A DNA stretch of 64,000 nucleotides from Diprion similis (lineage: Eukaryota > Arthropoda > Insecta > Hymenoptera > Diprionidae), in assembly GCF_021155765.1 (NCBI RefSeq), contig NC_060112.1:12834001-12898000 (forward strand). The letters run 5' to 3'. Below the pieces are notes generated by a model. The model did not search any database. It was not told where the DNA came from and worked only from the letters and a program-made list of their open reading frames with translations. Every line of letters starts with the position of its first letter. Positions within the stretch are counted from its first letter, which is position 1. A program made the position numbers and the translations under genes. Of this stretch, positions 1 through 64,000 are shown in pieces.

Positions 1-118
1 TCAGTTTTCGATTTATAGCCGTTTGAAATTAAGTTATCTAGAAGCGTCTAATGGCTCAGGACATGGTCGCTGAACTGGTGTTATTAAGCAAAAAGTAGGA
101 TTGGCCAATTTGAAACGG

Positions 119-1560
119 CTAAAACTTGCAAACCATAAAAATAAATTTCTCATAAGCGTCCAAAGTTCCTGTAGTAAATTCTTATGAAAAATGTATTGAA
201 AGCTTAAGGTAGGATAATTCTAGATCATTCTGTAGGTACAAAAGCTTACCGTCAACTCCTACGAATTCTACCGGTATTCTCTCAGGTTGTCTTCGTCTAC
301 GCTCACTTTCCTAGGATCATAAAATGTGCTTGAAAGTATTATTAACTGTTTCTGTTGATTCTAAGTGGGTGGGAAAATGGAAGAAACAACTCTAGTACAT
401 ACATATCCAAGCCTGCTGGAATTTGTGATGGCTGCAGTATGTCTAGTCCCGCTTGTATTGATTGTGGAATGATCATGATGCTCTGAAGATGCTTCTTGGA
501 TAACACTAAGATCTAGCAAATTGTTCAGCCGTGACATATTAACTCTGCGTAAATTAATTGTAGGTTTAGTAATTGTGTGACCGCTGACCATAGGCTTGAC
601 CACTCCTCGTGCTGGAGATTTTGTGGAAAGTCTACGAGTTGATTCTCGTCCTGGAAACAAGTGATGGTTATAGATGTTTTGTCTGACAACTGGATGTAGG
701 AATATTTGTGTTCCATTAGTGTATTTGTGCTTCAAAGAATATATATCATTTTGCAATATATAGTTGATACTTGGTTCATGCAACACAAATTATTTATCTA
801 CAAATTTTTTCTTATTTTCAAAGTCAAAGAATTGGTTGCAATAAACAGTTTGTTCACAATATGAAAAATTTTGTATGTTGATGGATATATAAACGTACAA
901 CAGAAAGTACAGAAATTATTGATGTGCTTACTTGTGGAAAGAGCAGTGTTAGTTTGCAAACTAGTGTCATTTTTGCGTGAATATTGTTGGCAACACATTA
1001 TAGTCTGTGTCACATAGTTTGTCATTGTTACTAACATAGACAACATTTCCTTGGCATTGTTTTGTATATCTGTAAGCATCATCTGCAAAAGAAATAAAGA
1101 AAATTGCTATGATTATATTAATATAGTTAACTTTAATGTTGAATTAAAAATTATAAGTGCATTTGTTTGTATCTGATAACTTCGTGAGGGAGGAAAGAGG
1201 ATATGAGTTATTTTTACATCACGCTTGTTGCACGCCAATCTCAGTGTCTGCAGCTGACTGGTGAGATCAACTTTTTCAGAGAAGAGTAATTGATTTTCCT
1301 GTTTCTGAATGGATAAAGCCTTTGCTAATAACCTGTTGTTGGTCTTGAGTTTTCCACATACTAAAATTCATCACAGAACTTATGTATTATTTGTATTTAT
1401 TATATATTGCTTGGCAAATAAACCTTCAATTTATTATCCGAACATTTCATGACTTACATGGATTGAAAGATCTGATTTTAGAGTTTCCTCCAAACTTTTG
1501 GCCTCTCTTGGCCAGTACTTTACTTCTGTTGACACGGCGTTGTCTTGCAATTGATGGCAT
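119..1560 (-). CDS. Shugoshin-like coiled-coil protein (six exons, about 251 aa)
   Basis: Hand-built model on the minus strand. Coding exons are 1560-1458, 1360-1218, 1082-932, 650-403, 310-250 and 168-119. All have GT..AG borders (donors GTAAGT, GTAAAA, GTAAGC, GTATGT, GTAAGC) and phases 1,0,1,0,1, giving 756 nt. The basic N-terminus (MPSIARQRR) leads into a predicted coiled coil at about residues 35-85 containing NNRLLAKALSIQKQENQLL. This resembles the N-terminal PP2A-binding coiled coil of shugoshins (NN-x-x-L-x-x-AL pattern). The rest is basic and Ser/Thr-rich with an ERRRRQPERIPVEFV tail. Shugoshins protect centromeric cohesin and evolve fast outside their two short motifs. I do not see a convincing C-terminal SGO motif, so the family call is tentative. 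The exon structure is better supported than the name. The last 50-nt exon is the weakest part; the true 3' end may differ or lie outside the window. The gene is head to head with FANCM. Confidence 0.55.
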
Positions 1561-2650
1561 TTTGGATTATTCTGTAACGATAGCGCAAGGAAATGACTGA
1601 TCATTTGGCTCAATTTGCATTTAAAACATCAAGCTGTGATCGAGATTATTTAACTTTTAGCTTATTATGATAAAGTACAAGTATTCACAATAGATAAGTT
1701 TAGGTCACTCATATTTGAATTCGATGTTACCTAATTACATTTGAGAATTGAACTTCAGTTGCCAATAAGGGCTAATGATGTTAGGATTGCAAGGGAGCGT
1801 AATTCTGATTGAAATGATTCTAGGAGACCGATTTGACCAATGTTGGGCAAAACATAATTCAGCTTATCAACCGTGAACACTGGGATCTTAGAGCACAAGT
1901 GTAATTGCCCAGTTTTTAGACTTTTGAGTAATGCAAAATAAATTTTAATGATTTGATTATGCATGAAGAAATAGAGTTGAAATGAAAGGTAACAGACTAC
2001 GAACAATGCGAAATGTTTTGGCTCATTTCAACTTTGGTTACATCGTAGGAGAAATATCGGGTTGTTTTTAATTACCGTTAAAGGAATTGTTTTTCAACCT
2101 CTTAACCCAGCCACCGGGGTTTCGAAGCGAACGAGGCGTAAATTTTTGGGAAAAGACGCTGAATCCACGTCTGTCGTCAGCTTGGCAATTATTGATACAA
2201 AAGTCATTGGGGTATTAGGGTTATTCTAAGTCAATATATTTCAAGTAAAAATATAGTTGGATTGAAGATTTCTAATGCAAAGACTCGTTTGGTGCAATTG
2301 TGCAATTTCGACAGCACAGCTTCGAAACCGATGACTGAAGATATTCGAAACTGTTAAATGTATGTACAGTTAAACGCTAGACGGCGGAGCTGGACGGTAC
2401 GAATACGAACTAAAGCCACTAAAGCATGAGGATCGAGAGAAAAGCCGAAAGGGAGCCCACGCTCGTCTTTTCGTGTTTCGTTCTCTGACCAATCTGACAC
2501 AAATAGGTGTTTGGAACTAACTTTCGAGGTGCTTAGTCGGTACAAGTCGGTAAACATAAGTCTGTAACTGATCTATACTCCGCCGTATTTAACATCACGA
2601 AAACAGTGAATGTTTCTAATTTTTTCGTTTTCGATTACCGATTTCCATAA
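1561..2650. other. Intergenic region between divergent genes
   Basis: This 1.1 kb stretch lies upstream of the shugoshin-like start (minus strand) and of the possible small plus-strand gene. The longest ORFs (for example 1755-2006 and 2354-2557, both minus) have no splice support and no recognisable protein. It probably holds the promoters of the divergent genes, but I see no clear TATA box. Confidence 0.4.
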
Positions 2651-2970
2651 ATGCCTTCGGCAGTGTTCATTGCTTTAGTGAGGCTAAATACGGTGGAGTG
2701 GTGGTTCGTTATCGACTTGCTTTTACCAATGTGTACACCTTGAAAATTAGTTCCTAAATTTCGTGTTTATACTGTTTATACTGCTCTTTACAGGGCTTCC
2801 AAAATTTTTCGGAACACGCGTGTGAACGTCATGTATGGCAACTATGGTATTGGAACGGTGGATATGAATCGCATCAATCATACTCTTTGCCGTATGCCAT
2901 CGGACATCTTCTCGGATTTTTGTGGTCTATGCTCCACAAATTTGTCGGGTACTTTTGGGCTGTCGGATGA
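2651..2970 (+). CDS. Possible small two-exon gene, about 67 aa, Trp-rich and hydrophobic
   Basis: Exon 1 is 2651-2677: a 9-codon reading frame starting at ATG, followed directly by a GTGAGG donor. A 116 bp intron ends in a pyrimidine-rich acceptor (TGCTCTTTACAG). Exon 2 is 2794-2970 and continues in phase 0 to a TGA. The predicted product starts MPSAVFIAL and continues through WQLWYWNGGYESH. It ends in a hydrophobic segment (GHLLGFLWSMLHKFVGYFW) that could cross a membrane. The clean splice pair, phase agreement and non-random composition favour a real gene. No family is recognised and no poly(A) signal is obvious. It could also be a chance ORF or upstream transcribed sequence of FANCM. Neighbours are the shugoshin-like gene (divergent) and FANCM (260 bp downstream, same strand). 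Confidence 0.33.
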
Positions 2971-3230
2971 GTCTTTGGCACTCCCTTTGTAAATCTAACA
3001 CCTCTGCTGACACATAATACAAGACCGTGCATAATACTTGCATGTGTTTAACCTGTCTGTTGTACCGAACGCCGGTGGCTACAGAACGATTCGTGACACA
3101 TGTATATCAAACATGTTTCCATATATTTTAAGTTGAAGGAATATTAAAGGATATCAGTTAACTTAAATGTGATAGTGTCGATTAAAACTTTTAATCAAGA
3201 TTAGATGACGGCTGACGAAGAGTTGACAGA

Positions 3231-6200
3231 ATGGAGCTGTCACAAAGAGAATCGCTTATCTCGTCGGAACCTGGTACAAAAGGTTTCGATTTATCCGCCG
3301 GCGGGAATTGGATATATCCGCTTAATTACCAATTCCGAGAATACCAATACACTATAACGAGAAATGCACTTTTTAGTAATACTCTTGTCTGTCTGCCTAC
3401 TGGTAATATATTAATATATCTGTATGTTTTTTTTTTTTTCTACAATTTAATGTCTGCATATAAATACACAAGTTGTACTTTCCGCAAAGAGGAATGTAAT
3501 TTGTTTTGAAAATATCATTTTTTTGTCATTGATGTGCGTTGGGAAGTAAATCAAGATTGACACTCAGTAGTACGTTATTGCACGGGCAATAAAACAAAAG
3601 TAACGGATGCCTTGCATTTTCAGGTTTGGGGAAAACTCTAATTGCTGCTGTTGTGATGTATAATTTTTGGAGGTGGTATCCACAAGGAAAAATAGTGTTT
3701 TTGGCACCTACAAAACCTCTCGTGGCGCAACAAATATCTGCTTGTCATAACATCATGGGAATTCCTAGCTTTGACACAATCGAACTTACTGGTAATGCCG
3801 AATGACAATTCATGATGAAGTAATCTATGCTCACTTATGCTTCATAAATAATAATTAGCAATAATGGTTAACAATGAGCACAAACTAGATCGTGTCTCAG
3901 TTTTGTGCAGAGCAGGGCGAGTTAACTTTGATAATTGAAGTAATAAAAATTCATTTACAATATAATTATTTTCTGAAAAATTAGTGTTCTCAAATTGATG
4001 AAGAAGTATTGGCTAAAAGAATAGAGCTTCAGACTTGTTAAGTCATTTGCGTTTAAGGATTTATCAGTAATTAATAATAGTTATACAGAAATGAATCAAA
4101 TTAAGATTTTTCGAAATCTCGTTTTCTGACCAGAGTTAGTCAATGATCATCCTTCTCTGTGACTAATTCTTTCTATAAAATATGTTGTTACAGGTTCAAT
4201 GAACCCGAAAAATCGAAAGATAGCTTGGTTTAAGAAACGTGTCATATTTGCTACACCACAAGTATTTCAGAACGATTTGGATAAAAATATCGCACCTGGG
4301 GATTTAGTCAGGTGTGTGGTAATAGATGAGGCTCACAAGGCTTTGGGTAAACATGCGTACTGCGAGGTATGTATACAATGTGACATGCCAAGTGCCGTAG
4401 AAATTGGTGAGGTTCATTGGCCAATACAAATATATCTTGTAAATATAGTGAAATACTTGAAAAAAATATATTTACTTTCATACCAGTCGTTATTGTGCAA
4501 AAATTGAGTTAAATAATCATGCGTATTGTGGACCGCTCTTTATTCATAATATTTTTTGTTCTACTAGAGCCTTCGATTACTGCGTACTCAGAGTTCTTGC
4601 CATCGTATTTTGGCACTTTCTGCCACACCTGGTAGCAGAATAGAAGATGTTTGCCAGGTATGTATCGAGTAGTCAACTTCAAAGAGTCTAGTATTTCAAT
4701 GCGAATATTGAAAGGACTAGTAAATCAGAAGATGTGGTGGATTGCTGAGTCTATTGGTTGTTACAATCGAGCTTGTAGGTTTGGAATGAGGCAACATTAA
4801 TTCTTAATTTTATCATATGACAGGTGATACAAAATTTGTGCATATCAAATTTGGAATTGCGAGATGAAACATCACCTGATATAACACCTTATCTCAATAA
4901 GAGGCAAATGGACATTATTCTGGTACCGTTAGATGACGACCTATCCAATTTCAAAGAAAAGTATGTTTCTATTATGGATCGTTACGTTCGTCTTCTCGTT
5001 CAGTACAATATACTGAAAGGAAATGCAAACGCAATTAGCAAAGGAAGGGTTAGTATTTGCAATAATTCTGCGCAGATGATGATATAACGGAAATATAAAA
5101 TTTCTATTTGTTATTTACTTTTTTGTTCTCTGTACTTATTTAAGGTTTGTAACCCTATTTTCGTAGATATTCTATCTGTATAAAGAATTTAAATCAAAGA
5201 CCGAAAGACCTGCGAACTATGGTCAAATTATGAAAACGATGAACAGGTGCATGTCTTTGTATCACGCCTATGATTTGATGATTCGACACGGCCTTCGCGC
5301 ATTTGCTTCATTTTGTGAGAGTACGTTTCTACTATTTTTTCTTTAAAATTACTTGTAATGTTATTGAAACTTTGCAATTGTTTAAAAATTAAACAGTGAA
5401 GAAAATTCGACATGATAATTACAGCGTTTTGGAAATCATTATCTGTTCAACAGCTCACTCCAATGATTTCTGGATGACTGAGGAACCTAGCTTACAAAAA
5501 TTGCTCGAAGAAATCTTATTATATCTGGGACCATTTCCAAATATTTCTCCCTTACCAGACGGCAGTGTGAATGAAGTACGTATATACGTTATTATTGAAT
5601 GATATATTTAAAAATGTTATTTTCATGCCTGGAAGTCTATCCAATTAACTGAATATTTATCACTTATTTTAAGATTCCAAAAGACGTGGTTTTTGGCCAT
5701 ACTAAATTTCATAAGCTTAAGGCCCTGTTATTGGATCATTTTAATAAGTTTGCTGCAAGACGCGAGGAGACAAGAGCCATCGTTTTTGTTGAGGTTTGCA
5801 CTGTTAACATAATTGTAATTCAATTAAGCAAGAATTTAGACCTTGTTATTTAAACTGTAAGAAACTACAAGTTGACCTTTAATTGTCTAGTACTTTGATG
5901 ATGAATTTACTTCTTGTTTTACTACTTTTAGTATCGTGACAGTGTAAATGAGGTGTATGTCGCCCTGCTGCAACTGAAGCCAATACTTCGACCAAAAATG
6001 TTTGTTGGCCAAGCAGGGCAAAAGCGTAAACAACAAATGCAAGCGATGGAGGCATTTCGAAGCAATGAAGCTAATGTTCTTATTTCTACATCAGTGGGTT
6101 AGTAAAGATTTATTTTCGAAGGAGTTCGAGATCTAATTTGCTAATATTATATGAAGAAATCGATTGTTACAGGCGAGGAAGGTCTTGATGTTGGTGAAGT

Positions 6201-9200
6201 AGATCTGATCGTATGCTTTGACATTTCGCAGAGCTCACCTATTCGTCTTGTACAAAGAATGGGACGTACTGGTCGCCGTCGAGATGGTCGAATTGTAATG
6301 CTTGTTACTGATGGCAAGGAACACCAGGTAATGTCATAAATACTGTAATTAAGAATATTCGTATTGAATGTATGTAAATATGAGATATAGGATCATTTGT
6401 GTGAAAAAATTTCTCTCCCCATAAAAATTTCAATTTTTTCTTCAATCAACACCCCTTGAAAGGATTTTCTCCAAGAACTGCATGGTCAGATTAAGAGATG
6501 CTACATTTATTTGAATTTTTTCCATTGCTAATAAATCTCGATTAACTTTTTCTGCAAGCAATCAATAGTGTTTTCGATATACAAGGTTGTCAAATATAGT
6601 AAATCTGGCTTAAACGCGAATTTCGAGCATAATTCATTGCAGTTGAATGAACATGTTCCGTATTGTGGTTTACTCATGAATTTGCAGGATAATTTATTGA
6701 TTGATAACGTGATACCAATTTATTCAACAGCCTCGGGTGTCCAAAGCACCATTTATCACTTGGGGTAAAGGTTACTTATGTCTAAATAGGTGAAGTTGAT
6801 TTCTTATGTGCTAATCCAATTAAAAATAATCAAACATGATGCAGCAACTCGAAATCTCAACGTACGGAGCAAACTATGGCTTCATGGGGTGGAAGCTAAA
6901 AAAAAAATTTAATTTTAATATGTTTATTGTGTAAGTGTATCCGTTACAGTCGCTCAAGTCAACCATAGCCACAAAAGATTCTTTGAACAAAAAGGTGTTC
7001 CATTCGAGCAACGTAGCTTCTGCTCTGTTTACGGAAAGCCCAAGGATGGTACCTCCAGAGTTTGAACCGGAATGTTCTAAAATGCATATTGAACTTCAAC
7101 CCAAGACACTGACTAGCAAAGGTAAAAGGAAACGCAAGGAAATGGAAAATGATGTACCCAAAGAGAATACCAAAAAAGCAGCAGGGGTAAAAAATAATCC
7201 AGGTCAGTGTAGAATAAAAATAATGCATAAAGTTGTATGCACATTTTTACGGATGATCGAAAATGGACTCTATTTTTTACTAATACTGCAATAATTTTTT
7301 CAGTTCTATCAATGCAGCATGAAGCTGAGAAAGCAAAGTCTAGCCAATCATCGATGTTACGATTTCTTAAAAAATCGCGTTCCAATGAAGATTGTGGTAA
7401 AGTTTCAAATCATGTAATGCAATCTAGCCAGTCAAGTTCATCAGCTGTACAAGTCTTGCAATCAGACTCCGTAAAACTCCTTACTGATGATACTGCAGCA
7501 GTTGAATTTCTAACATTATGCGCAATCAAGGCATCAAAGTTGGAAGGATCATTAAAGGAAAGTAACCGGATAGATGAAACTTATCTACCCTCATCAATAC
7601 ATGATGATGTGGAAGATTTCTTCAATTATCCAGTACCTGATTTAAGCATTTTGAGTTGCATTGCATCATTAGAAGAATGCACAGAGTACAGGATACCTGA
7701 AGTTACTGAAGACTGTGAAATGGACCAACTTGACAATGAAGTTTATGTGATGGAACGCAATCAACCAAATCTCCTAGAATATTGTGATCGTAACAGTGCT
7801 CCAGCAGCCGGGGAGTTTAACTATGAAAACCTATTCGATGATTCTAGCAAATCCAATGAAACAATATTTTTTGATGATAGAGAAATGGAACATTCGAGTA
7901 GGGATTTGAAAGAACAGCTGGAGAATACAGAGACACATAATTTTGAAAACGATGATAAGGTAAATGATGGTGAACAAGCATCTTTGCAGGATCAAGGAGA
8001 TGATTGGTATGCAGATTTACTTCAAGATGATTTCTTTGATTGTATCTCTCAAGACCTCGTGAACAAAGCCACAGATGATCAGAAGCAGGAATGTAAAGAA
8101 AATAATGAGCCCCTCAGTAAAGGCTGTTTTGAAAGCATTTTAGATGAATCTTCAGATAGCGAGATTCCTTCCAGCCAAGGTGAGCTAGATACAAAGAGGA
8201 ACATGAGAAAATCAACAAGAAGTTCTATTGATGACACAATATCTGTAAACCAGAATGAATCAAGCATTGAAACAAATAGAGAGAAATCAGTAACGAGTTA
8301 TGTGACAAAAACTGTTCTAGAAACTCAGGATGATAATCATCAATCCATCATCAATATTAGCCAGAGTTCCAAGCCTTCAACGAGTCAATTACGTAGAATT
8401 GGTTCTGAGAGTATTCTGAAACCGCAAATGCTAGTTAATACACATGACACTAACGAATCTGTGGATATTAATAAACAATTGCATAGTAATGAAAAGGAAG
8501 GATCATGTGCAGTAAATGTAAAGGTTCCTGAGTCACGATTTTTCCAAGAGAATAAGTTTTCGGTCTCAAAAAGTGATATCCATTCTGGAAGCAACAGTCT
8601 TAACCCAGCTGCAGGACTAGCTAATGTAAAAATTGATCAACTGAATAACAGCAAAGTACATGCTAATTATTATTCGGACGAGGATGACGACGTGGTGTTC
8701 ATCGAAGAAATAAATATGACTGCAACACGTGATGAGAGCAGGAGAAATTCTATTAACCAATCACTGAACGAACGATATAATTATGATGAAGATGAATTAA
8801 TAATCGATAAGGAAGTTACATGGACAGAAAAAAGTAATGCCAATGAAACAGATGCAGACACAGGTGCTTCCTCGATAACGCAGATCATTCAGCTAATTGA
8901 AAATAGTAGTTCTAAAGGATTAGATTTGAGTAAAATAAGTAAAAATACTCAAAATATATCAAATTGTTACAAATCAAACTTAGTCAAAGCATCGACAATG
9001 GTACGGCCAAAGAGAGATTTATCACCATTTGAGCAGAACGTACCGAAACACAACCTAAGCGATACAAGTACCATTGTTGCCTCGCATTACTTCAGTGGGA
9101 ATGACAATATTACAAAAAAGTCAGATGCTGTTTCAAAAAGTGAAGAACCACTAGAGATTGACTTAGACTTGTCTGACATCAATTGGGATGACGGTTTTGG

Positions 9201-10914
9201 AGGTGGTGAGCCAGTGGCAGATAATAATCAGGTCAGTGATCAGCTAGATCAAAAAATAAATGGACCGCACGCAAAGGCTGATTTTAGAAATCAGTTATCT
9301 GATAAGTGTGAAGAAAGTCTTTTCGTAAAGAAAGAACAATCGCCTGAAAAAACTTCTGATAGCTTGATAATTCTTTCAGAGAATACTGTGGACGTCAAAA
9401 AATCTTCATCAGAAATAATAGTTAATTTTAATTTAGGTGATTGGGAGTGGGATAGCGATTTTGAAACACCTGCAAATCCAGTCGAGAGTTTAAAGCAATT
9501 TAATATGTTAAATATTAGATCATCGCTGAACAAGGCTGATGATACCATTGCTTCAAGGTCTGCAAGTAATACATTACTTTCTAAATTAGGAAAATCAGGT
9601 GCAGTTTCGAGCTCTGCACCACCCCCAAAAAAAGAATTAAGTACTAAAAAAAGCAAAGTATCAAAGTCGAGTGAAAGTAGGAGATACCACTTTGATGATA
9701 CTTTGGATTCTGAAGATGACTTTTTTCTCGAATCTCATAGCATAGGTAAAATGGTTCGAGATATTCGGCCAAAAACTAATTACGTGTTGACCTTAAATAA
9801 AAATCCCACGATATTGAAAGGGTCGAAAATATCATTGCAGGAAAAAGAGAATATTGAACCAACTTTAGGAACTGAACTCACGAGTTCATTGCCAGCTAAC
9901 TCCAAAGACAGAAACATTAAAAAAAAGCCTTATTTTATAAAAGGTACTGTTGTCAATCCAAACAAAGTTACTGCGCTAGACCGTAATTCGCTTAAGAGAA
10001 AGAAATTTCGGGATCGAAAACGAAAAAAATCAAAGTTTATAGATTGCGAGGCTGAAGTGTCTTCTGGTACTACAAGTGGATCTTCTGGAGAGGATACCGA
10101 CTTAGATGGCTTTATAAGTTATACTCAACAGGGCCCTGAGACAGTTGATATGCATACACACTATTTGCAATCTATTAAAAGTGTTCACGAAACTGGTACC
10201 TTTCATTTTAAAAAACCTAGAGTTTTTGTTCCTGATGATGAAGTATTCTCCCAAGCTGTGCCTGAGGGTGAGAACTCTACGTATTTACATGTAAGTTGGT
10301 TTATATTGACGTTTTATGGTTTCCCTCAATAACTAGAGTTGTGGCATCAGATAGGACAAATAATAATAATCCTGTGTTGTAAATATCATATTTTTTCTTT
10401 ATTTTACTTATAATTTCAGTGTCAATATATGTTGCCAAGCTACGAAGTTTACAGTGAACTTATTACTGCAAGTTTCATTTTCTAAATAATCTATTACATT
10501 TTCAATTCCTTACATTTTGTAGTGAATATTTGATCACGATAAAAATTATTAATTCAATTATTAGCTGAATAATGATCGAGAGTTATGAATACCTGTGATA
10601 TTTTAATGGATTAGAATTCATTGTGCAGTATATCGAGTTCCTTTGAATAGTTAATTGGTTTACAGGATTCCTTCTGTGTGAGCGGTGGCGAAGACGATCT
10701 TTATGCAGAGTCATATGACGACTCTTTTCTGGAAGTAACAGAAAAAATATTGGACTGTAAGAAGCGAAAGTATTCAAAACATGGTAGAGTGCCTAGTTTG
10801 AAGAGAAGAAAAGTAGCACAAAAATTGTCAGATAGCAATAGCAGTGAAGATGAGACTGAAAATCTTAGAAAACAGATTCTGGACGAATCGATGCTTTATA
10901 AGAGAAAACAATGA
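3231..10914 (+). CDS. FANCM: FANCM / Mph1-type DNA translocase (Fanconi anaemia group M), 13 exons
   Basis: FANCM remodels stalled forks and branched DNA in the nucleus. Exons are 3231-3402, 3624-3791, 4194-4366, 4568-4657, 4824-5048, 5167-5320, 5397-5575, 5674-5793, 5932-6097, 6173-6327, 6950-7202, 7304-10290 and 10666-10914. All have GT..AG borders and compatible phases; total 5,091 nt, 1,696 aa. Motifs: Q-motif-like region [10 protein letters not shown], Walker A LPTGLGKT (55-62), TPKPLVAQQ-type motif ([10 protein letters not shown]), DEAH (158-161, [11 protein letters not shown]), SAT (189-191), and motif [10 protein letters not shown] (510-517). After the helicase core comes the FANCM-typical SPRMVPP segment. 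One 3 kb exon then encodes a long acidic, Ser-rich, presumably disordered region. The protein ends at YKRKQ. I see no ERCC4 nuclease/HhH2 domain, which vertebrate FANCM carries at its C-terminus; Drosophila FANCM also lacks it. The start is the first ATG in the frame that continues into the helicase. Confidence 0.95.
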
Positions 10915-13860
10915 ACAAATTTCATCGAATTTCTAGTCGTTTTCGTAAAATTTTCTATTTATATGTTAAATCTTTGTAAATAGCGGTGTAACAGATATAT
11001 TGCAGTTTTAGCTCCTAGTAAAGGTGAAATATTTTTGTACTTCGTAATAGAGATTATATGTATCTACATTTATTTTTTGTGATATATGCTTATTTTTGCA
11101 TTATTACAGGTTGGTAAATATGTAAATTATGTTATTTCAATATGAAATGTGTCTGACAGGATCAGAAACTTGCTCACGATATACTTGTTGTATTTAAAGC
11201 TAACAGTAAACTGAACTGTACTGTCTTCTTCGAAATTCACTGTTATCTATAATACATATGTTTGTATTATATATGCAACAAACGTAGTTGAGCAGGAATT
11301 CTATGGATAAGCTACAATTGACTTAAGGCAAAAATAAGATGAATTCATTAAAATTGTATTATCGAAACATTTCCAAATGCTACTTCCTTGTTATTGTTCT
11401 TATCACTTCAAAACAATAGTGCAACGAAATTTTGAAACACAATCACAATGATGTTAATTTCCGTTCAAATCTCATACATTCACACCTTCAATGCTTAATG
11501 TACGATTTTCATTTAATAATCATTTATATTACAGAATGTCATTATAACACATTATGTTGCGTTACATTTGGTACACGATTGCATAGAGACTTATTTTGTA
11601 ATTGCGTATACATTAATATAAAATATAAATGAATGTTCATTTCCGACGAATTATGTATAATAATATGATCGACAAACCACAGAGTTAATGGAAATTCCAT
11701 TGAGCATTCATACAGCTGTTTGCTCTTTCCTTGTTCTAAGAAGAAAGTCGAAAGATTCTACAGTGGATATAGAACGGTAATTGACGATAAAAATATTTTT
11801 TACCTGAATGTATCTTTTATGTCTCATTTCGCGATAAGCGAATGTTGATGTTACCTAAAGTGTTTAAGTGGTGCAGAACAAACAGTTACCCAATTTCGTT
11901 GAAAACTATACATATGTACAAGTATATGAATGTAATGAGCGATTCTTGTGAAATACATCGTTGTGTTTTACTAAAAGTGAACGTAACGTCTAATATGCAG
12001 AAAACATATGAATACCAATTTTTTCATTCACAGTCATTGTAAAACTCTCCGAAAAATTCAAAAGTACCCTTGTGTGCGTTCGAATGCTAAAACAGCAATA
12101 TACAAAGTGTATAATATATATATATATATAATAGTATATAACATGATTCACCTCACATTTCTTATTCTGCAGATAAGAATTTTCCGGATTCATTTACATA
12201 ATTACGTTCTAAATTAGAGTCCGACAAGAAAAAGCTATAACGTAAATATTTATTTAATAACCTTTTGTACTGATTTTAGTCGTCTAGAGATGTTAGTATT
12301 TTCTACTGTTTTTTTCGTATAAACACTATGATGTATAAACGATTCCCTATAGTATATAGGTTATACCTATAAAAATAGTAATTGGACACTATTCAATTAT
12401 GAAACGCTACTTGATTTATCGCGTGCCCTACATCTTAATTACCTTCCTTTCTGGGGTATTCAAGTGTTAATTACTCATACATGAAATTCACCAAGAATAT
12501 TTAGCACCGACGATACGTAAGGCATGTATAATCAATCTTTCATACAACTATACGGGGTATTCTATGTCAGCCCTTCATGCGATTGATTCTAACCATTTTT
12601 GGTTTCGTTTATTTTTACCCATCTTTCAACGCCCATTCAAAAGAAAGTATAATATTTCCTTCTTCGGTAATCGGACTTTTATAAAAAAAATATTTCAGAA
12701 GTCAGTATTAATAGTTTTCGTGATTATATCTTACTTCTGCGCAGAAAACATTCTTCTTCTCTAAGAGTTGGCGTGGAATTTCCCATATACTTATCAGTTA
12801 AATGGAACAAATATCAATCTATTGTTATTTGAGGACTACCACTGTGCAAAGTGGAAGAAAAGCCGCGAATTTTTATCTTAGTACCCAATACCGTGTATAT
12901 GGAAATCTCGGATTGAACTTTGCGTATGAAAATTTGGATTTGCCTAATGAATTGACGCTGCAAATAAACGTTATAAACAACTTTGTTCCAATCAGATGCA
13001 ATTAACTCTCGTATTATCATTATTAAGGAGAACAAGTAAAAGATAAAGGGCATTTATTTAAAACAAACCATGTTCCCCTGGGCTTCCAAAGGTTCGCCTT
13101 TGTAAGCCTGAATATTTATAATTCCAACAATTTATAAACACTTAAAACAGTGCCTTGGTCGATTTCGATGTTAACGTATATATATATCTTCAAACATTGA
13201 AGTCTACGTATTTCAAATGCGAAAAAGGGCTTAACAAAACCACTTAATACATTTTCATTTGACGTAAAATGAAGAAACGGCATGAATTCTACAAATTTAC
13301 TGTTGCGATTTCGCAGAATTCATGCTATTTCTTTATTTCTGGACTTCAATCCTTATGGAGATATATACGACAACGTCGAAATCGACGAGGGTATTTCCTT
13401 AAGAGAATTTATTCCTCATCGTCAGTGTAATCCGTTGCATTGCATATTCAGCGTTTTAGACGTGCTTCTTAGCCGTGGTTACTTCGGTGCAGAAAATTCG
13501 CCTGGTATGTACGTACAAATACCTTCGACGTCGTAAGCAATCGTTGCGGATATCTGTACGAACACTTTGTGAAACCCTGCAGCGGCTAGCTCTACCTGCA
13601 GATGTAAAATTGTTCTGCGGTACGTGACGACAGGTAGAAGTCCCTCATTGTTCGAATTTTTGCATTGGAAAAATACGGCGGAAAGTTCTAATACTTATAC
13701 CTGTACGTAGATATAATTATGCAATACCCATCGATTTGGGAAACCGGAGGTGCAAATGCTCGTTACGATGGATAACGAACTTCCGTTCCTAATGGTCGTT
13801 GAAGGACAGGCTGATGACGATCCGTTGTTAACGTACCACCCACTGAACCGTTAAGGGTAG
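10915..13860. other. AT-rich intergenic region, no gene seen
   Basis: About 2.9 kb after the FANCM stop. The ORFs here are short, overlap on both strands and carry no recognisable protein. There is a short TA microsatellite near 12,115-12,131 and the decayed foldback-element fragment at 13,214-13,347. The FANCM 3' UTR presumably occupies the first part, though I see no canonical AATAAA close to the stop. Confidence 0.6.
13214..13347. mobile_element. Truncated foldback MITE, same family as 23,556-23,788
   Basis: It begins with AATGCGAAAAAGGGCTTAAC, close to the terminal repeat of the 23.5 kb element. It also shares the inner motif CATTTTCATTTGACGTAAAA and the pair of GAATTCATGC-type segments of its hairpin. 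The right terminal repeat is missing, so this is a decayed copy. It explains the small ORF starting at 13,282. Confidence 0.6.
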
Positions 13861-13868
13861 CTACCTTC

Positions 13869-13906
13869 TATATAAGGAGCGAAATTTTAGAAACTAAAGG
13901 TCAGTC
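13869..13906 (+). promoter_or_regulatory. Core promoter: TATA box plus TCAGT initiator
   Basis: TATATAA at 13869-13875 is followed by TCAGTC at 13901-13906. The putative +1 A (13903) is about 30 bp after the TATA box, the standard insect spacing. The transcript would have an untranslated first exon from about 13,903 to 13,987, ending in a good donor (GTAG|GTAACT). It joins an acceptor (CTTGCAG) at 14,943, just before the ATG at 14,958. Confidence 0.7.
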
Positions 13907-14957
13907 TACAGTTTGCCAAAATCCGAAGAAGTTCCAACCCGGAGGACAACGCAGTTCCGCATAAGATCGAATTCAAATCGAACGTAGGTAACTCTTAAGT
14001 TGATTACCATGTATCTCAAATTTTTATTTGGAATGTTAATAAGTACATTTGGTACAGTAACTTGGAATAATTATGTTGCATTTTTGCTTTATTGTCAAAA
14101 GTAAACATTCCCAATGTTACAGGCAATTGAATTTTAGTGTTTTTGCTACATATATGTATATTTTTCGTCGTATTAGTCGTTTCCGGCTTTATATTACATT
14201 TTATTTAATAACATTAGAACATAGAATATATATATAGAATTGTTGTAAGAAAAGTTGCTTAGAACTTGCTGAATTTATTAAATAATCCCTCAATTAAATT
14301 AAAGTCTCTAACTTATACGTATTCGATATACAACGTAACTGCGCGACAAAAATTGTCAAAGCCACTTGCAGGTTTAACTAACTAATTTGTCGAGTTTTAT
14401 CATAGTATATTACGGTTTGTAAGATTTATTGCAGAGGTTTTATGTCGGTCTAAAACCTGTATTATAATAATAGGTCTCTAGCTGTTATAAAACTTCTTTA
14501 CTAAATTAATTACATGTTTTGAAGGATTTCGAGATTGAAAATCAAAGAGTTTTTAATGATAATTTATCAGCGTTAAATTATATGAGATTTGGGTTAAAAA
14601 AAAATGCTTTCTACAGGTGATGTCGAAGTTATAGGAAAATGCTCAATCGATCTAGAAATATCTGGGGAACTGGATTTTAAATTAAATTAACTGATGAAAA
14701 ATTGTAGTCAATGTAAATGGGTCAATGGATCTATATTAAAAAAAATTCTTGATAGAAACAACCTAAAAACAATTCAAGTTATCGATGGCAAATAAATTGT
14801 CCCCCCGTACAATGGAATTCATATAATAATAAACAATTGCATCGCAGGGCACGATGAAGATGCTTTGTCTGAAATATGGTGTTTAAAAACTAAGAACTGC
14901 CTGAATATCTGTAAAATAATTATTCATCGTGCTTTCCTTGCAGACACATACAAAAAA

Positions 14958-16542
14958 ATGAATCGCATTCTGGTGATATTGTCGATGGCTGTGGTCGCCG
15001 TCTTCGGCAATGCCATAACGCAGCCTGTGGAGGATAGTTCATCGGCCTCGTCGGGCGTACTTCCTAGCGTTCATCAAACGCCGAGTTATACTGGGATGGC
15101 GATTTCGCGCCAGAGTAACTATCCTTCCTCCTACCCAGTGTATCCCGAGTACAATGATCAGAGATATTCCGTGCAGACGGGGTACGAAGGATACGTCGTA
15201 TCCCCCAGCGCTGCCGTCGACGAACCCGAGGCAACCGGGTATTCCGGATTATGGTCCGTAATGTCGCCGGTATCGAGATTCGCCCTGACCTACGGTGCCA
15301 GGATTGGTGTTTATTTCTTGAATTTGTTGCTGCTCCTACTTCTCGGAGGAATCTTTACGACCTCCGTCTGCACCTTCACTCCACTCTGCACGATCACCAT
15401 ATTGGGTTTAGGAAAGGCTCAGGTAAGCGATCTGAAAATTATATGGGAATGAAAATGTGGCGCTGTGACACCTCATGCAATGTTTTCGATATTTTGATAG
15501 AACTTTCCATCGCATTTTATTTTTTGCTATAGGCTTGATGGCCAATTTATGAATGCTTATGAATAATGAACAACCATGGTAAAATCAAATAGCTGTATAT
15601 AGGTATACTTTTTTACGTTTGTTCGTTTACTGCAGGTAGTCACCGTATATTGATGCTGTGTAAGACACTAGAGCCTCACAGCTTGCATTAAGTTAGTTTT
15701 ACTTTCCTATTTGCATAATGGATCTGGAACCATTTGTTATTAGCTCATTGTCAGTTCTTTGCACCATACTGCTTACTCAGGCCTCCACATTTGATCCTTA
15801 TTCGCCAGCTATTTCTTTAATGTTATGAAGTACATTACTTCTCGGTACTTACGGTACTTAGAAATTGGTAAATGAATAACACCGCGCTTATCTACGATCT
15901 TGCAATGCATCGTCAAGGTTGTGAATCATGAGGCTATAAGGGCATGAGAGATGTGCTACTGATATACTTTGCGAGAGCGGGCAGAATTCATAGTTCGTTT
16001 AATTTAACCGTCGGTGTGGTAAGGGACCATGAGAACAATCGAATCGTAACTTTTCTTGATCTTTATTTCTCACGAAAACACGCAGAGCTATGGAATTCCC
16101 GTGGTGAGATGGTTTTACTCTTGCACCGATGCACTTTATTATCTCGGAGAGTAAAGATAAATGTAAATATGCATACCACACTTGCGATTATTACGTATGA
16201 ACGTACGTGATGCTATTTATCAAAATTCCAATTCGTATAATGATTGAAACGATTATGCTTACAGTGACATCACTTCTTAATCATTCCGTTATCGTTACCA
16301 TAAATGACCGGAATTGCAATTGGCGGTCCAAAATTCTCGCTCTATAAGAAGCATGTATTATTTGTCTGTTTTTTAAATCTACACAGGTCAGGGAACAAGT
16401 ATCGGAATTGGCTCGTACCTACATGACTCCGGAGAGGATTTCTGCTGCTACTGGTCTGGTGAAAAAGGCGATCGACAAATACGCCGCGATGCAAACGCAG
16501 CCCATCAATGAGGAGACCAAAGAAACTGACAAGGAATCTTGA
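14958..16542 (+). CDS. Small secreted or membrane protein, insect-type, unknown function (206 aa)
   Basis: Two coding exons, 14958-15422 and 16387-16542, joined in phase 0 (donor GTAAGC, acceptor CACAG), with an untranslated exon upstream. The N-terminus (MNRILVILSMAVVAVFGNA) is a clear signal peptide. A low-complexity Ser/Pro/Tyr-rich region follows. A strongly hydrophobic segment, GVYFLNLLLLLLLGGIF at about residues 116-132, precedes a Cys-containing stretch (VCTFTPLCTITILG). The C-terminal exon is amphipathic and charged (MTPERISAATGLVKKAIDKY). The pattern suggests a secreted protein held at or inserted in a membrane. I do not recognise a named family and give no function. The ATG at 14,958 was chosen because it opens the signal peptide and follows the splice acceptor. 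The in-frame upstream codons back to 14,865 lie in the intron. Confidence 0.85.
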
Positions 16543-16635
16543 TCTAACAATCGCTAAAATACATTTGTGATCATCCACCATATTTATGTCATTACAACTC
16601 AGTCATAGGCTATTGTATCTTTCTTTTTACATGAA

Positions 16636-16641
16636 AATAAA
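16636..16641 (+). terminator. Poly(A) signal AATAAA of the 206-aa protein gene
   Basis: AATAAA lies 94 bp after the stop codon at 16,542. It is the first canonical hexamer downstream. Confidence 0.7.
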
Positions 16642-17213
16642 TTGTAATTGTTATTAAATTTGCACTAGCATCTCGGTATTACGGGACAGCTGTAAATTTT
16701 TGGGAAAGAGAGACCGGTGGAAGATAATATAAGTGAATATTCGAAGTGAGTACACCCTGGAAAGCGTTGTTCTCCGGGAAAATGAACCAGGACGTGCGCT
16801 ATTCGGACGTTATAGAAAGTTGTATCAACCGCTATTTCAGTACCTGCGAGGTTTATTGTTTGATCAGAAGGCCAAGGCCAAGCCGAACCCCGAAGGTAAC
16901 GGCCAAGACAATAATTCGTATCTACGAGGTAGCTGAACCCCTTGAATGCACCTGGAAAACAGGCGGATTTTTCCTTGCTGTGAGTTAATCGGTAGAAAGT
17001 CAATATAATAGTACATTACGTAACAAGCGAATAGTCGACTTTTATTCCCGTGTTACATATAGGACTTTATTTCCGATTCAACTCTGGCCATATCTGTTGA
17101 TTCAAAAAGTGGGAATCACTCACGCACAGAAGTTGAGTGTTCTATGTCGAGCGCAGCGCGAACGGGTGGTGCCTTTTTTGAGCAGACTGTGGTTGCTGCT
17201 TTCGTTTTCCTTA

Positions 17214-17454
17214 TTGGGGTCCAGTTGACCCCAACACCTCATTGGGGACTAGTTGATCTCAATACCGACTTTAACGCACCAATTTTAAGTCAGCGCGCTT
17301 TTATCAGGGTTATTTCTGCAATTTGATAAACAAAATATTGGGGTGCAGTTGACCCCAATACCGACTTTAACGTACTTGAAATCAGTGAGCTTGAATCATG
17401 ATTGTGCAATTAAAATATAAATATTGAAAAAATTTTGGGGTCTCAAAGACCCCA
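17214..17454. repeat. Cluster of four quasi-palindromes (TTGGGGT...ACCCCAA)
   Basis: Four short hairpin-forming units lie at 17214-17234, 17242-17262, 17338-17358 and 17435-17454. Units 1 and 3 read TTGGGGTNCAGTTGACCCCA. Unit 2 is a decayed version, and unit 4 has the same stem with a different loop. Units 2 and 3 are both followed by CCGACTTTAACG(C/T)AC, so part of the cluster is a direct repeat with a 96 bp period. Confidence 0.7.
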
Positions 17455-17594
17455 TTTATGTATTGCATATTTTTTTTTACTTTTTTGTCTTCAAGAATTC
17501 CTCCCACATCTCATTCCACGTCCTCCATCCTTCTTTTCTAAAAGTAACATTTGAGTCTATTTTCGGAGCGGGTCCAGGGCCGCAGGAGGCGAAT

Positions 17595-17614
17595 CCCCCC
17601 CCCCCCCCCCCCCC
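17595..17614. repeat. Homopolymer C tract (20 bases)
   Basis: An uninterrupted run of C in otherwise AT-rich DNA, followed at 17,636-17,674 by an imperfect trinucleotide microsatellite (ATC, ATT and GTC mixed). Long C runs are often mis-sized in assemblies. Confidence 0.85.
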
Positions 17615-18522
17615 ACTTAAGAACATTCATTTTTCATCATCATTATCATTATCGTCATCGTCATCGTCGTCATATTTTATCGTGTAATTATTCTATCATA
17701 TTTGAATTTTGCGGGAAAAATGGGATTAGCGGGAGAAAAGTGCTACTTTTTTCCTGCAAATGAGGGAAAAAAGGTAAGCAAGAAGAATATGCCACTTTCG
17801 TCCCGCTTTTCAGGTCAAAAAAGTTAACTTTGTGGTTGAGTCGGGAATGAAGTTATTTTTCGTGTTCGAAGCTAACGCGCCGATGTCCCGCAACTGGCCC
17901 TTGACCTGCAGTCAAGATTGCGATGTGACGTGTTTTCGAAGATAACAAGAAAACTTACGCATACACATGTACGATTGTGACGTAAAACAGGAAGAGGCCG
18001 AAGAAAACAACGCATCGCAGAGATTAGAGGCCAACAATTATTACAACCTAGAGGGGGAATCACACGAGTTATCGTCTAACTTTTCGCCTCGTCCAAAAAA
18101 ACCAGCTCTTCGATCGTCGATATAGGTATACCTCCACAATTCTCTCGAAAATCAAAGTGACCATTCGGCCGGCAGATGCGTCCCTATAACTCTGCAAAGA
18201 CCTGTCCTGTCCTCTCACGCAGCTGAGGAAGTACGAGTACGGCTGATGTGTGTGTAATACGTGCATAATTAACCAACACGCCGAGGCGAGAGGCACCACG
18301 GCCGTTTCTCCCAGTGATCATACACGCATCCGAGGGTCGTGTGTACGTAGTTAGCGGTGAAACTCGGCGGACTCCGCGCGCACCGGTTTGACAGCCAGAA
18401 CTGGACGACGACCATCGTGAGCCTTCAGTGCTTAGAAGATCCTCACGTTCGCGGAAACATCACAATAAAGCGAGTTTCGCACGCGGCCAATATTGTCTTT
18501 TATTTTTGAAACACCGTCCAGG

Positions 18523-18547
18523 ATGAGTGCGACTTCTACGGGCTCTG
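18523..18547 (+). CDS. Possible alternative first coding exon of serpin 1 (MSATSTGS)
   Basis: ATG at 18,523 opens 25 nt of coding sequence ending in phase 1 at a strong GTGAGT donor (18,548). The acceptor CCCAATTCTAG at 20,704 would add CC before the serpin ATG. The splice reads MSATSTGS-A-MAILFLG in frame with the serpin signal peptide. The sequence upstream (18,240-18,520) is GC-richer and contains TTCAGTG near 18,425, a possible initiator, but no TATA box. If used, it adds 9 residues before the signal peptide. It could instead belong to an unrelated transcript. Confidence 0.4.
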
Positions 18548-20704
18548 GTGAGTCGAATAATTGATATCACCAATAATCGGTATATTATAATCAGTCGAAT
18601 TCCGGAACGAATTGAAATCGTTCAGAGTGGCGTCACAAGTTTTTTACAATATCTCAACTGATGCAGAAAAAAAACTTTGTAACACAGCGGCGGTGACAAT
18701 TGTTCGTTGTTCGAAGCAATTGTGAGTCGTTCCGGTTGTAGGTAACGTTATTGTTGGATTATAGAAAGCATTTTCGGTATAATTACGACATCGATATTAT
18801 AGTTATGAAATTATTGCGTGGTCAAGAAAAATTTGAATTTTGTTTTTGTGTATACGTTATATTTATATCGTTTTGTTGCTACGGGCGCTAGCAATTCATT
18901 ACAATCATTTCCACTGGATAAAGCACCGCTTTGGAATTCTGACTTGATATTCGTAATAAAATAAAAATACACTAATGAGGTGTTAGATGTTACTTCGCAT
19001 ACCTACACGTGATATTAAAAAACACCGAATGAGCATTTGCGTTTGCATGCGTAATATTCTGTAAGAGTACTGCGTGGACATAACTCGCGTGAATTTTCGA
19101 GCTGGTTATCCGTTGTATACCTGTTATAGCTTGGGATTTCAGTTTACGATGCCTGCTATTTCACTTTGAGCGTGAACTTAGATTGGCTATTGGATTTGAA
19201 ATGAATAACATTCAACGTTATCTTTGTCTGATTGCATGGAGTCCAATGTTTAATGATCGCTGCCATTACGGATGTTTCGTATTATCGGTGGTCTGTTACG
19301 TACATTCAACAGGTTTTAATTAATTATATACGTGTGTAACAGTCCTATACTGGCCTTTAACAAGTTTACTACCAAAAAAATTGCAGAAGTTTTACTGCGA
19401 GAATAAAAAAATTCGCTACCTGGACTTAGCAAATCATAATTTAAATAAAATTAAGTTTGCTGGTCGATCTTGCGTTTCATCACCACGGAGAGATAGTTTT
19501 TTACTATTTGCGAGTAGAGTTTTTCAACGAAAACAGTCAATCGGTTCCTCGTTGCCATTAATTTCTGCTGTTTGTCTTTTTACTTATAGCCAGATCTTTG
19601 TCTGTATCCACATGATAGATATATTTATACCAAGAACAGGTTTCTTTATAATGCCTCGTTTTGCCTCTTCGGAGTCCTCGGCCTTCTCCGTTGATGCGAA
19701 CAATTTCCTACAGAATTTACTTATCTACTAAGCGGTCTACGATGATTCAAGTCTTACAATTATTCCTCTCACTGCACTAGCTTCAATGAAACTGTAGAAT
19801 GAACTTCTGCTATCGGTAATGCACCTCGTGCGGGTGTCGATTATAACCGCACAGAAAAAAGTAGATCAAAGTGAACAATCATTCCCTGTGTTTGAAATTG
19901 CTTTAACCGAATGCGAACGCAGATGTACGGATCAAATGCGATACATATCGTTACATAGTCACAGCATTTGTGGGTTCATGAAGAATGCAGTCGGCGCTAT
20001 TTATACTGTAATTTCTTGTTATGTAGTCGTTAATGGGGATATATGAATTCCAGGAAAATCGATGCGTGTGTAATATCGCTGTCACTAACTGTAAAAGATT
20101 ATTCTTCGGCGAACGATTCCCAATAATGACCGTGCGGTAAATAACATTGCATATCACTTACGTGAGGCATGAAAATTCCGAGTTGAATAACGTCAGGAAG
20201 TTTTAAAAATTCCTGAAAATTATTCACCCATGCCAGGTAGATTTATTACATGATTTTTTACCGAATCCAATACCGTCGAGAGGTGGTTAATTTACTCGAC
20301 ATACAGCGTGATTATCATGTTATGAATGTGTAGCGTTTGTTTTTCATCCAGAATTGCCCGGCGGAGGTGGTTGCCCGCGGCATCCTGGAGGTTGTCGACC
20401 ACCGGGTTATTCCATGTCCTCCAGATGACGGTTAATCTCACTTGTTCCCTACCTGATTGTTTGTCAAGTAGCTGCTCACCGCAGCACCTGATTATCTCAC
20501 TCTCTTTTACGTTGTTATCTTCTACATTATTCAAACAGTACGGTTTATCGTGAGCCAGCTCACTACTCGGAATGTAAAAAGAGACTAAGCATGAGGTGAT
20601 TCACTTCGAAAGCGATTTGCATTCGAATCATGACACTTGACTAAACGGAAACCAAAGTACCGGTGTGAGAGTACGATGAAGATCAATTGAATTCCCAATT
20701 CTAG
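18548..20704. other. Non-coding region, probably serpin 1 first intron and promoter
   Basis: About 2.2 kb without a supported exon. ORFs at 19,381-19,731 and 19,819-20,046 have no splice support or recognisable protein. If the exon at 18,523 is real this is its intron; otherwise the serpin 1 promoter lies in its last few hundred bases. Confidence 0.45.
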
Positions 20705-20706
20705 CC

Positions 20707-23192
20707 ATGGCGATCCTCTTCCTCGGCTTAGCCACAATTTTGGTCTCCATGGTCCCCACCATAGCGGCTAAAGCTGCAGTGGCTGCAAATAGAAACGCTT
20801 CGGCTAGAGCATCGGATTCTTGGGGGGACGAGGACTACGTTCCTTACCGAGGTGATCGGTTCAACATCTTCGATTGGAGTCTTTGCAAGGTATGCTATAA
20901 ACGCGGGATAAGGTGAAAAAGGAAATGACATCCTCAAATCAATGGATGAACTTTGCAGAATCTGGCGGTGAAGTACTCTTCCAACATGCTTATCTCGCCA
21001 ATATCAGTGAAACTCGCCCTGGTTCTGCTCTACGAAGGTGCTCAAGGCCAGACTGCTCACGAGCTTGCCGACGTCTTGGAGCTTCCCAATGGTCGTGAGG
21101 CGACTCGGGATCGTTTCGCGACCATTCTCCGCTCTCTGCAGGTTCGTGACGACGCAATATATGTATTGATGGTTGAGATCGCCTTTTAACATTACATACA
21201 GCAAAAAGGTTTACTTCGATGGTATTTTTCGTTTTGCAGACGCGTCAGCCAGAGTACACCTTGGACATATCTACTCGTCTTTATGTCGACACGTCGATTC
21301 AGGCTAGACAACGTTACAGTGCGATCGTCAAGACTTTTTACTCCACAGACATTGTGACCACTAATTTATCCGATGCCCGTCCTGCACTCGCAAACATCAA
21401 TGCATGGGTTAGCAATGTGACTCATGGTCGCATTAAGGAGGTTCTTACCGACGGTGAGTTTTTGAGGCAAACTTGAATCCGCAAGGGCGTCTCGTCCTAC
21501 AACTTTTGGGCAACCACAATTAGTAGTGTTCCGTGAATTGGCAATCATCGTTTTGTCGGGATTTCTACGTTCGGGCTGTTTGACCACCTAGTGTATATCC
21601 TGAAATATGCTTGTCGTATTTTCGGCGTATGTGTAATGAGTGAAGTAATAATGACTGAATTCAATCCACAGAGGAAAAAATCAAGGACTCCGTTTTTTTG
21701 GTGATGAATGCGTTGTACTTTGCGGGGACCTGGCGGTATCCGTTCTTGAAGAACGCTACTAAGTATGGCGCCTTCTACACAGACGTTGACAAGAGCGTCC
21801 AAGTCCCCTACATGAACACCAATGGCCGTTTCTATTACGCAGATATGCCAGAGCTGGATGCCCAACTCATCAGATTGCCTTACCTCGTAGGTTTTACCTT
21901 ATCTTACACAGTAAACTTCCAATACAAAGTGGCAATATAGTATAACGATAAGAAATCTACTCCAATCGCGATTATCGAAACAAAAATCAGAAAAACGTAT
22001 GCATTGCCTTTGAAAATAAATGAAGTCAACATAAATCTTTGATTCTTTCAGGGTCACAAATACGCGATGTTCATAGTCGTGCCTCGAGCAAGAACTGGGC
22101 TTCAGCAGCTAATAAGAGATATAAACCCGTTCGTTATTAAGAATCATATCTTGTCGATGGAGGAGACCCCATTGGAGGTCTATTTGCCTAAATTTAAATT
22201 CGACTTCACAACTCATTTGGAATCTACGCTTCGTGAGGTGAGGCAGATCATTCTTCGACTGACTAATTGTGCAATTACATCTGTGTATACTCGCTTATAT
22301 GTATAGCCGTTCCCTTGAAACTTTTCTTTCGTTTACTGCAGTTGGGCATTCGCGATATTTTCGACAACACAGCCGCTCTCCCTGGTATCGCTAGAGGCAA
22401 GGCAAACTCTCAGCGTCTAATCGTTTCTGACATTGTTCAGAAAATGGGCCTAGAGGTGGACGAGATTGGTACCATAGCACATGCCGTTACTGGTGAGGAG
22501 TTTCATACACTTGCTGCTATTATAATTGGTGCTTGGTCCAGTAGCTTGTAAACAGTTTATTCTGCAGAAATGAAAATTCACAGCACATACCTTATCAAGC
22601 TGGCAGTGATTGCATAGCCAATTGTATAATCCTTTGAAGAGTGTTCAGCAGATCATGATGTAATTTGACTTGGATCATAAAAATAAACTGTGAAGAGCGA
22701 GAGAAAAAAGAGAATATGTAATGAGAAAATGCACTTCAATCATTGTACTAGTCTCTGTATTGTAAATAGCAGATTATTTTTCTCATAATACACTCGTGAG
22801 ATCCAAATAGAATAAATCCGGTGGTTAATGCGTCGAAATTCTTACTAAAAAAAGATAGCAAAATATTAATGAGTTTCTTTATTTAACTAATGTTGTTCTC
22901 ATGTATTTTTGCAGAGGTTTCAGTCGGCAATAAGAATTCCGAGACGGTTGTCAACATTAGACATCCGTTTATGTTCTTCGTGGAGGACGAGTTAGCGGGG
23001 ACTATAGTATTTCTTGGGAAAGTAATGAATCCCTCGGAAAGTAATGGAGTTTACAAGGAACCGATAGCAGAAGTGCCACCCCGGTTTGGCCAAACGGCGT
23101 TCACTTTTGCAGCTCCAGTCGCTGCACCTGGTAAAATCACAGGACAGAAAGTGTTTCGGTCACAGAACAATCCATTAGATTTTCATCCCTAG
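20707..23192 (+). CDS. Serpin 1: secreted serine protease inhibitor-like protein, seven exons, 469 aa
   Basis: Exons are 20707-20889, 20959-21141, 21240-21453, 21672-21886, 22052-22237, 22342-22492 and 22915-23192 (1,410 nt, phases consistent). A signal peptide (MAILFLGLATILVSMVPTIAA) is followed by the serpin fold. Recognisable parts are SSNMLISPISVKLALVLLYEGA (helix B region), NAWVSNVTHGRIKEVL (helix F/strand region), VFLVMNALYFAGTWRYPF (breach/shutter) and NIRHPFMFFV...GTIVFLGKVMNP (C-terminal signature). Serpins trap target proteases by inserting their reactive-centre loop. The hinge here is EIGTIAHAVT (368-377), with I at P13 and the bulky H at P11. Counting 16 residues from P17 E368 gives K384 as P1, suggesting trypsin-like targets. 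Inhibitory activity is likely but not certain. Unusually, about 50 residues follow the canonical serpin end. The protein is paralogous to serpin 2 downstream. Confidence 0.93.
22682..22687 (+). terminator. Possible intronic poly(A) signal in serpin 1
   Basis: AATAAA lies in the intron before the last serpin 1 exon. If exon 6 is not spliced, the frame runs through GEEFHTLAAIIIGAWSSSL to a stop at 22,551 and this hexamer could end the transcript. The product would lack most of the reactive loop and the C-terminal strands. Confidence 0.25.
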
Positions 23193-23555
23193 AACTTACT
23201 AACCATAACACTCGTAGTGCCAATTCTTTTTGTAAATATGAAAAGGAGGAATCCTAGAACTACCAGTGAACAACTAAGGTTTCGATTGCTTGAATTTCTC
23301 AATCTCTGAGTTATGCGTAATTAGTTTCTTCTTTCCTTGAAATCCCTGAAGTAGAAGGTATTTTATTTTTATAACAAGCAGCATTTAAGGACAACAGCAA
23401 GTAGCCTTTCTTTGAATATTTTTCAACCATCGTTCCTCTTGAAGTAATTCTAGAATTTACTGACAATGACTTCACGGACTGCGATAGCGAACGAGCTGTG
23501 TACTGTACATACTCACTCAAGTCTCCAGTGTCATATCGACGTTGTCATATATACC
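23193..23555. other. Serpin 1 3' flank, no gene seen
   Basis: Presumably the 3' UTR of serpin 1 and downstream spacer. No canonical AATAAA is evident near the stop. The minus ORF at 23,311-23,520 has no support. Confidence 0.5.
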
Positions 23556-23788
23556 AAACGCAAAAAAGGGCTTACAGTTCCATTGCACACACAATTTTGC
23601 ACAAAAACACTCAAATACTTTTTCATTTGACGCAAAAATGAAGAAATGGCACGGAATCTGCGGAATTGCAATAGTAAATTCGGAGAATTCATGCAGTTTC
23701 TTTATTTCTGCGTCAAATGAAAATGCATTGGAGTGTTTCTGTTCAGAGCTGTATATAGAATGGGGCTGTTAAGCCCTTTTTTGCGTTT
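23556..23788. mobile_element. Foldback MITE with perfect 19-bp terminal inverted repeats
   Basis: The 233 bp element starts AAACGCAAAAAAGGGCTTA and ends with its exact reverse complement. The arms continue inward as an imperfect hairpin of about 100 bp: AAACACTC, then CATTTTCATTTGACGCA-type sequence, then AAGAAA...GAATTC, mirrored on the right. There is no coding capacity. The flanks (ATATACC and GAGATATG) show no certain target-site duplication. A decayed relative is at 13,214-13,347. Confidence 0.85.
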
Positions 23789-24430
23789 GAGATATGTGGG
23801 CTTGGACATTTGGAGATATATCCTGCATCGTTAAAATCGACCATGGCACACCCTTAAGTGTGAAATGATATACATACACCCATCTTTCCTCATCTTTTTT
23901 TGAGGACGTTTGGTACATTTTATTATAACATTGTCTGCGGCATATAGACAACACTGTTAGTCATTGTAGCTATTCGAAAGGATGAAGTGGGTTCGAAAAT
24001 TAAAAGCATCGAACGCGTGTCGGAAGCATTTGTCGCCATATCGTCAGTGATACACATATATAGTCTTTCTTACTAGCAGCAATAAATTCACCTTACCTTA
24101 TCTCACTTAAATACACATCACTTCCAGGTATGTTCCGTATTATTCGGTATAACTATATCGTTGTTCCTTTCTTTTTCTTTTTCTCCTGTGGAACCCTTGC
24201 TTCCTTCCTCTTCTCTGTAATTTACCTTGTGGTTTGACTGTTCAAATATAATCTCTTAACCATGGCACTTTTTTCTTTTTATTTTTTTAAATATTTTTGT
24301 AAATGGTGGTTGACCTCTTTTCCAATAAATTTCTCATTCAAATAAACCTAATTTCCCAGAAATACCAAATTCAATGTCATTAATTACCTTTCGTAGTCAA
24401 CAATATCATATTGTGTACCAAGGGCGTAAA

Positions 24431-24692
24431 GCCCACTTAGTCATTGGGGCACACCATATTTTTTGTAACGAATGTATGGATTTGTTTTTTTTTTGTTCAC
24501 AATTTCAAACACGTTATAAGCACACAAACATATATTATCTCAATTATTGATATTTTTCTTGAAAATATTGATTTTTTTTTTGTCCGACGGTGTGAAACGG
24601 TCACCTTAAACAACTTAATGGATCAAAAAAACAGGAAAACCGTGCAGGCGTTACAAAATAGTATATTGTGAACCAAGGGCGTAAAGCGGGCT
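24431..24692. mobile_element. Foldback MITE, copy A of a second family
   Basis: The left arm AGCCCACTTAGTCATTGGGG and the right end form an imperfect inverted repeat. It continues through a TATTTTTTGTAACG-type segment mirrored by CGTTACAAAATA. Total length is about 262 bp. It shares internal sequence (ATCTCAATTATTGAT and the adjacent TTTTCTTGAAA) with copy B just downstream. No ORF of transposase type. Confidence 0.7.
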
Positions 24693-24729
24693 TTTTTAAA
24701 CCGAGAACTGCAACAACACAAGATTATAA

Positions 24730-25166
24730 GGCTCGCTTAACCCTTGGTGTACACCACATTTTTTGTAAAGCATGTACGGATTTTTGCGTTTTTTTGGCAT
24801 ATTAAGCGGGGCTGATGTAACCGTTTTCTAACGTGGCAACCACCTACTTACTAGATTATTTGAAAGAATTTTGACTACTAGAAAGAAAGGAATGGGTAGA
24901 TATTTGTTAATCAGTTTTATTAGGATAATAAAACATATTTTATCTCAATTATTGATCATTTTCTTGAAAGTATTGAAAAACTGACCACGCCGTTACTCGA
25001 GTACATTTTTTCTTTCTAATAAACCAAATTCTTTCAAATAATCTAATAAGTACGTGGATGCCGTGCCAGAACACGGTTACATCAGCCACGTTTGATATGC
25101 CAAAAAAACGCAAAAATCCGTACATGCTTTACAAAAAATATGGTGTGCACCAAGAGCTAAGGGGAC
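24730..25166. mobile_element. Foldback MITE, copy B of the second family, long hairpin arms
   Basis: This element of about 437 bp has arms of at least 100 bp. GTAAAGCATGTACGGATTTT on the left matches AAAATCCGTACATGCTTTAC on the right. The match continues through GCGTTTTTTTGGCATAT, GATGTAACCGT, and inward to GATTATTTGAAAGAATTT. It lies 37 bp downstream of copy A in the serpin spacer. Confidence 0.8.
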
Positions 25167-26660
25167 TTTCCACCCTTGAAACACAATATACTATTTCAAT
25201 GCAGGAACACCGGTTCGCTGTCTCGACAGAATAAATCCCTTGAAATGTTAATATTTACCTAGAAATAATCTCCCCAGGTTGATCAAGATCAAGCGAATAT
25301 TAGTGTAGAAAATTGAACTGATCGTGAGTAACGAAATACATGAGTAAGTTAAATATAAAATATAAACTGCGGAGATTCCACATTTCGTAAACGCATATAT
25401 ATATATATACACACACTTGTATACGTCAACCGATTATCAGTAAAGGCCGAATCTGTTCGTAAAAACCGGCATGTGCGATTGCTGACAAGAAGTTGGCGTA
25501 GAAAAAAAAAAAAAAAAACAGGCGGGGAATTTCCGATCAAATGATGTGCAACATGCGTGGTGAAGAAGGAAAAAATCATACAGTCGGACCTCTCTATAAA
25601 TCCGCTCAGCCCCCGAGGGGAACATTTTTTCTAGGAAATGAGATAACCCCTGCCTGGACCTGATGTGAGCAATAAACTGGGGAAGCGGGCTTATTGGGAA
25701 AGGTATTATTGAGAGGTCGGACTGTAATTTGCACACCGGAGCGTCATTGATCATTGTCTGTCTTAATCTTTATCAATTGTTTTCTTTCGCCCCGAAGGAA
25801 TCACGAGTTTCGTTCCAAGAAAAAAAAAAGACCAGTCTCTCATCACGAGCATTAATCAAATATCACTTGCAACTTTAACTGCTGGTTTATCCCATCCTCG
25901 AGTAAAATTACGAATCACGTTACTCAGAACAGAAAAAAACATTACCGGTGATATTTAATAGAAATTACGTCATACTCGTTTGAATATCAGACCAAAGAAC
26001 AATATTTCGCATTCAGTAATTATTTTTACTCTTCTGCGGTTGTATAAACTGCATCCCGATCATTTAAACTAGGCTTGTAAAGCCTAAAAAAAGTCGTTAC
26101 AATATTAAAAAATATTAGGACTTGTTTGTTTTTTATATCTTGAAATTGGCGCACCAGGATAAAAGATTGTAATTATTAACTAAACGACTCGCATATTCCT
26201 TCGAGGATCGCGGATGTAATTTCTGTACAGGTTTATTGGCGTGTATACGTATAAACTGGATTCAGGTTTGACCGTTGCCCGTAAGTACAGACAAAGGTGT
26301 GTACGCACGTAAATTCGTGACGTGGGTAACAACATTTGCCTTTTCATGTGCCGCGAAGATAAATTCAGGGTATTTAGAACCTCGAGTCTGGCAGTTGGGA
26401 AGGGGAATTGTATTCTCGAAAGCCGTCACCATGATCAGTGGGAGGGGAGGAAGAAATAGAGATCATCCGAAAAGCGACCGTCATCGCGGACGGTCCGAAG
26501 GCAACCGGGAATCTCGTAACAAAAACAGCAGCGATCCTCGCGCTTTAATCGCTTTATTGATCGTTCGATCGATCAGTCCTCCGGTGTCCGTCGAGCCTTA
26601 CACCGTGGACAGTGCGGAAAGTGCGGAAAGTTGAAGATAAAGGAACAGTAATCGGGAAAC
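25167..26660. other. Spacer upstream of serpin 2
   Basis: Non-coding. It contains a TA/CA microsatellite (about 25,395-25,417) and an A run near 25,503-25,519. The plus ORF 26,275-26,634 is Arg/Ser-rich, stops before the serpin 2 ATG and is probably promoter or 5' UTR sequence. A TCAGTC at about 26,573 could be an initiator but no TATA box is placed correctly. Confidence 0.45.
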
Positions 26661-29600
26661 ATGTTGATGTACACAGTATTGTTCGTCATCTGCCTCTGCG
26701 TGACTTCAGGTACAGATTGTTGCATTTCATACGCGTGAACACGACGGGACTGTCCATGACCTGAATCACATTGCTTCTTTTTTGTTGAATTAAATGCTTT
26801 CCGCGTTGTTACATCGCAATCGCATTGCACAACTCCCTCGGTCGAAAATTGCTTCGTATAAGCTTTTCGAGTTATGCGCATAACGGTGTAATTCGACGGA
26901 AGTCATTACCGATTTATATGTATAAATGTACTTTGTTTTGAATTTGACAACAGCTAGTGATTAGGAAAGGTCCGATTCTGTCGTTATTTCGAAATACTGA
27001 TCGGGATTTTATAGCAGTTGTATAGGATTGCCGTATACTTATGGAATATCGGTTCCTAAAAAGGTTTCCTGCGTGGCACCTGGTCTTAACGGGTTTCAAA
27101 GGACTCGCCCATACGACTGCCACAGAATAATTTCACTATAGTGTAACTTTTCTATACAAAATTTGCGTCTTACGATGACTTGCGGGTATTTCGGGCATTT
27201 GGTATTCGAACTGTCTCCATAACTCCTTAAGACTTAACGTCGTTTTCAGTTGATCTCTTGCTCATTCTGCAAAGCGGCAAACATTGACCTTGTGGTACTT
27301 ATGAAATTGTCACCGATCGGCAAATAATAACCAAGTCCCAGACAGCTTAAGAAAAGCTGTATGAACACCGCGAAATCCGGTAATAATTGAAATTAATCTT
27401 GTAATTCCTTAACGCAACGTTGTGTTTATGTGATCGAACGACGGCGAGAGGAAGGAATGCTTAAGGTTATTGTTATAAAAGGCTACTAGAAGTTGAGTTA
27501 ATCTCATGTAGGCATTGATTACTAGATCAACTCTTTTCACAGCCACAGATGGCCGTAAATGACGCGGAAAGATAATGAATAAAATTTTTCATGACAAAAC
27601 TCCAATCGAGTGCTTGGAGGCCTGTCACGGTTAGCCTTGACTCGACGCTGAATGCTTCATAAACTGGGATTTCCCAAGGCGCACAACACATGACCCTCTG
27701 GAAGACCGCGTTCCATTTAACTCGTTTCTTTCATTTATTTTTTATTATCCGGTCGAAGAATTTCGCTCTCTCTCTCTTTCTCTTTCCGCTTGTTTTCCCT
27801 CCGACAATCAGATTATATTAATCTCAAAATTGCTATGGGGAAATCCTTTTAGAATGTTTTATAGCTTGGTATTTTATTTTTCAGTTGCACCTGCGATAGA
27901 TCCAAATGACGCCGATAGATTCAACTTCTTCGACATTGAACTTCTACAGGTATAAATATCGGAAAAACGCTTTAATCACCAAACCGAATCCAGGTAATGT
28001 GTTGACACAAAGTCGTTCATTTATGTAATCTGTTATTGTAAGGCTCTGACTGGGGAAGGCGAGGGCAATATTGTCCTGGCTCCGGCAAGCGTGAAGGCAG
28101 CATTGACCGCTCTGGTTGAAGGAACTGGTGGCCGTACTGCCAGCCAAATCCGTGACACGTTAAGGCTACCCTCGGACCCACGGAGCCTGAGGTTGGCTGC
28201 GGAACGTTCACTGGCTCCCTTCAAGGTGAGATACCTACATGCCTCGGATTAACTCAGTCTTACAATTAGATATTTGTGGACGAAAGTCATTTGGAGAGTT
28301 ACCGTTCATCGGCACTTACGGAATGCAAACCAGCGTCGAATTGTGCGACTAAAATGCAACCGATTGATTTTTGTTCAAGGTAAAAAGGGTCGGTGCTCAA
28401 TTGGATCTTGCTACACGTATCTGGACCGGAACTGACGTCAACCTTACCCCAGAGTACAGTGAGATTTTGCGGCGACACTACGATAGCGACGTTCAACCAG
28501 TCAACTTTGTCGACGCTCTGAGAACATCTGATTTAATAAACAACTGGGTTCGCGAAAAAACTAGGGGACACATTCAATCCATCGTCGAGCCTGGTAAGAC
28601 CTCTTTCTTTTGCAATTTTACATCGGGGTTAATATGATCTGGATAGTTTCGAATGGTCATTAAACATTCGCAATGTCATGATGAATGCCATCGGTACATT
28701 TTGCTGAGAGGTTATTGATTCAGCAAATACATTCGGGAGGCGACCAAAAATGACCTTGTTGTTAGCTGCAACAAGTCAGTGTTCATTGGAAATACTACAG
28801 ACACGAGATTCGTATTACATTCCGTGAAATGAATAAAAACATGACAAGAAGAAACCGGTTACTCGGCCCATCTCCATAAATATAAAATTTGATGACATAA
28901 TGTTATTACATATTGACACTGAAATGTCTAACAACAAGAGTGATGCATGCTTTTTGGTGTACCCTAAATGGACTTGAAAGTCATATAATCATGTGCGTAA
29001 AAGATACTGAATTTTTCTTCTCAACTGATAACAATCAACATCGCAAACTTGTGTGTACCAGTAGAATGTCAAACCGTACACAGGTTTCTTCAGCAAAAAA
29101 TTTTTTGCATAAAGAAATCTTACCGAATTGCAAGTTACACCACACTGTAAACATCGGTAAAACGTATGTAATTACAGGCAGTCTTGGTCCTCAAGTGAGG
29201 CTACTACTGACGAATGCGTTGTACATGAAGAGCACCTGGAAGATAGCATTCGATCGGAGTTTGACCAGATCCAGATGTTTCCAGGTGCCAAATGTCGGCT
29301 GTCAGAAGACCTATCTTATGGAGAGCCTCGGATATTATCCGTACGCCTACATTCCGTCCTTGCAGGCTGAAGCGATACAGATTCCCTACTCGGTGAGTGT
29401 ATAAAGGACTTTTTCAAATATTCAAACTTTCAGGAGGTACTTGAATTCTTATCCTCGCTCGACTTTGAGTGTTGAGATTGTCGTATGATCAAACGTTTAA
29501 ACTTTAATATTTCTAGGATGGGGAACTCTCTATGTTGATTCTACTTCCTGAGCGCGTCGAGGGCGGACTACAAGCGCTCGTTAAGGACTTGTCTCACACT

Positions 29601-31785
29601 TCGCTGCCGCACATCGTTAATAGTCTACAAGAAACGGAAGTCGTCTTGTTTATGCCGAAGTTCAGCATCGATACCAAGATGAATTTGCAATCAACTTTAC
29701 AAAATGTACGCTTACCGTGATACGAAACCACGAGTATTAAACATTCGCCTGTATGTTCAGACTCACATCAGAAAAGGAAGACCTTGGTTAAAATAGAAAA
29801 AAGGTCGAACGAACTATGATTCAGAGTTTCATTCTGGCTAAACAGATTCTGCTTTTTATTTTATACTCATAACCGGTGTGAGTTTGTGTCGGCATTCGAA
29901 CAAGGTACTGAATGTCAGTGAGTATAATAATCATTTAGAATCGACGATACCTGAAAAATTTCGCACGGATGCGTGATGACATCATCGAATGCTAGAGGTA
30001 TCCTGTTATCGAGGAATTTTTTCGCATTTAAATGTGGTCTAGTCAATCAGCACTGCCTTGTATCGATTAAAAGAAAATAATGAAAGCTTTAGTGGGCGGA
30101 ATTTCATTTCATAAAACTTTCTTTTCCGCAGCTTGGAATCGTAGACCTATTTGGCCTGAATGCCAACATTTCCGGAGCTGCAACTAGCCCTCTTGAGGTA
30201 GGGGATATACTGCACAATGCGAAGATCGAGGTGAACGAGGAAGGAACAATTGCATCAGCACTTACAGGTAAGCTCTGCAAGAGTGTATAATACATTCACT
30301 ACAGCCAACGAACAGAGGGCAAGAAAATTGTCGAGCTCTGTTTTATCCAGTCGTTTCTATTCGCGACGGTCTCCCGCTATATCCATGAAGAAACAAAATT
30401 TATCCAAAGAAACTATAAAACAAAGTAACATACCGCATAATAAAGAAGTTGCAATTAACGCCAATAGATAGTGTCGAGCCCAAACGAAAGCTCGCGTCTG
30501 AAGTTTGCCGATAAAAAATTGACTTCTGTTCGATGTTTGCTCGCGTCAAACTTACCTGGCGCAAAGGCTTACCGTGATCAAGAAGGCTGTTCCTTCGAGG
30601 CGAGGCTCTTCCATTGCACATCGGTTGAGTTGACCCTTGCGATTGCCCCAAACGCGGGCACTCGTGCGTACAATTTTTGAGTGTTGGGACTTGCGTTCGC
30701 GCGGTCCCTGATATTTCCATAGTAAAACTATCATATTTTAATAGTCAAACTATGAGAACCTCGCCTGTAGCCTCGCAGGCTGTGTTTTTATAGGAAATGT
30801 CTCGCTTATCCGACATAATTCCGCAAAAGTTCAAGTCTCAGTAGCCACTTCATCCGTTTTTCATAGATTGCAGTAACCAGAAGTATACCTCTTTTCATAT
30901 AATTACATACATTAAATAATTCTGCTTCTTGATACGATGTTATCTATAATGAGAAAACTTATCACATATATGAACGGATGAATAATTGTCCGTCATAACA
31001 AAGATTATATTACATGTACCTGAGCTGTATGTATGTGTATACGTGTATAAACGTTGTTCGAGATCGAGTAGAGTTATTATTTGAATTCATTTTCTAGTTC
31101 GAAATGTTTCGATAGCAAAATATTATTCAAGGCGTAACTGCTTGTCATTTCGCATTGCAAACCGATTTAACTTACCAACATACCTAATGGATCACGTTTC
31201 TAGGCTTAAAGGCTGTTAGAGAGGAATTATACATACAACGATGAATTGACGATCCGTTACAAAGTGTTCGTTCTTTATGTTTTCTTTTCTTGACTCTTCG
31301 TATCGTCTAACACACACAATAATAATTCGCTGATCATCAACCGCGTTGATTGATCACTAAAACGTCGTGTATGGCGATAATTAATTAACCATTGCCTACT
31401 CTCACTGAAGAATTTTTCGTCTTTGCAGGCTATAATCGGGATTTTTAGTAATTACTGACCGATATATTTTTTCGTCTATTACCTAAGAATTATTCTAAGC
31501 GATTCCCTTTTGATTAAACTGCAGAATAGAGAATATTGACAGAAGCACAATTGAATTTGGACGTTTACCTGAACATTTACTTCACTCAAAACTTTTAACC
31601 TATATGTCTAATAATTGAATATTCGCTTTTTCTAAGGAATTGCGGTTGTACCACTGATGGGTTCCACGGTTCAGACTTTCCGAGCCGATCGTCCGTTCAT
31701 ATTCATCCTGCGGGACGGGGCCTCAGGTGCTGTGCTTTTCGCGGGACGAGTCGTGAACCCAGACTTGGTGGATTCGGGAGCGTAA
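26661..31785 (+). CDS. Serpin 2: secreted serpin, eight exons, 399 aa
   Basis: Exons are 26661-26709, 27885-27949, 28043-28225, 28380-28593, 29178-29392, 29517-29705, 30132-30267 and 31637-31785 (1,200 nt, phases consistent). Exon 1 encodes the signal peptide (MLMYTVLFVICLCVTS). Serpin landmarks: GNIVLAPASVKAALTALVEGT, NNWVREKTRGHIQSIV, VRLLLTNALYMKSTWKIAF, and the C-terminal RADRPFIFILRD...GAVLFAGRVVNPD. The hinge is EEGTIASALT (341-350). Counting from P17 E341 places P1 at L357, in the sequence VVPLMGS (M358 is the alternative), suggesting a chymotrypsin- or elastase-like target. Three successive exons have the same sizes as in serpin 1 (183, 214, 215 bp) and the loop intron is at the same phase-1 position, so the genes are tandem duplicates. 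Length is normal for the family. The last intron (1.37 kb) contains a U1-like snRNA sequence on the same strand. Confidence 0.94.
30548..30711 (+). ncRNA. U1 snRNA-like gene or pseudogene, full length (164 nt)
   Basis: The sequence opens with AAACTTACCTGGCG, matching the U1 5' end (canonical AUACUUACCUG) that pairs with 5' splice sites. Colinear U1 landmarks follow: loop I GTGATCAAGAAGG (usually GAUCAYGAAGG), loop II CATTGCACATC (U1A site, usually AUUGCACCUC), GAGTTGACC, CACTCGTGCGTACAATTTTT with an Sm-like site, and a final GGGACTTGCGTTCGCGCGGT stem. Its 164 nt equals canonical U1. Some stem changes are compensated (A-U replacing G-C in the long-range helix), others are mismatches. Loop I and loop II each carry one change in the protein-binding sequence. 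There is no A tail or target duplication, so it is not an obvious retrocopy. It sits inside the last intron of serpin 2. It is either a diverged U1 variant or a decaying copy. Confidence 0.85.
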
Positions 31786-31831
31786 ACGAATTTTATCACG
31801 GCGTCGCCCCGTATGCTCCGCAGAAGTGTAT

Positions 31832-31837
31832 AATAAA
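31832..31837 (+). terminator. Poly(A) signal AATAAA of serpin 2
   Basis: Canonical hexamer 47 bp after the serpin 2 stop codon. Confidence 0.75.
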
Positions 31838-34800
31838 CATGGAAATATTGTATAGATTTTCGCTTGTATAAATACGGGAAAACTGTTATAACAATTGCAA
31901 TTTTTATAATCAAATTAAACCTTTTTTCGTTACTGTAGTCCATAAAAAGTAATTCAACTGAATTTGGGGCGGCGTTGATTAGTCGAATATTTTATTTTCG
32001 TTGCATTTTCGTCATCATAAAGCTTTACTTATAGTCAACATGAAAATTTGCAGCTATTGACGTGGCGTCGCGACGACGCATCGGCAAAAGCTGCACTTGT
32101 CGGGCGTCGCGACGCCGTCGAACAATAACTATAATGTAAGCGCCTTGACCGACGACGCTCGGATTGCGTCACGACTAGTGCTAGTACGTAACGAATTGTT
32201 TCTACAAGTATCGCGGTTCGATTATGCCGTGTATCTATACTTTGACTATACTTTGCTTCTTTAATTGTAATTATCGTTATTTTGATCAATACTATTATGA
32301 TGATTATCGTCTCTGTGAGCACCATGACAATAAATTCTATTTACCAACGTAGCATATTTTTTTTCATAGTTCTGATTATTTTCTCATGTTATTGCATATG
32401 CATTTCTTAACAATATAAACTTCTGGTTTACCTCTCCTTTTTGTCACGTTGCTATGCCCTGTGTTCTTAGAGGTCAATAATGTTTTGATGTAAATACACG
32501 ATTTCCCCGAACATTTTTTAAGATTGTATTAAAAAACAGCGGTGGTACGCGTAACTTATGTTTAAAAAGCTGTATAAAACTTTGTCTAATATCAATATGT
32601 ATAAAGTTTAGAGAGTTTTAAACCCCGGGATTCGAAATGTTAAACGTATAATTCCAAACCAAATTCGCTGTTCGTATCAGGTGATAACTACAATTCTGAT
32701 AACAGATAGGAAGTCTCATATATGTACATATAGCGATGCGAATACGAACGAAATTTAGAGTTTCCTACTATTTATATTTCGTTTATTAATTCAGGCCAAG
32801 GCCTACATGTTAAATGACAAGTAATCTGCAATCCTATTGTACGACCTCTTTATAAACCAAATCAAAATCTACGCTTATTCATCTTAACACTTGTTTAATA
32901 TGTTATCTTTGACAGGAGATGATCGACTATCACGGAGAAAATGAGATGTGACAGGTGGTTGAATAGAATGGTAAAAAAGTTAAAAAGAATTATGTACATT
33001 CGCTTTGAAATTAAGTTATAATGAGTTACTCCCACCTAACGAGATCGGATAGTTTTACATAAATATCCATTTGATTGTTAGATATATGTAGCTGTGTGAG
33101 GCGTTAATAATGCCATTCCTTAATTAATTTTTTGCATGGTCATCTAATCAGAGCGAAATATTGCCAGACGCTGAAAAAACAGTCTTGCATTCACAATTCA
33201 TATTAATCTATAGACCTATAATTGGATAGCGATAAGAATTCATTTGGCCTGTAATAAAACGGAGCGACAAACCTAATTATTATAATCGAATATCACCTTG
33301 GCGAATTCGCACTCAATCGAATTGACCGTAATTTAAATATTTCACTGACACCGAAACTTGAAAATGGTTTATCTCTAGCAGAATGTGAAGAAAATCTAGC
33401 TAAAAAACAGATCAAAACTAACCCACGAAAAAATCCGTAGGGTTGACCTTTCGTTAAAAAAATTCTAGCACGTAGGTACTGTTTCGAAGATATCAAAAAA
33501 TCTACAAGGAATTTTTCTTATGCGAAATTATCTCGTCTTTCTCTTTTGTTCTGACACTTTTTCTGCAAGAATCGAATTGAGAAAGATATTGGCGAAAAAT
33601 TATAATTTCAAAACTAAATTGTTTAAACATTCATCGGAGACAAGAATTTGGTGGTAAAATTTCGCAGGTAGCCTCTTTAGACACAAAGAACACTATTTGT
33701 CAAAGTTTACTTGGACCAGAATTTCTGGTGGATTAATGTCAGATTTCCTCTACTAACGTAACGTCGGCGCCATCCTACATATTTATACAGTAATATAAAC
33801 TCTCATCCGATGTTTACCTCCGTTTGTTCCACGTGCAATGCGTGTATCTTGTACTATGAACCGTGCGAGTTTGAAATGTCTACATATTTTCGTATAACGA
33901 ATTCAAGAGGAGAATTATAATAGGCTGTGAGTGCAATTTAAAAGAAAAATATTTCACAGACGACTTCAAACGACAAATAAATATGTAACAAAACAAAAAC
34001 AGTTTATTTATGTTTTAAAAATTACCGGCTGCAGGCACTTAAAGCCTTTTTCAATTCTCCTCTACAATTAGTTTGCACTTTGCAGCTGACTGCAATGAGA
34101 TAGTTCAATTATATGACACGAAATTAGTCTACACCGAAAACTAGACCGCAATTAATTTCATGATTGAAAATGGTGTTGTATTATAGAATGTAGGGTTATA
34201 CATATATGGTGGTGACCCAATTAACACATGCTTGTTACAGGATCGTGTGTTTTGGACCGTCCTTGTGCTACAATAAATCATTAAATTATCCGGAAGTCCA
34301 TGAAATCTGAAAGTATACGTTGGATTAGTGATTTTTATTTTCTTCACACTTTCCAAGAAGTTTTCACCTCCAATTTTATTTGTTTTTTATTATAAATTTT
34401 TCGTTTAAATCAAATTGACGAGTATGACAATCGACGAAACGCGTGGTAAAAATTTAGGAGAAATAAGATCAAGTTCTAGATTCGACGGAACATAATATTT
34501 ACAGTAACAGAACACGTGTTCTGCTGGCTGTGTAAATAGTGCGCGTATATAGATAGCCGATTATAGTGAGTAGCGGCAACCGAGTCATTATAGATTGGAG
34601 CGAGGAGATGATAAAGAAGTAAATACGATTTAAAAAAAAATTTAACCTCCACGAAGATTGCGTAGGTAGCACGTTTCTTCTCCCTCGCTCCAATCGTTTC
34701 GCTGCATTGCTTTCATGCAGAAAGAATCGACCGCAAATTTGCTATCTTATTCAAGTGCGCAAGGCTGATGATATTCGCTATTTAATTGAGGGTAAAGTCG

Positions 34801-37440
34801 CTGTCGGGACTTTTCGATAATCCGAGAACGGTATATTTCGATGTTAAGCCACTGTCGGGACTCCGATGATTTCGGTATTCGAAAACAATAATTAGGTGTA
34901 ATATGTAACCGACGATTAGCTTTCACGATACGTCACGAGGCTTCTAAGCGAGTATGAAATTATTATACTGCTCTTGTTTCAAATTGCAGACGAGCTTCTA
35001 AACCGTGCTGTGAAAATTAATTTCTACGTTATGATGTCTGAAGTAAGAACGGTATTTATTTGGTGTACTTTTGCTTTTAGAGCTGGGAAGAGCTCGCTGC
35101 AGCTCAATGGGAGACCCGAAACCCGTCAATTAAATTCTATTTTTATCCCTAAATAGAGAATATCACAAAAGACAACAGATATTTTATTCAACTTTTTTGA
35201 TCCGTTTCGTCATGCCATTCTTTTTCGAATTTTTGGTGGTATTCTACTAGAGGTAAAACCAAATTTAGACTAGTACTTATTGTATAAAAAAATCCTAAGA
35301 CTCTGGAACGAAAATCAATTTCGAGAGGGGAATTTTTCTCTTAATTTGATATTTTTTGAAAAATTTGAGATAGTGGGTTCTCATTTAGAACGAATATTAA
35401 AATATACGAGTTTCGTATATCGAGCAAGGTCATATCTTCCGTAAGTGTGAATGTAGTAGTAAATCAACTAACAATTAAAGTGCCCTAAATCCTTTGTACT
35501 TCTCGATTTAAAGATAATTGTTTAATTTGTAGGTTACGTTAGCAATTATTCAAAATATGAGATATGATCTCACGAGATGGAGGTTTACCGAATGGATTTA
35601 AGCATTATTCGATTAGCCAAATTTTACCTAAGCATCTTATTGTTGGCGTATTTACAGTGAAAATGATGGGATTCTTGTTAGACGCCAATGACGTAAGGAA
35701 GGGAAAATATATAAATCTGGAATGTGATTGAACAGTCAATTGATTAACTGTAGTTAAATACAATAAACTTACTAAGGTCGTATTCACTCAGGCTCATAAT
35801 ATACGTAACTCAGCTCATGCCTTTAAATTTTTTTTTTTTATAAAAACCGATCAATTTTACCATTTGGAAAAAAACAGTTTCACGTAAAGAATTTCAAATT
35901 TGTAGCGAAATATTTTTAAATTGGGAGAAAAATGGACCGTATGTGATTGGAAACTTACTTTTTATACTTTCAAGCCAACTTTCCACTGCTTCTTGACGAG
36001 CAACATCAAAATTAAGATTTTTCTCAGAATTTTGAGGGTTTTTGTTACGATAAAATCACTATCCTTCATTTTTTTCCATCTGCAAGAAAAGCACTAAAAA
36101 TTAGAAAACGAATGTCATGATATCGATCATTCGAAGAAGCCATGCCATGATTCTGATTGAACAAAGAGCCAAAATTATATTTTTTTTAATTGATGGGGTT
36201 GAGGTATAAAAGCCTTTCAGGAATTTGAAGAATTAATCGTGGATACAGGATAGATGCCGGCGATTTACCGCAACGTATTACGCATAAAATTGTGGCATGG
36301 GAGAAAACCGCTGGCTTCATTTCCGGATTATATTAAGCCATTCGTCGTCTGGTCAACGGTACAAGTAACCATACGAATGGAGAAACGGCTAAAATAAAAA
36401 AAGTAATTCATCTTTGTGGCGTACTTTCTACTAAAAAACAAGTATCTGTTATTTGTAATTGGAAATCTCAATTTATTAACCCCATCCGAAGTCGGTGAAT
36501 GAGTAAATCTTGGAATTCACTATAATTATTCGTTGAATGAATTTTATCCGCTTCGATTTTACCGGACAAAATTCATAATTTCTCGATCAGAATTATATAT
36601 AAAAAATTATAATATTGATATTTTTCCTTATGGCATTACTACATAAGAATCTTATAAGTTTTTGACATCTTTCACATAATAAGGTTGAATAAAAGCACGT
36701 CGGCTTATTACTGATCTTCCAACATCTTCTGTTTGAATTGAAATGGTTGTAATATTTGTTCTTTTTTTCACGACTTCTCATCGCAGAAAAGTTGTAACGG
36801 TTATTAGTGGTTTATTAGTAATTTTTTGCCCGAGAAAAGTGGTGACTTTCAGCATTCATCTATTAGTAGTTCTATACACTCAAATAAAATGCCTGTATTC
36901 GTGCATCATTTCTCATAGAAGATAAATCGCAATGCCTATTTCGCATTCATTCTGCAGTTTTGATGGGAATGAAATACTAATTTTTGATTACCTTACTTAA
37001 CCTTTATTTCGAAGAAATACAGAGTATCATGTTAATTATAAACTTATGTTGAAAATTACTCATTTTTGCGATAAGCGTTGTGTCGAATATAATCCTTACT
37101 TGCAAACTAGAAATCTACGTGTTCACACTTGTTTTAGAATTTTTTTATAAGCAAAGCGGAGTTGGCGTTTATGCCTGCAGCATTAATTAAAGGATTGCAG
37201 GTATTGCAAATGAGATGTTTTTAATTGCTAAGAGTATACAAAAATATATTGTAAGATTTGTGAAAGCTTACAATGTTTGATACAACATGAAATAATTTAG
37301 TGAGTACAGTACAATAAATATGTAATTACTTAATTAATAAACAATATAATTAAATTTTGTTAATTTGAGTTGTTCGAAGTGAGTGAGAATATCAATAGCG
37401 AGGGAGGGTGTGGGAGGGGGGGGGGGGTCTTAGAACTACA
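31838..37440. other. Gene-poor AT-rich region
   Basis: No gene supported over 5.6 kb. At 32,060-32,160 there is a short CpG-rich patch with two copies of GGCGTCGCGACG (32,064 and 32,103), the second a perfect 14-bp palindrome. A 13-bp inverted repeat (GATTGGAGCGAGG) brackets about 100 bp at 34,593-34,695. A TATA-like box with a 46-codon ORF lies at 36,205-36,393 (listed separately). The other ORFs look like chance. Confidence 0.55.
36205..36393 (+). other. TATA-like box followed by a 46-codon ORF (weak candidate)
   Basis: GGTATAAAAGCC at about 36,204-36,215 is a good TATA match. ATG at 36,253 opens 46 codons (MPAIYRNVLRIKLWHGRKPL and on) to a TAA at 36,393. The peptide is basic, with no signal peptide and no recognised family. 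The spacing fits a short transcript, but an ORF this size is expected by chance. Confidence 0.15.
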
Positions 37441-37570
37441 GATCTATTAAGTGAAAATATTTTACATGAGATGTTATGACTAAAGTAATATTTAAGTTAG
37501 ATTTGAATCTATTACTAGGTAAATATGTTTTACGTGAGATATTATGTTTAAAGTAATATTTAAGTTAGAT
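37441..37570. repeat. Two-copy tandem duplication, about 68-bp period
   Basis: Both copies end in AAAGTAATATTTAAGTTAGA (ends at 37,502 and 37,570). They share ATCTATTA at the start and TTTTAC(A/G)TGAGAT in the middle. A G run (37,416-37,427) precedes them. Confidence 0.75.
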
Positions 37571-38846
37571 AACCCTTCGACACCGAAAAAGTTCCATACT
37601 ACGAAATATACTTTCACTTTTCCCAAAACTCGACATTACGACATATCTGTTTTCGCAACGTTGCACCGCAGTACACAGTTTTTTCATTAAAGTTTCGGAT
37701 TCCTGATTTCTCTCCGTGCAATGGCGTTTATCGCAACTTAGAATTAGAGCAACGAAAGAGATGCTTTCCGGTCCAAGCTTGCGAAAACAGTTGTCACCGG
37801 CGATATGAAGGTGAGAATCGGAATCCCTGGGCGAAGACCGGGATGCACGTGGTCGTCCCCTCGTCATAATTACATGGTCGCGGAACGAGGCTACGGACGA
37901 GGGACTCGGTGCGTCAACCCGGGACGGTAGTTTCATCATCCTTTTCTCCCGACGCCGCGACGCGACGGCCGAGGCACGCGCGCGCAGCGGGGCTTTTCGC
38001 CGTCTGCTATTCGCACTGACAATGAAACAGATGTCAGTGGTGAGTGGTTGGTGCGGTAGGTTCGCAACGTCGCTCCGTGACGCGGTTGCGGAATCAAAGA
38101 CAATCAAAGCCCGTCAAAGACCAGACGGCGGATAAACGTATCCTTAGAAAAGCGCACTAATCGTGGAATTGCGAAGCGCTTAGCGTCGCCGACGGAATAC
38201 AAGGAAAAGCGAGGCGACCAGACCTGAACGGCCAGCGTCTTCCCCCTAGTCGGTAGTCGGCCCGCGACGACGTACGTAAATACATACACGTTTACCATAA
38301 TCGCTGTGTACACGAAGGACGCGTTATATATACCGGCTAGATGCTGCCGTGGTGGTTAATAGAGCAGGGCACGCCGAGCGGAGCGGATATTCGACAGCAC
38401 TCGAAAAGTAGGAGAGGAGCTGCCGTCGGTAGCAAATCGTGGAAAATACGATCGGGCGTAGGACGATAGTCGGTACAACAAACTTACTGATACATCTAAC
38501 GAACGGCCGGCTGCCCGTCGTGCAGTACTCCGTACCACCGATGTCAACACGCGCATAGATGGCACACGATCATTCTGTCTGCATCCGACGGATACTCTGT
38601 GTTGTGCACCTGCGGAACTTCCCGGAGATCTTGACCAGTCTGCTGACGAGCAGTTGATTGATCATGGGAATCGCGGTGAGGAAGAAGCACTAGGATTGTA
38701 GATAATTACGGATACTTTCGTTTACGTTAGTCAATTACTGACTCACTGCCCTACCCGACCTGTGATATATTTATCGTTGTTACTATACTATTACACTTAG
38801 TACGCTATTGCATCTATTATTACTCGCAATTGTTATTGCTGCATCA

Positions 38847-38877
<31 letters not shown>

Positions 38878-39202
38878 GTATCTAATTAATTATCGCTGCT
38901 CGGTGTGCAGCTTCTTATTTTTTTCTAAATTTACTACGAACTTTGATACGCCTCCGCGTCATTTATTAATATTTTCTTATGCGAACGAGTGCACGCAAAC
39001 GTGTCGCAGAGAAGAATAGGATCATATAACGATTAATTATAACAAATTAAAAAAAAAAAAAACATTTCAAAATTACCATCGAGAGACTGCATGTAAACGG
39101 CATACACGTGATCGGATAACTCGCGTGTTTGAGAAAGATTGGAAGTGACGGAGAGATTAAGGAGAGAACAATCACTTCCTGGGATTTTTTGGAAAGCCGA
39201 AA
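37571..39202. other. GC-rich upstream region of the ChaC gene
   Basis: From about 37,800 to 38,680 the sequence is clearly richer in GC and CpG than its surroundings, which fits a promoter region. The 180-codon minus ORF at 37,565-38,107 is Arg/Ser-rich and looks like a composition artefact. At 38,664 a short ATG frame (MGIA) ends at a GTGAGG donor. It could splice in phase 0 to an acceptor just before the ChaC ATG (GGAAAG at 39,196), so it may be an alternative first exon. A CA microsatellite occupies 38,847-38,875. Confidence 0.45.
38847..38875. repeat. CA dinucleotide microsatellite
   Basis: About 14 perfect CA units. Confidence 0.9.
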
Positions 39203-42200
39203 ATGAACGCAGGGACTGGACTTTGGGTTTTTGGATATGGATCCCTCTGCTGGCACCCGGGGTTCGATTTCGAAAAGAGCCTCACCGGGTACATCAGGGG
39301 CTTCACCAGGAAATTTTGGCAGGGAAATGTCACCCACCGAGGCACCGCTGACAAGGTACGTTCTCTTAGAATACCCTTAGTTGATACTCGCGATTTTACT
39401 GACAATTATACGTGCTCAATGTTCGATATTGCGATTTCAGTTTCATTTGCGATTTTGTGTTTAATCGTAAGTTACTGGCTTCCAATCGTAAACCAGACTT
39501 AGCTTGCTGTTGGACTTTTCAAGCTTTCGTGATTATAAAATGAAGTATGTTCATATTTGTTCAGAGCTTCTAGTCAGATCAATTCTCACAGATGAACTAC
39601 GATATATATATATAGTACTTCTATCTCGACTTTTACTTCTCGTCAATTTGTGAACTTTGGTCTATACAGAGATTATTCCACCTTAAATCCGAAATCCTGG
39701 ACTCGAGCTTGATCAAGGCTGTGAGAATAAAACAGATGTAACGCGAAAAATAAAAATTTCTGACGTTTGTACACTGCATTCACGAAAGTATACGGTCCAT
39801 TCATTTGATATTTCTGTAGCGCTGATATCTGACTTAAACGGCGAGAAGATTGTGCTGATAATTTCACTTTCCAGGAAAGCTTTAGCGTTCAGAAATGGAG
39901 CAGTAATCTTTCGAATTGTTTGATAGCGGAGTAACGTGTTTTACACTCACGTAGACGACGAGGGTCAGAATGAGCTTTGAAACGCCGCAATGCGTGAACG
40001 TAAACACGAGTCGCGACATTTGTATGTATACCTATAGTTTCTGCGATTTAACAGACAGAGTTAGACGACTGAGTTAAAGATAGACAGAGAGAGGAAGACA
40101 GGACTGCGCGATTTGAAAATATTTCTTAGCATTTTATTTGCATATGTATGTATACAGAAGCAATATCTTCGCGGGCACGTTTTCAAGGCGTGCCAGGATA
40201 CACAAGCATGCACGAGTATATAAATATGCTATATACATGTATAGTCACAGCGGAAACTATAGATAGCGGAGGAGTTATATATTGGGAGAAAATTTGTTCT
40301 ATAAACAAAAGACTGACGGTGCGAACACGTGTTGGCACGAAGAAAATTATTTCGCAGGAGAGATCGCTGCGCGATTCGATCGCTGATTGCCAAGTGCCAG
40401 ATTGCTTTTGTCTACTTGACGTGCGTATACATTATACCTATGCACACATACGTGCTTTATATCTATGCGAATGTTACGATGTCGTAAATTCCATCCCGTC
40501 ACGTTGATATCGCACTCTGTTCGACTCCAGAGTTTACCAACAATTTGATACAGTTTTTATATTTAGTTTTCAATGCTTTCCCCGAAGTTGAATGTTTTTG
40601 CGCCAAGTGGTATGTAGTTAGTGCTTCAGCAATGGCGATCCTCGTATATTATCGTGGTATTTTATTTCATTTTTTACGTGAACTGTACATGTTTTTCGCG
40701 TAGTTTGTTTTACCCGATTATTCTGAAGTCTCCTTAATTTGACCTTAATTTAACCGCAGATTCATCTCGCGTGCGTGCGTGCGTGCGTGTGTAAAGAGTA
40801 CTATATACTTGATTGCAAATGTTGATCAATTCAATGTTTTTATATTGCAGTGAGTAACTTGACTGTCGGGTCATTGCGTATTTGCAAAAAATTTAAAAAT
40901 CCAGGGTTTGATTGAATAACGTATACTTGAATATAACGAATAATATATCATACGTTTGACATTATTCTGCATTAGCAGCTCGGAAAAAGAGATTTACTAT
41001 AATATCGTGATACTATATCACTTAGAAAGTTTATTGTTTCAGAATTATTGGTGTTAATGCCAAAACTAGCAAACGACGTATAGTGTCCACAGTAAATTTT
41101 CACCCTTTGGAATAGTTCTTACGTCACAAAATGACCTCCTAATTGCTCAGTAAGCTTGACTAAGATCTCAGAGTGTTATTGACAATCGTTAAAGACCGTT
41201 TAAGAAAAAATGATATTGACCTTGTGTAAAATAAGAACATGAATTACCACCGAGGTTGCAAAGTTTTTCGGCTTGAGTACACCGGACAAAATTAGAAGAA
41301 CAAAATGTAACTGGGTCAAGTTGAGCGGAAACTTTTATTTACAAATTCACCTTCTGCGTGGATACCACAGGCTGAATGTTATCGGTTTCGATATTCGTTA
41401 TTACAGTATAGTGCCTACACACAGTTTTTGTCATTTGATTTGGAAATGATAATTATCGTCTCGGCAAATGCTGTTGGGTAACATTGGTAGTCCAGAGTTG
41501 GACCCGATTATAGAAGAACGTGAATTGATTTTGTGGTTTAAGGTGTAAATGAAGATAAAATAGAATCCTAGAGCCATTAACGCTTCCTTGTTTTTTTTCT
41601 CTCTATTTGAAGCTTGAATGCTAATTAGTAACTATTACGGAAAGTTTGCGAACAAAATATTTTGTTTTATCTCATTTTGTGTGAAGCGCATTCCAAATCA
41701 ACTCATCAGCGCCTCATTCACCCACCGATGTTTTTACACGCAAATCAATAAGTAAATCTCGTCTTGAAATATTATATGGCACTAATATTTGTCAGTACAT
41801 ATTGTTATATGCATGCGTACGAAAATTTCCCTGTCACTGTGTGACAATACTTTAAAATGCCAGTCTAGCATAGTTGAGTATAGTTTTCACCCTCGCATTT
41901 CAGCTTCTGAAAAATGAATCCTACAACAACTTATCACTTAGGTATATTTACAAACAAATTGATATTATCTTGAATATGTGGTAAAGCCTACTCGCACTGA
42001 TTGCGTGCGGTTGAAATGAAAGCTTTCAGATGAGGAAAAAAAAATAATTGTAGTGCAAAAATTCTTGACTTATTAACTTGGCATGAGAAAAATGTGCAAT
42101 ACCTATAGTATATGAGCTGTGCAGTGTCAATTCTCTTGTGTGACATGTGTAGGTTTATTCTATCTCGATGTCAGGTTCAACTGTATAATGTCTTGTTATT

Positions 42201-42854
42201 GAAGATTAAACTATGTAGGCATGCTTATCATACGCTCTGCTGCACGTGTGGTTTTCTTGGCTCAACTGGAGTATGCGGAATGTCTCATTGATGTTCAAAC
42301 GATATAAATACAGATTAGTCTTTCCGTCCTGCATCGTCTCTTTATCTTTCATCTACCTTGATCATATCTACATTAGATATTTTTTTGAACTTTGTTTCAC
42401 TCTTTGTAAGTAAGGGAACGCGGAGCACGACGGACCCCCTAAGCCGCTAAAATGTTATTTTTTGTAGCTATTGAGCACCGGTTATAAGTTGTTCTGATCT
42501 ATATCGAACAAATTCATCATTAATTTCTCATAATTTGAAAGAAAAATCTGGGACATGATGAATCTCCTCTATAAATAATTTTTTTTTTTTTTTTTTTTAA
42601 TTCACTCTGCATTCTTTATTGATTATTTATCACTGTGTATGCCAAAAAAAAAATAAAAATAATGAATTTCGAAGCAAAGGCCTTTATCTAAATTATAATT
42701 TTTTAAAAAACTAAATTTTTTTTTTTTCCTCAAAGAATATTGCATACTTTAATTTAACATCTATTCAACAAACCTCTAATACTATCTCAATATTGAAATT
42801 TTTTTTTTTTCTTTCAAATTTTTTTGGGGCGCCTGTGGTCTCCCACACATATAT

Positions 42855-42902
<48 letters not shown>

Positions 42903-45900
42903 TAGGAGCATTTTGCCGCATACTTAAAAAACAAAGCGTTGACGATTTTTTTTCATCGCAGATTGTTCAATCTATAAATACTGCAAATTTCGCGGATCAC
43001 GATGCCTCTTCGTAAACCAAAAATCTTAAGTTTTCTTCACTTTCTGCGAATATCTTAAAGTTAAAAACTGCTCTCTCAAGGTCGATTCGGCGCTTCTTGT
43101 TTTAGTTTCTAATCTTTCCCTTTTGATTCTTTGCACGCGCGGTTCAAGTTATTCTTGCTATTTTTATTTTTTTTAATGCTTCAAACCGTGACGCCCGATC
43201 CTCTCCGAATTTTGCACCGGGAACACATGCATGGAAGTATTTACGTTACTTACACGTTGTCAAAGAACCCTGATGAATTGATCACTGTGTAATTCACAGC
43301 GCTCCGAGCGCCCAATTGCCTCGTAATTTCAATTCATTGCCTGGGCAATTTACCAATTCTCAAAGCTATGGAAAACGATGCGATTGAACCGCGCTTGCAA
43401 AACGGCCTCATGCCCAATTCTTTCATTTCATTTCATTCCGAGTTGTAATTTATACCTATATCTTCCAGTGACCAATTCCAGTGGGAATTTCGCGTTGGCA
43501 TTATTCTAACTTCAATCTTGGATCGTGTCAATATTTGCGTTCTATAGTATAACACACAGGGCATCGTGAATCGGATATATCAATTTTTCCACGGTCGTAT
43601 AAGCCACGTGCTTGGTACTCGCTGTATTATGGTTTCGTTGGCTTCTTACCAATTCAAATTGTTATTATTCTTCGACTGCGAAAATCATTTCGTTGGCCGT
43701 TGACAAACTCACGAGGATAATTTTTAGCATCAAACCTACGTCACTGAAATGTTAGGGTAAAAAAAGAATTGTAATAAGCTTTACGAAATTTTCTACACTT
43801 CTATAATTATCTATATATTCTATATATTTTAATATTGCTGTACAATTTTCGTTAGATATGCACGTGTGCTGTTTGCGTATTCGTTACTTGAAAAAATCTC
43901 GATTAAGATACGTGTAATCACAGCTCTTGTTCATACAATACGGATACGTAAAATAATATTATATGCAGAAAATATTTGTTTATGCATTCTTTTCATCTAT
44001 GTCATTGTATAATCGTGTGAAGCTACTGTACACGCATCACTTGTTTTTCGAACTCTATATGTATAAGGGACATTTCTCCCGTTATATGTAAGAATAAACA
44101 CGTATTATACTCCGCACACACCGTGCAATGTACACACTGAGTTATTTGTCGTTTTACGTGTTGTGTATCGATTATACAATACCTTTGGGAAATTCTTTAT
44201 CTCCTCTTTAAATAGCCAGATATGGAGATTTCGAAACTGACGTGATTTTAACGATGTATCATGAGTAGTTAGTGGTCTTTGCACGCCATCGCAGCAAATA
44301 TTATTTGAGCGTGTCTAATCATCACGATGACATCACGTGATGTTTGATCATAAAACTCACGTGCTCCATAATATTTTTTCCAAAGTTTCTGTGTCAGAAT
44401 AAGTTTATCTATTTCCGAATTTTCCATCCCGCCGAATACTGAAACTTTTAGCGTACACACTGCGCCGTATAATCTTCCCTCGAATCAATTGTCACGACAA
44501 ACGGTCTAGCCGCCGAATAAGTACTAATTAAATAACATTTTCCAGTTTCAATCTCTTACGGATTGTATCTAACCCTCAGTGTTGAATCTTGTGTATTCCG
44601 AGGATTCGAGTTTTTCTTTCTCTGCATCTACGGGAGGTGCTTCTTTGGAAAAATATTACAATTAAGAAGTTATGAAAACACCTACGAAGTTATAAATATT
44701 TTTGTATTTTTAATTTTCGCTCCATATGGTATATACAAAGCTTAAAGAAAATCAGCAGAGTCGTTGAGTATAATTTTCAGACAAGTATTGGTCATCCGAT
44801 TTCTTATTTACAAGCTGCGAGTGGTAATTGATATCGGAATAGCGTGGCGTGAAGGAAAATTCAGTGACAAGTTGAACCAGACAGGAGTATCGATTTCAAC
44901 CGACGTCTTGCAATCCAACCGTGGTCCTGCATCACGAAGGCGGTTGAATGCACGAGTATCCTTCTTTGTTTAAAGTTTTGTTAAATATCCGAGAAGAAAT
45001 CTAACTCTAGTTTTCATAACCTTATATGTACTGTACGTGTTCCGGTATTCGATATGGTCATTGAACGGACTGTTGTGGTCTCGACGAAACGCAACCTCTT
45101 CATTTGTTTACTGGCGTCAATTTTCAGATACACGCTGTACTGAACACAGTACTTTCGGTCATTAACCCAGTTACATTTATAGTCTTCGTGGAATTTAATC
45201 GAGAATTGATAGACGAGGGGCACAAACCTATGAATTGTCATCCTATCGATAAGGCGTCACGTTTCTGTGGCTTTTTCACCTCGTTCTGCTTCGTAGAATC
45301 AAATATATATGTCCAAGAACAGGTACTCCTGAAACCTGTTCCATCCATATTCAATTGTATAAGCATCTTGTATAAATTCCTTTTATGCAATAACAGGATA
45401 TAACAATAAGCCAGGGTTTCTTTAGGATTAAACACGTCTGGCCAAGATAAGAATCTTTTCTAATAACTTTAGCCGTAGTCATGATGTAGTTGATCGATTT
45501 AATTATGATGCAATGTTTGTTGGCTTATCGATACTTTTCCTCTTGTTTCAGCCTGGCCGTGTTGCAACCCTCATAGAAGACAAAGAGGTAATTAGTTTGA
45601 TTTGTTATATCAGCTTATTTCTGGGAAATATCCTATGGGTAATTTGAAGCATGGTAAATCCGCCTGCATTTATGCAATTCAGGGTACAGTTTACCGAAAT
45701 CCGCCTAAATTTCAGCAACTGCGAGTACATTTTACCGATAGTCAATTGTCTCATGGTCCACGTTTGGCGAGTACTTCGTGGTAAAGAGTGGGGGATCGGC
45801 CGAATGTGACAAATGGCGATCAGTAAAATGTACTCGTGGTTGCCGAAATGTAGGCGAGTTGTGGCACAACATGCAGTGGATTGCATAAATACAGGCGGAT

Positions 45901-46627
45901 TCACAAATTTCCGATAGACGGTCTACAATTTGGTGATTCACAGCCCCCGCACAAAAGGTGTTTGAAACTTTGTATGTTAACTTGTCTTAATTTCAATTTT
46001 AAGGGAATGGCTTGGGGGCGGGCTTTCGAGCTGCGTGGGAGTGCAGCCCTGCCTTACTTGGAGAAGCGAGAGTGTACCTTGGGTGGTTATCTGACGAAAC
46101 TAACAACATTTTACGCGAGAGATGGAAGTCGGAGTTTTCCAGCTTTGGTGTACATCGCGACTAGCGCAAATCAACACTGGTTAGGGGATGCTCCTGTCAG
46201 CACGATAGCGAATCAAATCACCGAATGCTCAGGTCCCAGTGGCCATAACGTCGAATACCTCCTAAGGTACTTTTGAATGAATTGTGTAGAGAAATTTTCG
46301 GAATGCCAAGTGACAGAAGGTGACATCTAATTTAATTTGCATTTCAGATTAGCAGACTTTATGCATCAGTATCTTCCGGACGCTCGAGACGAGCATTTGT
46401 TCACCCTGGAGATGCTTGTGAGAGCGAGAATTAAGGAGGAGAAAATGTGCCTGAAAACGCTGATGGGCAACAGGGAATTCGACATAAATTTGAACGAGGT
46501 TGACGAACCAGAAGGCGCGCTCGACGACAGACTGGAGGATGACAACATTGCGCATCCGCTAAGACAAGAATCCTTCCAGTTCACGTCGAGAGTACCGTCG
46601 AAGACTCTGCGTTGCCTAAATATTTAA
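39203..46627 (+). CDS. CHAC: ChaC-type glutathione-specific gamma-glutamylcyclotransferase, four exons, 243 aa
   Basis: The enzyme cleaves glutathione to 5-oxoproline and Cys-Gly in the cytosol. Exons are 39203-39355, 45552-45587 (36 nt), 46004-46266 and 46348-46627 (732 nt, phases 0,0,2). The glycine-rich substrate loop GYGSL is at residues 11-15 (VFGYGSLCWHPGF). RGFTRKFWQGNVTHRG, PGRVATLIED, YLEKRECTLGGY (E86 is the expected catalytic Glu), GHNVEYLLRLADFM and DEHL are all typical of the family. After the conserved core comes a charged extension of about 60 residues (KEEKMCLKTLMG and on), so the protein is longer than CHAC2. The 36-nt exon is required to keep the conserved PGRV motif. The first intron is 6.2 kb and the second carries a foldback element. 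Whether it corresponds to CHAC1 or CHAC2 cannot be decided here. Confidence 0.95.
39356..45551. other. First intron of the ChaC gene (6.2 kb)
   Basis: No nested gene is supported. It includes a CGTG microsatellite (about 40,768-40,792), T runs near 42,580-42,598, and a TA tract at 42,848-42,901. The ORFs on either strand (for example 40,148-40,507) show no recognisable protein. Confidence 0.6.
42848..42901. repeat. TA dinucleotide microsatellite
   Basis: About 25 TA units, interrupted once by G near its start, within the ChaC first intron. Confidence 0.9.
45657..45901. mobile_element. Foldback MITE in ChaC intron 2
   Basis: The 245 bp element starts AATCCGCCTGCATTTATGCA and ends with the near-exact reverse complement (TGCATAAATACAGGCGGATT). 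The arms continue inward for about 100 bp, including CGAGTACATTTTAC mirrored by GTAAAATGTACTCG. This explains the matching ORFs seen on both strands. There is no coding capacity. Confidence 0.85.
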
Positions 46628-46887
46628 AGTGCTCTGTGCGCAACTGCACGAAACCGGAAACGACACCCGGGCGTGACCGGCGTAACAAAAGATTTTCGAA
46701 TAATTCGTGTTACTTTTGGGGCGCAACGACTGTTCCTGGGATTATAAGTATTCTTTCGCGTCGATATAATATGATTTATATATAAACATATATTTTATAT
46801 TTTGTAGGAATAAGTTCGTTGTTTTCTATTTGACCGGCCATTCAGTCCTACACAAGTCTCGTCTTCGCTTGATATAAATCAATTAAT

Positions 46888-46893
46888 AATAAA
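46888..46893 (+). terminator. Poly(A) signal AATAAA of the ChaC gene
   Basis: Canonical hexamer about 260 bp after the stop codon at 46,627. Confidence 0.55.
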
Positions 46894-46899
46894 ATGCGG

Positions 46900-48779
46900 T
46901 ATCGAATAAGTAGTGGCATTTGATTAGCGGGGTATTTTATTTATTTTATTTTTATTTTTTGATAACAGTCGCCGGCTCTCTATAAGCTTTAAGATGCTAG
47001 GAAAATAATTGTATTAAGGGATTTTGGAAGAATTTTACACAGGTTTATAGGCAAACTTGCCATTTTATATGTACCGTGAGTATGAATGATTGTGAAATTT
47101 CACTTTACGTGATTTGAATCTTCAAAGAGTAGTACTCTACAGAACTAAAGAGGACCTCTTTTTCTTTTAACAAATCGAATTAAAGATATTTCATAAATAA
47201 GCGTGACAATTACGTATGTACAATACTATGACTATGATCATATATGTATATCATTCACGTTGACATTTTTCACTAACTGTTCAAAAGACGGAAGTTTCTC
47301 TCATTTTGTATTAAAATTGCACTCAATTCATTGAAACTTTCTATCATTAGAACAAGAAAAAAGTAATGAACAGATTTCAGAATCAATGTCGGAATATTAT
47401 TCTACAGAATTTCTATACTCTATGTAATAATTAAGCTTGCTGATTGATATACTGATTTAGAAAAAAGAAATTATTTGCTTGATTTATATGCATACGATGA
47501 TTATATAATATCTGAATGTCTTTCGTTTAAAATTCAGTATGTATTTATCTGATTGGTTAAATTAAGTGACACGTGATGAGTTGTCAACATTGAGAAACGG
47601 GGGGTGTGAAAATCACATTAGAATACGCGAGTGAAGTTTTTTTGGTGAAGCAGGCTATGCCCATTAAGTATAACTATGGTAGAATAAGACTTTATATGGA
47701 CATACTTATGATAGATTGAGACGCAACTTTCGATCACGGGACCAAAACAATTTGTCACAGTAATCGTCTCGTTGTAATTATGATGTGAATTGAAGGTATT
47801 GATCGGTCCCAAACTAAACATTAATTATGGACAAATATGTGTATAATTTTACTTGGTCAGCTGTGAGTACTGATTTTCGAGGGTACATTACGTGTACAAT
47901 AACTCGGGGCTTGTGCGAACGGCCATTGTTCCATACATGCTTTTCGATGGTTGCTGAAAAATATCTGTATTTTTCCACTAATTTTGAACTTTTATCTTTT
48001 TTGTAAGATGACCTAAGTCACCAGCATCTACTATCATAATCAATTCCTAACCACAGCTGAATGTATAATAATAGCAAATCGTAGTAAAATTTTATAATGT
48101 GTATTGTACGTATATATTCACAAATGACACATGTATGAGTCTATTCTTTTTGTGCAAGTTTTGGCATTAGCGTGATCAGTCCTACCTTGATGTGAGCATT
48201 ACTACGGAATAATTGTTACGGTGAATCATTTAGTTATTTATTTAAAAGGCCTTGATATTTAAAGAAGCTCTCCTGGCCATAGAATTTTTTTTTTCATGTT
48301 TAGCTGTCAAATATATATTGTGACTCACCTTGTGAGGGCTTGCAGCATATATGAATACCTGTCCGTTCATCAATTCAAACGATAATTTGTAAGGTGTTTA
48401 TAACTGTATCGTGTAGTTTACCTGCACAATTAATTCCGTCGCTTGAGGAGGAGCAAGGGCTTTCTGCCTCCTGCTAGAAACTATAACTGTAACTATACAT
48501 GTATATTATAACTTACATACTATAACTCGCCTATGGAGGCTGCGGCTGATATATTTATACAAGGATGTTTGGATTTATTTTTATATTTTAGTGATTACTA
48601 ATGTGATTGTAAACCTGACTTTTGTGACATGAAGGAAGTATTTGTTTATAAATTGAGCATTTCGCTGATTTTAAAACAACTGTTTATTACTCCCTCTTGA
48701 AACTATTCACGTAATGTGATACCACAATGCTTGTACGTTCAAATGCATAGAAAGAAAAATTTAATGATGGAGTAGCACA
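46900..48779. other. Intergenic region, nothing recognised
   Basis: AT-rich sequence without supported ORFs, RNA genes or clear repeats. Confidence 0.6.
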
Positions 48780-48922
48780 GTACAGTAATATTTATTGATG
48801 TCTTTGCATTTTGGCTGACTTAGTTTCGCTCCGAAAAAATGTGAGCTGCATGACGTACGAATCTTGTTTTGGACCGAAAAAAGCTAATCGGAAGCCGAAG
48901 GCATGATTAAATATTACTGTAC
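48780..48922. mobile_element. Short inverted-repeat element (MITE candidate)
   Basis: GTACAGTAATATTTA at 48780-48794 is perfectly mirrored by TAAATATTACTGTAC at 48908-48922. Weaker pairing continues inward. At 143 bp with no coding capacity it resembles a small MITE. It lies just left of the satellite domain. Confidence 0.6.
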
Positions 48923-48949
48923 ATACGATACTGCAAGGCAAGATTTTTA

Positions 48950-49295
48950 CGGAAAATATTAACCTCACACCAGGTTTTCGAAGTGGTGGCGGAAAGTAAT
49001 GAAAAACTCGGAGATACAGTGTTTCAGCTGAATTTTGATCGATGGGTTTTAATTCAAGGACAATTTTTCGAGTGTCAGTATGTTGTATGTTAACACGTAG
49101 CTGAATGATATTAGAGTCAAGGTCGTGAGCTTGTGAAAAAAGTAGTTGAAAATTGAATAAGAATCTGATTATCGACTGAGAAAAACGGTGGGCAATGAAT
49201 ATGACCTGAAAAAAAAAATGAAGAATATTGTACGATATAGTTATGATTATGGATTGTAAGTATTACTGGAGTGACAGCGTGCGTGGAAGATAAAT
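48950..49295. repeat. Left flanking repeat of the satellite domain
   Basis: Diverged but colinear with 60,973-61,330. Shared blocks include TTTCGAA followed by GTGG, GAAAAACTC, TGTCAGT, AATAAGAA(T)CT, GTA(C/T)GATATA, and TTGTAAGTATT followed by CTGAC or GTGAC. It joins directly to the first satellite unit. Confidence 0.65.
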
Positions 49296-52200
49296 GCTCT
49301 TTACGACGTATTTATGCTAGAAAAATCGTTTCGACGCAGTCCGAATGCGCTGCGAGCAACGGATCAAAAGTTACAGCCAAAAAACGAAAGACACAATTTC
49401 TCAATTTTTCTGCTGCTGGTCTTTGCGTCGTCATTTCTCTGCTGTTGGTCCTACGCATTTTTTCTTGTGTATTCTGAGTTCCTGGGCGTCCAATTCATCT
49501 AGAAAGGGTCATGCAAATCGGTTCCGAGACGAAAAGTTCTCGGCTTCAAGAGTAACCAAAGAAGTGAGGCGAACCCCTTTGGATTTTTGGCGAAAATTTC
49601 GACAACTTTGGAAAGTGCTGCAATTGATTCTTTAGGGCACTATTCCGACGTAATTTTGCGAGAGAAATCGATTGAGCGCAGTCCCAATACGCTGCGAGCA
49701 ACGGATCAAAAGTTACAGCCAAAAAACTGCAGATTTTCATCGTCATTTCTCTGCTGTTGGTCCGACGCTTTTTTGAATGTGTTTTTTGAGTTCCTGGGGT
49801 TCCAATTAGCCAAGAAACGGTCAAACAAATCAAATCGGAGACCAGAAATTTTTGGCTCCAGAAATCGCAAAAAAAGTAAGGCTAACCCCTTTGGATTTTT
49901 GGCGGAAATTTCGACAACTTTGAAAAGTGCTGCAATTAATTCTTTGGGGCACTATTCCGACGTAGTTTTGCGAGAGAAATCGATTAAGCGCAGTCCCAAC
50001 ACGCTGCGAGCAACGGATCAAAAGTGACAGCCAAAAAACTGCAGATTTTCATCGTCATTTTTCCGCTGTTGGTCCTACGCTTTTTTTATTGTGTTTTTTG
50101 AGTTCCTGGGGTTCCAATTAGCCAAGAAACGGTCATACAAATCAAATCAGAGACCAGAAATTTTCGGCTCCAGAAATCGCAAAAAAAGTAAGGCTAACCC
50201 CTTTGGATTTTTGGCGAAAATTTCGACAACTTTGAAAAGTGCTGCAATTAATTCTTTAGGGCACTATTCCGACGTAATTTTGCGAGAGTAATCGATTGAG
50301 CGCAGTCCCAATACGCTGCGAGCAACGGATCAAAAATTACAACCAAACAACTGCAGATTTTCATCGTCATTTCTCCGCTGTTGGTCCTACGCTTTTTTTA
50401 TTGTGTTTTTTGAGTTCCTGGGGTTCCAATTTGCCAAGAAACGGTCATACAAATCAAATCGGAGACCAGAAATTTTCGGCTCCAAAAATCGCAAAAAAAG
50501 TAAGGCTAACCCCTTTGGATTTTTGGCGAAAATTTCGACAACTTTGGAAAGTGCTGCAATTGATTCTTTAGGGCACTATTCCGACGTAATTTTGCGAGAG
50601 AAATTGATTGAGCGCAGTCCCAATACGCTGCGAGCAACGGATCAAAAGTTACAGCCAAAAAACTGCAGATTTTCATCGTCATTTCTCCGCTGTTGGTCCT
50701 ACGCTTTTTTTATTGTGTTTTTTGAGTTCCTGGGGTTCCAATCAGCCAAGAAACGGTCATACAAATCAAATCGGAGACCAGAAATTTTCGGCTCCAAAAA
50801 TCGCGAAAAAAGTAAGGCTAACCCCTTTGGATTTTTGGCGAAAATTTCGACAACTTTGAAAAGTGCTGCAATTGATTCTTTAGGGCACTATTCCGACGTA
50901 GTTTTGCGAGAGAAATCGATTGAGCGCAGTCCCAATACGCTGCGAGCAACGGATCAAAAGTTACAACCAAAAAACTGCAGATTTTCATCGTCATTTCTCC
51001 GCTGTTGGTCCTACGCTTTTTTTATTGTGTTTTTTGAGTTCCTGGGGTTCCAATTAGCCAAGAAACGGTCATACAAATCAAATCGGAGACCAGAAATTTT
51101 CGGCTCCAAAAATCGCAAAAAAAGTAAGGCTAACCCCTTTGGATTTTTGGCGAAAATTTCGACAACTTTGGAGAGTGCTGCAATTGATTCTTTAGGGCAC
51201 TATTCCGACGTAATTTTGCGAGGGAAATTGATTGAGCGCAGTCCCAATACGCTGCGAGCAACGGATCAAAAGTTACAGCCAAAAAACTGCAGATTTTCAT
51301 CGTCTTTTCTCCGCTGTTGGTCCTACGCTTTTTTTATTGTGTTTTTTGAGTTCCTGGGGTTCCAATCAGCCAAGAAACGGTCATACAAATCAAATCGGAG
51401 ACCAGAAATTTTCGGCTCCAAAAATCGCGAAATAAGTAAGGCTAACCCCTTTGGATTTTTGGCGAAAATTTCGACAACTTTGGAAAGTGCTGCAATTGAT
51501 TCTTTAGGGCACTATTCCGACGTAATTTTGCGAGAGAAATTGATTGAGCGCAGTCCCAATACGCTGCGAGCAACGGATCAAAAGTTACAGCCAAAAAACT
51601 GCAGATTTTCATCGTCTTTTCTCCGCTGTTGGTCCTACGCTTTTTTTATTGTGTTTTTTGAGTTCCTGGGGTTCCAATCAGCCAAGAAACGGTCATACAA
51701 ATCAAATCGGAGACCAGAAATTTTCGGCTCCAAAAATCGCGAAATAAGTAAGGCTAACCCCTTTGGATTTTTGGCGAAAATTTCGACAACTTTGGAAAGT
51801 GCTGCAATTGATTCTTTAGGGCACTATTCCGACGTAATTTTGCGAGAGAAATTGATTGAGCGCAGTCCCAATACGCTGCGAGCAACGGATCAAAAGTTAC
51901 AGCCAAAAAACTGCAGATTTTCATCGTCATTTCTCCGCTGTTGGTCCTACGCTTTTTTTATTGTGTTTTTTGAGTTCCTGGGGTTCCAATTAGCCAAGAA
52001 ACGGTCATACAAATCAAATCGGAGACCAGAAATTTTCGGCTCCAAAAATCGCAAAAAAAGTAAGGCTAACCCCTTTGGATTTTTGGCGAAAATTTCGACA
52101 ACTTTGGAAAGTGCTGCAATTGATTCTTTAGGGCACTATTCCGACGTAATTTTGCGAGAGAAATTGATTGAGCGCAGTCCCAATACGCTGCGAGCAACGG

Positions 52201-55200
52201 ATCAAAAGTTACAGCCAAAAAACTGCAGATTTTCATCGTCATTTCTCCGCTGTTGGTCCTACAGTTTTTTTATTGTGTTTTTTGAGTTCCTGGGGTTCCA
52301 ATCAGCCAAGAAACGGTCATACAAATCAAATCGGAGACCAGAAATTTTCGGCTCCAAAAATCGCAAAAAAAGTAAGGCTAACCCCTTTGGATTTTTGGCG
52401 AAAATTTCGACAACTTTGGAGAGTGCTGCAATTGATTCTTTAGGGCACTATTCCGACGTAATTTTGCGAGGGAAATTGATTGAGCGCAGTCCCAATACGC
52501 TGCGAGCAACGGATCAAAAGTTACAGCCAAAAAACTGCAGATTTTCATCGTCTTTTCTCCGCTGTTGGTCCTACGCTTTTTTTATTGTGTTTTTTGAGTT
52601 CCTGGGGTTCCAATCAGCCAAGAAACGGTCATACAAATCAAATCGGAGACCAGAAATTTTCGGCTCCAAAAATCGCGAAATAAGTAAGGCTAACCCCTTT
52701 GGATTTTTGGCGAAAATTTCGACAACTTTGAAAAGTGCTGCAATTGATTCTTTAGGGCACTATTCCGACGTAATTTTGCGAGAGAAATCGATTGAGCGCA
52801 GTCCCAATACGCTGCGAGCAACGGATCAAAAGTTACAGCCAAAAAACTGCAGATTTTCATCGTCATTTCTCTGCTGTTGGTCCGACGCTTTTTTGAATGT
52901 GTTTTTTGAGTTCCTGGGGTTCCAATTAGCCAAGAAACGGTCAAACAAATCAAATCGGAGACCAGAAATTTTTGGCTCCAGAAATCGCAAAAAAAGTAAG
53001 GCTAACCCCTTTGGATTTTTGGGGGAAATTTCGACAACTTTGAAAAGTGCTGCAATTAATTCTTTAGGGCACTATTCCGACGTAGTTTTGCGAGAGAAAT
53101 CGATTGAGCGCAGTCCCAACACGCTGCGAGCAACGGATCAAAAGTGACAGCCAAAAAACTGCAGATTTTCATCGTCATTTTTCCGCTGTTGGTCCTACGC
53201 TTTTTTTATTGTGTTTTTTGAGTTCCTGGGGTTCCAATTAGCCAAGAAACGGTCATACGAATCAAATCGGAGACCAGAAATTTTCGGCTCCAAAAATCGC
53301 AAAAAAAGTAAGGCTAACCCCTTTGGATTTTTGGCGGAAATTTCGACAACTTTGAAAAGTGCTGCAATCGATTCTTTAGGGCACTATTCCGACGTAATTC
53401 TGCGAGAGAAATCGATTGAGCGCAGTCCCAATACGCTGCGAGCAACGGATCAAAAGTTACAACCAAAAAACTGCAGATTTTCATCGTCATTTCTCCGCTG
53501 TTGGTCCTACGCTTGTTTTATTGTGTTTTTTGAGTTCCTGGGGTTCCAATTAGCCAAGAAACGGTCATACAAATCAAATCGGAGACCAGAAATTTTCGGC
53601 TCCAAAAATCGCAAAAAAAGTAAGGCTAACCCCTTTGGATTTTTGGCGAAAATTTCGACAACTTTGGAAAGTGCTGCAATTGATTCTTTAGGGCACTATT
53701 CCGACGTAATTTTGCGAGAGAAATTGATTGAGCGCAGTCCCAACACGCTGCGAGCAACGGATCAAAAGTGACAGCCAAAAAACTGCAGATTTTCATCGTC
53801 AGTTTTCCGCTGTTGGTCCTACGCTTTTTTTATTGTGTTTTTTGAGTTCCTGGGGTTCCAATTAGCCAAGAAACGGTCATACGAATCAAATCGGAGACCA
53901 GAAATTTTCGGCTCCAAAAATCGCAAAAAAAGTAAGGCTAACCCCTTTGGATTTTTGGCGGAAATTTCGACAACTTTGAAAAGTGCTGCAATCGATTCTT
54001 TAGGGCACTATTCCGACGTAATTTTGCGAGAGAAATCGATTGAGCGCAGTCCCAATACGCTGCGAGCAACGGATCAAAAGTTACAGCCAAAAAACTGCAG
54101 ATTTTCATCGTCATTTCTCTGCTGTTGGTCCGACGCTTTTTTGAATGTGTTTTTTGAGTTCCTGGGGTTCCAATTAGCCAAGAAACGGTCAAACAAATCA
54201 AATCGGAGACCAGAAATTTTTGGCTCCAGAAATCGCAAAAAAAGTAAGGCTAACCCCTTTGGATTTTTGGGGAAAATTTCGACAACTTTGGAAAGTGCTG
54301 CAATTGATTCTTTAGGGCACTATTCCGACGTAATTTTGCGAGGGAAATTGATTGAGCGCAGTCCCAATACGCTGCGAGCAACGGATCAAAAGTTACAGCC
54401 AAAAAACTGCAGATTTTCATCGTCTTTTCTCCGCTGTTGGTCCTACGCTTTTTTTATTGTGTTTTTTGAGTTCCTGGGGTTCCAATCAGCCAAGAAACGG
54501 TCATACAAATCAAATCGGAGACCAGAAATTTTCGGCTCCAAAAATCGCGAAATAAGTAAGGCTAACCCCTTTGGATTTTTGGCGAAAATTTCGACAACTT
54601 TGGAAAGTGCTGCAATTGATTCTTTAGGGCACTATTCCGACGTAATTTTGCGAGAGAAATTGATTGAGCGCAGTCCCAATACGCTGCGAGCAACGGATCA
54701 AAAGTTACAGCCAAAAAACTGCAGATTTTCATCGTCATTTCTCCGCTGTTGGTCCTACGCTTTTTTTATTGTGTTTTTTGAGTTCCTGGGGTTCCAATCA
54801 GCCAAGAAACGGTCATACAAATCAAATCGGAGACCAGAAATTTTCGGCTCCAAAAATCGCGAAAAAAGTAAGGCTAACCCCTTTGGATTTTTGGCGAAAA
54901 TTTCGACAACTTTGAAAAGTGCTGCAATTGATTCTTTAGGGCACTATTCCGACGTAATTTTGCGAGAGAAATCGATTGAGCGCAGTCCCAATACGCTGCG
55001 AGCAACGGATCAAAAGTTACAGCCAAAAAACTGCAGATTTTCATCGTCATTTCTCTGCTGTTGGTCCGACGCTTTTTTGAATGTGTTTTTTGAGTTCCTG
55101 GGGTTCCAATTAGCCAAGAAACGGTCAAACAAATCAAATCGGAGACCAGAAATTTTTGGCTCCAGAAATCGCAAAAAAAGTAAGGCTAACCCCTTTGGAT

Positions 55201-58200
55201 TTTTGGGGAAAATTTCGACAACTTTGAAAAGTGCTGCAATTAATTCTTTAGGGCACTATTCCGACGTAGTTTTGCGAGAGAAATCGATTGAGCGCAGTCC
55301 CAACACGCTGCGAGCAACGGATCAAAAGTGACAGCCAAAAAACTGCAGATTTCCATCGTCATTTTTCCGCTGTTGGTCCTACGCTTTTTTTATTGTGTTT
55401 TTTGAGTTCCTGGGGTTCCAATTAGCCAAGAAACGGTCATACAAATCAAATCAGAGACCAGAAATTTTCGGCTCCAGAAATCGCAAAAAAAGTAAGGCTA
55501 ACCCCTTTGGATTTTTGGCGAAAATTTCGACAACTTTGAAAAGTGCTGCAATTAATTCTTTAGGGCACTATTCCGACGTAATTTTGCGAGGGAAATTGAT
55601 TGAGCGCAGTCCCAATACGCTGCGAGCAACGGATCAAAAGTTACAGCCAAAAAACTGCAGATTTTCATCGTCATTTCTCCGCTGTTGGTCCTACGCTTTT
55701 TTTATTGTGTTTTTTGAGTTCCTGGGGTTCCAATCAGCCAAGAAACGGTCATACAAATCAAATCGGAGACCAGAAATTTTCGGCTCCAAAAATCGCGAAA
55801 AAAGTAAGGCTAACCCCTTTGGATTTTTGGCGAAAATTTCGACAACTTTGAAAAGTGCTGCAATTGATTCTTTAGGGCACTATTCCGACGTAATTTTGCG
55901 AGAGAAATCGATTGAGCGCAGTCCCAATACGCTGCGAGCAACGGATCAAAAGTTACAGCCAAAAAACTGCAGATTTTCATCGTCATTTCTCTGCTGTTGG
56001 TCCGACGCTTTTTTGAATGTGTTTTTTGAGTTCCTGGGGTTCCAATTAGCCAAGAAACGGTCAAACAAATCAAATCGGAGACCAGAAATTTTTGGCTCCA
56101 GAAATCGCAAAAAAAGTAAGGCTAACCCCTTTGGATTTTTGGGGAAAATTTCGACAACTTTGAAAAGTGCTGCAATTAATTCTTTAGGGCACTATTCCGA
56201 CGTAGTTTTGCGAGAGAAATCGATTGAGCGCAGTCCCAACACGCTGCGAGCAACGGATCAAAAGTGACAGCCAAAAAACTGCAGATTTCCATCGTCATTT
56301 TTCCGCTGTTGGTCCTACGCTTTTTTTATTGTGTTTTTTGAGTTCCTGGGGTTCCAATTAGCCAAGAAACGGTCATACAAATCAAATCAGAGACCAGAAA
56401 TTTTCGGCTCCAGAAATCGCAAAAAAAGTAAGGCTAACCCCTTTGGATTTTTGGCGAAAATTTCGACAACTTTGAAAAGTGCTGCAATTAATTCTTTAGG
56501 GCACTATTCCGACGTAATTTTGCGAGGGAAATTGATTGAGCGCAGTCCCAATACGCTGCGAGCAACGGATCAAAAGTTACAACCAAAAAACTGCAGATTT
56601 CCATCGTCATTTCTCTGCTGTTGGTCCGACGCTTTTTTGAATGTGTTTTTTGAGTTCCTGGGGTTCCAATTAGCCAAGAAACGGTCATACAAATCAAATC
56701 GGAGACCAGAAATTTTCGGCTCCAAAAATCGCAAAAAAAGTAAGGCTAACCCCTTTGGATTTTTGGCGAAAATTTCGACAACTTTGAAAAGTGCTGCAAT
56801 TGATTCTTTAGGGCACTATTCCGACGTAATTTTGCGAGAGAAATCGATTGAGCGCAGTCCCAATACGCTGCGAGCAACGGATCAAAAGTTACAGCCAAAA
56901 AACTGCAGATTTTCATCGTCATTTCACTGCTGTTGGTCCAACGCTTTTTTGAATGTGTTTTTTGAGTTCCTGGGGTTCCAATTAGCCAAGAAACGGTCAA
57001 ACAAATCAAATCGGAGACCAGAAATTTTTGGCTCCAGAAATCGCAAAAAAAGTAAGGCTAACCCCTTTGGATTTTTGGGGAAAATTTCGACAACTTTGAA
57101 AAGTGCTGCAATTAATTCTTTAGGGCACTATTCCGACGTAGTTTTGCGAGAGAAATCGATTGAGCGCAGTCCCAACACGCTGCGAGCAACGGATCAAAAG
57201 TTACAGCCAAAAAACTGCAGATTTTCATCGTCATTTCTCTGCTGTTGGTCCTACGCTTTTTTTATTGTGTTTTTTGAGTTCCTGGGGTTCCAATTAGCCA
57301 AGAAACGGTCATACAAATCAAATCGGAGACCAGAAATTTTCGGCTCCAAAAATCGCAAAAAAAGTAAGGCTAACCCCTTTGGATTTTTGGCGAAAATTTC
57401 GACAACTTTGAAAAGTGCTGCAATCGATTCTTTAGGGCACTATTCCGACGTAATTTTGCGAGAGAAATCGATTGAGCGCAGTCCCAATACGCTGCGAGCA
57501 ACGGATCAAAAGTTACAACCAAAAAACTGCAGATTCTCATCGTCATTTCTCCGCTGTTGGTCCTACGCTTTTTTTATTGTGTTTTTTGAGTTCCTGGGGT
57601 TCCAATTAGCCAAGAAACGGTCATACAAATCAAATCGGAGACCAGAAATTTTCGGCTCCAAAAATCGCAAAAAAAGTAAGGCTAACCCCTTTGGATTTTT
57701 GGCGAAAATTTCGACAACTTTGAAAAGTGCTGCAATTGATTCTTTAGGGCACTATTCCGACGTAATTTTGCGAGAGAAATCGATTGAGCGCAGTCCCAAT
57801 ACGCTGCGAGCAACGGATCAAAAGTTACAACCAAAAAACTGCAGATTTTCATCGTCATTTCTCCGCTGTTGGTCCGACGCTTTTTTGAATGTGTTTTTTG
57901 AGTTCCTGGGGTTCCAATTAGCCAAGAAACGGTCATACAAATCAAATCAGAGACCAGAAATTTTCGGCTCCAGAAATCGCAAAAAAAGTAAGGCTAACCC
58001 CTTTGGATTTTTGGCGAAAATTTCGACAACTTTGAAAAGTGCTGCAATTAATTCTTTAGGGCACTATTCCGACGTAATTTTGCGAGAGAAATCGATTGAG
58101 CGCAGTCCCAATACGCTGCGAGCAACGGATCAAAAGTTACAACCAAAAAACTGCAGATTTCCATCGTCATTTCTCTGCTGTTGGTCCGACGCTTTTTTGA

Positions 58201-60420
58201 ATGTGTTTTTTGAGTTCCTGGGGTTCCAATTAGCCAAGAAACGGTCATACAAATCAAATCGGAGACCAGAAATTTTCGGCTCCAAAAATCGCAAAAAAAG
58301 TAAGGCTAACCCCTTTGGATTTTTGGCGAAAATTTCGACAACTTTGAAAAGTGCTGCAATCGATTCTTTAGGGCACTATTCCGACGTAATTTTGCGAGAG
58401 AAATCGATTGAGCGCAGTCCCAATACGCTGCGAGCAACGGATCAAAAGTTACAACCAAAAAACTGCAGATTCTCATCGTCATTTCTCCGCTGTTGGTCCT
58501 ACGCTTTTTTTATTGTGTTTTTTGAGTTCCTGGGGTTCCAATCAGCCAAGAAACGGTCATACAAATCAAATCGGAGACCAGAAATTTTCGGCTCCAAAAA
58601 TCGCAAAAAAAGTAAGGCTAACCCCTTTGGATTTTTGGCGAAAATTTCGACAACTTTGAAAAGTGCTGCAATCGATTCTTTAGGGCACTATTCCGACGTA
58701 ATTTTGCGAGAGAAATCGATTGAGCGCAGTCCCAATACGCTGCGAGCAACGGATCAAAAGTTACAACCAAAAAACTGCAGATTTTCATCGTCATTTCTCC
58801 GCTGTTGGTCCTACGCTTTTTTTATTGTGTTTTTTGAGTTCCTGGGGTTCCAATTAGCCAAGAAACGGTCATACAAATCAAATCGGAGACCAGAAATTTT
58901 CGGCTCCAAAAATCGCAAAAAAAGTAAGGCTAACCCCTTTGGATTTTTGGCGAAAATTTCGACAACTTTGAAAAGTGCTGCAATTGATTCTTTAGGGCAC
59001 TATTCCGACGTAATTTTGCGAGAGAAATCGATTGAGCGCAGTCCCAATACGCTGCGAGCAACGGATCAAAAGTTACAGCCAAAAAACTGCAGATTTTTAT
59101 TGTCATTTCTCTGCTGTTGGTCCTACGCTTTTTTTATTGTGTTTTTTGAGTTCCTGGGGTTCCGATTAGCCAAGAAACGGTCATACAAATCAAATCGGAG
59201 ACCAGAAATTTTCGGCTCTAAAAATCGCAAAAAAAGTAAGGCTAACCCCTTTGGATTTTTGGCGAAAATTTCGACAACTTTGAAAAGTGCTGCAATTGAT
59301 TCCTTAGGGCACTATTCCGACGTAATTTTGCGAGAGAAATCGATTGAGCGCAGTCCCAACACGCTGCGAGCAACGGATCAAAAGTTACAGCCAAAAAACT
59401 GCAGATTTTCATCGTCATTTCTCCGCTGTTGGTCCGACGCTTTTTTGAATGTGTTTTTTGAGTTCCTGGGGTTTCAATTAGCCAAGAAACGGTCAAACAA
59501 ATCAAATCGGAGACCAGAAATTTTCGACTCCAGAAATCGCAAAAAAAGTAAGGCTAACCCCTTTGGATTTTTGGCGAAAATTTCGACAACTTCGAAAAGT
59601 GCTGCAATCAATCCTTTAGGGCACTATTCCGACGTAATTTCGCGAGAGAAATCGATTGAGCGCAGTCCCAATACGCTGCGAGCAACGGATCAAAAGTTAC
59701 AGCCAAAAAACTGCAGATTTTCATCGTCATTTCTCTGCTGTTGGTCCGACGCTTTTTTTATTGTGTTTTTTGAGTTCCTGGGGTTCCAATTAGCCAAGAA
59801 ACGGTCATACAAATCAAATCGGAGACCAGAAATTTTCGGCTTCAGAAATCGCAAAAAAAGTAAGGCTAACCCCTTTGGATTTTTGGCGAAAATTTCGACA
59901 ACTTCGGAAAGTGCTGCAATTAATTCTTCAGGGCACTCATCCGACGTAATTTTGCGAGAGAAATCGATTGAGCGCAGTCCCAATACGCTGCGAGCAACGG
60001 ATCAAAAGTTACAGCCAAAAAACTGCAGATTTTCATCGTCATTTCTCTGCTGTTGGTCCGACGCTTTTTTGAATGTGTTTTCTGAGTTCCTGGGGTTCCA
60101 ATTAGCCAAGAAATGGTCATACAAATCAAATCGAAGACCAGAAATTTCCGGCTCCAAAAATCGCAAAAAAGTAAGGCCCTTTGGAATTTTTGCCAAAATT
60201 TCGACGATTCTGAAAAGTGCTGCAACAAATTCTCTCAGGCACTATTCCGACGTAATTTTGCCTGAGAAAACGATTGAGCGCAGTCCGAATGCGCTGCGAG
60301 CCACGGATCAAAAGTTACAGCCAAAAAACGCGAGACGCATGTTTTCAATTTTTCGGCTGCTGGTCTTTGCGTTGTCATTTTTCTGCCGTTAGTCCTACGC
60401 ACCTTTACGCTGTGATTTAG
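49296..60420. repeat. Satellite array, 312-bp monomer, about 35 copies
   Basis: The anchor CGCAGTCC recurs at 49,677 and 59,973. These are 10,296 bp apart, exactly 33 x 312, and anchors checked between fall in the same register, so there is no net length change across 33 intervals. The first interval (49,335 to 49,677) is 342 bp and the last (59,973 to 60,279) is 306 bp. Monomers differ by scattered substitutions: a CCTACGCTTTTTTTATTGTG type and a CCGACGCTTTTTTGAATGTG type alternate irregularly. Because 312 is divisible by 3, one plus frame stays open for up to 1,353 codons. That frame contains no ATG in the monomer and is closed by a recurrent AAAGTGACAG variant (TGA) at 50,025, 53,145, 53,769, 55,329 and 56,265. 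Other frames and the reverse strand are also open over about 80 codons per unit, so I treat it as non-coding satellite. Confidence 0.97.
54352..56560. repeat. Higher-order repeat inside the satellite (936-bp trimer)
   Basis: Variant markers recur every 936 bp (three monomers). Examples are the GAATGTG-type unit at about 54,130, 55,070 and 56,005, the TGA-bearing unit at 55,329 and 56,265, and the CAATCAGCC variant in the unit between them. Elsewhere the spacing is 624, 1,248 or 1,560 bp, and one block pair (about 49,680-50,030 and 52,800-53,150) is 3,120 bp (ten monomers) apart. Confidence 0.75.
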
Positions 60421-60972
60421 CGAGAGTGCATCAATCTAGAAAATTGGGGCTCTAATTAGCCGGGAAAGGATGATTCAAATTGATCCCAGATAAAAGATGT
60501 TTCGCCCAAAAAAAGTAAGGCTCACCATTTTGAATTCCAGGTTCAAATTCAGACGATTCGGGAAAGTGCTGAGAATGATTCATTGATGCACTAGTACGTC
60601 GTAATCTCGCAAGAAGAATTGATTTCGCATACTATGGAATCGCTGCGAGCAGCAGGTCGATCGTTGCATCCCACAACGAAGGACTTTTCCTGTCATCTGC
60701 ACAGCCGACACCGCTACGAGGTTTCTAGTGCTATTACTCGTTACCTTGGGATTCAATTTTCCTAGGAAAGGTCATTCCAATCGGTCTGAGGACGAAAAGA
60801 TCCATACTCAAAAATCGCAGATTAAGGAAAGTTAATCCCTCTGGATTTTATCATTCAACAATTTGCCGCTTTCCAATTTTGGTTTATTTGATTCTCTTAC
60901 ATCTTATGTTAACCTCATTCGAAACGGAATTCATTGCTTATAGCTTGCAATCGCTGTGAGCACCAGTTCAAA
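60421..60972. repeat. Diverged satellite units at the right edge
   Basis: Two strongly mutated monomers remain readable from phrases such as GGGGCTCTAATTAGCC, AAAGTAAGGCT and CGCTGCGAGCAGCAGGTCG. Similarity to the consensus drops sharply compared with the core. Confidence 0.75.
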
Positions 60973-61330
60973 AGTTTCACGGACCGAAAACACGAAATTC
61001 ACCAAAGGCTTTCGAAAGAGTGGGGATGAAGACTGAAAAACTCAGTGATACAATTCATCAGTTTCACTTTATTCAGTATCTCTTAATACTAGTACAATTG
61101 TCTGCGTGTCAGTGTACAGTATTTCACCAAGTAGCCAAATAATAATGTCAATTTCACCAAGACATTCGAAAACGGAATTGAACAGTCAATAAGAAATCTC
61201 ATCATAACGTCAGAAAAAAGGAGTCTAATAAACAACACAATAAGCAAAACATTACGATTATTGTATGATATAATTATTATTGTAGCTTGTAAGTATTGCT
61301 CAACTGACGGACTGCGCGCAGGTGCAATGC
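60973..61330. repeat. Right flanking repeat of the satellite domain
   Basis: Diverged direct copy of 48,950-49,295. It begins within a monomer, at the position of the usual AAAGTTACAGCC segment. Confidence 0.65.
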
Positions 61331-61399
61331 CGTTCCGCAGAATACGGTATGGATGATGCTGTAACATTATTATTCGATGTAACCCGAATTGAAATAAAT

Positions 61400-61690
61400 A
61401 AATGTATTTTCTGATTCTCTTGTGGTCCGATTAGTCTAAAAAGAGTCATTCAAATTGATTTGACTATAAAAAGATTTCAGTCCCAAAATTGCAAAAAACG
61501 GGCAAGCTAACCGCTCTGAATTTTTTCATTCGAAAATTTGCCAATTTTGAGTCATATGCGAAGTGGTTTTTGTCATTTTATTTTGACGTGATGTGACGCG
61601 AGAAGTTGATGGAGTGCAGCCTCAATAGAATGCGAGCAGCGGATCAAAAATATTAGCGGAAAAATTGCTCAGCTATCGGTCCTACGGTGT
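61400..61690. repeat. Isolated diverged satellite monomer outside the right flank
   Basis: Colinear with the monomer: CCGATTAGTCTAAAAAGAGT, CAAAATTGCAAAAAACGG, GCTAACCGCTCTGAATTTTT, GAATGCGAGCAGCGGATCAA and TCGGTCCTACG. It shows that monomer and flank sequences once alternated. Confidence 0.75.
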
Positions 61691-64000
61691 TCCAAGCGTT
61701 CGAACTTGATTCACAACGCAACGTAAGATTGCTAGAATTGAGCATTCGTCATATTATTTCCACTGAACGTACTCTGCAGAATTTTAATCCAGACAATGTA
61801 GAAATTTTGTTGAATTCTTTCAACTGCTGTTATTATAGCTGTCTCGCTTTCTTTCGCGTCTCAGTTAGTGGCAAATGTTCTGGAAAGGTCTTAGCTGTAC
61901 TACTTTATCTCCTATTTTTACAATAGATTGTCAAACCCAGAGGTGATCTATACTCATATCAGCTCACAATCATGTTCATATCCTTGCAAATCATACTTAT
62001 TCGCAGGAATATCCAGCGTATAACCGGTATTTCTTAAGTTTTAGAATGATCATCATGTTGTTCATTCAAATGCTCCATCGGTTGATAAGAACACAATTTC
62101 GTAGATTGAGGATCCACCATCAATGCTCATCGATTTGCAGAAAACGGTCTCGAACAATCATGTATGTACATACGTACATACATCTCTTTTCTTCTCCACC
62201 TACGATAGGCAAAAAACAGTGCCTTGCAAGCAACTTAATTCCAGTCTTAACGTTACCGGGTAACGACGTATCATCTGAAGCTTCGCACGACTCCGATGGC
62301 TATAAAAAGTTCTGCTTGAGGTGGGTAAGCGTCCGTCGGTCGCACGTACACTGCCGAGCTGTTACCGTCTGTCGGTAAAATCAACGTAGATCCTCGACGC
62401 AGCAGCGCGAGCGAGACGAAAGTGGAGGATCCCTTGCAATAGCCGCAAGCGCTCGACGGCCCGGTTTACGAAATTCTACTGATCGTGTGTCCTTATCGAC
62501 GCCCCCGTCGTTGATCGCTGCCGCACCTGCCTTCGGATGCCACCTGCCGACTGTGGTTCCCTTCCGGAAAATACGTCCTACATTTTTGGCAGGCAATTTA
62601 TACATGAAGAAAAGTGTGCATGAATTAAATACAATTGTCTTGTAAAAAGTCGATGACAGCATTATTATAATACAAGCGAAAAAAGAACGGACTCAAGATA
62701 TTGCAATGGGTCAACTCGCGGCATATTTATCTGCGCACGTTTACAAAATTTAAATTTTTCTTACCGCGCTGCAGCGAGAAACCAATCTTCAACGAAAAAA
62801 CTTTTTTAGTAGCTGAGTGAATCGTAACGAAGCCAATATCAAATCAACCTTGTGCATGTATACCTAAACCACGAGCCAATCATAGCGCGATGATTCGTTA
62901 TCCGTAAACTCAAAAGATGGCCGAAGCTATACTGATTAATTAAAATAAAATTCTGTGCCTCCCGCATCGCGTATGTATAACGTACATAATACCTACCCGT
63001 ACTGCATGGGTTTACGTGCCGCAGGATGCTTCTGCAGCTCGCAGGAGAACGCGGCTCATTGTGCAACGCGGAATACGGTGGCGCAAATAGCCGCTAATAT
63101 CGTCGACCGTGATGCATATACCTTACATTTGCCAGTTCTCTTGGCACAAAGGACTCGCCACTCGGTATATACTTTCCGCATGCATATACATGTATACGCG
63201 CTTATAAATCGTACCTAGGTATTGTGTAGGTATACGCCTGTAGCCGGGTACTAAGGAAACCGATTGTCCCGCTCAGCCTGGTGAAACTCCTTCCTTCTCT
63301 CTCTCTCCGCGGAAGAATCGCTTGGATCTGAGGATCATTCCTTTTCGCCTTCGGTATCTGCAGTACCTCATGCCTTATGCATCTTACCATCGTCAACGTG
63401 GGTATCCAGTCGTCTCCGCAGCTTCACTGTCGAGTGGGTACAGGATATTGTATACGTCAAAACCCGGAAAATTCACGGGGGTATACGAGTTAGTTTCTGG
63501 ATTATTTTGAAACGAAGGCTTTACTCCTATTCTGCAGGTGAGGATACGCTGCACACTGCGACGCAGCTCTCCATATGACGTCACTCCCATACTCTGATAC
63601 GTAACTTTCCTTTTGACTTAGCCCGAAGCTAATGGGGTGCATCAATGGGTCACGAAGGTTCGAACTTCTTATTTGCTATACTCTATCGTTTTAGCTCTTT
63701 CACGCCCACCTTCGTCACTGCGAAGCTTTCATCTTTCTGGAATGTCAGAATTGAAATAACAGAAATCAATTATCGCATGACTCTGACTTCTTGTGATAAA
63801 CTGTTTTATGACTTAATTATTACCATCAACTGTGGGAATATTTTTAACACACGAGTAAGTGAACTGATCCTGCAAAAAGATGAATATTAAATTTCTCCTT
63901 GAATCGTAAGTAAAGTTTAAAAAGCAAACTGCTTTCATAAGCAGTTGGACTGATACGAAGACAAAAGTTCGCAGTAAAAATGCCTGCACAGGTTTGATAA
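61691..64000. other. Right end of window, no gene supported
   Basis: A TATA-like TATAAAAAG at 62,301-62,309 stands before GC-richer sequence (62,330-62,560). This could be a promoter of a gene I cannot trace. ORFs of 60-110 codons on both strands have no splice or family support. A short CT-rich stretch is at about 63,293-63,308. Confidence 0.5.

Follow-up and report, generated by a model that had tools for sequence, protein, structure and literature searches.

A U1 snRNA-like sequence in the last intron of a serpin gene is read here as a divergent U1 paralogue with a promoter element of its own. Set beside the other U1 loci of the genome, it appears to be a long-lived gene that evolved separately and was under selection during most of that time. 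The full reading is given a little better than even odds, about 0.55: a U1 gene copy with its own upstream snRNA promoter element (PSEA), placed in sense in the serpin intron, long separated, selected for its fold and binding sites, and functional today. The copy does not appear to be a simple dead one, because its own promoter element is kept and its fold seems to have been shaped by selection. Table 1 gives the positions of the features within the window, which is the whole analysed stretch of 64,000 nucleotides.

Table 1. Features of the U1-like locus and its host gene, in window positions.
Feature	Position	Strand	Remarks
U1 snRNA-like RNA body	30548..30711	+	RF00003 match to 30710
PSEA-like element AAAGCTCGCGTCTGAAGTTTG	30487..30507	+	core CTCGC 30491-30495, offset -57
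5' splice-site pairing stretch ACUUACCUG	30550..30558	+	U1 nt 3-11, consensus
Loop I GAUCAAGAAG	30576..30585	+	consensus
AUUGCAC in loop II	30613..30619	+	consensus
Sm site AAUUUUUGA	30672..30680	+	
Private compensated pair, stem I (17-47)	30564 with 30595	+	A-U, against G-C in six other U1s
Private compensated pair, stem III (98-111)	30645 with 30659	+	G-C, against A-U in six other U1s
Private C.U mismatch, stem I (25-40)	30573 with 30588	+	sign of wear
Two 22-bp units in tandem	30711..30753	+	starts at RNA 3' end
Serpin coding exons	27885-27949, 28043-28225, 28380-28593, 29178-29392, 29517-29705, 30132-30267, 31637-31785	+	mapped exons, span 27885..31785
Host intron, last of serpin, phase 1	30268..31636	+	

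The Rfam U1 model (RF00003) matches 30548-30710 on the plus strand, from model position 1 to 166 of 166, with 119.8 bits and an E-value of 1.2e-29 (cmscan of the window). At this E-value a chance match is rejected, and the curated cut-off of 69.5 bits is cleared over the full length of the model. The match is the only one in the window above an Rfam cut-off; a permissive scan of the window returned 10 further matches, all under their own family cut-offs. The covariance model thus bears out the original prediction of a full-length U1, which measures 163 nt by the model and 164 nt with 30711. The predicted T to A change at U1 position 2 is also present, outside the nine-base pairing stretch. A C. 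elegans U1 primer likewise begins with the A at this position, according to PMC1276797. Phage records contain no match, and a viral collection contains none to the U1 5' pattern; 48 loci of that collection fit an Sm/stem IV pattern.

The 5' pairing stretch, loop I, the AUUGCAC of loop II and the Sm site, which was read against the Sm consensus, are all four consensus in the window copy. Loop I is the site of U1-70K, and AUUGCAC that of U1A. One change had been predicted in each of these protein-binding loops. The loop I A is the Rfam consensus letter and occurs in the unrelated U1 L001 (from a contig that was assigned to a bacterial bin and is treated as eukaryotic contamination), so damage to this loop was rejected. 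The changed base of loop II, U to A at model position 72, lies 3' of AUUGCAC and is common to the sister locus L056. Across 33 essential sites the window copy shows zero changes against L001. Since 14 neutral substitutions would spare all 33 with a probability of 0.04, any loss of function would be recent.

The genome search covered 269 Mb in 60 contigs, with 42 of 2668 first-look candidates scored, and gave at least eight U1 loci, the window copy (L057) included. L051 reaches 142.8 bits, L052 and L053 142.3, L054 and L055 142.2, L056 134.4, the window copy 119.8 and L058 90.9, which places the window copy below six of the seven other listed loci. Six loci in the genome, the window copy among them, fit an exact pattern that combines the U1 5' end with the beginning of loop I. 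The comparison with the other U1 genes that had been proposed shows a divergent copy, 77-79% identical to the six loci L051-L056 and 57% to L058. L052-L056 are mutually 88-100% alike, and the RNAs of L054 and L055 are identical. L055 (the same as L054) and L058 (with a long deletion) were left out of the comparisons of pairs, private changes and loop II and of the simulation, covariation and tree, and L053 additionally out of the neutral simulation and the 33-site comparison. The tree of U1 sequences has weak support (31, 44, 45, 86), and no branching order is drawn from it.

The other loci carry changes of their own at functional sites. In each of the five loci L052-L056, G34, a conserved base of the U1-70K loop, is lost and replaced by U, A or C, and the Sm site of L052-L055 reads UAUUUUUGG. 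L051 (G000 C3:16365933-16366096, minus strand; 1501-1664) has the 5' end UAACUUACUUGG by the model, with C9 changed to U in the pairing stretch, forms 43 of 46 pairs, and has its PSEA at -58, or at -57 if the RNA begins one base earlier. L058 (G000 C8:15396263-15396413; 1501-1651) begins with AUACUAACCUGA; its stem II is shortened and its U1A loop deleted, its PSEA lies at -58, its 3' box is good and its stems fold well. As a candidate U1 variant with altered splice-site pairing, L058 stands out more than the window copy does.

Most of the stem pairs form by model position. The window copy forms 38 of the 46 model pairs, against 39 in L052, L053, L054 and L056, 43 in L051 and 44 in L001. It differs from six other U1s at eight of the 105 sites invariant among them, six in stems and two unpaired (135 and 136). 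All six stem changes preserve pairing (17-47 from G-C to A-U, 98-111 from A-U to G-C, 83 from C to U and 158 from U to G). The original prediction of one compensated pair among otherwise broken ones was right that compensation exists; there are two full private compensations rather than one, and of the six mismatched pairs, four recur as mismatches in other U1s. Pairs 16-48, 61-79 and 62-78 are shared in this way with L052, L053, L054 and L056, and 21-43 with L056 and L001, for which reason decay as read from mismatched pairs was mostly rejected. Private mismatches are limited to 25-40 and 139-165, besides a one-base deletion that opens 97-112. Among seven aligned rows, 17 letters are unique to the window copy: nine in stems with pairing kept, two in stems with pairing broken, and six unpaired. 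The corresponding kept and broken private stem letters number 7 and 3 in L051, 6 and 1 in L056, and 14 and 1 in L001.

A neutral simulation in which 27-40 random substitutions were placed on six references left a mean of 28.9-30.3 pairs, and 38 pairs were kept in 0.02-0.23% of 20,000 runs each, as an approximate test in which part of the differences arose in sister lineages. In the seven-sequence alignment, the named fold contains 10 pairs changed on both sides, compared with a mean of 4.4 in shuffles (0 of 500 as high) and 0-3 in slid folds; this count characterises the U1 family as a whole rather than the window copy by itself.

Upstream of the RNA, a search for the snRNA proximal element had been suggested by the original prediction, and a PSEA-like site is present within the expected 40-60 bp or so before the RNA, with its core at -57. 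Relative to the RNA start, the CTCGC core has the offset -57 in the window copy and L052-L056 and -58 in L058; among the U2 loci L059-L062 the offset is -58 or -59, and for the U5 loci L066 and L068 it is -57 or -58. Variant cores occur in L051 (CCCGC, -58), U2 L063 (CTCAC, -58) and the U4 loci L075 (CCCGC, -58) and L076 (CTCAC, -60). Among 130 upstream positions, the window site scores highest with a 21-base motif built from six U2 and U5 sites, and 1.2e-4 of 127,960 background positions reach its score. This motif was trained on 6 of 10 loci, with L061 (motif the same as in L060), L064 (no site) and L065 and L067 (deviating site) omitted, and it misses some likely genes, L065 scoring -1.2 and L054 0.1. 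The window site is still first of 130 with a motif from twelve U1, U2 and U5 sites (7.0e-4 of background) and, more weakly, with a motif from six sister U1 sites alone (5.2e-3). The PSEA of the U12 gene, CTCGCGTCTAAAG at -58, matches the window sequence CTCGCGTCTGAAG at 12 of 13 bases, as counted by eye after both had been seen. No PSEA was found near the expected place in the U2-like L064 (G000 C4:6939345-6939522; 109.1 bits), with a best score of -6.3, or in the U4-like L077 (G000 C8:14442796-14442924; 52.4 bits), with a best score of -3.1; both are likely pseudogenes. L064 has a good 3' box.

The PSEA of the window copy is identical to those of five sister U1s at 7-9 of 17 positions, and the stretch between PSEA and RNA start (-44 to -1) at 10-14 of 44; the element therefore appears to have outlasted its surroundings. 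In L054 and L055, 35 of these 44 positions are identical. Divergence upstream of -62 was rejected as an age clock, because no more than 32 of 138 positions there agree in register between L054 and L055, whose RNAs are identical; the argument for the persistence of the element uses -44 to -1 instead. The base before the PSEA core is T in all 14 other listed sites and G in the window copy. Nine bases of the element, GCTCGCGTC (30490-30498), recur exactly at 30539-30547, directly before the RNA start.

The promoter element also bears on how the sequence reached the intron. A processed, reverse-transcribed U1 or a recent DNA duplicate of another U1 gene could explain why a complete RNA body lies in an unrelated intron between flanks unlike those of other copies, yet the PSEA-like site stands at the right offset, the A-tail is missing and identity to the nearest copies reaches just 77-79%, which makes such an origin highly improbable. 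A retrocopy was rejected on the PSEA, since a processed pseudogene would not carry a promoter. Its hallmarks are absent, in agreement with the original prediction: no A-tail was read after 30711, and no direct repeat brackets the RNA among the repeats listed (12 nt or longer). A recent segmental copy was likewise rejected, because a search with the intron DNA matched nothing elsewhere beyond the U1 body and some six bases after it (window 30547-30717).

Several features of the RNA and its 3' flank indicate wear. The private C.U mismatch at 25-40 destabilises stem-loop I, which is missing from the minimum-energy fold of the window copy; forcing it costs 2.9 kcal/mol, against 0.0 kcal/mol in L051, L052, L054, L056 and L001. 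The free fold is not more stable than shuffled sequences (z 0.30, with 122 of 200 as stable). One base is deleted at the foot of stem III, and both bases at 135-136, beside the Sm site, are changed. Drosophila variant site 134, also beside the Sm site, appears to correspond to a base changed here; a coincidence of both Drosophila variant sites was wrong for 123, which is unchanged here, and holds for 134 only. A 3' box motif resembling TCAAACANAA follows twelve U2, U4, U5 and U12 genes at +5 to +16. After the window copy the box is unrecognisable: over 30 nt the best score is equalled by 49% of random stretches and over 60 nt by 71%, and it is the lowest among the eight U1 loci. L051, L052, L054, L055, L056 and L058 have matches as good as 0.4-5% of random stretches, and L053 as good as 19%. 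A 3' box beginning at AAAAC, at the offset of the sister L056, was tested and dropped.

These defects underlie the strongest competing account, in which the gene worked for most of its separate history, lost its function recently and is in early decay within the intron. The damage to stem-loop I, the stem III deletion, the changes at 135-136, the replaced T of the PSEA and the unrecognisable 3' box all agree with it; the compensated stem changes, the consensus binding sequences and a PSEA that still ranks first do not, and the account is considered plausible though the less probable of the two. The original choice between a divergent variant and a decaying copy is accordingly settled in part: mismatches shared with other U1s and the PSEA favour a long-lived separate U1 gene, and stem-loop I and the 3' box still allow a recent onset of decay. 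With its stem-loop I weakened and no convincing 3' box, the window copy probably yields little U1 today.

The host gene is confirmed as a serpin. Its seven mapped coding exons join into an uninterrupted frame of 382 aa that matches the Pfam Serpin model with 312.8 bits over positions 4-370 of 370. U1 and serpin are both on the plus strand and the RNA lies in the last intron, which confirms the predicted sense placement. The same orientation would suit a U1-like stretch that is no gene in its own right and acts as a structured part of the intron in the serpin pre-mRNA, but such a structure would have no need of a PSEA and no specific evidence for it was found; we regard it as very unlikely. Elsewhere in the window, 49428-60329 is taken up by a 312-bp tandem repeat of 35 copies (96% matches), whose plus strand holds long open frames. 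Positions 4163-4504 give weak helicase matches below cut-off (ResIII 21.8 and DEAD 20.3 bits), 7231-10332 is an open frame of 1033 aa without Pfam match, and 39161-39502 is an exon-like open frame with the start of a ChaC domain (Pfam 70.7 bits).

If the copy is a functional U1 gene, SNAPc would bind the PSEA and RNA polymerase II would make a short RNA independent of the serpin mRNA. Sm assembly would then yield a U1-like particle, which would be expected to pair with ordinary CAG/GUAAGU 5' splice sites. The window copy is 76% identical to a Drosophila U1 sequence. Its distance from six paralogues in its own genome (77-79% identity) is similar, with the promoter element and the greater part of the fold retained. 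Should these divergent U1 paralogues be expressed, they would allow a direct test of whether stable variants of U1 form particles that differ from one another. Titles cited in PMC4291461 describe a diversity of U1 RNAs in the insect Bombyx mori. Literature searches, made otherwise than by organism, found no account of this locus or genome.

The snRNA genes of one species are reported to evolve in concert, and lasting orthologous groups are unexpected beyond a genus (PMC4291461). A broader proposal, which we consider rather unlikely, is that several ancient U1 RNAs (the window copy, L052-L056, L051 and L058) have each followed their own course in this genome, escaping the homogenisation by which the U1 genes of a species usually stay alike, and that they form particles differing in protein content or splice-site preference, with the window copy as one functional member.

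The spacing of the PSEA fits that described for Drosophila in PMC4227766. Five U1 genes of Drosophila give three RNAs that differ by single bases, with no pseudogene among them (PMC10645366). The D. melanogaster genes U1:82Eb and U1:95Cc resemble the present case in that an insect has several U1 genes with variants retained and functional (PMC10645366); the differences there are of single bases, whereas the window copy differs from its paralogues at about one fifth of positions. Human vU1 genes have base changes in the protein-binding regions and the 5' end. They are likewise U1 paralogues with changed protein-binding regions and are made from genes with a PSE and a 3' box; many of them alter the 5' end, whereas nt 3-11 of the window copy are consensus and its 3' box is not recognised (PMC5159530). 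Drosophila snRNA:LU and U5:23D are similarly nested in introns, those of fas2, and LU has both PSEA and PSEB, although these are other snRNAs in another host gene (PMC4053861). Intron-nested snRNA genes and U1 variants are thus already known, and the unusual part of the present locus is the depth of divergence within one genome.
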